DNA from: Comamonadaceae bacterium
Lineage (GTDB): Bacteria; Pseudomonadota; Gammaproteobacteria; Burkholderiales; Burkholderiaceae_C
Length of the DNA stretch: 47,437 nt
NCBI GenBank assembly: GCA_947476015.1
Contig: CANJOS010000004.1
Location: 1-47,437 of the forward strand
Reading direction: 5' to 3'
Part shown: positions 1 through 47,437 of the stretch, piece by piece
Layout of the letters: every line of letters begins with the position of its first letter
How positions within the stretch are numbered: the stretch's first letter is position 1
Translations under genes and position numbers: made by a program
The notes under the pieces: model-generated
Told to the model about the DNA's origin: nothing
What the model saw: only the letters and a program-made list of their open reading frames with translations
Databases searched by the model: none

Positions 1-146
1 ACATTGCAGTTCGATGGCGTGAGTTGTGCTAATTGAAATACATCTTTCAAAGTTGAGTCTGGAACTTCGTTCGAGAGAAACCCACGTACAGATCGACGCC
101 TACGAATGGACTCGTCAAAACTCATTGCATTGATTGTATCGGTCAA
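1..146 (-). CDS. Nitroreductase family protein, N-terminal fragment
   Basis: Reading the minus strand gives an open frame that runs off the left edge. From the ATG at 125 it begins MSFDESIRRRRSVRGF and continues through LAQLTPSNCN. The Arg-rich SxRxFxxxxVP start followed by A-x-x-x-PSxxN is the classic N-terminus of FMN-dependent nitroreductases, where these Arg and Ser/Asn residues contact FMN. An in-frame TTG at 146 adds seven residues and has a GGAG ten bases upstream, so I give 146 as the start; the ATG at 125 has no clear ribosome site. Family members reduce nitro groups, quinones or activated double bonds with NAD(P)H. It is divergent from the next gene, and only about 45 residues are visible, so the substrate cannot be judged. 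Confidence 0.7.
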   Translation of the reverse strand, partial: MTDTINAMSFDESIRRRRSVRGFLSNEVPDSTLKDVFQLAQLTPSNCN

Positions 147-532
147 TTTTTAATTTCTCCACATTGATTCTTGTTAACATCGATTAAGTTGCTATCGGCT
201 TTTTTAAAGTATTTCAATCAATCATTAAAATCGTGATATTTGATTTTTAATGCCCCCCTGAAAGGGGACTGTCGACTTTAAATAAACTATCAATTTTTTG
301 GCAGAATTATTTGTAGTAATTCTACAAACTGCCTATTTCAAATTGAATCAACATGATTGAATTAGTTGTTTTCAATAATAGTTGATTGAATGCCTTTTAG
401 AAAGCAATTAATATTCAGATGATGGAGATAAAAAGATCTCACTCTGTTGTAAACTTTTATTCGATTCAATGTGCATCTTGAACAGTGAAGCTGCAATGAC
501 GATTTCGAAATCAACTCAACTTGAAACAAAAT
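147..532. other. AT-rich divergent intergenic region
   Basis: No convincing gene lies here. It separates the nitroreductase (leftward) from the AttH/CrtC-like gene (rightward), so it should hold both promoters. It is very AT-rich and unusually full of small inverted repeats: CCCC-TGAAA-GGGG near 254-268, the nested set at 300-333 listed separately, and GAGAT/ATCTC at 425-440. TGATTGAAT also occurs twice as a direct repeat around 353-390. An 18-codon frame from the ATG at 496 is not supported as a gene. Confidence 0.6.
300..333. promoter_or_regulatory. Nested inverted repeats, candidate operator or alternative hairpins
   Basis: TTTGTAG (310-316) and CTACAAA (322-328) flank a five-base centre, and GGCAG (300-304) pairs with CTGCC (329-333) outside them. 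An overlapping, mutually exclusive pairing also exists: AGAATTA (304-310) with TAATTCT (317-323). The 19-bp inner palindrome has the size of a TetR-family operator, and a TetR gene lies 1.2 kb downstream. The assignment is inference only. Confidence 0.35.
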
Positions 533-1537
533 ATGATCACAGAAAATGACCTAGAGTACCACTGCACAGAGAACGATGATTACACCTGGACAGAGACATA
601 CTACATTCCAATTTCAGTGCCTCAGGAACGTTTATTTGCCCATGTTTATGTTGCAGCAAGGCCGGTGCTCGGCAGTATGGCCAACGACATCAGGGTCATG
701 GGTGCTGTCAGTGACACAGAGTTTGACCTTCTTTATGTGGACACGCAATTCCATTTGCCTGCACCCAAGCGGTTTTCGCAGATTCACGGTCCTAATGGGC
801 TCAATGTCGTTGCCGTTAAACCTCCGAGAGACTATCGAATCGATTATGTGGGCAGAGATGACACCGAGATTCATGTGGACTACATTGGCATCATGAACCC
901 CTTTGATATTCACGATCCCAATGAGAATCCACTGGCGGGAAAGACGGACGCTGAACGACTGGCCCGGACCTCGATGGGAAGTGGCTACAAAGGTCACTTT
1001 GATATGCACGCCAGAGTCAAGGGAACCTTGAAATTACATGGCAAAGAATACGCGATCGACAATGTAGATCGTATGAATCACAGCTGGGGGCCGCGACCAG
1101 AAATGGACATCCCACCAACGAATTCAATCTGGGCCCAGTTTGGAGAGGCACTGGGCTTTAGGATTCACATGCATCTTGACCCTAGTAAGCCGTCTGGCCA
1201 AGATCAAAAATTTGCCCATGGTTATATCCTTGACAAAGGTGAGGTGCATGCACTGATTGAGGTTCAGACCGTCACCACGAGAGTTGGAATCATCCCGTTC
1301 TCAGTAGATTTGATAGCAAAAGATGTTCGTGGTAACCAGTATGAATTACGAGGAACGCCACTGGCAGGCGCACCGTGGAGGGCTTACTCAAACAGCGTTT
1401 GCTGGTGTGGCCTCATGCGTTGGGAGTTCCACGGGGAAATTGGTCACGGGTCTTTTCAAGAAAACCACTCACTTTCAGTAGAAAGCAGGATGCGTGGACG
1501 GCGTTGGACCGACCCCATTCCAACTCTGACTGCTTGA
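533..1537 (+). CDS. AttH/CrtC-like protein (DUF7064/DUF7065 type)
   Basis: A 334-residue soluble protein with no signal peptide or membrane segment. The N-terminal half carries an acidic, aromatic-rich start (DDYTWTETYY). Near residues 182-188 it has NHSWGPR, which matches the (R)DHSWGxR hallmark I associate with DUF7064/7065 proteins, distant relatives of AttH and the carotenoid hydratase CrtC (two-lobed lipocalin-like fold). The usual Asp before His is Asn here. Biochemical function of the family is not established; members often sit in gene clusters for terpenoid, steroid or fatty-acid breakdown, which fits the acyl-CoA genes around it. I prefer the ATG at 533; an in-frame TTG at 521 would add four residues. 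No strong ribosome site is visible for either. The TetR gene follows after 40 bases, so the two are probably co-transcribed. Confidence 0.6.
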   Translation: MITENDLEYHCTENDDYTWTETYYIPISVPQERLFAHVYVAARPVLGSMANDIRVMGAVSDTEFDLLYVDTQFHLPAPKRFSQIHGPNGLNVVAVKPPRDYRIDYVGRDDTEIHVDYIGIMNPFDIHDPNENPLAGKTDAERLARTSMGSGYKGHFDMHARVKGTLKLHGKEYAIDNVDRMNHSWGPRPEMDIPPTNSIWAQFGEALGFRIHMHLDPSKPSGQDQKFAHGYILDKGEVHALIEVQTVTTRVGIIPFSVDLIAKDVRGNQYELRGTPLAGAPWRAYSNSVCWCGLMRWEFHGEIGHGSFQENHSLSVESRMRGRRWTDPIPTLTA

Positions 1538-1577
1538 TTGATTTCCTGCGACAATAGACTGACTTTTGAAAAATGCA

Positions 1578-2330
1578 ATGTCAAACTTAGTCTCTATTGC
1601 CAAAGCCCCCTCTCAACGATTGCCAAGAAATGAACGTATTTCTAAGATCGTTGCTGTCACGCGTGCCATGCTCAACGAAATGGGCTATGAAAATATACTT
1701 ACCCTAGAAGTTGCGCAGCGTTGTGGTGTTTCAGAAGCAACCATTTACAAATACTTCGACAGCAAACGCGATTTACTTATTCGTGTGGCTGAACAGTGGT
1801 TTGAAGAATTGCTAGCTGAAGATCAAAGAAATCTGAAGCAAAGCAGTGCCAGAGATGCATTGCGGCACGTGGTTTGGCGAAGCTTGATGTTGGTCAGAAG
1901 AGAGCCCGCTTTGACTCGGTTTGTGCTGCTTGACTTGCGACCTGACCCCTCTTATCGATCTATGGCTGTTTTTGAACTCAATCGACATTTCACATCCCGA
2001 GTCACCGATGTCATCAAGCAAGGCATGAAGTCAGGTGAGTTGGGTACAGCAGTGCCATTGCCCTTGTTACGGGACATGATTTTTGGTTGTATTGAGCATC
2101 AAACATGGGCTTTTCTGCGAGGAGAGGGTGATTTTTCGGTAGACGATGCTACTGAAGGCATTGTTCGAGTCATCTATAACGGCGTTGCTTTGAAAGCAAA
2201 TCAGACATCGACACCAGATGCTTCACCTACCATCGATCGTCTTGAGAAACTGGCAGATCGATTGGAAAAATTGGCCCCCGCGCAAACAGAAAAAAAACCT
2301 CAGCGAACTCGATTGACTCGCGAATCATAG
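1578..2330 (+). CDS. TetR/AcrR-family transcriptional regulator
   Basis: A 250-residue protein with an N-terminal TetR DNA-binding domain at about residues 20-70. The helix-turn-helix reads [19 protein letters not shown], followed by the typical [12 protein letters not shown] helix. The C-terminal ligand domain resembles those of regulators in fatty-acid or acyl-CoA clusters but gives no clear inducer. A basic tail ([12 protein letters not shown]) ends the protein. The start is taken as the ATG at 1578; a TTG at 1566 is in frame. The last 31 bases overlap, tail to tail, the end of the acyl-CoA dehydrogenase gene on the other strand. It probably controls the surrounding catabolic operons, with an acyl-CoA or the free acid as ligand. 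Candidate operators are the palindromes at 300-333 and 10205-10232. Confidence 0.85.
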
Positions 2331-3433
2331 ACATATTTGGCGACGAGCAATCGTTGGATCTGATTGGTGCCTTCCCAGATTTGAGAAACCTTGGCATCGC
2401 GCATCATACGTTCGACGGGGTAGTCTCTCATGTAACCATAGCCACCATGCAGTTGAACCGCATCTGTGGTCACTTTCATCGCTGTATCGGAGCAAAGTGT
2501 TTTTGCCATGGAGGCAAATCCTCTGGCTCTGTCATCATTAGATTCTTCTGCAATTTCGACTGTGCGATAGAGCATAGCCCGAGCGGACTCAACGCCGATG
2601 GCCATGTCGGCAATCATACCTCTCACCATTTGGAAGCGAGAAACTCGTGTCCCAAATTGATCTCGAGATTCGGTGTAGTCGATCGCTGCATCGAGCGCAC
2701 CTTGCGCCAGTCCTAAGGCTTGCGCAGAAACCAGTGGACGGGTATACGTCAGAATTTTGATCATGTACTCATGTCCCAATTCAGGGTCTCCCACTGCCCT
2801 GTGATCTGGAATGATGCAGTCGTCCAATATCAAATCTGCTGTAGGGCTGCCCCGCATGCCCATTTTCCGCTCGTGGCGCCCGATGGAAAACCCCGGATCA
2901 CTTTCATGAATCATAAAAACGCCAAACCCTTTATCACCCACTCTGGCAAGAACGGCATACCATTTTGACCAGCCAACATTCGAGATAAATCTTTTGTGGC
3001 CCGAGAGCTTCCATCCATTTTGAATTTTTTCTGCTCGGGATTTGATACCGCGCAGGTCTGATCCGCCACCTGGTTCCGTCAAACAAAAACTAGCGCCATG
3101 AAGACCTTTAGAAACGTCCGGGACCACTTCGTTTTTTAATTTTTCTTCACCGAACCAAATCAATGGCGTGAGCGCTGCCCATGGGATCAACATCACCAAG
3201 GATGAAGAGCCGCAGACCCTCGCGACTTCTTCGACTGCAATGACCTGTGAAATTAAGCTCCCTTCACCACCGCCCAATTTTTCAGGAAAAGGCAAACCAC
3301 AAAGCCCTAGCTTTTTAAAAGCTTCAATTGACTCTAAAGGTAAGCGGCTTTCTTCATCCACATGCGCCGCATGTGGATGAATGTATTGCTGAGCCAGCCG
3401 TTGAACTTGGCTACGGAAGTGATTCAATTCCAT
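2300..3433 (-). CDS. Acyl-CoA dehydrogenase
   Basis: A 377-residue FAD-dependent dehydrogenase that makes trans-2-enoyl-CoA from acyl-CoA and passes electrons to ETF. All three ACAD domains are present: an N-terminal helical part; a middle beta domain with [12 protein letters not shown], the FAD/substrate loop; and a C-terminal helical part with the [11 protein letters not shown] motif and [16 protein letters not shown]. Glu354 in IWEGT is at the position of the catalytic base of medium-chain enzymes. Length is normal. I chose the ATG at 3433; an in-frame TTG at 3448 with a weak AGG upstream would add five residues. It is the last gene of the liv/ligase operon, 20-35 bases after the binding-protein gene, so its substrate is probably the CoA ester made by the ligase in the same operon. 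Confidence 0.9.
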
Positions 3434-3468
3434 GGCTTGAGCGATCAAAGACTGACCTGCTTTTTAGC

Positions 3469-4647
3469 TTATTTCACTGCAACAAATTGCTTGGCAGTAG
3501 CATCAATCCTCAAAAGATTGCCTGCAGGCGCTGACATCCGAACACCTGGCCCAAAGGTAACAGGTGATCCAATGCCGGCGCTGAAGTTCTTTGTTTTTTC
3601 CAAGTTTGCGGAAACACAATCTCGAGTCACATCTTTGCCGCATTTCGCAATCGCATCTGCCATCACTTTCAAGCTGATATAGCCCAACATGGTGTATCGA
3701 TTAGCCTTGGCTTGATCTTCTTTTGGAACGTATTTATCCACCAAATTGAGCAATCCAGCAGAGGCGGCTTTGTCGGTGATGGCCGGAACAAAGTCATAGA
3801 TGTACATGCCATTTCCCTCAACACCTGCAAGATCAATCATCGGAGGTGTGTGATCAGTCCACAGGCCACCAAATTTCACATTCAGACCCTGTTTTTTAGC
3901 TTCTTTGATGATGGAGGCGTTGATAGCAGGAAGTCCACCTAAGTGGATGGCGGTGGCGCCGGCTGACTTAAGCCTCAGAACCTCCGCTGAAAAGTCCATT
4001 TGTCGTGGTTTGAAACGAATCTTGAGGACTGAATTGATTCCAAGATCTTTCACAGCTTTGTCATAGCCTGCTTCTCGGGGCGCACCTGATTCATCGTCTT
4101 GAACCATGGAGGCCCATTTTTCGCCTGGATGCAATTTGTTCATGGCTTTGACCAACTCGAATGCACCATCCGTGTAATCTTCGCCAACACCAAAAACATT
4201 GTAACGCGCCGTCGAGTAATGAGCGGCCGTGGTCACTGCAGGATTGACGGTTGGAATCTTCAAACGGTCAATGGTGGGCATCATGGCCAGGCCATGTGAC
4301 CCACCTGAAATACCTGTCAAAGAAAAGATGTTGTGTACATCAATGAGCTTTTGCAAGGCTTGCACAGAATTAGCAGGTACGTATTGGTCGTCTTCTACAA
4401 CCATTTTAATTTTTCTGCCGTTGATTCCGCCATTGGCGTTTATTTCTTCAGCGCCCAATCGCAATCCCATGGTGATGGTGTATCCCAACTGCCCAGCAGG
4501 GCCAGTGAAAGGGTAGACTGCACCAATGACAATTTCCTTGTCTGTGACGCCAGGATCGGCAGCATTTGCGGCGCTAGCTCCTGCAAGAATGAGGGCGGAG
4601 GTCAAGGCCTTCATAGCGAAGTTAATACTGATTGCACTTTTTTTCAT
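3469..4647 (-). CDS. Branched-chain amino acid-type ABC transporter substrate-binding protein (LivK-like)
   Basis: A 392-residue periplasmic binding protein. From the ATG at 4647 it starts MKKSAISINFAMKALTSALI and continues into a hydrophobic stretch ending ASAANAADPG, a standard Sec signal with cleavage after ANA. The mature part begins VTDKEIVIGAVYPFTGPAG, the type I periplasmic binding fold of LivJ/LivK relatives, and a helix with LRLGAEEINANGGINGRK follows. A strong TAAGGAG lies just upstream of this ATG, so the longer upstream reading is rejected. It is 70 bases downstream of livM in the same operon. With the acyl-CoA ligase encoded between the transporter genes, a carboxylic acid is a likelier ligand than an amino acid. 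Confidence 0.9.
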   Translation of the reverse strand: MKKSAISINFAMKALTSALILAGASAANAADPGVTDKEIVIGAVYPFTGPAGQLGYTITMGLRLGAEEINANGGINGRKIKMVVEDDQYVPANSVQALQKLIDVHNIFSLTGISGGSHGLAMMPTIDRLKIPTVNPAVTTAAHYSTARYNVFGVGEDYTDGAFELVKAMNKLHPGEKWASMVQDDESGAPREAGYDKAVKDLGINSVLKIRFKPRQMDFSAEVLRLKSAGATAIHLGGLPAINASIIKEAKKQGLNVKFGGLWTDHTPPMIDLAGVEGNGMYIYDFVPAITDKAASAGLLNLVDKYVPKEDQAKANRYTMLGYISLKVMADAIAKCGKDVTRDCVSANLEKTKNFSAGIGSPVTFGPGVRMSAPAGNLLRIDATAKQFVAVK

Positions 4648-4717
4648 GATTGTCTCCTTAGACGGTTGATTTAATTTCACTGACAACGGTACATACTGCT
4701 TTTTCTAGTTATGACAC

Positions 4718-5773
4718 TTACTTCGGTTTTCGGCTGTAAGGCCAATCAGACCAAAATCGTTTGATGTGATCCCATCGGGATGTCATTCCGTCTGGTTCAA
4801 ATCGTAAAAATAGCATGATGATCAAGGCATAGATCACGCCTTTGAGTTCTGGAAAATTGGCCGATGACAGCGACTGCATGTTGCCACCCATCAATGCAAA
4901 AAGCCTGCTGCTGATTTCAGGCAACAGTGTAATGATGATGGCTCCCAGAACTGCACCACGAACACTGCCCAAGCCTCCCACAATGATCATGGTCAGTGCT
5001 TCGACACTGGTGATCAGGGTGAAACTGTCAATGTTCAAATACCTCAGGTGCAATGCCAAAAGCGAGCCAGAGACTCCGGTAATGAAAGCACTGACAGTGA
5101 ATGCCAGTAATTTGTACCCCCGCACATGGATGCCCATCAGGCTGGCTGCGATGTCGTAATCTCGAATCGCACCCCAGGCTCGGCCGATGCGACTGCGCAT
5201 CAAATTAAGTGCACCCAGAATGGTGAGAACGCTGATCAGAAGAGACAGGTAATAAACGGCAGAGTTAGATTCAAGAGAAATGCCAAAAAGTTCAGGGCGT
5301 GTGACCTGTTTGCCAGCTGAGCCACCAGTCAACTCTGTCGTTTCCAAGATCATGGTCGTGGTGATAATGGAGAAAGCCAGCGTGGTAATGGCCAAGTACA
5401 AGCCCTTGAGTCGCAACGAAGGAATACCTACCAATAAACTGATGCAAGCTGAAATCAGACCCGAGGCCAGAATGGTCGGAAACAAGGGCCAATGATGATC
5501 AGTGAAGAGGATGGCGCTGGTATAAGCGCCAATCGCCAAAAATCCTGCATGACCAATAGAAATCAAACCTGCAGTGCCTGTGACCAGGTTCAATCCGACT
5601 GCGCCTATGACGCTGATCAGCATCATGGTTCCAATGTTCACCATGTAGGCGGGAGCCACCCAAGGCCACAACAAAAGAAGGAGCAACACAAGGCCGTACC
5701 AAAACCAGGTATCTCGGTACTGGAAAAGTGCGTTAATTTGCGACGTTGACTGTTTGAAGGTTTTGGTTCTCAT
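4718..5773 (-). CDS. Branched-chain amino acid-type ABC permease (LivM-like)
   Basis: A 351-residue inner-membrane permease with about nine to ten hydrophobic segments. The LivM signature region GLNLVTGTAGLISIGHAGF lies at about residues 60-80, and GGLGSVRGAVLGA near 265-280 is the conserved cytoplasmic loop contacting the ATPases. About 30 hydrophilic N-terminal residues precede the first membrane segment. The start codon overlaps the stop of livH by one base (TAATG), so the two are translationally coupled. It pairs with the LivH-like permease to form the channel of the importer. Confidence 0.88.
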   Translation of the reverse strand: MRTKTFKQSTSQINALFQYRDTWFWYGLVLLLLLLWPWVAPAYMVNIGTMMLISVIGAVGLNLVTGTAGLISIGHAGFLAIGAYTSAILFTDHHWPLFPTILASGLISACISLLVGIPSLRLKGLYLAITTLAFSIITTTMILETTELTGGSAGKQVTRPELFGISLESNSAVYYLSLLISVLTILGALNLMRSRIGRAWGAIRDYDIAASLMGIHVRGYKLLAFTVSAFITGVSGSLLALHLRYLNIDSFTLITSVEALTMIIVGGLGSVRGAVLGAIIITLLPEISSRLFALMGGNMQSLSSANFPELKGVIYALIIMLFLRFEPDGMTSRWDHIKRFWSDWPYSRKPK

Positions 5774-6645
5774 TAGACTCTTTCAATGTCTTTTTCCCCG
5801 AAAAGACCATGGGGCCTGATCATGAGAACCAACAAAATAATTCCAAAACTGGCAACTTCTTTGTAACCTGACCCTATGTAGCCACCCGCTAAATTTTCAG
5901 CCACACCAATGACAAGGCCTCCAATGGCAGACCCAAGGACGGAGTCCAAGCCCCCAAAAATAGCAGCTGGAAATGCGGCTATACCGACATGCCCCATGTC
6001 CAATCCCACGTGGTAAATATTGGCAAAAATCAAGCCTGACAGGCCAGCCAACATCGCCGAAATAACCCATCCCAGTCTGTACAAATGGCGAATTGACAAA
6101 CCCATCAGCATGGTGACTGTCGGGTCCGTTGCACAGGCTCGCATGGCAATGCCCATGAGTGTGAATCGTAAAAAAGCCCAAATACTGAAGCAAGCAAGGA
6201 GGTAGACAGCGATCAAGACGAGTTGCGCAGGTTGCAACATGACCCCCATGAATTCAAGTGTGGCAACTGAGGTGACACCTGGCATCCGCATGGGATCTGA
6301 ACCCCAAATCAAACTGATCAGAGATTTCAACAAAACAGACAGCGCGATGGTCATCATCACGATTGAAAATATCGGTTGACCCAGCATCGGACGAATAATC
6401 AATCGCTCAATGATGGCCGCAATGACCACTGAACTGAGCATGACACCCAAAATGACCATGGGTTGACTGCCGTCAGTTCTTAAAGCCACGGAATAGCCAA
6501 TAAATGCGATGAGCATCATGACCTCGCCCTGAGCGAAATTTAGAACCCGACTGACTTTGTAAATGATGGCAAATCCCATCGCAACAAGTCCGTAGAGCGT
6601 ACCCACTACCAAGCCTGACACGACCAAGCTGTTGAAGTAGTTCAT
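5773..6645 (-). CDS. Branched-chain amino acid-type ABC permease (LivH-like)
   Basis: A 290-residue integral membrane permease. The N-terminus (LVVGTLYGLVAMGFAIIYKV then LNFAQGEVMM) is diagnostic for LivH, and IFGGLDSVLGSAIGGLVIG near 230-250 is the conserved coupling loop. Its ATG overlaps the ligase stop codon in an ATGA arrangement (6642-6645). It works with the LivM-like protein and the two ATPases encoded on either side of the ligase gene. Confidence 0.9.
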   Translation of the reverse strand: MNYFNSLVVSGLVVGTLYGLVAMGFAIIYKVSRVLNFAQGEVMMLIAFIGYSVALRTDGSQPMVILGVMLSSVVIAAIIERLIIRPMLGQPIFSIVMMTIALSVLLKSLISLIWGSDPMRMPGVTSVATLEFMGVMLQPAQLVLIAVYLLACFSIWAFLRFTLMGIAMRACATDPTVTMLMGLSIRHLYRLGWVISAMLAGLSGLIFANIYHVGLDMGHVGIAAFPAAIFGGLDSVLGSAIGGLVIGVAENLAGGYIGSGYKEVASFGIILLVLMIRPHGLFGEKDIERV

Positions 6646-8495
6646 TGGGATCCATCTCCATATATTTGAGCAATTTCTGCTGCGAATTTCTTTTCAATGG
6701 CAGATCGCTTGACTTTTTGAGTCGCCGTTAATTCGCCGTCATCGTGATCAAGCTCTTTGTTAAGAATGACGAATTTACGAACATTCTCAACACGTGCAAA
6801 ACGACCATTGACGCGTTCGACGTCGGCCGAAACCAGTTTGTAAACTTCAGGTAATGCTGCCAGTGATCGATAATTTGTGTAAGCTAAACCATTCTCTTGG
6901 GCCCACTTTCCAACAACCTCTGGATCGATTTGTATGAGTGCCCCAACAAAATGCCTAGCTTCGCCAAGAATGATGGCTTCGTTAATGTAAGGTGATTCTT
7001 TGAGTGCGTTTTCAATTTCAGAAGGCGCTATGTTTTTTCCGCCACTGGTGATGATGATGGCCTTCTTGCGATCAATGATGCGAATTTCACCGCCTTCAAC
7101 CATTTCACCAATGTCACCCGTTCGAAGCCAACCATCCTTGTCGAGAACTTCGTCAGTCCCCTTTTCATCAAAAAGATAACCGGCAAACACGTTAGGTCCT
7201 TTGATCAATATTTCGCCATCGTGGTCGAGCTTGAATTCAATCTCATTGATGGGTTGTCCAGCCGCACCATGAACTCGCGAAAGGGCGTGCTGCGCAAAGG
7301 TGATTCCGCCACTTTCGGTTGAGCCGTAAACTTGATAAACGGGCAAACCCAAGACTTCGAAAAAACGAAGTGTTTCGGGTGATACAGCAGCGCCACCGCA
7401 AATCCTCACAATGGAGTAATCAAGCCCCATGTGTTTGATGGCACTCCGGAAAATCAGTGTTCTGTAAATAAAATTTTCAAGTTTTGACAAGAAGCCTTCA
7501 GAAGTTGGCCGAGCTTTATCGCGCTGAGCGAGCTTGGCGTAACTTCGTTCAAATACAAAGTTGAAAAGTTTTTGCTGATACCAGCGAGCTTCTTTGAGTT
7601 TGATGATTGCATTCAGGCGATGTTTTTCCCAGATGCGAGGCATGCCTAAAAACAAGGAGGGGCTGATTTCGCAAATATTTTGCTGCACAGTGTCAATAGA
7701 TTCAGCAAAATTGACCACACCTCCTGTTCGCAAGTGCATGGTAATAGAGCAAATCCTCTCTCCCACGTGGCATAAGGGTAAGTAGCAAAGGACTGAATAA
7801 TTGTGCTCATTGATGCCCCAGCGTTTGGCAAGAGAATCGGCAGAATGCAGAAGGTTGTGAGACGTTAATTGAGCGCCTTTAGGATGCCCGGTTGTGCCGG
7901 AGGTATAAACAATGACGCTGATTTGGTCGGTATTGATTTTTTGAAGGGATGATTGCCACCAGTTGCTGAGAGTCTCGATGGACACATCCTTGGAAATTTC
8001 GCAAACTTCCCTGAAGGACGATAGGCGATGGTCCCTGTAGTGAAGCATGCCCTTCATGTCAACACCAATAATTTTTTCAACGAGTGGCATACCGCCTTCA
8101 TCCGTACAAGCTTGGATGACTTTGTCTGTTTGCTCTTGATCACCGCAAACCAGAAAACGTGACTCGGAATGTCTCACCATGTATTGAACTTCAACCCAAG
8201 AGTTGGTTGGGTAAACACCCACCGAAATACCCCCTAGACCTTGAACAGCAATATCGGCAAATATCCACTCGGGAGTGTCTTCTGAGGAAATACACAAGCG
8301 ATCACCAGTTTTGAAACCTAAGGATTGAAGTCCATAGGCAAATCTCATGACGCTTTCTTCATAGTCTGCCCATGTGATGGTGTGCCATACACCTCTAATT
8401 TTTTCGCGCATAGCGATGTGGTGGGTCAATGTACTGGCGCGATATCGCAGAAGATGCGGCAGGGTGGTTTTCACCATTTCGTGAGTTTGGTTCAT
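6642..8495 (-). CDS. AMP-forming acyl-CoA synthetase (long-chain/FadD15-like)
   Basis: A 617-residue adenylate-forming enzyme: carboxylate + ATP + CoA gives acyl-CoA + AMP + PPi. The P-loop motif VIVYTSGTTGHPKG is at about 194-207, the A5 region has VYQVYGSTESGG, the A7 motif is WLRTGDIGE, and the C-terminal lysine region reads RIIDRKKAIIITSGGKNIAPS. Length and motifs fit the larger long-chain or bubblegum-type synthetases rather than aryl-CoA ligases of ~520 residues. The gene sits inside the transporter operon, overlapping livG upstream and livH downstream by 4 nt each. This suggests that uptake and activation are coupled and that the imported molecule is a carboxylic acid. The exact substrate cannot be read from the sequence. 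Confidence 0.9.
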   Translation of the reverse strand: MNQTHEMVKTTLPHLLRYRASTLTHHIAMREKIRGVWHTITWADYEESVMRFAYGLQSLGFKTGDRLCISSEDTPEWIFADIAVQGLGGISVGVYPTNSWVEVQYMVRHSESRFLVCGDQEQTDKVIQACTDEGGMPLVEKIIGVDMKGMLHYRDHRLSSFREVCEISKDVSIETLSNWWQSSLQKINTDQISVIVYTSGTTGHPKGAQLTSHNLLHSADSLAKRWGINEHNYSVLCYLPLCHVGERICSITMHLRTGGVVNFAESIDTVQQNICEISPSLFLGMPRIWEKHRLNAIIKLKEARWYQQKLFNFVFERSYAKLAQRDKARPTSEGFLSKLENFIYRTLIFRSAIKHMGLDYSIVRICGGAAVSPETLRFFEVLGLPVYQVYGSTESGGITFAQHALSRVHGAAGQPINEIEFKLDHDGEILIKGPNVFAGYLFDEKGTDEVLDKDGWLRTGDIGEMVEGGEIRIIDRKKAIIITSGGKNIAPSEIENALKESPYINEAIILGEARHFVGALIQIDPEVVGKWAQENGLAYTNYRSLAALPEVYKLVSADVERVNGRFARVENVRKFVILNKELDHDDGELTATQKVKRSAIEKKFAAEIAQIYGDGSQ

Positions 8496-9271
8496 GAACT
8501 CGAAACCCCCAGATAAGCTTCAATGACTTCTTGATTGTGAGAAATCTCTTTCGGTGTGCCAGAGGCGATGCGTCGACCAAAATTAAGGACATGAATACGA
8601 TCAGAAATGTCCATCACAACGTCCATGTCGTGCTCGATCATCAGGATCGTGGTATCCAAGGCTTCGCGAATGTCAAGAACGAAGCGCGCGATGTCCTCGG
8701 TTTCTTCTTGGTTCATGCCTGAAACCATTTCGTCCAGCAGTAAGAGTTTGGGGCGTATGGCCATCGCACGTCCGAGTTCGACCCTTTTTTGGAGTCCATA
8801 GGAGAGTTTGTCAACACGTTGATTCCGAATCTCTTCTATTTCAAGAAATTCAATGATCTCTTCGACTTGTTCTCGGGCATCACGTTCTTCTCTTGCGGTT
8901 CTTCCCAGATAGAAAGCGCACTCGAGTACGCCTGTACGCAGCCTAGAGTGGACACCCACCAAAAGGTTCTGAACGACAGTGCCGTGGCGGAAAAGTGCTA
9001 AATTTTGAAATGTTCGCCCGATGCCACGACCCGCAAGATCATGGGGGGCATGCTTCAAAAGGTTCGTCTTGTTAAATTCAATTTGACCACTGCTGGGGTC
9101 GTACAAACGACAAATCATGTTGAACAGGGTGGTCTTTCCAGCGCCATTGGGGCCAATGACACTGACAATTTCCCCTTTGCATACGTCAAGTGAAATATCT
9201 GACAGGGCTTGAACGCCACCAAAATTTTTACTCAAATTTTGAACGCTGAGAATTGGCTCTGATTGGGTCAT
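8492..9271 (-). CDS. ABC transporter ATP-binding protein (LivG-like)
   Basis: A 259-residue ATPase. Walker A is GPNGAGKTT, the LivG-specific GIGRTFQNLALF segment follows, the ABC signature is in LSYGLQKRVELGRA, Walker B is LLLLDEMVSGMN and the switch His is in MIEHDMD. The usual Pro after the Walker B Asp-Glu is Met. I use the ATG at 9271, which overlaps the livF stop as ATGA; an in-frame GTG at 9280 would add three residues. The 3' end overlaps the ligase start by 4 nt. It forms the cytoplasmic motor together with the LivF-like protein. Confidence 0.9.
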   Translation of the reverse strand: MTQSEPILSVQNLSKNFGGVQALSDISLDVCKGEIVSVIGPNGAGKTTLFNMICRLYDPSSGQIEFNKTNLLKHAPHDLAGRGIGRTFQNLALFRHGTVVQNLLVGVHSRLRTGVLECAFYLGRTAREERDAREQVEEIIEFLEIEEIRNQRVDKLSYGLQKRVELGRAMAIRPKLLLLDEMVSGMNQEETEDIARFVLDIREALDTTILMIEHDMDVVMDISDRIHVLNFGRRIASGTPKEISHNQEVIEAYLGVSSS

Positions 9272-10065
9272 GAAAGCCACCGCTTTCTGCGCCTGTAATG
9301 TTTAACATCGCGCATGGAACGGCGAGTGCTGGCCGTGCTCATGCCAAGGTAAAACTCTTGAATTTCGGTGCTGTTGTTGAGGGTTTGGGCCGTGCCGTCG
9401 AATACGACACGTCCACGTTCTAGGACGTAGCCATAATTCGCTACCGACAAAGCCAAGCGAGCATTTTGTTCGACAAGCAAAATAGAAATTCCTTGCACCT
9501 CACAAAGCCGAGTGATGATGCTAAAAATTTGTTCAACAATTTTCGGAGCCAAACCCAATGAGGGCTCATCTAGCATCAGTAACTTGGGGTCTGACATGAG
9601 GGCTCGCCCAATGGCCACCATTTGCTGTTGCCCACCAGAGAGGTAGCCAGCAATGCGCAATCGATGTTGGGTCAGGTCTGGAAAGACGTTATAGACCTGT
9701 TCAAGCTTGGCCTTTCTGGCGCTCAAGCCCTGTGTGGCGCCACCCATGATCAGGTTGTCCTCAACAGTGAGGTTGGCAAACAGACGGCGTCCTTCGGGGA
9801 CGTGTGCGATGCCGCTTCGAACAATCTCGTCAGAGGAAGCGCTTGACAAATCGGCGCCGTCAAACTGAATGTTGCCTGCGACCAACGCACCTTTTTCAGG
9901 CTGCAAAATACCTGAAATGGCTTTGAGCAAAGTTGACTTTCCTGAACCGTTTGCACCCAAGATGGTGATTACTTGAGCACGAGGCACTGTGAACGAGACG
10001 TCGCGCACCGCCTCGATGGCACCATCGTAGAAGATTTGTGCGTTGCTAACAGTGAGTTGAGTCAT
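9268..10065 (-). CDS. ABC transporter ATP-binding protein (LivF-like)
   Basis: A 265-residue ATPase and probably the first gene of the operon. Walker A is GANGSGKSTLL, the signature is LSGGQQQMVAIGRAL, Walker B is LMLDEPSLGLAP and the switch region is LLVEQNA. Beyond the usual LivF end (EFYLG) it carries a basic tail of about 25 residues (RDVKHYRRRKRW). I recall the same kind of tail in other betaproteobacterial LivF proteins linked to CoA ligases, so I do not regard it as a frameshift. The start has only a weak ribosome site. Confidence 0.9.
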   Translation of the reverse strand: MTQLTVSNAQIFYDGAIEAVRDVSFTVPRAQVITILGANGSGKSTLLKAISGILQPEKGALVAGNIQFDGADLSSASSDEIVRSGIAHVPEGRRLFANLTVEDNLIMGGATQGLSARKAKLEQVYNVFPDLTQHRLRIAGYLSGGQQQMVAIGRALMSDPKLLMLDEPSLGLAPKIVEQIFSIITRLCEVQGISILLVEQNARLALSVANYGYVLERGRVVFDGTAQTLNNSTEIQEFYLGMSTASTRRSMRDVKHYRRRKRWLS

Positions 10066-10176
10066 GGGTCAACAGGGCAGTTTGATGCGCCCAGAAAGTT
10101 TTACGCTCATGAATTTTAGGAAGCAACTCGCAGAAGCCAATTAGGGTTAGTACTACTCATTAAAAATAAAATTTGC

Positions 10177-10204
10177 TTGATATTTTCCTAAAATATGTCA
10201 TATT
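10177..10204 (+). promoter_or_regulatory. Candidate sigma-70 promoter for the SDR/dehydratase operon
   Basis: TTGATA (10177-10182) and CATATT (10199-10204) are separated by 16 bases in an AT-rich divergent region, about 48 bases before the first start codon of the plus-strand operon. The match to consensus is moderate, and an inverted repeat follows directly. Confidence 0.3.
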
Positions 10205-10232
10205 CCAGAGGAGATAAATAATTTTTCTCTGG
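10205..10232. promoter_or_regulatory. Inverted repeat, candidate operator
   Basis: CCAGAG (10205-10210) and CTCTGG (10227-10232) form perfect six-base arms around a 16-base AT-rich centre. The repeat lies where the transcription start would be if the -10 at 10199-10204 is real, and between the two divergent operons. That is a sensible position for a repressor such as the TetR protein encoded at 1578-2330. Alternatively it is a leader hairpin. Confidence 0.3.
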
Positions 10233-10251
10233 TGAGTCGAACTTAATATTT

Positions 10252-11049
10252 ATGAATGATCGTCCTATTTCAATGCCTCGCTCCTTGAGTGAAAGCAATG
10301 TGTTAATCATGGGCGGAACGGCAGGGGTTGGCTTGCGAACCGCCATTGAATTTGCACGCAAAGGCGTTGCCTGTATTGCCTTGGTGGGAAGAGATGAGGC
10401 TCGCGGCAATGATGCTTGCAATGCTGTTAAAACTGAATTTCCAGACATCAACATATTGTTTATTGCAGCTGATGCCAATGATTTGAAACAAGCAACTAAC
10501 GCAGTGATCCAAGCGCATCAGCACATGGGCCGCATTGACGTATTGGTTAATTCGACAGTGGCTGCATTTGTTCCCAGACTGTTGCATCAAACACCCCCTG
10601 AAGAAATCGCTGACATGCTCATCGGTCAGATGTTAGGCCCTTTATTGACCAGTCGTTTGGTGTTACCCATCATGCAGACTCAAAAAAGCGGTGTGATTTT
10701 GAACATCGCTTCAGATGCTGGAAAATTAGCCACTCCTGGTGAGTCTGTGATTGGTGCTGCCATGGCGGGAATTGTGATGTTCACCCGAACTTTGGCGATG
10801 GAGGCCAAACGAGATAGTGTCCGTGTAAATGTGATCACCCCTTCATTGATTGAAGGAACTTTGACATATGACCGAGTCATGCGGGATGGCTTTAGTGCCA
10901 AGTTGTTTGAGAAGGCTGCTCGAATGGCTCATTTGGGTTTAAGTCAGCCAGAAGATCTGGCGCATTTGATTGTCTTTTTGTCTAGTCCGGAGGCTTGCCG
11001 AATCACGGGTCAAGCAATTAGCCCTAACGGTGGTATTTCAGCGGCCTGA
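10252..11049 (+). CDS. SDR-fold protein lacking the catalytic Tyr and Lys
   Basis: A 265-residue protein with the Rossmann fold of short-chain dehydrogenases: GGTAGVG at 21-27 replaces TGxxxGxG, DVLVN at 96-100 matches the beta-4 strand, and SVRVNVITPSLIEGT resembles the RVNxxxPG region. Ser154 (NIASDAG) is at the catalytic Ser position. Thirteen residues on, where Tyr is expected, there is Ile167, and the Lys position is Met171 (ESVIGAAMAG in place of YxxSKAG). The usual NNAG is NSTV. Normal hydride-transfer chemistry is therefore unlikely, although the nucleotide site looks intact. It may bind a nucleotide or CoA ester as a structural, regulatory or atypical partner. It is first in the operon, 63 bases before the dehydratase genes. 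A second ATG at 10273 is possible; neither has a strong ribosome site. Confidence 0.75.
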   Translation: MNDRPISMPRSLSESNVLIMGGTAGVGLRTAIEFARKGVACIALVGRDEARGNDACNAVKTEFPDINILFIAADANDLKQATNAVIQAHQHMGRIDVLVNSTVAAFVPRLLHQTPPEEIADMLIGQMLGPLLTSRLVLPIMQTQKSGVILNIASDAGKLATPGESVIGAAMAGIVMFTRTLAMEAKRDSVRVNVITPSLIEGTLTYDRVMRDGFSAKLFEKAARMAHLGLSQPEDLAHLIVFLSSPEACRITGQAISPNGGISAA

Positions 11050-11112
11050 TAGAGGCCCCTCGTTTTCTGAGTCTATTTTTTTAAATCATTCTTTCAGCGG
11101 GAGATTTTCCTC

Positions 11113-12282
11113 ATGCACCCCATTCTTCAACAACTTGCAGCGGCAGCGGCCGACCCAGCGGGCACGGCCAAAGCTTGGAAAAAAGCGACTGGAGGCAAAG
11201 TGGTTGGCTCTTTCCCAATGCATTTCCCTGCAGAGGCCGTTCATGCGGCGGGCGCTCTTCCCGTGATTCTGCAAGAAAATGATGAGCCCATCACAGTGGG
11301 CCATGCCTCGATTTATCCTTTCTTTTGTGGTTACACCCGCAGTCTTGTAGATCAAGCAGTCAAAGATGAATTGGATTATGTCGATGCCATCATGTTTGGC
11401 GATCACTGTGTTCAAGTTCTCAGTGCTGCTGACATGATCCGTGTCCGCAAGCCTGAAATGAAGGTTCATTTTTATCAGTTAATTGCTTCATTGAAAGATG
11501 CTTGGTCTGAAGACAATGCCTTATCAGTCCTTCGTCGACTGACCACTGCTTTGGAGCAAACGCTCAATGTCACCATCACTGAAGACTCTTTGCGAAACAG
11601 CATTGCTCTCTTCAACGAAAATCGTCAGTTAATTCGCCACTTGTATGCTCAGCGGCGCGAAGGGTCTATCAAACTGTCCTCGATGGAAATGCAGCACATT
11701 GTCAAGTCCAGCATGATCATGGACAAGGCCACGCACAATGAATTGATCAAACAATTGACAAATGATTTGCAAGGAACGGGTGATAAACATGTTGGACGTA
11801 TCCCTGTCTATTTGTCTGGCCATCTTTGCCAAGCTCCCAAAATTGAAGTGCTGGCCATGATTGAGGAATGCGGCGCCTATGTGGTGGACGATGACCTCTA
11901 CCATGGCTGGCGATATGTCTCAACCGATGTCGACGACACCAGCGACCCATTGCGCGCATTGGCGCGTTGGTACATCGATCGAAATTGGAATGCCCCATGC
12001 CCAACACGTTTGGATCCCAAATCAGATTGGGATGAGTGGCTTTTGAATGCATCGCGCAACAGCGGGGCAATGGGCATGATTGTGCTCATGGCTAAATTTT
12101 GCGAACCCCATTACTTCCAATACCCTCGTATCAAGAAAACATTTGAATCCAATGGTGTGCCCCATCTCTTGGTAGAAACAGAGCACGAATTGGTAGCTGG
12201 CGGAAACATTCGAACTCGTGTTGAATCTTTCGTTGAAATGATCAAACGTCAATCAGAAAAATCACTGGCCGCCTCGGCCTAA
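11113..12282 (+). CDS. 2-hydroxyacyl-CoA dehydratase / benzoyl-CoA reductase family, C/HgdB-type subunit
   Basis: A 389-residue member of the BcrC/BadD/HgdB family; BcrC proteins are of similar length. With its partner it should bind the acyl-CoA and a cubane-type iron-sulfur cluster. Candidate ligands are Cys72 (YPFFCGYTRS), Cys99 (FGDHCVQVL) and Cys330 (KFCEPHYFQYP), the three positions conserved in the family. DDDLYHGWRY (259-268) and the end motif ETEHELVAGGNIRTRVES (355-372) are also typical. A GGGAG precedes the ATG. The B-type subunit follows after 16 bases. The reaction may be syn-elimination of water from (R)-2-hydroxyacyl-CoA through a ketyl radical, or reduction of an aromatic or unsaturated CoA ester; the sequence alone does not decide. 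Oxygen sensitivity is expected from the family. Confidence 0.85.
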   Translation: MHPILQQLAAAAADPAGTAKAWKKATGGKVVGSFPMHFPAEAVHAAGALPVILQENDEPITVGHASIYPFFCGYTRSLVDQAVKDELDYVDAIMFGDHCVQVLSAADMIRVRKPEMKVHFYQLIASLKDAWSEDNALSVLRRLTTALEQTLNVTITEDSLRNSIALFNENRQLIRHLYAQRREGSIKLSSMEMQHIVKSSMIMDKATHNELIKQLTNDLQGTGDKHVGRIPVYLSGHLCQAPKIEVLAMIEECGAYVVDDDLYHGWRYVSTDVDDTSDPLRALARWYIDRNWNAPCPTRLDPKSDWDEWLLNASRNSGAMGMIVLMAKFCEPHYFQYPRIKKTFESNGVPHLLVETEHELVAGGNIRTRVESFVEMIKRQSEKSLAASA

Positions 12283-12298
12283 ACTAAGGAGTCCCACC

Positions 12299-13651
12299 AT
12301 GAATACAGTCGTTAATGAAATGCCACCTGTGAAGCGCGCCAATCGCTTGCAAGCGACCAAATTGAACAACAAAATGGTCACCGAATACTGGGAGGACCTG
12401 TTCACTGCCAAAGAGCAAGGCAAGATGGTGTGTTGGTATGAAGGGGTGGCAATAAATCCCATTTTACAAGCCGCAGGTTTGGCTTGGTGTCATGGAGAAG
12501 CCGCTGCCGCTTTGCTGGCTGCGCGCAAGGAAGAAGGTCCCGCGCAAAAGGCTGCGGAGGAGGCTGGTTACGATCGTGAATTGTGCTCCTATGCAAGAAC
12601 TCACATTGGGTGTGGTGTCCTTAGCCAGCGCTCAACTGAGGAGGCTAAAAATTTAATGCTGCCAGAGTCTCAGGACGCACGACGTGGACTTGCTGCACGC
12701 ATTCCCTTGCCCGACATGATCATCAGCGCCTACCCATTTTGTAGCACTGGGCAACAGTGGGACGAGGTACTGTATAAAACGTTTGGGAAAAAAGTGCCCA
12801 TCTTCAATATTTCTTTGCCTTGGATCTGGGGAAATAATCCGTCTGCTAAATACATGAGTGGGCCTGAATATCGAGAATCGGTAGATTTCTTGGTTCACCA
12901 ACTTCGCGAATGCATCAAGTTCATTGAGGGGGTCACAGGTAAAACATTTGACCATGATCGGTTGCGTGAGATCATGGGCTATGTGAAGACTGCGGCTGAG
13001 TTAAAAGTTGAAGCACAGCGCTTGTGCAAAGCACGTCCTTCACCCGCAACGTTTTTTGAATGGACTAACAGCATTGCCCCTGTCAATTTCTTGCCTGGCG
13101 GTCCTGAGATTGTTGATTATTTTCAAAAGAAAAAGGCTGAAATTGAAGAGCGCATCACGCTGGGTGTAGGTTCAGTCCCCGATGAAAAGTACAGGCTTTT
13201 CTGGGACGGCATCATGAACTGGAACAAAATCGGATGGCTTTCCGACAAGTTTGCTGGATTTGATGCATGCATGGTTGCGGGTCGTTACACGCACATGGGG
13301 TTTTGGCACGAAACTGAGGTCATCGATTTGCGTGACCCCCTGGATGGCATGGCTCAGAATTTTCTCACTTGTCCCATCAGTATTTCTGCACCCCAGGTTA
13401 TTGAAAAAGTGATTGAACATTGCGAATATTACGAAATCGACGGGCTTGTCCTGCATGGCGCAAGAACCTGCCGGGCGTTTTCTTACCCTCAGTTCTTACT
13501 GGCGGATGCCGTTGGAAAACGCATGGGAATGCCTGTAGCGATGTTTGAAGGTGACATGGTTGATGAATCTTTTTACAAAGACGAATTGGTCAACAGCCGA
13601 GTTGAAGCCATGCTAGAACAAATTGAAGCCAGACGTCAGAGAAATCGCTGA
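12299..13651 (+). CDS. 2-hydroxyacyl-CoA dehydratase / benzoyl-CoA reductase family, B/HgdA-type subunit
   Basis: A 450-residue partner of the preceding subunit, close in size to BcrB. Probable cluster ligands are Cys96 (LCSYARTHIG), Cys148 (YPFCSTGQQW) and Cys391 (GARTCRAFSYPQ). The block RLFWDGIMNWNKIG, followed by ACMVAGRYTHMGFW, matches the BcrB-type DGxxNW and YTxxG region better than classical HgdA. The C-terminus IDGLVLHGARTCR is the usual strand and Cys loop. Cys105 (HIGCG) is an extra cysteine near the first ligand. A clear AAGGAG precedes the ATG. In known enzymes this pair receives electrons from the activator ATPase, encoded next. The pair could be a dehydratase or a reductase. 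Confidence 0.85.
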   Translation: MNTVVNEMPPVKRANRLQATKLNNKMVTEYWEDLFTAKEQGKMVCWYEGVAINPILQAAGLAWCHGEAAAALLAARKEEGPAQKAAEEAGYDRELCSYARTHIGCGVLSQRSTEEAKNLMLPESQDARRGLAARIPLPDMIISAYPFCSTGQQWDEVLYKTFGKKVPIFNISLPWIWGNNPSAKYMSGPEYRESVDFLVHQLRECIKFIEGVTGKTFDHDRLREIMGYVKTAAELKVEAQRLCKARPSPATFFEWTNSIAPVNFLPGGPEIVDYFQKKKAEIEERITLGVGSVPDEKYRLFWDGIMNWNKIGWLSDKFAGFDACMVAGRYTHMGFWHETEVIDLRDPLDGMAQNFLTCPISISAPQVIEKVIEHCEYYEIDGLVLHGARTCRAFSYPQFLLADAVGKRMGMPVAMFEGDMVDESFYKDELVNSRVEAMLEQIEARRQRNR

Positions 13652-13672
13652 GTTTTAAAAGGAGCTTTGGCC

Positions 13673-14605
13673 ATGAGTGCATACGTTCTGGGCATCGACT
13701 TTGGTTCCACGACAGGTAAGGCTGTGATTCTCAACCAAGAGGGTGAGGTACTGGCCGCCAGCGTGTCACAAAAAGGTGCTGTGAGTGATGAAGGCGTGAA
13801 AGTTGCATTGCAGATGGCATTTGCAGAGGCCGGTATTCAACCTACAGACATTCAGCGTTGTGTTTCTACGGGTTATGGACGCCGTATGCTGGACATGGCA
13901 GACCGGACCATCACAGAAATTACTTGTCATGCAAGGGGTGCCGTTGCCATGGTGCCCGAAGCACGCTTGGTGATTGACATTGGAGGCCAAGACAGCAAAG
14001 TCATTGCGGTGGATGAGTCGGGCTTGGTCACCCAATTTGCAATGAATGACAAGTGCGCAGCGGGTACAGGTAAATTTTTGGAAGTGTTGGCCCGTGCCGT
14101 CAATGTAGAACTTGACGAGATGGGGGCTGCAGCCTTGTCTGCCACTGAATCCGTGAAAATCACCAGCATGTGTGCAACATTTGCAGAAACAGAAGTCATT
14201 GCATTGCTGGCTGAAGGAACAGACAAATCTGTTGTTTTGGACGGCGTTCATGCGGCTGTTGCCAATCGAATCGTGGGCTTGGTCAGCCGCGTAGGTCAGC
14301 GCATGCCCATTGTGATGACTGGGGGAGTCGCTCGAAACATCGCAGCGGTGAAACACATTGAGATGTCACTTAAGGCCCCTCTCATTATTCCGTCTCATCC
14401 GCAAATTGCTGGTGCATTAGGCGCTGCGCTTTTTGCGCTGGATGATTTGCGTCAACTGGGGCCTAGTCAGCGCTTGCAAGTTGATTTGATTGAAAAAGAA
14501 GTTGAGCGCCTTGCGTTGTTAGGCGAGACCTGTGCGCCTGCCTGCGCAGCTAAGGCTGTTCCCATTCAATTTAAAACAAAAAAAATGGCCCCACACGAGG
14601 TCTAA
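13673..14605 (+). CDS. BadF/BadG/HgdC-type activator ATPase
   Basis: A 310-residue ASKHA-fold ATPase that injects single electrons at very low potential into the dehydratase/reductase. The phosphate motif GIDFGSTTGK is at the N-terminus, IGGQDSK and TGGVARN are the other nucleotide loops, and the two family cysteines that hold one [4Fe-4S] between two subunits are Cys128 (NDKCAAGTG) and Cys167 (TSMCATFAE). They lie almost where HgdC has them (127 and 166). Only one such gene is present, so a homodimer is implied, unlike class I benzoyl-CoA reductase with two different ATPases. The protein is about 45 residues longer than HgdC; the tail contains CAPAC at about 287-291. The ATG at 13673 has AAAAGGAG upstream; the TTG at 13667 is rejected. 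Confidence 0.92.
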   Translation: MSAYVLGIDFGSTTGKAVILNQEGEVLAASVSQKGAVSDEGVKVALQMAFAEAGIQPTDIQRCVSTGYGRRMLDMADRTITEITCHARGAVAMVPEARLVIDIGGQDSKVIAVDESGLVTQFAMNDKCAAGTGKFLEVLARAVNVELDEMGAAALSATESVKITSMCATFAETEVIALLAEGTDKSVVLDGVHAAVANRIVGLVSRVGQRMPIVMTGGVARNIAAVKHIEMSLKAPLIIPSHPQIAGALGAALFALDDLRQLGPSQRLQVDLIEKEVERLALLGETCAPACAAKAVPIQFKTKKMAPHEV

Positions 14606-14623
14606 ATTTAACGGAGTCTTCAG

Positions 14624-15775
14624 ATGTCAGGTCCCTTAAAGGGCTTCAAAATCATTGAGATGGCAGGCATGGGACCAGGGCCTTTCTGCGGCATGTTGTT
14701 GGCTGATATGGGGGCCGATGTGGTGCGAGTCGAGCGACTGACTGTGGGTGACCGGGGGATTGATTTTTTGCCGCAATTTGATTTACTCAACCGCGGTAAA
14801 CGCTCGGTGGCCATTGATTTGAAAACTGAAGAGGGCAAGTCGACTCTTCTTAATTTGATGGGTCACGCTGATGCGCTGATTGAGGGGTTTCGCCCAGGGG
14901 TGATGGAACGACTTGGTTTAGGCCCTGTTGAGTGCCAAATCCAAAATCCAAAGTTGGTGTATGGGCGAATCACAGGATGGGGTCAAGAGGGGCCTTTGGC
15001 ACAAGCTGCGGGCCATGATTTAAATTACGTTGCCCTGTCCGGTGCTGTTCACAGCATTGGCCCTGCAGCAGGAAAGCCCAGTGTGCCCTTGAATCTCATT
15101 GGTGATTTTGGCGGCGGCGCTCTGTATTTGGCAATGGGTATTCTTGCGGCAATTCTTGAAGCGCAAAAGTCCGGCCAAGGACAGGTTGTGGATGCTGCCA
15201 TGGTTGATGGCGTGGCCAGTTTGATGACCATGCAATACGCTTTGAAACAAATGGGCGCATGGAAAGGTCCTCGAGGGCATAACTTGCTCGATGGGGGAGC
15301 CCCCTTTTATGACGTTTATGAAACTGCTGATGGAAAGCATATTTCAGTGGCACCCGTTGAACGGCGATTCTATGAAGAGTTGATAGAGCGCATTGGTTTG
15401 AAGGACTCGCCGCTTCCAAAGCAAAACGATCCCAAAGGATGGTCTGAACTTCGTGAGCACTTAAGTGAAGCTTTCAAAAAACGGACACGCGCTGAATGGT
15501 GTGAGTTACTAGAAGGAACGGATGCATGTTTTGCACCTGTCCTGGACATGATGGAGGCGACGCAACACCCCCACAGTATTGAAAGGCACGTTTACACTGA
15601 AATTGATGGCGTTGTTCAACCCAATCCGGCGCCGCGTTTTAGTCGAACGCCATCAGAAATTAAGCATGCTGCACCTGCGATGGGTGCCAACACCAGAAAT
15701 GTTTTTCTAGATTGGGGTTTCTCTGAATCGGTAGTCGACCATTTGGAAGCGAAGGGGTTCATCGCGGGTCAGTAG
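14624..15775 (+). CDS. Alpha-methylacyl-CoA racemase-like (CaiB/BaiF family)
   Basis: A 383-residue class III CoA-transferase-fold enzyme. The start (LKGFKIIEMAGMGPGPFCGM) and LLADMGADVVRVER are typical of AMACR. The racemase acid/base pair is visible: His131 in AGHDLNYVALSGA and Asp161 in IGDFGGG, 30 residues apart as in the mycobacterial enzyme (His126/Asp156), with Glu233 in YDVYETADG. This favours 2-methylacyl-CoA epimerisation through an enolate over CoA transfer; CoA transferases lack that His. GGAG precedes the ATG. It is the last gene of the operon, 18 bases after the activator. A racemase implies a substrate with a 2-methyl branch, of which only one epimer suits the acyl-CoA dehydrogenase. 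Caution: related CaiB proteins are often misnamed, and a transferase role like FldA is the main alternative. Confidence 0.85.
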   Translation: MSGPLKGFKIIEMAGMGPGPFCGMLLADMGADVVRVERLTVGDRGIDFLPQFDLLNRGKRSVAIDLKTEEGKSTLLNLMGHADALIEGFRPGVMERLGLGPVECQIQNPKLVYGRITGWGQEGPLAQAAGHDLNYVALSGAVHSIGPAAGKPSVPLNLIGDFGGGALYLAMGILAAILEAQKSGQGQVVDAAMVDGVASLMTMQYALKQMGAWKGPRGHNLLDGGAPFYDVYETADGKHISVAPVERRFYEELIERIGLKDSPLPKQNDPKGWSELREHLSEAFKKRTRAEWCELLEGTDACFAPVLDMMEATQHPHSIERHVYTEIDGVVQPNPAPRFSRTPSEIKHAAPAMGANTRNVFLDWGFSESVVDHLEAKGFIAGQ

Positions 15776-15865
15776 AGTCGAGAAATGGATCAATTTTAAA
15801 ATTTTGAGGGTCGCTAGAATAGGTGTTTCAAGACATCGAAATGTTGACGGAGAGCTCCTTTTTTC

Positions 15866-16999
15866 ATGACTAACCCTCAAAACATACGTTACGGCATCAT
15901 CGGCTGCGGCATGATGGGCCAAGAACATTTGCGCAACATTGCGCTGTTGCCAGGTGCCACCGTCACCCGTATTTTTGAACCCGACGACACCATGGCAGCG
16001 GCCAGTTTGGCCTTCGCAAAGGGAAGCCAGCGCGCATCAAGTTTGGCAGAGGTGGTCACGGCCCAGGACGTCGATTGTTTGCTCATTGCCAGCCCCAACT
16101 TCAGGCATGCCGAACAAATGGCGGAAATCGCTTTGCTCCGTCCTTTGCCGGTCTTGCTTGAAAAGCCTGCCTGCACTTCGCTGGAAGATTTGAAAAAACT
16201 TGCCCAACTCCACCGCAATTACCCAGCCCCCATTTGGGTGGCCATGGAATACCGTTACATGCCCCCTGTCACAGCCTTGACAGAGGAGGCGCACCATCAA
16301 CAGAACACGGGCCCTGTCACCATGCTTTCCATTCGCGAGCATCGGTTTCCGTTTTTGGTGAAGGTGGGCGATTGGAACCGTTTCAACCGTTATACCGGTG
16401 GCACCTTGGTTGAAAAATGTTGCCATTTCTTCGACCTCATGCGCCATATATTGAAGAGCGATCCTGTTCGCGTTTACGCTTCAGCCTCAGTGGCCCACAA
16501 CCATATGAATGAATCTTATCCAGACGGTGTGCCCGATATTTTGGACAACGCTTACGTCATCGTTGATTTCCAAAGTGGCCAGCGTGCTTTGCTCGAGTTG
16601 TGTATGTTTGCTGAGGGGGCAAGATACCAAGAAGAAATTTCGGTGGTGGGCGCCAACGGCAAAGTCGAGTGTTTTGTGCCAGGCCCCGGTCGGTTCTGGC
16701 CCGATCATTTGGGTGAGCCGCCCACACCCAAGGTGGTCATCAGCCCTCGCAATCCCAAAGGCCCCAGAGAGCTGGAGGTGCCCGTCGATCCAGTGGCCTT
16801 GGCTGCGGGGGATCACAACGGTTCTACCCTTTACCAACATCAACGTTTCAATGCACTGGTTCGGGGCCATGGTGCCCTTGAAGTGGGCTTGCAGGATGGC
16901 TTAACAGCGGTGTTAATCGGTTTGGCCGCTCAAGAGTCTGCTCGAACGGGCCAAGCCATTGACCTGACGCAAGGTGCTTACGCGCTGAGTCAAATTTAA
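15866..16999 (+). CDS. Gfo/Idh/MocA family oxidoreductase
   Basis: A 377-residue NAD(P)-dependent sugar or polyol dehydrogenase. The Rossmann motif GIIGCGMMGQEH is at about residues 9-20, LLEKPAC near 97-103 carries the EKP motif with the catalytic Lys, and GGTLVEKCCHFFDLM holds the conserved His of the substrate domain. The C-terminal alpha/beta domain is complete. Base composition changes here: this gene and those after it are richer in GC than everything to the left. It faces the CE15-like esterase tail to tail, overlapping by 4 nt. The sugar ABC operon starts 1 kb on, so it probably oxidises a sugar or sugar derivative brought in by that importer. The substrate is not recognisable. Confidence 0.85.
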   Translation: MTNPQNIRYGIIGCGMMGQEHLRNIALLPGATVTRIFEPDDTMAAASLAFAKGSQRASSLAEVVTAQDVDCLLIASPNFRHAEQMAEIALLRPLPVLLEKPACTSLEDLKKLAQLHRNYPAPIWVAMEYRYMPPVTALTEEAHHQQNTGPVTMLSIREHRFPFLVKVGDWNRFNRYTGGTLVEKCCHFFDLMRHILKSDPVRVYASASVAHNHMNESYPDGVPDILDNAYVIVDFQSGQRALLELCMFAEGARYQEEISVVGANGKVECFVPGPGRFWPDHLGEPPTPKVVISPRNPKGPRELEVPVDPVALAAGDHNGSTLYQHQRFNALVRGHGALEVGLQDGLTAVLIGLAAQESARTGQAIDLTQGAYALSQI

Positions 17000-17937
17000 A
17001 AGCCTGCCAGGAACTTCGCTGCTTGTTGCCAATCTGCTGGGGTCATGGCATGCCCGCCAGGACGCTCGACCCATTTCAAATTCGCTTCATGACCTGCCCA
17101 GCTGGCTTTCAGCATTTGGTGCATGCATTCGGTACCTTCCGGGTTAGCCCATAAATCGTCCTTAGCCTGTAGCAAGCACAAGCCTCTGGGGGCGATGGTT
17201 GCGAGCATTTGCCTAGGCGTGTCTAAGGCCACAATATTTTGAATGTGCACAGTTGTGTTGAGCTCAGGGCTGAGCCAATGCGGAAATGACTTGATCAATT
17301 CAGTCAGGCTCTCGGCACCCTGACGTTGAACTGCCAGAGACGCTGCACCTGCCGTGCCGCTGTTGTGAGAGATGACGGCGGCAGCACGTTGGTCGGTGGC
17401 TGCGGCCAATAAGGCGGCTTTACCGCCTCTGGAATGACCGACAAGGCCAAGGGCCGCCTGAATTTGGTCTGGCCTGTGTGCCTGTCTGATTTGCACCAAG
17501 GCGTCTAAGCTCCTTTGATAGCCCCAGGCCCAAGCTGAAATACAGCCTGTGGACAGCGATGGCCATTGAGCCCAGATGGGCCCTTTGCGCTGGCCGTTGT
17601 CAAAAGCCAATTCTGTTCGATTGAACCAAGCCAAGGCGCAACCCTCATTCAGAACGGCCTGAATGCCTTCCCCATGAATCACTTGAGGCCAGCAGCCGTC
17701 GCCACTTAACAAAATGGGAACCTGATCGCGGGAAAGGGGGGAGACCAAGGTCAAGGTCCAATTCAGAAGCTTGCCAACTCGGACTTGCCAAAGTGCCAAT
17801 TCCCGGTCTGCTTGCTGAAGCTGATGCATGCATTCAACCTGAACAGGTAAATCACTTGGCAAGGCTTGGCCAAAGAGGGCTAAAAGTTGTCCATCAAGGT
17901 CTGCTGCCTGGCTCAGGGTAGGGGGTAATTCATTCAT
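16996..17937 (-). CDS. CE15-like (glucuronoyl esterase-type) alpha/beta hydrolase
   Basis: A 313-residue alpha/beta hydrolase. The nucleophile elbow is VGHSRGGKAALLAAA with Ser169. It is followed by AVISHNSGTAGAA, SFPHWLSPEL and the acidic segment DDLWANPEGTE; His296 in PGGHAMTP would complete the triad. This order (GHSxxGKxAL, NSG, FPHW, DLWAxPxG) matches carbohydrate esterases of the CE15/acetylxylan-esterase-like group, which cleave esters of glucuronic acid or acetyl groups. Unlike most CE15 proteins it has no signal peptide and is short, so it should act in the cytoplasm on imported oligomers. It is divergent from the sugar ABC operon across 79 bases. Confidence in the hydrolase fold is high; confidence in the substrate class is modest. 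Confidence 0.75.
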   Translation of the reverse strand: MNELPPTLSQAADLDGQLLALFGQALPSDLPVQVECMHQLQQADRELALWQVRVGKLLNWTLTLVSPLSRDQVPILLSGDGCWPQVIHGEGIQAVLNEGCALAWFNRTELAFDNGQRKGPIWAQWPSLSTGCISAWAWGYQRSLDALVQIRQAHRPDQIQAALGLVGHSRGGKAALLAAATDQRAAAVISHNSGTAGAASLAVQRQGAESLTELIKSFPHWLSPELNTTVHIQNIVALDTPRQMLATIAPRGLCLLQAKDDLWANPEGTECMHQMLKASWAGHEANLKWVERPGGHAMTPADWQQAAKFLAGF

Positions 17938-18016
17938 TATTCGTACAAACGCTTAGTCAGAAGGGTGCCTTAACAGGCTATAGTCGCGCGATGCCCAAAT
18001 TATCAAGGAGATCCCC

Positions 18017-19288
18017 ATGAAAACCGTTCATATTCGCCCATTGGTTCTGATGCTTGGAATGACCATTGCTGCAAGCGCTGCGATGGCCAGCGAAATTCGT
18101 GTAATGTGCTACCAAGACGGCGTGGAGTGCGAAGTCACGGCTGAAATTGCCAAGCGCTTTGAAGCGTTGAATCCTGCCACCAAGGTGATCATTGACACGG
18201 TTCCTTATAAGTCCATTGTGGAGCAGTTGCCAGTTCAGTTGGCTGCAGGCCAAGGCCCTGACATTGCCCGGGTGACCGACTTAGGTGGTCTGTCCAAATA
18301 TTACATGGACATTGCCCCCAATTTGAAAAATCGCAAATACTGGGATGACAACTTTGGTGCCACCACACCTTGGCTGCGCCCCAGTGCTACCGACAAAGGC
18401 ATCTACGGCTTCATGTCGCAGCTCACCATGACGGGCCCCTTTGTGAACAAGACTTTGTTTGAACAAGCCAAGGTGGCCATTCCCGGCCCCAAGGCGACTT
18501 GGGATGACTGGATCAAAGCAAGTACACAAGTTGCCAAAGCCACCCAAATCAAAGCAGGCAGCGCATGGGACCGTTCCGGTCACCGTTTCGCAGGCCCCGC
18601 CATCAGCTACGGCGCCAAGATTTTTGATGCCAAGGGCAACCCTGTCATTGATGCAGGTTACAAAAATGCAGTCACCAAGTTTGTGGGATGGCACAAAGAT
18701 GGCAGCATGATGCGCGAAGTGTGGGCTGGCACAGGCGGTTCTACCTACGCTTCCTCCATCGATGAATTCGTCAATGGCAACGTGGCCATGGTGTTGGCCG
18801 GTAGCTGGCAAATCGGTAACCTGCAAAAGAAAGTCGGCACCAATTTTGATTGGGTCGCTGTGCCCAACCCCTGCGGTCCTGCCGCTTGCTCAGGCATTCC
18901 TGGCGGCGCAGCTTGGGTGGCTTTGAAAACCAGCAAGTCGCCTAAAGAAGTGGCGGCATTCTTGGACTTCATGGCCTCTGAGACAAATTACGCTGAGTTC
19001 ACAGCCAAGACCAATAACATTCCTGCACATGCAGGCTTGGCGAAAAAAGGCATCAATTACACCAACGCAGAACCCGCAGCCAAAGCCGCTTTAGGCGTTT
19101 TCAGCGGTGGCGTGTCTCAATTGGCACCTGTGGCCTATGCTTTCCAAGGTTACAAATTCAACCGTGCCATCATGTTGCCAACGGTGACCCGTGTCACGCA
19201 AGCCATCGTAGGTGAAATGAGCACTGACGACGCTGTCAGTAAAATCAACACAGACATGCAGGACGCTCTGAAGCAAGCTCAACAGTGA
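18017..19288 (+). CDS. Sugar ABC transporter substrate-binding protein (family 1)
   Basis: A 423-residue periplasmic binding protein. The signal peptide MKTVHIRPLVLMLGM...AMASEIRV is likely cleaved after AMA. The mature part has the family 1 pattern: EVTAEIAKRFEALNPATKV, then VEQLPVQLAAGQGPDIARV, with a Trp/Gly-rich centre. The C-terminal half has FVNGNVAMVLAGSWQIGNL, a hallmark of sugar-binding proteins. AAGGAG precedes the ATG. It is the first gene of an importer operon with two permeases and an ATPase, and codons are strongly biased to a few synonyms, as expected for an abundant protein. A CxDGVEC pair near the N-terminus could form a disulfide. The sugar may be an alpha-glucoside or related oligosaccharide, given the GH31 gene. 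Confidence 0.9.
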   Translation: MKTVHIRPLVLMLGMTIAASAAMASEIRVMCYQDGVECEVTAEIAKRFEALNPATKVIIDTVPYKSIVEQLPVQLAAGQGPDIARVTDLGGLSKYYMDIAPNLKNRKYWDDNFGATTPWLRPSATDKGIYGFMSQLTMTGPFVNKTLFEQAKVAIPGPKATWDDWIKASTQVAKATQIKAGSAWDRSGHRFAGPAISYGAKIFDAKGNPVIDAGYKNAVTKFVGWHKDGSMMREVWAGTGGSTYASSIDEFVNGNVAMVLAGSWQIGNLQKKVGTNFDWVAVPNPCGPAACSGIPGGAAWVALKTSKSPKEVAAFLDFMASETNYAEFTAKTNNIPAHAGLAKKGINYTNAEPAAKAALGVFSGGVSQLAPVAYAFQGYKFNRAIMLPTVTRVTQAIVGEMSTDDAVSKINTDMQDALKQAQQ

Positions 19289-19312
19289 TCTTGGTTTGAG
19301 CGCTTCCATGGG

Positions 19313-19350
19313 GGTGTGGGCATGAACAATGACCCACACCTTTGTTTTTT
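19313..19350 (+). terminator. Rho-independent terminator-like hairpin after the binding-protein gene
   Basis: GGTGTGGG (19313-19320) pairs perfectly with CCCACACC (19333-19340) across a 12-base loop, and TTTGTTTTTT follows (19341-19350). It lies inside the operon, so it is best read as a partial terminator or mRNA stabiliser that raises binding-protein expression over the permeases. Confidence 0.7.
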
Positions 19351-19361
19351 GGGGACCACCT

Positions 19362-19397
19362 ATCGCCCTGACTTGTCAGTTGGGGCGATTTATTTTT
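19362..19397 (+). terminator. Second hairpin with U-tract, directly before the permease start
   Basis: ATCGCCC (19362-19368) pairs with GGGCGAT (19383-19389); TGAC/GTCA can extend pairing within the loop. TTATTTTTG follows and runs straight into the permease start at 19399. It could act as a second terminator or, because no ribosome site is visible between it and the ATG, as a structure controlling translation initiation. Confidence 0.5.
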
Positions 19398-19398
19398 G

Positions 19399-20376
19399 AT
19401 GCGACTCATAGCTTTCTTTTTTAATTTGTTAGAGCCATTTTTTAGGCTTGGACAAAAGTTGCTGGGCCTGCAGCGTGTGGGCTGGCTTTTTGTCACTCCC
19501 AATTTGGTCGTGTTTGGGCTCTTCTGCTTTTTGCCTATCTTGATTAACTTGGTGTATGCCGTGACGGGAGGGGTCAATTTGATGCCCTTCACGCGGCCTT
19601 TCACTGGTGCAGAGAATTTTGCAATTCTCTTTCAATGCGACAACTACCTAGATTTATCGACTTGCCGCAAAGATATTTTTTGGCGCGCTGTTTTCAACAC
19701 TCTGAAGTTCAGCCTGATTCAGGTGGGACTCATGGTGCTGTTGTCCTTGGCCACTGCCTTGGTGCTCAATCGAAAAATCATCGGGCGTGGTTTTTGGCGT
19801 GGTGTATTTTTCTATCCGGTGTTGTTGTCACCCGTGGTGGTGGCGCTCATCTGGAAATGGTTGTTGCAAAGCCAAGGGGCTTTCAATGCAGGCTTGGTGG
19901 CGTGGGGTTCTGCGCCCATTGAATGGCTCACCGATTCAGGCTGGGCGTTCTTCTGGACCGTGTTTGTATCAATCTGGGCACACATGGGTTTTTACACACT
20001 CATTTTGTTAGCTGGGCTGCAAGCCATTCCCAAAGATTTGTATGAAGCTGCTGAAATGGACCGTGCAAGTCCCTGGCGCACATTGACGCGCATCACCTTG
20101 CCTTTGCTCATGCCGAATTTGATTGTGGTCCTGGTGTTGGCTGCCATCCGTGCAGTCCAGGTGTTTGATGAAGTGTTCGTGCTCACAGGCGGCGGTCCTG
20201 GTTCTGCTACCACTTTCATTGTTCAGTTCATTTACCAAACTGGTTTTGCTGAGCAAATACATTTGTATGGTCTGGCTGCGGCTGCATCTTTGGCATTGGC
20301 ATTTTTCTTAATCATCCTCACGCTGGCGCAGCTCCGCTTAACGCGCGCTAGCGAAGCAGGACAGAAAGTGCGTTGA
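19399..20376 (+). CDS. Sugar ABC transporter permease (MalF/UgpA-like)
   Basis: A 325-residue inner-membrane permease with about six hydrophobic segments. The EAA loop reads YEAAEMDRASPWRTLTRITLPLL, the contact point for the ATPase. The N-terminus has the GWLFVTPNLVVFGLFCFLP segment of MalF-type subunits. I use the ATG at 19399; the TTG before it is in frame. No Shine-Dalgarno sequence is visible, and the ATG follows the U-tract of the second hairpin. The next permease begins two bases after the stop. Confidence 0.88.
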   Translation: MRLIAFFFNLLEPFFRLGQKLLGLQRVGWLFVTPNLVVFGLFCFLPILINLVYAVTGGVNLMPFTRPFTGAENFAILFQCDNYLDLSTCRKDIFWRAVFNTLKFSLIQVGLMVLLSLATALVLNRKIIGRGFWRGVFFYPVLLSPVVVALIWKWLLQSQGAFNAGLVAWGSAPIEWLTDSGWAFFWTVFVSIWAHMGFYTLILLAGLQAIPKDLYEAAEMDRASPWRTLTRITLPLLMPNLIVVLVLAAIRAVQVFDEVFVLTGGGPGSATTFIVQFIYQTGFAEQIHLYGLAAAASLALAFFLIILTLAQLRLTRASEAGQKVR

Positions 20377-20378
20377 AC

Positions 20379-21428
20379 ATGTCGACCCTTAACTTTCTCC
20401 TTCGCACACGAGGTCGTCAGTCGCTTGATTGGACCGATGTTTTGAGCTATGCCTATTTGGTCATTGGCTTGTTCACCATGTTTGCGCCTGTTGTGTGGCT
20501 GGTCATGTCGTCATTCAAAACTGAGGCAGCTATCAGCCAGTTCCCACCCTCGTTTTTGCCCTATGCACAAAAAACGGTCATGGTGGAAGGCCATGCCAAG
20601 CCCTTGCCTTTGTTTTTGGTAAAGCGGGAAGATGGCAGCCAAAAAGAGATGGCGCAGGTCAATCGCATTGGCATTATGGCGAACATGATTGATCCAGCAG
20701 CGCCCGAACAGCGTTTGCAAGTCAACATTCGCCAGCGCGAGCCTGTGAATGAAATGAAATTTGCGTGGAACAACTACACCGACTTGTTTGGCAAGTTCAC
20801 ATTCGGCACTTACTTGTGGAACAGTGTGTTCATCACGGTGGTGGCCACTTTGCTCACTTTGCTCATTAACTCGATGGCGGCATTTGCATTGTCGAAGTAC
20901 AAATTCAAAGGTCAGAAAAGTGTCTTTCTTTTGATCATCGCAACGCTCATGATTCCGCCCACCATCATTTTGGTGCCGGTTTTTTTAGTCATCAATGAAG
21001 TGGGCCTGTTGAACAGTTTGTGGGGTGTCATTTTGCCGGCTGTGGCCACGCCCACAGGGGTATTCTTGCTGCGCCAATACATGCTCACCATTCCCGATGA
21101 GTTGATTGAAGCTGCGCGAATGGACCATGCCAGTGAGTGGCGCATTTACTGGCGCATTGTGCTTCCCTTGTCTGCGCCTGCGCTGGCCGTTCTGGCCATT
21201 TTTTCCGTGATGTGGCGCTGGAACGACTTTTTGTTGCCACTCATTGTGCTCTCGAAAAATGAGTTTTTCACCCTGCAGTTGGCCTTGAATTCATTTCAGG
21301 GCGAATTGAACACCCAGTGGCATTATCTTCTGGCCATGACTGTGATCACCTTGTTGCCAGTCACTTTGGTGTTTGCTTTCCTTCAACGTTACATCACCAC
21401 CGGCATCGCGGGCGCTGGTGTGAAATAA
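20379..21428 (+). CDS. Sugar ABC transporter permease (MalG/UgpE-like) with long periplasmic insert
   Basis: A 349-residue permease. After the first membrane segment (about residues 20-40) there is an insert of roughly 65-75 mostly hydrophilic residues (FLVKREDGSQKEMAQ, NRIGIMANMIDPA and following) before NNYTDLFGKFTFGTYLWNS. Usual MalG proteins are about 280-300 residues. The EAA loop IEAARMDHASEWRIYWRIVLP and the final PV-TLVFAFLQRYI are normal. The start ATG is two bases after the upstream stop; a TTG at 20373 would overlap it. The insert should face the periplasm and could contact the binding protein or substrate. Confidence 0.88.
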   Translation: MSTLNFLLRTRGRQSLDWTDVLSYAYLVIGLFTMFAPVVWLVMSSFKTEAAISQFPPSFLPYAQKTVMVEGHAKPLPLFLVKREDGSQKEMAQVNRIGIMANMIDPAAPEQRLQVNIRQREPVNEMKFAWNNYTDLFGKFTFGTYLWNSVFITVVATLLTLLINSMAAFALSKYKFKGQKSVFLLIIATLMIPPTIILVPVFLVINEVGLLNSLWGVILPAVATPTGVFLLRQYMLTIPDELIEAARMDHASEWRIYWRIVLPLSAPALAVLAIFSVMWRWNDFLLPLIVLSKNEFFTLQLALNSFQGELNTQWHYLLAMTVITLLPVTLVFAFLQRYITTGIAGAGVK

Positions 21429-21467
21429 CGGTTTTATTACTGAATTTTTTCTGTCAGGTTGTGCATT

Positions 21468-22502
21468 GTGTCTACCCTTGAATTGCGATCTCTCCGTAAA
21501 CAGTTTGACCAAACAGCGGTCATTCATGGCATAGATTTAAAAGTTGAGCACGGCGAATTTGTGGTGTTTGTCGGGCCCTCGGGTTGCGGAAAATCTACAT
21601 TGCTTCGAATGATTGCCGGACTCGATTTGCCCACCGAGGGCGAAGTGCGAATTGATGACCAACGTGTGAACGAAGTGGGTGCGGCTGATCGCGGTTGTGC
21701 CATGGTTTTTCAATCCTATGCTTTGTATCCGCACATGTCGGTCTATGACAACATGGCATTTGGCTTAGAGAACGCCAAAGTGCCCCGTTCAGAGATTGAG
21801 AAGAAAGTCCAAGAGGCGGCCAATTTGCTGCGCCTAGACCCACTTCTGCAACGCCGTCCTACCCAATTGTCTGGCGGCCAGCGTCAGCGAGTGGCCATTG
21901 GCCGTGCCATTGTGCGCAGCCCCAAAATATTTCTGTTTGACGAACCACTTTCTAACTTAGACGCAGAGCTGCGCGTTTCCATGCGCAATGAATTGCGTGA
22001 ATTGCACCAACGCTTGGGTGCCACCATGATTTATGTCACACATGATCAAGTGGAAGCGATGACCATGGCCGACAAAATTGTGGTGTTGCGAGCGGGCTTG
22101 GTTGAACAAGTGGGAACGCCAGTCGACTTGTACGAAAAACCCTGCAACACTTTTGTGGCTGGCTTCATTGGCAGTCCGCGCATGAACTTCATCGCAGTCG
22201 ACTTGGTGCGAGCAGCCGCTGCATGGCCAATTTCTCCTCAGGCTGTGCAGGTTGGAATTCGGCCAGAGCACTGGAAACCCTGCGGGCCTGGCGAGGGCTT
22301 GGTCATGGTGGTCAAAACTGTGGAGTATTTGGGTGCACAGCGCTTGGTTCACGCACAACTGTCTGATCAATCGCGCGTGGAGGTGTTGGTTGAAGGTGAA
22401 ATGAATTTGATACCAGGACAAACCGTTGAAATGAACGCTCCGGCGCACCATGTTCATGCATTTGATAAACAGGGACAGCGCCTCGAAAAGGATGCAGTAT
22501 GA
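21468..22502 (+). CDS. Sugar ABC transporter ATPase (MalK/UgpC/MsmK-like)
   Basis: A 344-residue ATPase. Walker A GPSGCGKSTLL, Q-loop VFQSYALYPHMSV, signature LSGGQRQRVAIGRA, Walker B IFLFDEPLSNLD and switch YVTHDQVEAM are all intact. The C-terminal 110 residues form the TOBE/OB domain (GIRPEHWKP) typical of sugar importers and possible regulatory contacts. The start is a GTG at 21468 (reading MSTLELRSL); the TTG at 21459 is less likely. Its stop overlaps the GH31 start by 4 nt (ATGA), so transporter and glycosidase are translated together. Confidence 0.92.
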   Translation: MSTLELRSLRKQFDQTAVIHGIDLKVEHGEFVVFVGPSGCGKSTLLRMIAGLDLPTEGEVRIDDQRVNEVGAADRGCAMVFQSYALYPHMSVYDNMAFGLENAKVPRSEIEKKVQEAANLLRLDPLLQRRPTQLSGGQRQRVAIGRAIVRSPKIFLFDEPLSNLDAELRVSMRNELRELHQRLGATMIYVTHDQVEAMTMADKIVVLRAGLVEQVGTPVDLYEKPCNTFVAGFIGSPRMNFIAVDLVRAAAAWPISPQAVQVGIRPEHWKPCGPGEGLVMVVKTVEYLGAQRLVHAQLSDQSRVEVLVEGEMNLIPGQTVEMNAPAHHVHAFDKQGQRLEKDAV

Positions 22503-24652
22503 AACCCATTGCTGGTTCTGCTTGGATTTCCTCGCCCGGGGAATCAAGCGCTGATGCCGTCATTGACTTGAAAGAGGGCGGTCAACTGCGCTTGGTTTTT
22601 TTATCAGAAACAATGGCGCGTGTCACATGGCAATCTTCTGAAGGCTTCAAAGAACCCAGAACATGGGCTATCGCGCCCGTATCAGGTCAGGACGTGGCTT
22701 GGGAAGGCCGACCCCGTGAAACCTTAGCGGGCTTTGATCGCCCAAAGCTTTCGCCAAGAGCCGATACCAAGAGCTTAGAAACTTCGAAACTGCGTGTGAA
22801 TTGGACGGGTGGCGAGGGTGAGCCTATTCGCTTAATTTGGACCGATCCTGCAAACAACAAGCCATTTCAAAGCGACCGTGTGACGAGTGCGTATTTGAAC
22901 GAAGATCGAACGGGTTTGCTTCGCCATTGCTTAGAACGAGATCCGTCTGAGCATTACTTTGGCCTGGGCGACAAAACAGGTCCTTTGAATTTACACGGGC
23001 GCCGTTTGCGTTGTCTGGGGCAAGACTCAATCGGTTACGACCCTGAACGAGGTGATCCGCTTTACAAACATTGGCCTTTTTTAATCACGCGCACAGTGGA
23101 TGGTTTGTGGGTCGGGACCTATTACGACACCTTGTCAGCTTGCACATTTGATTTGGGTTGCGAACACGACAATTACCATGGCCTGTTTCGCACCACTGAA
23201 ATTGACGATGGCGACTTGGACTACTACCTGATGGTGGGTTCAACGCCCGAAGAGGTCATTGCACAATTTGTGAAATTGGTGGGAGGTACATTGTTGCCCC
23301 CCCGCTGGACCTTGGGGTATGCCCAAACCGCCATGGGCTTGGCCGATTCAGCCAATGCCCAAGAAATGTTGTCGTCCTTCATTGACGAGTGTCAGTATCA
23401 CCAAGTACCCATTTCTGCTTTCCACTATGGCTCGGGTTATTCAAGCAGGGGCAAACAACGTTATGTGTTCACTTGGAACACCAGCAAGTTTCCCAACCCC
23501 GAAGAAGTGAATGCCAAATTTCATGCCGCTGGTATGAAAGTAGTGGCCAATCTCAAGCCCTGCTTGTTGGACGATCACCCTGCCTACAAAGTGTTGGCTG
23601 AGCAGGGTGCTTTCATTGAGCATGAAGCTTCCCACCAGCCCGTGGTGGAGCCCTATTGGGATGGACAAGGCTCCCACTTGGACTTTACCTGTGAGCAAGC
23701 AGTTAAGTGGTGGCAATCGCAACTTAAAACACAAATATTGCAGCGCGGGATTGATGTAGGTTGGAACGACAACAATGAATACGCGATACAAGCGGAAGAC
23801 GCCATCAGCGCTGGCATGGGCGCTAGTTTGCCCATGCACAGAAGCAGGCCCTTGCACGGCCTTTTGATGACCCGTGCCACCTTTGAATCGCAAAAGGCAC
23901 ATGCGCAAGAAACTTCACAAGCAGATCTGGCCTTTACCATCACGCGAGCGGGCCCCCCTGGCATTCAGCGCTATGCACAGACTTGGTCGGGTGACAACAC
24001 CACCAGTTGGGCCAGCTTGAAGTGGAACATCCGCACGGGACTCCAAATGAGTTTGTCGGGCATGTTCAACATCGGCCATGACGTGGGTGGTTTTTATGGC
24101 CCTATTCCCGATGCTGAATTGTTTTTGCGTTGGGTGCAATCTTGTAGCTTGAACCCTCGCATGGTGATGAACTCTTGGAAAGCTGGCAATGTGAGCAATT
24201 TGCCTTGGATGCATCCCGAAGTCACGCAGGCTGTGATCGAGGCTATCCGTTTGCGCTACCAACTATTGCCTTATATGTGGCAGTGTTTTGAAGCTGCCAG
24301 CCATAAACATGTGCCCATCATTCGCCCCACCTTTTTCAATTTCCCCAATGACTTGAAGTGTTTTGAGGATTCAGACGATTTCATGTTGGGTGACGCATTG
24401 CTTGTCGCACCAGTGGTAGTGCAGAGTGCCATAACGCGAGAGGTTTATTTGCCGCATTTGCCGACTGGCGAATATTGGTTTGACTTCTACGACAAGACCC
24501 CCTTGAAGGCGGGTCAAAGACATACAGTGAAAGCGCCTTTAAATCAATTGCCTTTATTTGTCAAATCAGGCGCACAGATACCTATTGCAATGTCGGTGAA
24601 TGGTACGCTGCCTAAGTTTGATGACTCGGTGACTGAGGTCTTGAAATTTTAA
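22499..24652 (+). CDS. Glycoside hydrolase family 31 (alpha-glucosidase-like)
   Basis: A 717-residue cytoplasmic GH31 enzyme that releases alpha-linked sugars with retention. The catalytic nucleophile is probably Asp424 in VGWNDNNEYA, and the acid/base is Asp499 in TWSGDNTTSW. HDVGGFYG near 527-534 is the further conserved block, and the N-terminal beta-sandwich with HYFGLGDKTGPLNLHGRR (152-169) is present. The nucleophile motif deviates from the usual WxDMNE: Asn replaces Met, and Tyr follows the Glu. There is no signal peptide, so its substrate must be imported, consistent with the 4-nt overlap with the ATPase gene. Alpha-glucosidase or alpha-xylosidase activity is plausible. Sulfoquinovosidase is not favoured because the family's ADFGE motif is absent. 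Confidence 0.88.
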   Translation: MKPIAGSAWISSPGESSADAVIDLKEGGQLRLVFLSETMARVTWQSSEGFKEPRTWAIAPVSGQDVAWEGRPRETLAGFDRPKLSPRADTKSLETSKLRVNWTGGEGEPIRLIWTDPANNKPFQSDRVTSAYLNEDRTGLLRHCLERDPSEHYFGLGDKTGPLNLHGRRLRCLGQDSIGYDPERGDPLYKHWPFLITRTVDGLWVGTYYDTLSACTFDLGCEHDNYHGLFRTTEIDDGDLDYYLMVGSTPEEVIAQFVKLVGGTLLPPRWTLGYAQTAMGLADSANAQEMLSSFIDECQYHQVPISAFHYGSGYSSRGKQRYVFTWNTSKFPNPEEVNAKFHAAGMKVVANLKPCLLDDHPAYKVLAEQGAFIEHEASHQPVVEPYWDGQGSHLDFTCEQAVKWWQSQLKTQILQRGIDVGWNDNNEYAIQAEDAISAGMGASLPMHRSRPLHGLLMTRATFESQKAHAQETSQADLAFTITRAGPPGIQRYAQTWSGDNTTSWASLKWNIRTGLQMSLSGMFNIGHDVGGFYGPIPDAELFLRWVQSCSLNPRMVMNSWKAGNVSNLPWMHPEVTQAVIEAIRLRYQLLPYMWQCFEAASHKHVPIIRPTFFNFPNDLKCFEDSDDFMLGDALLVAPVVVQSAITREVYLPHLPTGEYWFDFYDKTPLKAGQRHTVKAPLNQLPLFVKSGAQIPIAMSVNGTLPKFDDSVTEVLKF

Positions 24653-24661
24653 AAATTTTGC

Positions 24662-24674
24662 GTAGATAATCTAC
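24662..24674. promoter_or_regulatory. Short palindrome upstream of the molybdoenzyme gene
   Basis: GTAGAT-A-ATCTAC is a perfect palindrome with a single central base, 28 bases before the ATG of the molybdopterin oxidoreductase and 9 after the GH31 stop. It may be an operator separating the two genes. Evidence is limited to symmetry and position. Confidence 0.25.
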
Positions 24675-24702
24675 TTAAATTCCAACAATGTGAGGTCAGC
24701 AC

Positions 24703-26889
24703 ATGGAAAAAAAAATTGTCCCCGGTATCTGCCGCAATTGCCTTGCTTACTGCCCTATCCTCGTCACAGTTGAGGGCGGTCGCGCTGTCCATGTCACGGG
24801 TGACCCAGAGGCGCCTGCATTCGATGGGTACAGTTGCCCCAAGGGCCGCGCCTTGCCAGCCCAGCACAATGACCCAGCGCGACTGACACATTGTCTGCAA
24901 CGCCAATCTGATGGGCGTTTCACCTTGATAGACGCCAGTCTTGTGATGGACCAAGTGGCCGCGAAGGTACAAAAAGTGCTGGCACTCCACGGACCCCGTG
25001 CAATTGCAATGTACCGTGGTAGCGGACAAGTTTCGCACCCCAGCAGTGCACCGATCATGGGCGCTTGGTTGCGAGCCATCGGTTCGCGCATGAATTTTTC
25101 TGCGGCCAGTATCGACAAGCCTGCAGAATACACGTCCGTTGCCATGCACGGTAATTGGCATGCGGGGCTGCAGACATTTGAGACGTCTGATACATGGATC
25201 ATGGTCGGTGCCAACCCTGTGATTGCCAAATCTAACGGGGGCCCACTCAACAACCCTGGGACCCGATTAAAGGAGGCGCAGCAACGTGGCATGCAATTGA
25301 TTGTGATTGATCCTCGCCGTACCGAAACCGCAAAACGTGCAGCTGTTCATTTGCAATTGCGACCGGGCACTGATGCGGTGCTTCTTGCGGGGCTGATCCA
25401 TATCATTCTGGCAGATGGCTTGCAAGATTCTGATTTCGTGGCTGCGAATGCAGTGGGACTCGATGCTTTGCGCAAAGAGGTGTCGCCCTATACACCCGAG
25501 TTTGTCTCTGCAGTTTCCGATGTGCCAATGCATCAGTTGCTTACTGCGGCGCGAATGTATGGTCGTGGCAAGAGGGGTGGTGTAGTCTGCTCCACTGGGC
25601 CTAGCTTCTCCACTCACAGCAATCTGACCTACTACCTTGCCCTGTGCTTGAACACGCTTTGTGGCCGTTGGGCAAGGGAGGGCGATATCGCCCCCAATCC
25701 TAATGTTTTGTTGCCTGCATTCCAACCCCGTGCCCAGCCCTTCGCACCGTACCCGGTAGTCAGCGACCGGCCGATGCGAGTACACGGTCTGATGGAGAAT
25801 GCAAGCGGTGTGCCCACTGCAGCGCTGGCTGATGAAATTCTTTTGGATGGGGAAGGGCAGATCAAGGTACTGTTGTGCCTTGGTGGCAACCCAGTGCTGG
25901 CTTGGCCAGACCAGAAAAAAACCGAAGCAGCCCTCAGTAAACTCGAGTTGTTGGTCGTACTGGATTACAGGATGACAGCCACCGCACAATTTGCCCATTA
26001 CGTGGTTCCGCCTCCGCTGTCGCTTGAATTGCCGGGAACGACTCAGATGGTCGAGTCTCTCAAATACTACGGTGTATCCCGTGGCTATTCCATGCCCTGG
26101 GCTCAATACACACCAGCCATTGCGGATGTCCCTGTAGGCTCTGACCTGATTGAAGATGGCGCCTTTTTCTTCGGACTGGCGCAGCGTATGGGTCTGCAAT
26201 TGGACTGGATCAACCAGCGTGGTCAGGGACCGAATTTGGAAGGTCCTTCACAGACCATTCCCTTAGACATGTCACATGTTCCGACCCCTGAGGAAATGAT
26301 TGACTTGGCATGCAACGATGCACGTGTTCCATTGGGCGAGGTTAAATCTCACGCACATGGTAAGGTCTACGAACTGGATGTCAGGGTATTGCCGCGTGAA
26401 CCTGAGTGCAGCGCCATGTTGCAGCTTGCCGATCCAATGATGCTGCAGGAACTGCGAGATCTGCACCCGGCCAGCGCGCAGTGGAAGTCCGATTCGGAGT
26501 ATCCCTTCATGCTGGTCTGCCGGCGTGCAAACAACTTCATGAACTCAGTTGGAGCAGGCTTGTTTGATCTAGATAGAGGTCGTACTCATACACCTGCCTA
26601 CATGCATCCGCAGGATCTCGAAGCGATCGGAATTTCAGAGGGTGCTTTGATCGAGGTGCGTTCGCGTCATGGGGTAATGATGGCGCGTGTTGAAGCAGAC
26701 GACAGCCTGCGGGTTGGATTGGTTTCGGTGGTTCACGGGTTTGGAGGGTCATCGACCCATGCAGGCCCAGACGACGAACTGCATCTGGGTTCGGTTACCC
26801 GTTTGGTGGGTATGGATGAGCGCGATCCTATCAGTGGCATTCCGCGAATGAGCGCATTGCCGATTGCGGTTAAAGCCGCTGTGATTTGA
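24703..26889 (+). CDS. Molybdopterin-dependent oxidoreductase (DMSO reductase superfamily)
   Basis: A 728-residue catalytic subunit. The N-terminus has Cys10-x2-Cys13-x3-Cys17 and Cys45 (SCPKGRA) for one [4Fe-4S], as in formate dehydrogenase/nitrate reductase relatives. WIMVGANPVIAK (165-176), IDPRRTETAK and CLGGNPVLAWP are the molybdopterin-guanine-dinucleotide contacts. The C-terminal MopB domain starts near EYPFMLVCRR. Where FdhF has selenocysteine (around 140), this protein reads SIDKPAEYTSVAMHG, with no Cys or Sec, so the metal ligand is not obvious. No Tat signal is present, so it is cytoplasmic. No iron-sulfur or membrane partner gene is adjacent, so the electron partner is unknown. 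A GAGG lies eight bases before the ATG. Substrate unknown. Confidence 0.85.
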   Translation: MEKKIVPGICRNCLAYCPILVTVEGGRAVHVTGDPEAPAFDGYSCPKGRALPAQHNDPARLTHCLQRQSDGRFTLIDASLVMDQVAAKVQKVLALHGPRAIAMYRGSGQVSHPSSAPIMGAWLRAIGSRMNFSAASIDKPAEYTSVAMHGNWHAGLQTFETSDTWIMVGANPVIAKSNGGPLNNPGTRLKEAQQRGMQLIVIDPRRTETAKRAAVHLQLRPGTDAVLLAGLIHIILADGLQDSDFVAANAVGLDALRKEVSPYTPEFVSAVSDVPMHQLLTAARMYGRGKRGGVVCSTGPSFSTHSNLTYYLALCLNTLCGRWAREGDIAPNPNVLLPAFQPRAQPFAPYPVVSDRPMRVHGLMENASGVPTAALADEILLDGEGQIKVLLCLGGNPVLAWPDQKKTEAALSKLELLVVLDYRMTATAQFAHYVVPPPLSLELPGTTQMVESLKYYGVSRGYSMPWAQYTPAIADVPVGSDLIEDGAFFFGLAQRMGLQLDWINQRGQGPNLEGPSQTIPLDMSHVPTPEEMIDLACNDARVPLGEVKSHAHGKVYELDVRVLPREPECSAMLQLADPMMLQELRDLHPASAQWKSDSEYPFMLVCRRANNFMNSVGAGLFDLDRGRTHTPAYMHPQDLEAIGISEGALIEVRSRHGVMMARVEADDSLRVGLVSVVHGFGGSSTHAGPDDELHLGSVTRLVGMDERDPISGIPRMSALPIAVKAAVI

Positions 26890-27014
26890 AAATATCCAAC
26901 TTATTCCACTCCATAGGGATTTGACGAAATAGTCCGTTCATCCATAGATATCAGTCAAGCAAACCATATTTTGAAGTTCAAAAAGTGTTTGTAGCCATAA
27001 AAAATCACCGCGTA
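26890..27014. other. Intergenic stretch without recognisable feature
   Basis: AT-rich, with no frame, no clear terminator for the molybdoenzyme gene and no strong promoter pattern. Together with the IS-like inverted repeat that follows, it gives 227 bases without a gene. Confidence 0.5.
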
Positions 27015-27066
27015 ATGAACTGCACCCCAAAAGTTGGACACCAATCCAACCTTTTGGGTTAGTTCA
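27015..27066. mobile_element. IS3-family-like terminal repeat remnant (inverted repeat)
   Basis: TGAACTGCACCCCAAAAG (from 27015) runs on into TTGGA and is mirrored by TCCAACC, TTTTGGG and AGTTCA up to 27066. The sequence strongly resembles the ends of IS3-family elements (the CCCCAAAAGTTGGACA motif). No transposase frame lies near. Two inward-facing ends a few bases apart suggest a deletion remnant, a tiny non-autonomous element, or a hairpin now used as a terminator. Confidence 0.5.
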
Positions 27067-27116
27067 AAAGTTCAGTGCTTTTTTCATTGTTTCAGAACCT
27101 TGTCAAAATCTAATAA

Positions 27117-27833
27117 ATGAACTCTTTACCCTTATTGCTTGTCCCCGGCCTGATGTGCGATCACACCGTTTGGGATCCCGTCATCCCGGCATTGAGCGCT
27201 TCAAGAACTTGCAGCGTTGTTGACCATCGAAATACCAACACCCTTGGTCAAATGGCCGCTCAATTGCTAGATGAAGCACCCGACAGATTTCTTTTGGCAG
27301 GACATTCCATGGGGGGGCGCGTTGCCATGGAGGTTGTTCGAATCGCACCGCATCGTGTCGCAGGTCTGGCTTTATTGGACACGGGTTATTTGGCCAAGGC
27401 TGACGGCGAAGAGGGCGATGAAGAGGTCAGAAAACGCATGGCCCTGTTGCACATCGCACAAACACAAGGCGTTCGTGCCATGGCGCAAGAATGGGTGAAA
27501 GGCATGGTTCATCCGAATCGATTGAGCGATTCGGTCTTGCTGGAAGCGATCCTCAAGATGTTTGAAAGAAAGTCTGCCGAAATTTTCGCCAATCAACTGC
27601 ACGCATTGATTGAACGACCTGACGCCACGCCAGTGCTACAAAGCATTCAAGTTCCCTCGCTCATTTTGTGTGGCTTGCAAGACTCATGGGCCACACCGGC
27701 GCAACACCAAGCGATGCAACACCAGGTGCCGCACGCCGTCATCTCGATGATTGACGGCGCCGGTCACATGGCCCCCATGGAAAGACCGCAAGCAGTATCT
27801 GAGTCGATGCTGAAATGGCTGTCTGATTGCTGA
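27117..27833 (+). CDS. Alpha/beta hydrolase
   Basis: A 238-residue soluble hydrolase. The oxyanion region is LLLVPGLMCDHTVW near the start, the nucleophile elbow is LAGHSMGGRVAME (Ser around 62), the acid is in LCGLQDSWATP and the His in IDGAGHMAPMERP. A lid of about 70 residues separates strand and acid. Size and motifs fit small carboxylesterase, enol-lactone hydrolase or acyl-transfer relatives; I cannot choose a substrate. Start: ATG at 27117, with no clear ribosome site. It ends convergently with the oxygenase beta subunit; both stop codons sit in the palindrome TGAAGCTTCA (27831-27840). It may hydrolyse an ester linked to the aromatic substrate of the neighbouring oxygenase, but this is inference. 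Confidence 0.8.
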   Translation: MNSLPLLLVPGLMCDHTVWDPVIPALSASRTCSVVDHRNTNTLGQMAAQLLDEAPDRFLLAGHSMGGRVAMEVVRIAPHRVAGLALLDTGYLAKADGEEGDEEVRKRMALLHIAQTQGVRAMAQEWVKGMVHPNRLSDSVLLEAILKMFERKSAEIFANQLHALIERPDATPVLQSIQVPSLILCGLQDSWATPAQHQAMQHQVPHAVISMIDGAGHMAPMERPQAVSESMLKWLSDC

Positions 27834-27837
27834 AGCT

Positions 27838-28464
27838 TCAAACCCAAGCTTGCAGCACGTAGTCGTAGGCTGCTTGGCCGTTGGTCATGTCGACCCGTTG
27901 CAATTTGATTTTCAAATCACTGCCTAGCTTGACCAAGGTATGGCGGTAGCTGCCACCAAAATGGCGGATGTCGTCACGGCGCATTTCCATCATTTGAAAG
28001 CGAGAGTAGACCTCGATGTGGGTCGCACTGACCGCTTCAATCACAATGTTACCCACCATGTGATTGGTACCCCAGTGTGCAGCTTGTGACCATGCGTTGG
28101 GATGAAGCAGCCGGCTCATACGAACCTCCATGAGCAGTTTGTCTTCTGCAAAAATGGAAGGCTCACGCCGCCAATCGGTTTGTGTGGGCGTGGAAGGCAT
28201 CCAGTAAACACCATCGTCACTGAACAATTTGCCAAATTCGCCCCAAGCTTTGTTGTCTAGCAGCGCTGCTTGATGGAACAACAACTCCTCTACTTGGCGT
28301 TGCAAGGCGAAATCCACACGGATGGCTTTGGGAATGTAGCCTTGACTGGGTTGTCGGCCGCGGCCCATGTGATCCGGCTCGATGGAGTCTGCGCCCGACA
28401 TCGATTGGATGGCTTCAATCACGACACCGGTGCCGAGTGCTGCTTTAACTTCATTGGTTTTCAT
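27838..28464 (-). CDS. Aromatic-ring-hydroxylating dioxygenase, beta subunit
   Basis: A 208-residue protein of the NTF2/SnoaL-like fold that forms the structural small subunit of Rieske dioxygenases. Typical segments are VEELLFHQAALLDNKAW, then LFSDDGVYWMPSTPTQ near the middle, and SYRHTLVKLG with RVDMTNGQAAYDYVL at the end. About 45 extra residues precede the conserved start, longer than the usual beta subunit. AGGAG precedes the ATG. It follows the alpha-subunit gene by 16 bases, so the two form an alpha-beta oxygenase component. Confidence 0.85.
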   Translation of the reverse strand: MKTNEVKAALGTGVVIEAIQSMSGADSIEPDHMGRGRQPSQGYIPKAIRVDFALQRQVEELLFHQAALLDNKAWGEFGKLFSDDGVYWMPSTPTQTDWRREPSIFAEDKLLMEVRMSRLLHPNAWSQAAHWGTNHMVGNIVIEAVSATHIEVYSRFQMMEMRRDDIRHFGGSYRHTLVKLGSDLKIKLQRVDMTNGQAAYDYVLQAWV

Positions 28465-28480
28465 GAGGGGTGACTCCTGT

Positions 28481-29803
28481 TCAGGCTTTTGCTGAAGGTT
28501 GAATGGCGGCGCGGATATAAGATTCCCATGCCTTGAACTGATTGCGCATCACCACTTCGCTGGTGCCATTGTTGGAATACAGAACGCCATCTTTTTCAGT
28601 ATCGCCACCGTAATTCCGGTGGAAGCTCACCCATTCGCCACCTTTGGATTGCAGGCCCAGTTGGCCTTTGGTCCAGTTTTCTAAATCATCCGCATTGATC
28701 ATGGTGGCTGGCGAGTTCACCAGATTGAAATACCAAAGTGATCGTTCGTAGATGGCTTCGGGCACCCCTTTGAGTCGAAAGTGCCAGATTTCAGACAATG
28801 TTTTATCAGGTGCTAAGGGGCGCAAGCATCGCAGTTGTTGCAAAGGTGATTGAACAGACAGGTAAGGGTAGATGAGCACGTGGTGAATGCTTCGCGCCAA
28901 ATACTCCTCACCTTTTTCTTCGCCGTAGGCCTTTTTGATCAAAGCTTCATATTCAACCGTGTCTGGGTCGGTAGGGCGCAAGCCCATGTAGGCTTTCAAA
29001 ATGCCGTGGCCGTACTTGAAGTTGACCGTTTGAACCGAGTCCCATTGATCAAAGCTGGAAGCAAAAGTGGAAAGGTAATGGAAAAACAAAGGCGCCTCGC
29101 CTTTTTCTTTCTTCAAGCGTTGTTCCACTTTGCGCGCAGACACGCCAGTAGATTGGTGCGTGACAGAGGGGTGCAGTGAGTCCAGCTGGTTCTCCATGAA
29201 GAACTTCCAATTGGAATGCTGAACGACACGGTGACAGACAGGCACGGCTTCTACTTCTCCCAAGGGCGAGCGGTCGCACATGTCGTCAAAGGCCACTTTG
29301 GCTTCACCCAAGAATTCAACCAGACCTGGCCCTTCTTTGGACAAGCTGGCAAACACAAAGCCGCGGTAACTGTCGACTCGGGCAGCCGCAACCATGCTGC
29401 AATCTGGGTTGTCGGGGGTCATGCGTGTGCCGTCGTAGCCTTTGACCAAGGGAATGGCTTTGACTTTGCCATTCAAATGAAAGCTCCATGCATGGTAGGA
29501 ACAGACAAAGCCCTTGCCTGTATTGCCGCTTTGATTGCCGCAAAGTTCAACACCGCGATGGGGGCAGCGGTTGTAGAGAACTTTCACACTTTTGTCGATG
29601 TCTCTGACCATGACCATGGGTTGACGGCCAATTTGCATGGTGAAGTAGTCGCCACTCTCTTTCACTTGAGACTCATGCCCGCAATAGACCCAAGCCTTCT
29701 CAAAGATATGTTCCATTTCAAGATCAAACAATTGTTGATCGGTGTAGACGCTCTTGTGAACGCGGTCAGGTTGAACCAGATGGTCTAAATCTATCGATTG
29801 CAT
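28481..29803 (-). CDS. Aromatic-ring-hydroxylating dioxygenase, Rieske alpha subunit
   Basis: A 440-residue oxygenase. The Rieske [2Fe-2S] ligands are Cys80/His82 (RCPHRGVEL) and Cys101/His104 (VCSYHAW). The mononuclear iron site reads ENQLDSLHPSVTH, with Asp208 as the electron bridge and His211 and His216 as ligands, and Asp372 or Asp373 (NADDLENW) as the acidic ligand. All catalytic residues are present. It should add O2 to an aromatic ring, or demethylate/hydroxylate, using electrons from a reductase. No reductase or ferredoxin gene is adjacent, so these come from elsewhere. GGAG lies just before the ATG at 29803; the 19-residue longer reading is rejected. A LysR gene is divergent. Substrate likely an aromatic acid, given the neighbouring organic-acid importers. 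Confidence 0.9.
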   Translation of the reverse strand: MQSIDLDHLVQPDRVHKSVYTDQQLFDLEMEHIFEKAWVYCGHESQVKESGDYFTMQIGRQPMVMVRDIDKSVKVLYNRCPHRGVELCGNQSGNTGKGFVCSYHAWSFHLNGKVKAIPLVKGYDGTRMTPDNPDCSMVAAARVDSYRGFVFASLSKEGPGLVEFLGEAKVAFDDMCDRSPLGEVEAVPVCHRVVQHSNWKFFMENQLDSLHPSVTHQSTGVSARKVEQRLKKEKGEAPLFFHYLSTFASSFDQWDSVQTVNFKYGHGILKAYMGLRPTDPDTVEYEALIKKAYGEEKGEEYLARSIHHVLIYPYLSVQSPLQQLRCLRPLAPDKTLSEIWHFRLKGVPEAIYERSLWYFNLVNSPATMINADDLENWTKGQLGLQSKGGEWVSFHRNYGGDTEKDGVLYSNNGTSEVVMRNQFKAWESYIRAAIQPSAKA

Positions 29804-29896
29804 GAAAACTCCATTTCGGCGCTTGAGATGAACACGAAACCATAACTTAACCGAGGTCAAGCATTAGATCTACAACAATTCATGCTTTTTCCATTA

Positions 29897-29909
29897 CCAT
29901 AGGTTATGG
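29897..29909. promoter_or_regulatory. Short dyad overlapping the LysR start codon
   Basis: CCATA (29897-29901) and TATGG (29905-29909) are symmetrical around GGT and cover the LysR start codon. CCATAACTTAACC recurs about 60 bases upstream. Autoregulation or LysR binding is possible but unsupported beyond symmetry. Confidence 0.2.
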
Positions 29910-30805
29910 ATTACAGAAAAGTTCAACTCTTTCTAGCGGCCGCTCGGTACGGCAATCTCACCGAAGCCGCTGCTTCGATGGAAATTTCTCAGCCTGCCTT
30001 GTCCAAAAGCATCAAAGCCTTGGAGAAAACTTTGGGCGTTCGGCTTCTGGAGCGTGGTCGATTCGGGGTCAGTCTCACGCCTTTTGGTCAGGCACTCATG
30101 GAGCATGGCCGGGTCATAGAGGCAGAAATGCGAAATGCTGTGGGTGAAATTCAATCGATGCGCGGCGCTCAGCGGGGTCACGTGATGATTGGCTGCGGCC
30201 CTACAGAAGCGACCCGTCTATTGCCTCTAGCACTCAAGATTTTGGCAGCCCAGAACCCCGAAGTTCATGTGACAGTCCTTTATGGTTTGAATGAGGCCTT
30301 GATGCCTTGGGTCAAGCAAGGGGAGGTGGACTTTGCATTGTCTTCGGTGCCTGCCAGATCAACAGATGCAGAGTTGGTGCATGACTACCTTTCAACAGAG
30401 GGTGCCACAGTCGTAGCCCGGTCAGACCATCCCTTGGCAAAACACAAAGTGGTCAACCCCAGCATGTTGGTGAAGTTTCCATGGATTTTGCCAAGACAGC
30501 GAGAATTAGAGCGACTCGCGTTTGACGATTACTTTGCCTCGCACGATTTAGAGCCACCCGTGGCCCAAGTTGAAACCACCTCCACAGTGCTGATGAAGTC
30601 CATGGTGATGCAGAGTGATGCTTTAACCTTCATTCCCAATGAATTGATTTATTGGGAGGTTAGAGCAGGGCAACTGAAGGCACTTGAGGCCACAGGCAAT
30701 CAGTGGGAAAGGCGAGTAGGCCTCACCCGTCGTCGCAAAGGGACGCTCAGTCCCGCCAGTAAACTACTGATGCAAGCAGTGAAGTCAGTGGCACAAACTT
30801 TTTAA
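29906..30805 (+). CDS. LysR-family transcriptional regulator
   Basis: A 299-residue LysR protein. The N-terminal winged helix-turn-helix has GNLTEAAASMEISQPALSKS and LEKTLGVRLLERG. The effector domain starts near residue 90 (GHVMIGCGPTE). It is divergent from the Rieske oxygenase operon across 102 bases, the usual layout for a LysR activator responding to the substrate or a pathway intermediate. Its stop is two bases from the convergent livF stop. It could also influence the alpha/beta hydrolase. Confidence 0.9.
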   Translation: MDYRKVQLFLAAARYGNLTEAAASMEISQPALSKSIKALEKTLGVRLLERGRFGVSLTPFGQALMEHGRVIEAEMRNAVGEIQSMRGAQRGHVMIGCGPTEATRLLPLALKILAAQNPEVHVTVLYGLNEALMPWVKQGEVDFALSSVPARSTDAELVHDYLSTEGATVVARSDHPLAKHKVVNPSMLVKFPWILPRQRELERLAFDDYFASHDLEPPVAQVETTSTVLMKSMVMQSDALTFIPNELIYWEVRAGQLKALEATGNQWERRVGLTRRRKGTLSPASKLLMQAVKSVAQTF

Positions 30806-30807
30806 AA

Positions 30808-31515
30808 TTAAACGCCAAGATAGCGTGTCCACAATTGCCGATCATCTCTCAGTGCTTCTGAGCTTCCAGTCCAGGCCACCTGTCCACGTTCGAGAATCAG
30901 GTGGTGTGAGGCAATCTCTACCAATCGATTGACATATTTGTCGACAACGATCAAGGTTTGCCCTTCGTTGCAGAGCAGCCTTAAACACTTCCAAATTTCT
31001 TCTCGAATGAGGGGCGCTAAACCCTCTGTGGCCTCGTCCAAAATGATCAGGCGCGGGTTGGTGACCAAGGCGCGACCGATGGCCAGCATTTGTTGTTCAC
31101 CCCCAGAAAGCTGAGAGCCTAAGTTGGATTTCCTCTCGGCCAGCCGGGGAAACAATTCGTAGACACGGGAGGGAGTCCAAAGAGTTTTGCTGTTGTGGCG
31201 ATTGCTCAAAAAGGCGGTGAGGTGTTCGTCTACTGACAGGTTTGGAAAAACCTGCCGGCCTTCGGGCACCACAGCAATGCCCATGCGTGCAATTTTGTCT
31301 GCCGTGAGATGGGTGACGTCTTGTCCATCAAATAAAACTTGCCCGCCCTGAATCGATTTGAGTCCTAAGATGCTTCGGATCAAGGTTGTTTTTCCCATGC
31401 CATTGCGGCCAAGCAATCCCATCGACTCACCTGCCTTGAGGCTGAAGTCAATTCCAAACAATACCTGACTCTCTTGGTACGCCGATTGCACATTTTTTAC
31501 TTGCAGCAAGCTCAT
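30808..31515 (-). CDS. ABC transporter ATP-binding protein (LivF-like), second system
   Basis: A 235-residue ATPase. Walker A GRNGMGKTTL, signature LSGGEQQMLAIGRAL, Walker B LIILDEATEGLAP. The usual switch-region VEQ is VDKYVNRLVE here, so the typical Glu-Gln pair is changed. It is the last gene of a long minus-strand run, overlapping livG by 4 nt. Unlike the first LivF in this window it has no basic C-terminal tail. Confidence 0.9.
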   Translation of the reverse strand: MSLLQVKNVQSAYQESQVLFGIDFSLKAGESMGLLGRNGMGKTTLIRSILGLKSIQGGQVLFDGQDVTHLTADKIARMGIAVVPEGRQVFPNLSVDEHLTAFLSNRHNSKTLWTPSRVYELFPRLAERKSNLGSQLSGGEQQMLAIGRALVTNPRLIILDEATEGLAPLIREEIWKCLRLLCNEGQTLIVVDKYVNRLVEIASHHLILERGQVAWTGSSEALRDDRQLWTRYLGV

Positions 31516-32267
31516 GCGTTTTCCTCCCCCAAGTAAGCAGCAATGACCTGGGGATGATGTCTGATTTCTTGCGGTGTACCGGTTGCAATCAAGGCGCCGC
31601 TGACCAACACAGAAATTCTGTCTGCCAATCTGAACACCGCGTCCATGTCGTGTTCGATCAGTAAGATGGCAGATTGCTGGCGCAATTTAAGAATGAGATT
31701 CAAAATACGCTCAGATTCAACGGGGCCTGCGCCTGCCATGGGCTCATCGAGCAACAGCAATTTGGGCTGTGTGGCGACGGCCAACCCCAGTTCCAAAATA
31801 CGTTGCTCACCATGAGCGAGTTCACTGGCGTGATGATGGGCGCGGGGTGCCAATCCCAGTTCATTCAGCAGGCTCATGGCCTTGTCGGTGAGTTCGGCTT
31901 CTTGCTTGACAGGCCGCCAAAAAGAAAAACTGTTGCCTGTTCGTGCTTGGATGGCAAGCGAGACATTTTCTAAGACGGTGAACGATTTGAACAGGCGCGT
32001 GATTTGAAATGAGCGAGCCAAACCCAGTCGGACACGCTCATGGGTAGCCATGGCGGTGATGTCTTGACCTTGAAACAAGATGTGACCGCTGTCGCTGGAA
32101 AGCAAGCCAGACAATTGCGCCACGAGACTGGTTTTGCCGGCGCCATTGGGGCCAATCAGGGCATGAATTTCATTCGGCAGAACTTGCAGATTGACATGGT
32201 CTGTGGCCAGCAAAGCGCCAAAGCTTTTGACCAAGTCTTGAATATCGAGCAAAGGCTGCTGGCTCAT
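31512..32267 (-). CDS. ABC transporter ATP-binding protein (LivG-like), second system
   Basis: A 251-residue ATPase. Walker A GPNGAGKTSLV, GLARSFQITRLF as the LivG-type loop, signature region ELAHGEQRILELGLA (degenerate: AHGEQ for SGGQ, as is common in LivG proteins), Walker B LLLLDEPMAGAGP, switch LLIEHDMD. It overlaps livM and livF by 4 nt on either side. Confidence 0.9.
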   Translation of the reverse strand: MSQQPLLDIQDLVKSFGALLATDHVNLQVLPNEIHALIGPNGAGKTSLVAQLSGLLSSDSGHILFQGQDITAMATHERVRLGLARSFQITRLFKSFTVLENVSLAIQARTGNSFSFWRPVKQEAELTDKAMSLLNELGLAPRAHHHASELAHGEQRILELGLAVATQPKLLLLDEPMAGAGPVESERILNLILKLRQQSAILLIEHDMDAVFRLADRISVLVSGALIATGTPQEIRHHPQVIAAYLGEENA

Positions 32268-33223
32268 GCATGACCCTTTGTTTCAAGCTTTTTAGGCCGG
32301 TTGAAGAAGCTTGATAAGCCACGAGGCGCCAACAGCACCACCGCCAATAAAAACCAGCCGATATAGAACTGCCAATACACGGTGTATTCGGCGATCAGAT
32401 CTTCCAAAATGAGCAAAACCAAGGCGCCCCAGAGGCCGCCCGACAGTGTGCCCACGCCGCCCAGAATCACCATGACCATCAAGGTGCCAGACTGTGTCCA
32501 GTGCATCAGGTTGGGACTGACGTAGTTTTGATGGTTGACCATCAAGGCACCTGCCAAGCCGCCCAATGTCCCTGCAATGATGAACAAAACCCATTTGTAG
32601 GTGTATGCCGGAAAGCCAATGGCGTCTACACGCGTGTCATCGTCGCGAATGGCCAGAATAACGCGGCCGAAACGCGATTTCATCATGCGCGAAATGATCA
32701 CCAAGGTGAGCACCAAAACGAACAGCACGACAAAGTAAAAGGTCACATCATTTTTTAAATCAAGCCCCATGCCAAAGTTGGATCGCGACTTGATGTTCAA
32801 ACCTTCGTCGCCACCATAGGCTTTGATGGAGTTCACCAAGTAGTAAATCATTTGCGCAAAAGCCAATGTGATCATGATGAAGTAAACACCGCGCGTTCTC
32901 AAAGAGATGGCGCCAATGACTGCAGCGGCCAGTGCTGAAACACCCATCGCCACCGCAAAGTTAAGCCAACCGCTCGTCACACCCTCTGTGATCATGATGC
33001 CCACAGCATAGGCACCAATGCCAACAAAGGCCGCATGACCAAAAGACACCAATCCACCAAATCCCAAAATGAGGTTCAAACTGCACGCTGCAATGCCATA
33101 AATCATCATGCGGCTGATCATGCTGATGTAATAGTCTTGGCCACGCGCATGCAACACCAAGGGCAGGGCAACGGCAAGTGCCAGCAACAAGGACCAAAGC
33201 CAAGGAGGAGTTTCGCGATTCAT
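32264..33223 (-). CDS. Branched-chain amino acid-type ABC permease (LivM-like), second system
   Basis: A 319-residue membrane permease. CSLNLILGFGGLVSFGHAAF near residues 47-66 is the LivM signature; VILGGVGTLSGGLWGALVL near 250-268 is the coupling loop. A GAGGAG lies upstream of the ATG. It belongs to the tightly spaced K-H-M-G-F set. Confidence 0.9.
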   Translation of the reverse strand: MNRETPPWLWSLLLALAVALPLVLHARGQDYYISMISRMMIYGIAACSLNLILGFGGLVSFGHAAFVGIGAYAVGIMITEGVTSGWLNFAVAMGVSALAAAVIGAISLRTRGVYFIMITLAFAQMIYYLVNSIKAYGGDEGLNIKSRSNFGMGLDLKNDVTFYFVVLFVLVLTLVIISRMMKSRFGRVILAIRDDDTRVDAIGFPAYTYKWVLFIIAGTLGGLAGALMVNHQNYVSPNLMHWTQSGTLMVMVILGGVGTLSGGLWGALVLLILEDLIAEYTVYWQFYIGWFLLAVVLLAPRGLSSFFNRPKKLETKGHA

Positions 33224-33235
33224 CTTGACCTTGCG

Positions 33236-34153
33236 CTAAGAGCGACCTGAGAACAGCCCTTGAGGGCGAACAAAGAGCACAACGGCCATCAAGAGATAGA
33301 CCAAAATAGAAGCCACGGCAGGACCCGCTGCGCTCGCAAACTGGGGAGAGAAAATTTCACGAAATAAGTGGGGCAGCAGTGTGCGACCCATGGTGTCAAC
33401 AAAACCCACCAAAATGGCACCCACAAAAGCACCCCAGACAGAGCCAATGCCCCCAATCACAATGACCACAAATGCCAAAATGAGGATGTTCTCTCCCATG
33501 CCAACTTGAACGGCAAGCAAGGGGCCCAGCATGGCACCCGCCACGGCGCACAGCGCGGCGCCGATACCAAAGACACCGGTGAACAGGGCTTTGATGTTGA
33601 TGCCCATGGCCATGGCCATCTCACGATTGGAGGCGCCTGCGCGAACCCAAGCACCCACGCGAGTTTTGGTCACCAGCACAAACAACAACAAAGCAATGGC
33701 CAAGCCTACCGCGATGATGACCAAGCGGTAGCTGGGGTACAACAAGCCAGGGAGTAATTGAACAGGCCCCGACAGGGCTTGAGGCGCTGAAAGGGCCAAA
33801 TCAGAGCCCCAGATCATTCGAACTGAGTCATTGATGATCAGAATCAGTGCAAAGGTGGCCAAGACCTGAGACAGGTGATCGCGTGCGTAAAGTGTTCTGA
33901 GAAGTGTGGCTTCCAGCAACATGCCCACCACGGCGGTGAGGCCCACTGCCAACAAGACCCCCAACAGGAATGACTGCGTCAATTGAACCAGCCAAGCCGC
34001 AAGAAAGGCGCCCACCATGTAAAGGGCACCATGGGCCAAGTTGATCATGTCCATGATGCCAAAGACCAGCGTGAGCCCAGACGCTAGCAAAAACAACATT
34101 AAACCAAATTGCAGGCCATTCAAGGCCTGCTCCAACATCAGAATACTGCTCAT
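33236..34153 (-). CDS. Branched-chain amino acid-type ABC permease (LivH-like), second system
   Basis: A 305-residue membrane permease. LVFGIMDMINLAHGALYMVG near 28-47 is the LivH hallmark, and VIGGIGSVWGAFVGAILVG near 230-250 the coupling loop. Twelve bases separate it from livM and 21 from the binding-protein gene upstream. Composition is richer in GC than the first liv set, so the two systems are not a recent duplication. Confidence 0.9.
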   Translation of the reverse strand: MSSILMLEQALNGLQFGLMLFLLASGLTLVFGIMDMINLAHGALYMVGAFLAAWLVQLTQSFLLGVLLAVGLTAVVGMLLEATLLRTLYARDHLSQVLATFALILIINDSVRMIWGSDLALSAPQALSGPVQLLPGLLYPSYRLVIIAVGLAIALLLFVLVTKTRVGAWVRAGASNREMAMAMGINIKALFTGVFGIGAALCAVAGAMLGPLLAVQVGMGENILILAFVVIVIGGIGSVWGAFVGAILVGFVDTMGRTLLPHLFREIFSPQFASAAGPAVASILVYLLMAVVLFVRPQGLFSGRS

Positions 34154-34174
34154 GGGGAGATTTTAGCCCCCCAT

Positions 34175-35359
34175 TTACTTCATCGGGCAGTCTTTAACGT
34201 AGGCATCACCGTGGTTTGTCAAGACGGGTTGTCCAACGATGCGGTTGACCAAACGACCTTGTGAGTCTTTTTGGATTTCTCGCAAGTAGTAATTTTGGAT
34301 GGGGTATTGGTTGGTGTTGAAGCGGAAATCACCCCGCACAGAATTGAACTTCACAGTCTTCAGCGTTTTGATCATGGCTTCTTTGTCTTCAATCTTGCCA
34401 TTGGCTGCACGGACTGCGGCGTCAATCAGCAGGGCCGTGTCGTAGCCTTGGGCTGCGTACAAGGTGGGCAGGCGTTTGTATTCTTTTTCAAATTCGGCTA
34501 CAAATTTTTTGTTGGCTTCATTGGGCAAGTCAAGACCCCAGTGCGCTGTGTCAAAAATACCAAGCATGTCATTGCCCACTGCGCGAATCACGTCTTGGTC
34601 GGAACCAAAGCCCGGCTGAATGAGGCGGATATCTTTGTTCAAGCCAGCTGCCATGAACTGTTTGATGAAGTTGATGCCCATGCCGCCGGGGAGGAAGGTG
34701 TAGACCACTTCAGGTTTTGCAGCACGAATTTCAGCCAGTTCTGCTGAATAGTCCAATTGGCCCAATTTGGTGTAAACCTCGCCAGAAACATTGCCTTTGA
34801 AAAAGCGTTTGAAACCAGCCAAGGAGTCTTTGCCTGCTTGGTAGTTTGGTGCAAGCAAATAGGCGGATTTCACTTTGAGATTGGTGGCATATTGGCCTGC
34901 AGCCTCATGATAGGCATCGTTGGGCCATGAAACCGCAAAGAAGTAGGGTGTGCACTGTGCGCCTGCAATGGGCGAAGGCGCCGCATTGGGACTGAGGTAG
35001 ATGGTTTTATTGTCCACCGCTTCAGGCAGGCCAGCCAACATGATGTTGGAAAACACCACGCCAGTTAAAAAATCAACTTTGTCACGTTTGACATAGCGCT
35101 CAAACAATTGTTTGCCCACATCGGGTTTGAATTGGTCGTCGGAAATAGAAACGTCGGCAGGCAAGCCTCCCAGTTTTCCACCATTGAGTTTCACGGCCAG
35201 CAGGAAGGCGTCGCGAATGTCAACGCCCAACGCCGCAGAAGGGCCGGACAGGGTGCTGACAAAGCCTATTTTTACTTTATCGGCAGCCAGGGCAGGTTGC
35301 ATGGCCAAAGTGGCTGCTGCCGTCAGGGTGACAAGACTTTTAACTAGCGGAAAAGACAT
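34175..35359 (-). CDS. ABC transporter substrate-binding protein (LivK-like), second system
   Basis: A 394-residue periplasmic protein. The signal peptide MSFPLVKSLVTLTAAATLA ends with PALAAD (cleavage after ALA). The mature protein starts KVKIGFVSTLSGPSAALGVD. Relatives of this type (with FLLAVKLNGGKLGG and NYQAGKD) are often aromatic-acid binders rather than amino-acid binders. AGGAG lies before the ATG. With the neighbouring oxygenase, an aromatic carboxylate is a reasonable guess. Confidence 0.88.
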   Translation of the reverse strand: MSFPLVKSLVTLTAAATLAMQPALAADKVKIGFVSTLSGPSAALGVDIRDAFLLAVKLNGGKLGGLPADVSISDDQFKPDVGKQLFERYVKRDKVDFLTGVVFSNIMLAGLPEAVDNKTIYLSPNAAPSPIAGAQCTPYFFAVSWPNDAYHEAAGQYATNLKVKSAYLLAPNYQAGKDSLAGFKRFFKGNVSGEVYTKLGQLDYSAELAEIRAAKPEVVYTFLPGGMGINFIKQFMAAGLNKDIRLIQPGFGSDQDVIRAVGNDMLGIFDTAHWGLDLPNEANKKFVAEFEKEYKRLPTLYAAQGYDTALLIDAAVRAANGKIEDKEAMIKTLKTVKFNSVRGDFRFNTNQYPIQNYYLREIQKDSQGRLVNRIVGQPVLTNHGDAYVKDCPMK

Positions 35360-35382
35360 GGTGAACTCCTAATGAAACCGAT

Positions 35383-35411
35383 AAAAAAAAGAAAGAGCGC
35401 GCCCAAAGGGC
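35383..35411 (-). terminator. Possible terminator between dctM and livK
   Basis: Read on the minus strand, GCCC-TTT-GGGC (35411-35401) is followed after six bases by a long T-rich tract (35394-35383). The stem is only four base pairs, so this is a weak candidate. If real, it would partly separate the TRAP operon from the liv operon behind it. Confidence 0.3.
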
Positions 35412-35480
35412 AACTTGCCATTCTTTGCAGAAATCTAAGAGGATAGAAATCAGGGTTTTCCCGTTTTATCCGTCAACTCC

Positions 35481-36796
35481 TTAGCCAATCCATCCGGGTA
35501 GCCATGTGGCAATGCCTGGAATGAAAAAGACGGCAAGCAGCAATATCAAACTCATGACCACATAAGGACCAACCGCCAAGAAAATGTGCGCCATGGTGAC
35601 GGAAGGCGGCGCGACACCCCGCATGGTCATGAGCAACAAACCGTGAGGCGGTAACAACAAGCCCAGTTGCATGCAAATGAGGAACATCACACCGAACCAA
35701 ATGGGGTCAATTCCTAAACTGGTAACGATGGGCATGAAGATAGGCAAGGTAATCATCATCATGCTCACTTGGTCGACAAAGATGCCTAAGAAAATAAGGA
35801 TGAGCATCATGCCGACCACGATCCATGCGGTCGACAGTCCTTGACCTGTGATGAACTGCACCAATCCGGTACTGGCGCCAGAGAATGACAGGATTTGGGC
35901 AAAGGTGGTTGCGCCCAAAATGATGAACAAAATCATGCCAGAGATGCCGGCTGTGCCTTTGAGAGATTTCAAAACGGCATCCCACTTCAAGGCTTTGTAG
36001 AAAGCGGCCAAAACCATGGTGGCAAAAGCGCCAAGGGCGGCACACTCAGTGGGCGTTGCCCAGCCCGCCGCCAAAGCGCCGACTACCACCCCAAAAATTG
36101 AAAGGGTGGGTAACACATAGGCAAAGAAAGGTTGCCAGCGGTCCCAGCCTTTGTGTTCAAGCACATTGGTTTCATTGGGTGCCAGGTGGGGGCTGATTCG
36201 AACCCGAATAATGATCCACGCCACAAATGAGATGGACAACAATAGACCAGGTAAAACGCCGCCAATCAGCAGTTTTGAAATAGAAATGCCTGACAGGGAA
36301 CCCAGCAAAACGGTCAATGCTGAAGGAGGGATGAGCATGTCTACGGCGCCAATGGCCATGATGGGACCGGTGGCGATGGTGGGGTGGTAGCCCCTGGCGA
36401 GCATGACGGGCAACATGAGCGAGCCCAGCATGGCTGTGGTGGCAATGGTCGACCCAGAGATGGCGGAGAACACTGTGCCCGCCACCACGGCCACCACGGC
36501 CAAGCGACCGGGAACCCGCATGATGAGTCGTTCGACACCTTCAATGACTTTAAAGGCCAAACCCGTGTGAAACAGAATTTCACCCATCAGCACAAAGAGG
36601 GGGATAGGGGTTAAGGAGAAGGCCATGACCGAGCTCACACTGCTGCGAACCAACTGAACCATGCCCGGTTCGCCGCCCATGTAAAGCCATGCACCCACAA
36701 TGTTGATGCCGATGAAGGTGAGGGCCACAGGCATGCCAATAAAGAGCAAAACCGTGGAGCCGCCTAACATCAGGCAAGCTGCAAATTGCCATGAGT

Positions 36797-36800
<4 letters not shown>
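35481..36800 (-). CDS. TRAP transporter large permease (DctM-like)
   Basis: A 439-residue membrane protein with about twelve hydrophobic segments. IAVVAGTVFSAISGSTIATTAMLGS-like residues near 105-130 and GPIMAIGAVDMLIPPS are DctM signatures, as is the MMMITLPIFMPIV segment. It is the ion-coupled translocation subunit of a tripartite TRAP importer for carboxylates. Its start overlaps the dctQ stop by 4 nt. Confidence 0.92.
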
Positions 36801-39895
<3,095 letters not shown>

Positions 39896-39905
39896 TTTTT
39901 GTCAA

Positions 39906-42074
39906 TCAGGCCACGACCGTGATGCCCTCAAGTCGACGCTCAATTCGATTCTGCAGTCGGCCAATGACCCACTTGCGAATTTTTTCTTTGAACATGTCCC
40001 AAGCGCTGGGATTGTTGATGATTTCAGCGCGGTAAAAAGAAGGGCACAAAACTGCAGCGTGAGCCACTTCCCCGCACAACCCGCAGCCTACGCAGCTATC
40101 GGCCACTGCCGCAACCGGATCCGTTCGCAAGGGATCTGGATTGGCTTTGATACTGAGAGAAGGGCAGCCCGACAAGCGAATGCAGGAGTGGTCTCCGGTG
40201 CAGGTGTCTGGGTCAACGCCAAACTTTTCTCGCACAACACGCTCACCTTGCTTGATGCGTTGCTTAATTTGAGGCTTCACTCTCCGCTGGCGGTTTAGCA
40301 TGCATTCACTTTGTGCCACAACCACTTTGGGCCCTTTGTTTTGCGTGGTCAAAGCATCGCGAAGGGCACCTCGCATTTGATCAAGGCTGTAAGTGTTTGT
40401 GACGGTCTTGACCCAGTCCACCCCCACGCCTTTCACAGCTTTTTCAATCGGATTGTTGGTGTTGCGAATGGGGTTGACGGCTTTGGAAGACAAAACGTCT
40501 TGGCCACCTGTCGCTGCTGAATAGCCATTGTCAACCACCAATAAAACATTGTCAGTTTGATTGAAAACCGCATTGCCTACGCCGCTGGTCAGTCCGTTGT
40601 GCCAGAAACCACCGTCGCCCATGATGGCCATTGTGCGGTGCTCGGTTTCTGGCGTGTTGAAGGCTGAAGCGCCAGCCCAACCCAGTCCATAGCCCATGGT
40701 GGTGGCGCCGATGTTGAAGGGCGGCAGAATAGAAAAGAGGTGACAACCTATGTCGCAGCTGATGTGCCGCGGCCCCAGTTCTTTTTCTAAGAGTTTGATG
40801 GCTGTGAAGATAGGGCGCTCAGGGCAACCGGTGCAAAAAGAAGGAGGGCGCGGTAGTACCTGGGCTGTGGCATCTGCAACAGCTTGAATCATCAGGGCAG
40901 TGCTTTGAGCGGGTGGTTCAGCTGGCGCTGCCTCGTTCAACAAGGCGGGTGCATAAAGTTCAACGAAACTTTTCACACCCTGCAAAAGGATGCCGCCTGT
41001 GTATTCGCCCGCCATGGGCAAAAACTCTTTGCCATGGACGCGCGTTTGCAAATCAGCTTTGCGCAAGATGGCGTGGATGTTTTGCTCGATGAAGTCAGGT
41101 TGTCCTTCTTCCACAATGAGCATCCCGCGCTTGCCTGTGCAAAAAGTTTTGAACTCAGCGTCCACAAGTGGGTAGGTCACATTCAAAACATAAAGCGGAA
41201 TTTGCGATTCACCAAAGGCATTGGCCAAGCCCAATACTTCCAGCGCGCGGAGGACGCCGTTGTACATGCCGCCTTGCATGACAATGCCAAAGTCTTTGGC
41301 TGAGCTTGAAAAAAATTCATTGATCTGATGATCTTGAATGAATTGGACGGCAGCTGGCCAACGATCTTTCACCTTTTCTTGTTCGTGCAAGTAACTCGAT
41401 GGTGGTAGCACAATGCGATTTACATCGCGTTTAGGATGTTCAATGGCATCCTTCAAGGTGAAGGCAGGGCGCACATTGTCTTTCGTTGGAAAGTGGCCAT
41501 GCACATGACAGGCCCGAATTCTCAGTTCCAACATCACAGGGGTATTGCTCGCCTCAGACAACTCAAAGCCTTTTTCCACGGCTTTGACAATGCTGGGCAA
41601 ATTGGGCCTGGGGTCTAGCAGCCAAACCTGAGATTTCATAGCAAATGCATGTGAACGCTCCTGCATGATGCTAGAGCCTTCGCCATAGTCCTCGCCCACG
41701 ATGAGCATGGCACCGCCTATGACCCCTCCCGAAGCTAAATTGGCCAGGGCATCGGACGCCACATTGGTGCCCACTGTTGATTTAAAGGTCACTGCGCCGC
41801 GAAGCGGGTAGTTCACAGAGGCTGCCAAGGTGGCGGTAGCGGTGGCTTCCGAGGCGCTGTGTTCAAAGTGGACGCCCAATTCCGACAAAATGTCGTTAGC
41901 GTCGGTCAGGACGTCCATTAAGTGTGAGATGGGAGCACCTTGGTAGCCGGCGACGTAAGACACGCCGGATTGAAGCAAAGCCTTGGTCACCGCCAAAATA
42001 CCTTCGCCGTGAAATTCTTCGCCGGCACCTAGCTTGAGTTTTTCGACCTCTGCAAGGAATGAACGTTCTGCCAT
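39906..42074 (-). CDS. iorA: Indolepyruvate:ferredoxin oxidoreductase, alpha (IorA-like) subunit
   Basis: A 722-residue TPP-dependent subunit. Order of parts: a pyrimidine-binding domain (YQGAPISHLMDVL), the Cys motif FCTGCPERPIF near 413-423, the TPP-binding domain with MGDGGFWHNGLTSG and VVDNGYSAATGG, and a C-terminal 2x[4Fe-4S] ferredoxin domain with CTGDHSCIRLSGCP and CVGCGLCGEVAHAAVLCP. Spacing of the second cluster is slightly irregular (CxxCxxCx8C). It is probably oxygen-sensitive, though IorAB-like enzymes do occur in aerobes. AAGGAC precedes the ATG. It is the first gene of a ten-gene co-directional run, divergent from a LysR regulator. Confidence 0.9.
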   Translation of the reverse strand: MAERSFLAEVEKLKLGAGEEFHGEGILAVTKALLQSGVSYVAGYQGAPISHLMDVLTDANDILSELGVHFEHSASEATATATLAASVNYPLRGAVTFKSTVGTNVASDALANLASGGVIGGAMLIVGEDYGEGSSIMQERSHAFAMKSQVWLLDPRPNLPSIVKAVEKGFELSEASNTPVMLELRIRACHVHGHFPTKDNVRPAFTLKDAIEHPKRDVNRIVLPPSSYLHEQEKVKDRWPAAVQFIQDHQINEFFSSSAKDFGIVMQGGMYNGVLRALEVLGLANAFGESQIPLYVLNVTYPLVDAEFKTFCTGKRGMLIVEEGQPDFIEQNIHAILRKADLQTRVHGKEFLPMAGEYTGGILLQGVKSFVELYAPALLNEAAPAEPPAQSTALMIQAVADATAQVLPRPPSFCTGCPERPIFTAIKLLEKELGPRHISCDIGCHLFSILPPFNIGATTMGYGLGWAGASAFNTPETEHRTMAIMGDGGFWHNGLTSGVGNAVFNQTDNVLLVVDNGYSAATGGQDVLSSKAVNPIRNTNNPIEKAVKGVGVDWVKTVTNTYSLDQMRGALRDALTTQNKGPKVVVAQSECMLNRQRRVKPQIKQRIKQGERVVREKFGVDPDTCTGDHSCIRLSGCPSLSIKANPDPLRTDPVAAVADSCVGCGLCGEVAHAAVLCPSFYRAEIINNPSAWDMFKEKIRKWVIGRLQNRIERRLEGITVVA

Positions 42075-42124
42075 TTTGCCTGTCCTTTTTCAATGAAATC
42101 GAGCGTGAATTCACAATTTGAATC

Positions 42125-42153
42125 AATTTAGGGCAGTTTTTTACATTCGGCAA
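42125..42153 (-). promoter_or_regulatory. Candidate promoter for the ior-TRAP operon
   Basis: On the minus strand TTGCCG (42153-42148) and TAAATT (42130-42125) are 17 bases apart, about 50 bases before iorA. The -35 hexamer overlaps the left arm of the inverted repeat at 42143-42170, as expected for a LysR-activated promoter. Confidence 0.35.
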
Positions 42154-42170
42154 ATGGATAAATCGAATGT
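42143..42170. promoter_or_regulatory. Inverted repeat, probable LysR-family binding site
   Basis: ACATTCG (42143-42149) and CGAATGT (42164-42170) are perfect seven-base arms with a 14-base AT-rich spacer. It lies between the divergent LysR gene and iorA, directly upstream of the candidate ior promoter, and contains TTCG-N-CGAA typical of LysR dyads. Confidence 0.5.
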
Positions 42171-42221
42171 TGTCCATTGGTTTCGTGAATAATAAGGCCT
42201 AACCCTGAGGAGGTAAATGGT

Positions 42222-43157
42222 GTGAATTTTCGACAACTTGATCTCAACCTTTTGCGTGTTTTGGCGGCCATTCACCGAACTGGCTCGGTCACTTTAGCGG
42301 GCAAATCCTTGGCCCTGTCTCAACCTGCCACCAGCAATGCGCTGGCACGCTTGCGTGATTATTTTGAGGATGAGTTATTTGTTCGCGCGCCGACAGGACT
42401 CAAAGCCACAAGATTGTGCGAGCAGTTGGCAACGGATGTGCATGAGCAATTGCTGGCCATGGAGTCTATTTTGGTGGGACGCCAAGACTTTGAGCCTGTC
42501 CGATCCGAAGTGCATTGGAAAATATCCTTGTCTGATCTGGGCGAAATGATGTTTTTGCCAAGCTTGGCAGCAGCTTTGCGGGCTGAGGCTCCGCATGCCC
42601 GCTTGTCTAACATTTCAGTCAACGCGGCTCAAGTGACTGCTGCACTAGAGTCGCGCGAGATTGACTTGGCATTGGGCATCTTGGCGCCTGAGCATCGCGG
42701 CATTCGCTCAGAGTTGTTGTTCCATGAACGGTACATGGCGGTGACGTCATTCGATTGGAAGCCCTTGAGCGGCAGAGTTGGCAAAACCTTGAGCTTGGAC
42801 CAACTCAGGCAGTCTGGCTTTGCAGTGGCATCACCCACCGCCACATTTCATGGCAGTGTAGAAAAAATGTTGTCAAAAATGAAGTTAGAAGATCGAATTG
42901 TGCTGCGCTCAAGGCACTTCAGTGCCATGCCCGATATTGCGCGGCAAACAGATTTGATTGCAATCATTCCGGAGATGTTTGTACGTGAATTGCAATTGCG
43001 TCAAGACCTTCGCATTTGGGACATCACCGACGCCCCAGTCTATGAGGTGCGAATGGTTTGGCACAAAAGTACCGACAACGACTCGCGTCATATCTGGGTT
43101 CGAAATCTCATTTGCAAGTTATTCAAACGAATTGGTAAAAACGTTGGGAAAAATTGA
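42222..43157 (+). CDS. LysR-family transcriptional regulator (NodD-like subgroup)
   Basis: A 311-residue LysR protein starting MNFRQLDLNLLRVLAAI. The helix-turn-helix is SVTLAGKSLALSQPATSNAL followed by LRDYFEDELFVR. The effector-domain start WKISLSDLGEMMFLP is typical of the NodD/NahR/PcpR-like subgroup that senses aromatic compounds. The start is a GTG with GAGGAGG upstream; the nearby ATG at 42217 is closed by a stop after one codon. It is divergent from iorA, so it likely controls the ior-TRAP operon with a 2-oxoacid or aromatic inducer. Confidence 0.9.
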   Translation: MNFRQLDLNLLRVLAAIHRTGSVTLAGKSLALSQPATSNALARLRDYFEDELFVRAPTGLKATRLCEQLATDVHEQLLAMESILVGRQDFEPVRSEVHWKISLSDLGEMMFLPSLAAALRAEAPHARLSNISVNAAQVTAALESREIDLALGILAPEHRGIRSELLFHERYMAVTSFDWKPLSGRVGKTLSLDQLRQSGFAVASPTATFHGSVEKMLSKMKLEDRIVLRSRHFSAMPDIARQTDLIAIIPEMFVRELQLRQDLRIWDITDAPVYEVRMVWHKSTDNDSRHIWVRNLICKLFKRIGKNVGKN

Positions 43158-43169
43158 CATCTTTGATTT

Positions 43170-44813
43170 TTATTTGGCTGCTTCTTGGTAAACAATTTTC
43201 CCACCCACCATGGTGAGTTTGGAATGAATGTTGGCCATTTTTTCAATAGGCACAGTGAGGTAGTCGTCGCTTAAAACGGCTAAATCAGCCAATTTTCCTA
43301 ACTCCAGCGTGCCGCGTTTGGCTTCATCGTGTGCAAGCCAAGCGCTGCCCGATGTGTACATTTTCAAGGCTTGCATCCGTGTTGGAATTTCTTCATTGCC
43401 ACGCAGCTTTCTTCCTGATGCCGATTTACCATCCAACATCCAACGCAGTGCAATGAAGGGGTTGTAGTCAGCTACACGATGCGCATCAGTGCCAGCACCA
43501 ATTTTGATGCCCATTTTGAGGGCTGTATTGATGGGGGGCATGCGCTCCAGGTTCTTTTCGCCATGACGGTGCAGTGCTTTGTCCCCATCTAAATACATGG
43601 CATCTTGCATGGCCCAGCCAACCCCAAGCGCCTTCATGCGGTTGAATGTGGCCTCAGTGCCATTGTTCAAATGGGCAATAGACCAACGGAGTTTGGCAAT
43701 TGGAATTTCTTGGTTGACCTTTTCAAATACTTCTAGCAGGGATGCCGCCGATGCATTTTCTTGCCAATGCTGAGTGAGTGTGTAGCCATTTTGAGCAGCC
43801 CATCTTGCGACTTCGTACAATTTGGCTTGGTCTGCAGGTGTGGCTTTGTCATTGTTGTACATGCTGAAAGTGACGCGCTCGCCGATGCCGTTAAAGCGCA
43901 GCATGTCATCGCCAAATTTCATGGGCAAAAGTTGCGTCAACTCCTTGAACTCTTCAAATTCTTTGTTGGGCTTTTGCGCGAAGTAGCTGTAATTTACCCG
44001 CACAGTCAACTTGTTGTTGCGCCAAACATTGAAGAGGGGCGCGTATTCAGATGGAGCCATGTTGAAGCCTCCTGGATCGATCACGCCTGTTACGCCCACA
44101 CGGTTGAGTTCGCCAAAGAATTTTTGCGTGCCATTGACTTTGTCGTCAAAGGTGGGTTTCGGTAATTTGTCAAACAGGGGAACAATCCCCCCCAGAATGG
44201 CCCCCGTGGGTTTCCCATTGGCATCAAGCTGAAACTTTCCGCCCCCAGGCAAATCAGTTTCTGATTGGATGTTTAAAACTTTGTAGGCTGCAGGCGTGAG
44301 CATCACCCATTCATACATCCACTGAACATACACCGGATTGTTGGGCGCAGCTTGAATGAGCTCTTCCTGAGTGGGCCGGCGTCCTTCTTTGAATTGCTCT
44401 TCAGTCCAGCCACCTGCCACGATGAGCCAATCACCTGGTTGAGCTTGCGCTGCAGCTTGTTTGAGTTTGCTGAGCGCCGCATCGATCGAGGTGAGGCCAA
44501 ACCAATGAACTTCTTTGCTGTAACTTAGCGCTGCACGGATGGCATGCATGTGGGAGTCAATCAAGCCTGGAATGACTGTTTTGCCTTTTAGATCGATGAT
44601 TTGCGTATTCGGGCCTTGCCAAGATTTCATGTCACTTGATTTGCCTAGGGCCACAATTTTTCCATCTCGAATAGCCAGAGCCTGAAAGATGTTTTCTTTC
44701 TCGTTTGCGCTGATGATCTTGCCTTGGGTCAGGATGATTTCTGCGGGTTGGGCCAAAGCGGTCGTGGTGCTAATGAAAGCGAGAGTCAAAAGGCTGAGGG
44801 AATTGAGTTTCAT
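43170..44813 (-). CDS. Exported amidohydrolase (YtcJ-like, metal-dependent)
   Basis: A 547-residue protein with a signal peptide (MKLNSLSLLTLAFISTTTA, cleavage after ALA), so it acts in the periplasm. The amidohydrolase core is complete: VIPGLIDSHMH (HxH metal site), YTLTQHW and WSIAHLNNG (further His ligands) and IGAGTDAHRV (Asp ligand). The C-terminal LAHDEAKRGTLELGKLADLAVL is the returning beta-sandwich. Relatives include formamide deformylases and uncharacterised YtcJ proteins that cleave N-substituted amides. It ends 12 bases from the LysR stop, convergent. Monocistronic; no regulator is obvious. Substrate unknown; an exported enzyme may release a product for the nearby importers. Confidence 0.88.
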   Translation of the reverse strand: MKLNSLSLLTLAFISTTTALAQPAEIILTQGKIISANEKENIFQALAIRDGKIVALGKSSDMKSWQGPNTQIIDLKGKTVIPGLIDSHMHAIRAALSYSKEVHWFGLTSIDAALSKLKQAAAQAQPGDWLIVAGGWTEEQFKEGRRPTQEELIQAAPNNPVYVQWMYEWVMLTPAAYKVLNIQSETDLPGGGKFQLDANGKPTGAILGGIVPLFDKLPKPTFDDKVNGTQKFFGELNRVGVTGVIDPGGFNMAPSEYAPLFNVWRNNKLTVRVNYSYFAQKPNKEFEEFKELTQLLPMKFGDDMLRFNGIGERVTFSMYNNDKATPADQAKLYEVARWAAQNGYTLTQHWQENASAASLLEVFEKVNQEIPIAKLRWSIAHLNNGTEATFNRMKALGVGWAMQDAMYLDGDKALHRHGEKNLERMPPINTALKMGIKIGAGTDAHRVADYNPFIALRWMLDGKSASGRKLRGNEEIPTRMQALKMYTSGSAWLAHDEAKRGTLELGKLADLAVLSDDYLTVPIEKMANIHSKLTMVGGKIVYQEAAK

Positions 44814-44979
44814 GTTGGCACTTGTGTGTTGAGAACCGACTCACTATCGCTGTTTGAAACTTTGCCCTGTATAGGAGTAACCCTAGTCTTGAGAATGGCT
44901 GCAGTGGAATTTGGTTTTCAGATTCCCGAAAGCAACTTTTTTATTCAGAGAAAATCTGCAACCTGACCTTGCGCTAAGT

Positions 44980-45008
44980 TTGCACTCGAAATTAAATGTC
45001 GATATGAT
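44980..45008 (+). promoter_or_regulatory. Good sigma-70-type promoter for the downstream SDR gene
   Basis: TTGCAC (44980-44985) and TATGAT (45003-45008) are separated by exactly 17 bases. This predicts a leader of about 65 bases before the ATG at 45079. Confidence 0.5.
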
Positions 45009-45024
45009 GAAATTTAAATAGATA

Positions 45025-45042
45025 GACAATAAAAAAATTGTC
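45025..45042. promoter_or_regulatory. Inverted repeat in the SDR leader
   Basis: GACAAT (45025-45030) and ATTGTC (45037-45042) flank six adenines, just downstream of the predicted transcription start. The position fits a repressor operator. Confidence 0.35.
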
Positions 45043-45078
45043 GCTGGGGTCTTGCCCATTTTTTGCTAAAGGACTTCG

Positions 45079-45855
45079 ATGAACATTTCTTCCAACATGG
45101 CGCCGCAAATTCTTTCAGGTAAATTGGCGTTAGTCACAGGTGCAGGGCAGGGCAATGGTCGCGCCATTGCACTTGGACTCGCAAAAGCGGGCGCTCAGGT
45201 TGTCGTCACCGACATCAATACAGACGCTGTTCAAAAAGTTCAAGATGAAATTCGTGCTGCCGGAGGCGATGCATGGGCTTATGTTCTTGATGTCACATCG
45301 ATTGAAGCTTGTTACGCATTGGCTGCAAAAGTGGGCGCTGCCCAAGGCCAACTTGATATTTTGGTGAACAACGCGGGTGCCATCATTCGCGAAGGTGTTG
45401 ACAGTCCTCAAGTGCACGACAATTTTAGAAAGATCATGGACATCAACGTGAATGGCACTTTCAACGTGACGCATGCTTGGATGCCTGCACTTCGTTCTAC
45501 TCAAGGTAGCATCATCAATTTGGGTTCGATTGCTTCCTTTACAGGGCAACCAGGATGCGCTGGCTATGCACCTTCCAAAGGGGCTGTTAAGTTGTTAACT
45601 CAGTCCTTGGCCATTGAGTTGGCCAAAGATGGGGTACGCGTCAATGCCATTGCACCTGGGGTGATTGAAACCCCCCTCACCACACTTACTCGATCGAACC
45701 CTGCCAGTATGCAGAAGTTCATGTCCCGTACCCCCATGGGCAGAGTAGGACAGCCTGAGGAGTTGATCGGGCCCGTCATATTTCTCGCGTCTGAAATGTC
45801 GGCCTATGTCACTGGCATCACCATGTCGGTCGATGGCGGTTTCATGGCTTCTTAG
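45079..45855 (+). CDS. SDR-family NAD(P)-dependent oxidoreductase (FabG-like)
   Basis: A 258-residue classical short-chain dehydrogenase. TGAGQGNG (20-27) is the nucleotide motif, NNAG (97-100) the structural Asn motif, and the catalytic set is Ser150 (NLGSIAS), Tyr163 and Lys167 (YAPSK). RVNAIAPGVIETPLT and VTGITMSVDGGFMA complete the fold. Asp44-type acidic residue after beta-2 (VVTDIN) favours NAD over NADP. It oxidises an alcohol or reduces a ketone; substrate unknown. AAAGGAC precedes the ATG. In contrast to the SDR-like protein at 10252, all catalytic residues are intact. Confidence 0.9.
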   Translation: MNISSNMAPQILSGKLALVTGAGQGNGRAIALGLAKAGAQVVVTDINTDAVQKVQDEIRAAGGDAWAYVLDVTSIEACYALAAKVGAAQGQLDILVNNAGAIIREGVDSPQVHDNFRKIMDINVNGTFNVTHAWMPALRSTQGSIINLGSIASFTGQPGCAGYAPSKGAVKLLTQSLAIELAKDGVRVNAIAPGVIETPLTTLTRSNPASMQKFMSRTPMGRVGQPEELIGPVIFLASEMSAYVTGITMSVDGGFMAS

Positions 45856-45915
45856 TTGCACTTTTCATCAGTTTGGAATTTAGTTCAATCCCCATTCACA
45901 GATGATAATAGGGGC

Positions 45916-47437
45916 ATGTCGAACGGCACCTCCTCACCTCCTCAGATCATCCTCTGCACTTTGAATGCAAAGTACATCCATGCTTCACTGGGTTTGCGTT
46001 ATCTGCTGGCCAATATGGCGCGTCATGGCAGTCAGGCGTTGGCTGAGAAAACACGTTTGGTGGAATACACCCTCGCACGCCCCATTCAGGACATGGTGTC
46101 TGATTTGCTTGCCACTTTGGGAGACGAAAAAGCAGGTGCGACTCAGGTCATTGGTTTCGGTGTCTACATTTGGAATGTGATTCAAACCACAGAGCTGGTT
46201 CGCCAGCTTCAATTGAAACGACCCTCCTTGAAGGTGGTTTTAGGCGGGCCTGAGGTCAGTCATGAGACAGAGTCACAGGAAATTGTGAAATGGGCTGATC
46301 ACGTCATCACGGGCTGGGGGGATGTGAGTTTTCCTAAATTGTGCTTGGCATTGATCCATGGTCCCAAGCCGCTCATGAAGGTGATTCAAGGCGAGCAAGC
46401 TCCCTTGGATCAAATTGAATTGCCCTACAGTCATTTCACAGACAGCGATTTAGCGCACCGTTTGCTTTATGTCGAAGCGTCTAGGGGCTGTCCCTTCAAA
46501 TGCGAGTTTTGCCTCAGTTCGTTAGATAAAACTGCCTGGGCCTTCGAACTCGAGTCGCTGCTGGCTGAGCTTCATACGCTCTACCAACGTGGCGCAAGAA
46601 ATTTCAAATTTGTAGACCGAACTTTCAATCTCAAAATTGATGCGTCTGTTCAAATTCTCCAATTCTTTTTAGATCGTTTGAATGAAGATTCGTCTAAAGG
46701 AATGTTGGTTCATTTTGAAGTCATTCCAGATCATTTGCCGGATCGACTCAAGCACTTGATCGCTCAGTTCCCGCCCGGTGTTTTGCAGTTTGAAGTGGGC
46801 ATTCAAAGTTTTAATACAGAGGTGCAGCAGTTAATTTCAAGACGTCAAGACAATGTGCAGACAGAGGCTAACCTGCGTTGGTTGCTTTCGAATTCCAATG
46901 CTCATTTGCACACTGATCTTATTTTTGGATTGCCCGGTGAGTCCATTGAAAGTTTTGCTCAAGGTTTTGATCGCTTGCTTGACATCGGCCCGCAAGAAAT
47001 TCAACTGGGCATTTTGAAACGCTTGCGAGGGACGCCCATCTCAAGGCATACCGAAGCCCACGGCATGGTGTACGACATTCAGCCACCGTATGTGGTTCTG
47101 GAATCCAAGGTGGTGAATGCACATGACATGAAACGCTTTTCTCGGATGGCCAAATATTGGGACTTGGTGGCCAACTCGGGGCGCTTTAAAAAATCTCTCC
47201 CTCTTCTTTTGGTCCATCGGTCGCCGACGTATTCATCGTTTTGGGCATTCATGCATTTCTCTGATGCTCTTTGGTTAAGCACCGGCAAAACTTATGGGTT
47301 GACACCCGAGGATCTGGTGGATGCTGTGTTTGATTACCTCACTCAGGCTTGGGGTCTTCAACCCGAAGAAGTGAGGCCTGTATTGTTGGCTGATTATTTG
47401 GAAAGCGGCGCGCGAGCAAGGCCTCGTTGTTTGGCCT
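45916..47437 (+). CDS. B12-binding-type radical SAM protein, 3' end outside the window
   Basis: An open frame of at least 507 residues running off the right edge with no stop. The N-terminal ~150 residues resemble a cobalamin-binding domain (GFGVYIWNV, VVLGGPEVSHE, VITGWGDVSFP). Then comes the radical SAM core with Cys192-x3-Cys196-x2-Cys199 (SRGCPFKCEFC), the GIQSFN strand and LIFGLPGES. The C-terminal part (about 390 on) has SRMAKYWDLVANSGRF, like the DUF4080-type tail. No typical DxHxxG cobalamin ligand is visible, so B12 may bind base-off by another route or not at all. The start ATG at 45916 has only a weak AGGGG upstream. It is 60 bases after the SDR gene. Function unknown; the family modifies nucleic acids, peptides or lipids. 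Confidence 0.85.
   Translation, partial: MSNGTSSPPQIILCTLNAKYIHASLGLRYLLANMARHGSQALAEKTRLVEYTLARPIQDMVSDLLATLGDEKAGATQVIGFGVYIWNVIQTTELVRQLQLKRPSLKVVLGGPEVSHETESQEIVKWADHVITGWGDVSFPKLCLALIHGPKPLMKVIQGEQAPLDQIELPYSHFTDSDLAHRLLYVEASRGCPFKCEFCLSSLDKTAWAFELESLLAELHTLYQRGARNFKFVDRTFNLKIDASVQILQFFLDRLNEDSSKGMLVHFEVIPDHLPDRLKHLIAQFPPGVLQFEVGIQSFNTEVQQLISRRQDNVQTEANLRWLLSNSNAHLHTDLIFGLPGESIESFAQGFDRLLDIGPQEIQLGILKRLRGTPISRHTEAHGMVYDIQPPYVVLESKVVNAHDMKRFSRMAKYWDLVANSGRFKKSLPLLLVHRSPTYSSFWAFMHFSDALWLSTGKTYGLTPEDLVDAVFDYLTQAWGLQPEEVRPVLLADYLESGARARPRCLA

Follow-up and report, generated by a model that had tools for sequence, protein, structure and literature searches.

Gene organization of the locus

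The window, the whole stretch of 47,437 nucleotides that was analysed here, comes from a Comamonadaceae MAG and carries five co-directional open reading frames on its forward strand, at 10252-11049, 11113-12282, 12299-13651, 13667-14605 and 14624-15775, with intergenic gaps of 63, 16, 15 and 18 bases in gene order. The first encodes an SDR-like protein with a nucleotide motif of the TGxxxGxG type (GGTAGVG) and without the YxxxK dyad, a probable ene-reductase-type partner. The second and third encode the beta subunit of an HGD-D enzyme, with four cysteines at HadC-like positions, and its catalytic alpha subunit, in which three cluster cysteines and Glu67 are kept. The fourth, listed with a TTG start, encodes a single activase of the BcrAD/BadFG type, an ATP-driven one-electron donor, and the fifth is assigned to an alpha-methylacyl-CoA racemase.

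A Pfam scan recognised the first protein as an SDR, both subunits as PF06050 (231 and 189 bits; cut-off 28), the activase as PF01869 (217 bits; cut-off 31.5) and the fifth product as PF02515 (308 bits). With two HGD-D subunits and a BcrAD/BadFG activase above the Pfam cut-offs, the enzyme belongs to the BCR/HAD radical enzyme superfamily. The ORF list and the Pfam matches bear out the preliminary description of an operon for an SDR, two subunits, an activator and a racemase-like enzyme at these coordinates, and the operon is not a product of chance, since 120 relatives are listed at 56-91% identity. As to the five-gene order in other genomes, which that description had put forward as a check, the beta-alpha-activase core recurs, followed by the racemase in the window's subgroup, but the exact order SDR-beta-alpha-activase-racemase was found at none of the other loci mapped.

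The divergent operon lies on the reverse strand. Read from the sequence, it encodes a LivF-type ABC ATPase (9268-10065), a LivG-type ABC ATPase (8492-9280), a LivH-type permease (5773-6645), a LivM-type permease (4718-5773) and a LivK-type substrate-binding protein (3469-4686) that has relatives in Mesorhizobium (L021). An AMP-dependent acyl-CoA ligase (6642-8495) has FadD11 as its nearest model, at a score far under the FadD11 cut-off. An acyl-CoA dehydrogenase (2300-3448) was recognised by Pfam; its nearest models are acryloyl-CoA reductase and cyclohexane-1-carbonyl-CoA dehydrogenase, each under its cut-off, and it is 74% identical to the homologue adjoining the radical-enzyme module in Azoarcus KH32C. 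These seven genes agree with the earlier assignment of uptake, CoA ligation and acyl-CoA dehydrogenation to the divergent operon. A TetR-type regulator that is conserved with the module (1566-2330) and, at the cluster end, a DUF7064/DUF7065 protein that is only a putative member (521-1537) are both encoded on the forward strand.

The radical enzyme and its single activase

The alpha subunit carries the motifs CWYEG, WCHGEA, CSTGQQWD and ARTCRA, and the three cysteines for an open [4Fe-4S] cluster, together with the adjacent glutamate, are present in 20 of 20 family rows. At the position of HadB Ser37, which we take to be a catalytic active-site residue, the family alpha alignment has glycine, and the KW of other rows is QW; therefore, the alpha pocket is not the HAD pocket. 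The serine is also absent in some unlabelled Bacillota rows (L071, L086, L090). The [8Fe-9S] double-cubane cluster of BzdN is ligated by six cysteines (PMC11971306), two of which, Cys36 and Cys263, are missing from the beta subunit in the 18 family rows shown. With this ligand set incomplete, a double-cubane enzyme of the BZD type was ruled out.

The alpha subunit scores higher against the HadB profile (167 bits) than against that of BcrB (133 bits), both far under the respective cut-offs of 750 and 487; by sequence and fold it is likewise nearer to HadB, which speaks against the earlier label of a BcrB-like subunit. The subunits fall under the HadB/HadC equivalog cut-offs and do not nest in the HadBC clade. 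They also fall under the TIGR02260/TIGR02263 and bzdN/bzdO cut-offs, as does a near-identical copy of MbdO (L064), and a BcrB from within the order (L014) scores 775. A single PF01869 match was found in the entire host MAG, which is 79% complete; to that extent the activator is single, as had been proposed, and a second activator elsewhere in the genome was considered and rejected. The enzyme thus has the one activase of HAD rather than the two of class I benzoyl-CoA reductase.

Phylogenetic position

In the alpha and beta trees the family forms a clade with support of 100/100 in each, sharply apart from the BCR/MBD, BZD and HadBC groups, and a quick activase tree places its clade (SH-aLRT 97) outside the same groups. 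The family alpha profile separates members, at 577 or above, from non-members, at 219 or below. The clade joins BCR/MBD at 97/89 in the alpha tree, a join flagged as a long-branch meeting, and branches before HAD+BCR in the beta tree. Alpha matches shorter than 330 residues and beta matches shorter than 300 residues were excluded; the alpha tree was built without the partial MbdO and BzdO rows and the beta tree without the BzdN and MbdN rows, and genome copies 97-99% identical stand in for them. The BZD, MBD and HAD labels denote identity to solved structures, and the BCR label derives from one TIGR02260-positive member scanned (L014), its clade mates being assumed. Among the characterised dehydratases and benzoyl-CoA reductases placed in the trees, which did not include FldBC, HgdAB and LcdAB by name, neither subunit nests within a clade and both lie outside, in keeping with the novelty first suggested. 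By these sequence comparisons, the iron-sulphur radical enzyme of the operon belongs to none of the related groups that the trees contain.

The racemase and the SDR partner

Residues and scores mark the product of the fifth gene as a genuine alpha-methylacyl-CoA racemase. The product scores 388 bits with solved MCR and at most 139 bits with CoA-transferases, and the catalytic residues H126, D156 and E241 of MCR are conserved in the window protein as well as in eight others aligned with it (9/9). The His/Asp pair reported previously (H126 and D156) is therefore confirmed, as is the distinction from an FldA-type CoA-transferase; with the CaiB-family gene being a racemase, an FldA/HadA-type CoA-transferase partner was ruled out. 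The racemase was not found in the examined stretches of Nevskiales-type members. An unannotated Paracoccus region has its match at the racemase.

An SDR homologue occurs in all 15 genomes with the radical enzyme, and the YxxxK dyad is missing from all 15 linked rows that were aligned, as it is from G511. The window SDR has Ile and Met at the dyad places and hence lacks the mark of a classical SDR dehydrogenase; it probably resembles an ene-reductase more closely than it does an alcohol dehydrogenase. Its predicted model (pLDDT 83.5) has the SDR fold, and structure alignment gave dozens of near-tied SDR chains, so that the fold is uninformative on the reaction. Neither the dyad loss nor the MrcE/BadI-type ring-cleavage link described below was part of the earlier reading.

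Carriers and the link to ring cleavage

The module is carried by Pseudomonadota with terminal-oxidase genes, by a Rhodococcus plasmid and by Bacillota without such genes; COX1-family oxidase genes were found in three of five carriers tested. Named carriers are Aromatoleum diolicum, A. toluolicum, Solimonas aquatica, Azoarcus KH32C (plasmid) and Rhodococcus ruber (plasmid). The module is rare in the Gammaproteobacteria sample, since at E <= 1e-60 it was found in 1 of 274 genomes, the centre genome itself, and at E <= 1e-20 no other alpha subunit above 31% identity was found among 399 genomes of the host order.

An MrcE/BadI-type hydrolase, at 86-94% identity, is present in 11 of 15 module carriers, including the host MAG itself (86%, at G000:C120), with equivalence to published MrcE relatives drawn through KH32C. 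Carriers also have relatives of the MrcD/BadH-type, MaoC, CoA-transfer and ACAD genes, where the neighbour-gene comparison covers matches that reach 38% identity or more across half of the query and the labels "mrcC?" and "mrcB?" denote length and neighbourhood alone. Hydrolases of at least 85% identity occur in only 2 of the 399 host-order genomes, with at most six candidates scored per genome: the host and G352, which has one at 88% without the module. Module and hydrolase share a contig in 6 of 15 carriers and also lie on Azoarcus pAZKH; in the host MAG, the ring-cleavage genes and the operon are on separate contigs. The hydrolase reaches only 47% in Desulfallas and 39% in G511; it is among the proteobacterial members, then, that the link holds. 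The examined stretches of Nevskiales-type carriers encode an AlkB-like protein (7/7), a Zn-alcohol dehydrogenase (5/7), an aldehyde dehydrogenase (4/7) and often a ligase.

By gene content, the module goes with alicyclic or cyclic-terpenoid ring cleavage. Since the clade lies outside the placed groups and its relatives are mostly in genomes with terpene-ring-opening-like genes, the radical enzyme may perform an unstudied step in the breakdown of plant-terpene carbon rings. The route first suggested, for a 2-methyl-branched or cyclic acid, is upheld for the cyclic acid by the ring-cleavage genes, and an acyclic 2-methyl-branched substrate is less favoured.

Proposed pathway and its alternatives

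The leading, still tentative, reading is that the clade is a third, unstudied branch of the benzoyl-CoA reductase/2-hydroxyacyl-CoA dehydratase radical enzymes, used in the catabolism of alicyclic, probably p-menthane-like, carboxylic acids; no description of it was found in titles or abstract starts of the open-licence literature. The Liv system would import the acid and the 6642-8495 ligase would join it to CoA, while the racemase and acyl-CoA dehydrogenase would adjust the alpha carbon. The activase would hydrolyse ATP and pass one electron via the [4Fe-4S] cluster of beta on to the open [4Fe-4S] site in the alpha subunit, where Glu67 would help proton movement. The thioester would become a ketyl-type radical, the leaving group would be lost in the manner of HAD and the electron returned; the chemistry is probably HAD-like and electron-recycling. 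The radical-enzyme product would be a ring-unsaturated cyclohexene- or cyclohexadiene-1-carboxyl-CoA, which the SDR as an ene-reductase would trim to the monoene, and MrcF/D/E-type enzymes would hydrate, oxidise and then hydrolytically open the ring; a ring-unsaturated cyclohexene-carboxyl-CoA for MrcFDE-type opening is the most likely product. Against this reading stand the non-HAD pocket (Ser37 to Gly, KW to QW), the tree positions of alpha (with BCR/MBD, 97/89 and long-branch flag) and beta (before HAD+BCR), and the constant ene-reductase-like partner, which a simple dehydratase would leave unexplained. G352 with its 88% hydrolase but no module, the low hydrolase identities in Desulfallas and G511 (47% and 39%) and the separate contigs of the host MAG weigh against it as well, and Castellaniella defragrans uses mrc genes for limonene although its island table lists neither an HGD-D enzyme nor an activase or a racemase, which makes the module dispensable for perillyl-CoA.

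Rather unlikely, by our estimate, is reductive dearomatisation, in which a new aryl-CoA reductase (for p-cumoyl-CoA, for example) would form a cyclic dienoyl-CoA and the SDR would reduce it to cyclohexene-1-carboxyl-CoA for MrcF/D/E-type cleavage. It explains the radical enzyme together with its ene-reductase-like SDR, yields an MrcF-type substrate, agrees with the alpha join to BCR/MBD (97/89) and suits the Liv-type importers, which fit aryl acids; but there is one activase instead of a pair, the beta-cluster ligands are HAD-like, the alpha profile and fold are closer to HadB, and the racemase and acyl-CoA dehydrogenase of the window subgroup suggest an sp3 alpha carbon. COX1-family genes in three of five carriers also count against it, as dioxygenases might serve instead. 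Monocyclic diene CoA esters (terpinene, phellandrene) would account for the SDR but leave the radical enzyme unexplained, because a reductase alone would suffice. BCR/HAD enzymes are known for anaerobic chemistry with two main reactions, and a redox-neutral isomerase, if true, would be a third type, neither dehydration nor dearomatisation. Such an isomerase, by transient one-electron reduction, would act on a bicyclic terpenoid acyl-CoA and open its strained ring (myrtenoyl-CoA to its isomer perillyl-CoA, for instance), and would thereby funnel pinene-type carbon into the ring-cleavage pathway, also in O2-respiring bacteria. The opening of pinene-skeleton rings by radicals is classical chemistry, the neutral reaction suits a single activase and would give the MrcF substrate, the Nevskiales-type oxidation and ligase set would convert a terpene methyl group to an acyl-CoA, and usefulness with or without O2 matches the host range. 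It is nevertheless held improbable: the bicyclic substrate is putative, the SDR is unexplained, no title on bacterial myrtenic acid degradation came up in a single search of the open-licence literature, and alpha-pinene and other bicyclic monoterpenes are used by C. defragrans, whose island table lists no HGD-D enzyme.

About equally improbable is an acyclic 2-methyl-branched acid as operon substrate, with the ring-cleavage genes serving another pathway in these hosts. The true racemase and the separate contigs of the host fit such a substrate, but module and hydrolase are linked on one contig in 6 of 15 genomes, and Nevskiales-type members have the ring hydrolase with no racemase found in the examined stretches, and the ring genes therefore follow the radical enzyme more closely. 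That the enzyme is an ordinary characterised dehydratase or benzoyl-CoA reductase with its usual neighbours is very improbable; superfamily and fold are the same, but the trees, the profile cut-offs and the gap in the family alpha profile (219 or below against 577 or above) oppose it. Routes for steroids, 2-hydroxyisobutyrate and plain fatty acids were also weighed, and were dropped as unsupported.

Comparison with known systems

The well-separated clade, its own active-site motifs, the constant dyad-less SDR partner and carriers with oxygen-respiration genes suggest an undescribed step of alicyclic or terpenoid catabolism, a question that the named cultured and plasmid carriers make directly testable. 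Compared with HadBC, the (R)-2-hydroxyisocaproyl-CoA dehydratase with its activator (PDB 3o3m, 4eht), the window enzyme is 24-26% identical and differs in the two pocket substitutions of its family and in having an SDR and a racemase as partners instead of an FldA/HadA-type CoA-transferase. The class I enzymes BcrBC, MbdON and BzdNO share superfamily and fold, and possibly the delivery of a cyclic dienoyl-CoA to BadK/H/I-like enzymes; they have two activases, however, and the window enzyme has one, lies outside those clades and lacks the BzdN double-cubane ligand set. The racemase shares the catalytic His, Asp and Glu of MCR (PDB 1x74, 8rmw) at 50% identity, but sits in an operon with a radical enzyme. 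AerF (PDB 6jh7), an SDR, is 27% identical to the window SDR, and FabG-type chains score nearly level with it, so that no special kinship emerges. The monoterpene ring cleavage (mrc) pathway of C. defragrans has MrcE/BadI-type, MrcD/BadH-type, MaoC, CoA-transfer and ACAD genes with relatives in the carriers, whereas its 63-gene island table, in which several entries are hypothetical, lists neither an HGD-D enzyme nor an activase or a racemase (PMC4109377).

Operon and genome setting

The five genes were found on the plus strand at 10252-15775, exactly where the preliminary description had placed them, with intergenic gaps of 63, 16, 15 and 18 bases in order. The gene types were borne out by Pfam, all over the cut-offs: an SDR, two HGD-D proteins, a BcrAD/BadFG activase and a CaiB-family protein. 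In the host draft genome (2.8 Mb, 79% complete), only the two operon genes match PF06050, and PF01869 has one match, in agreement with the single activator initially described. The divergent operon runs on the minus strand from 10065 down to 2300 and encodes LivF, LivG, an acyl-CoA ligase, LivH, LivM, LivK and an acyl-CoA dehydrogenase, the Liv names being read from the sequences. Beyond it lies a conserved TetR gene (1566-2330), adjoined by a DUF7064/DUF7065 gene (521-1537).

An unrelated sugar cluster occupies 15866-24652, in which a Gfo/Idh/MocA oxidoreductase and a glucuronyl-esterase-like protein, both assigned by Pfam, are followed by sugar genes. Judged by sequence, these are sugar ABC transporter and glycosidase-like genes. 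Also by sequence, a separate cluster at 27838-35359 combines a second Liv-type ABC set with a LysR-like gene and a ring-hydroxylating dioxygenase-like pair, and a minus-strand pair at 38351-42074, more than 20 kb from the operon, resembles indolepyruvate:ferredoxin oxidoreductase. This last pair might be a source of low-potential ferredoxin for the activase.

A separate clade of radical enzymes

Against equivalog models, the alpha subunit scored 167 bits with HadB, 133 with BcrB and 72 with BzdO, and the beta subunit 173 with BcrC, 169 with BzdN and 168 with HadC, all below cut-off. Among 7998 candidates scored in the alpha protein search, 577 relatives were found at E up to 1e-20, with 56-91% identity among the 120 listed; across the 399 genomes sampled from the host's order, the next best alpha reached 31%. 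Scanning the genome_contigs collection, which covers 84,980 species, with one pattern located the module at 13 loci, and five plasmid records carry it, including two of Sphingopyxis macrogoltabida. In trees that also contained BZD, MBD, BCR, HadBC-like and other Bacillota rows, the family formed one side of a branch with support of 100/100 for both alpha (20 of 59 rows) and beta (21 of 64), and with SH-aLRT 97 in a quick tree of the activase (20 of 43). A family alpha profile gave scores of at least 577 for members and at most 219 for non-members. The alpha tree unites the clade with BCR/MBD at 97/89, under a long-branch warning, whereas in the beta tree the clade diverges ahead of the point where HAD and BCR/MBD part. 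Literature searches of open-licence papers returned no paper on this clade.

The module is present twice in a Hydrocarboniphaga MAG (G408; L030, L050, L062), as diverged copies, and the contig of each copy also carries an activase and an SDR homologue. Among the hosts are aerobes (Solimonas, Sphingopyxis, Rhodococcus) and a strict anaerobe (Desulfallas). When five carriers were searched for COX1-family genes, these were present in the window's own MAG (two matches, one a fragment), Mesorhizobium and Solimonas, and absent in the Bacillota carriers Desulfallas and G511.

The SDR and racemase partners

A homologue of the linked SDR, initially described simply as SDR-like, was detected in 15/15 genomes with the radical enzyme. 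Its identity is 33-35% in the two Bacillota, close to what unrelated SDRs reach in those genomes, and 52% or more in the others. In an alignment of 15 linked SDRs (13 from Pseudomonadota, L024 being a fragment, with Rhodococcus and Desulfallas), YxxxK is absent, Tyr being replaced by Ile, Leu or Ala and Lys by Met or Ala, while the nucleotide motif persists in every row that covers it, and SDA and a Glu are retained. The G511 SDR, which adjoins the beta gene, has likewise lost YxxxK. A mechanical check of module neighbourhoods, whose pattern overlooked some linked copies such as that of Rhodococcus, found YxxxK in 0/14 linked-type SDRs versus 9/19 others. Of the ten others lacking it, four are of one type and six of another (HSGAARxG), taken for MrcC-like from length and neighbourhood. 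AerF, a best sequence match of the linked SDR and one of its tied fold matches, lacks the dyad too. SDRs of this dyad-less kind move hydride to C=C, and the linked SDR presumably does so, or it may be a catalytically silent subunit. MrcC is annotated as a 2,4-dienoyl reductase in PMC4109377.

The window racemase is 50% identical to the solved MCR, whose catalytic residues H126, D156 and E241 are kept in 9/9 cluster proteins. The racemase gene is found within or close to the cluster in the window, Mesorhizobium, a Janthinobacterium MAG, both Aromatoleum, Azoarcus KH32C, Rhodobacteraceae QY30, Rhodococcus and Sphingopyxis, and at 35% in Desulfallas; none was found in the examined stretches of the Sphingomonadaceae MAG and Nevskiales-type members.

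Neighbouring pathway genes and the ring hydrolase

In the examined stretches of seven Nevskiales-type members (L026-L031, L033; L026 is titled Rhodospirillales), an AlkB-like protein is present in 7/7, the L031 copy matching a solved alkane monooxygenase at 78 bits. A Zn-alcohol dehydrogenase occurs in 5/7 and an aldehyde dehydrogenase in 4/7, with an additional one farther out in Solimonas, and a CoA ligase often accompanies these genes. Hydroxyacyl-CoA kinases are APH-type phosphotransferases, and genes of this type were observed near the module on the Rhodococcus plasmid (L036, 15538-16572) and the QY30 plasmid (L038, 6483-7514 and 24261-25313). On the Sphingopyxis plasmid (L037), a molybdopterin-dependent oxidoreductase at 21385-23547 adjoins the alpha gene; one is also listed for the Castellaniella defragrans island in PMC4109377.

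On plasmid pAZKH of Azoarcus KH32C, the module at 358-366 kb of the record adjoins MMPL/DUF1302/DUF1329 genes, and BadI-like (412 bits, cut-off 468) and BadH-like (326, cut-off 431) genes lie about 27 kb from it. PMC4109377 reports that KH32C proteins are the nearest relatives of C. defragrans MrcE and MrcD (88% and 85%), and that C. defragrans does not grow on limonene when mrcF or mrcC is mutated. That the pAZKH genes encode these relatives is suggested by their order and their best-scoring models.

The BadI-like protein reaches 86-94% identity in 11/15 carriers, being split between two contigs in G405. Mesorhizobium and the Sphingomonadaceae MAG have it at 65-68%, Desulfallas at 47% and G511 at 39%. 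These carriers came to light in several different ways, and the related ones among them do not count as independent cases. In G400, G401, G402, G407, G408 and G409, a copy at 90-94% shares a contig with the radical enzyme, no more than about 30 kb away. In the window's own genome, a separate contig of 7.8 kb carries it together with BadH-like (71%), enoyl-CoA hydratase (38%), MaoC and CoA-transfer genes. Among 399 control genomes of the host's order, 19 have a BadI-like match at E up to 1e-90, and only the own genome and G352 (88%) reach at least 85% identity. G352 has no alpha relative at E up to 1e-20, so ring-cleavage genes also occur without the module.

Proposed reaction

Before the radical enzyme, methyl oxidation or import would be followed by CoA ligation; after it, cyclohexene-carboxyl-CoA would undergo hydration, oxidation and ring hydrolysis. 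These flanking steps would leave as the missing reaction the formation of the 1-ene from some other kind of ring acyl-CoA. Dearomatisation of an aryl-CoA fits this frame and is favoured by the constant SDR partner. Opening of a strained bicyclic acyl-CoA fits it as well, the radical chemistry of pinene providing the background. The preferred candidate is the dehydration of a cyclic 2-hydroxyacyl-CoA, because the activase, beta ligands, alpha profile and fold all resemble those of HAD.
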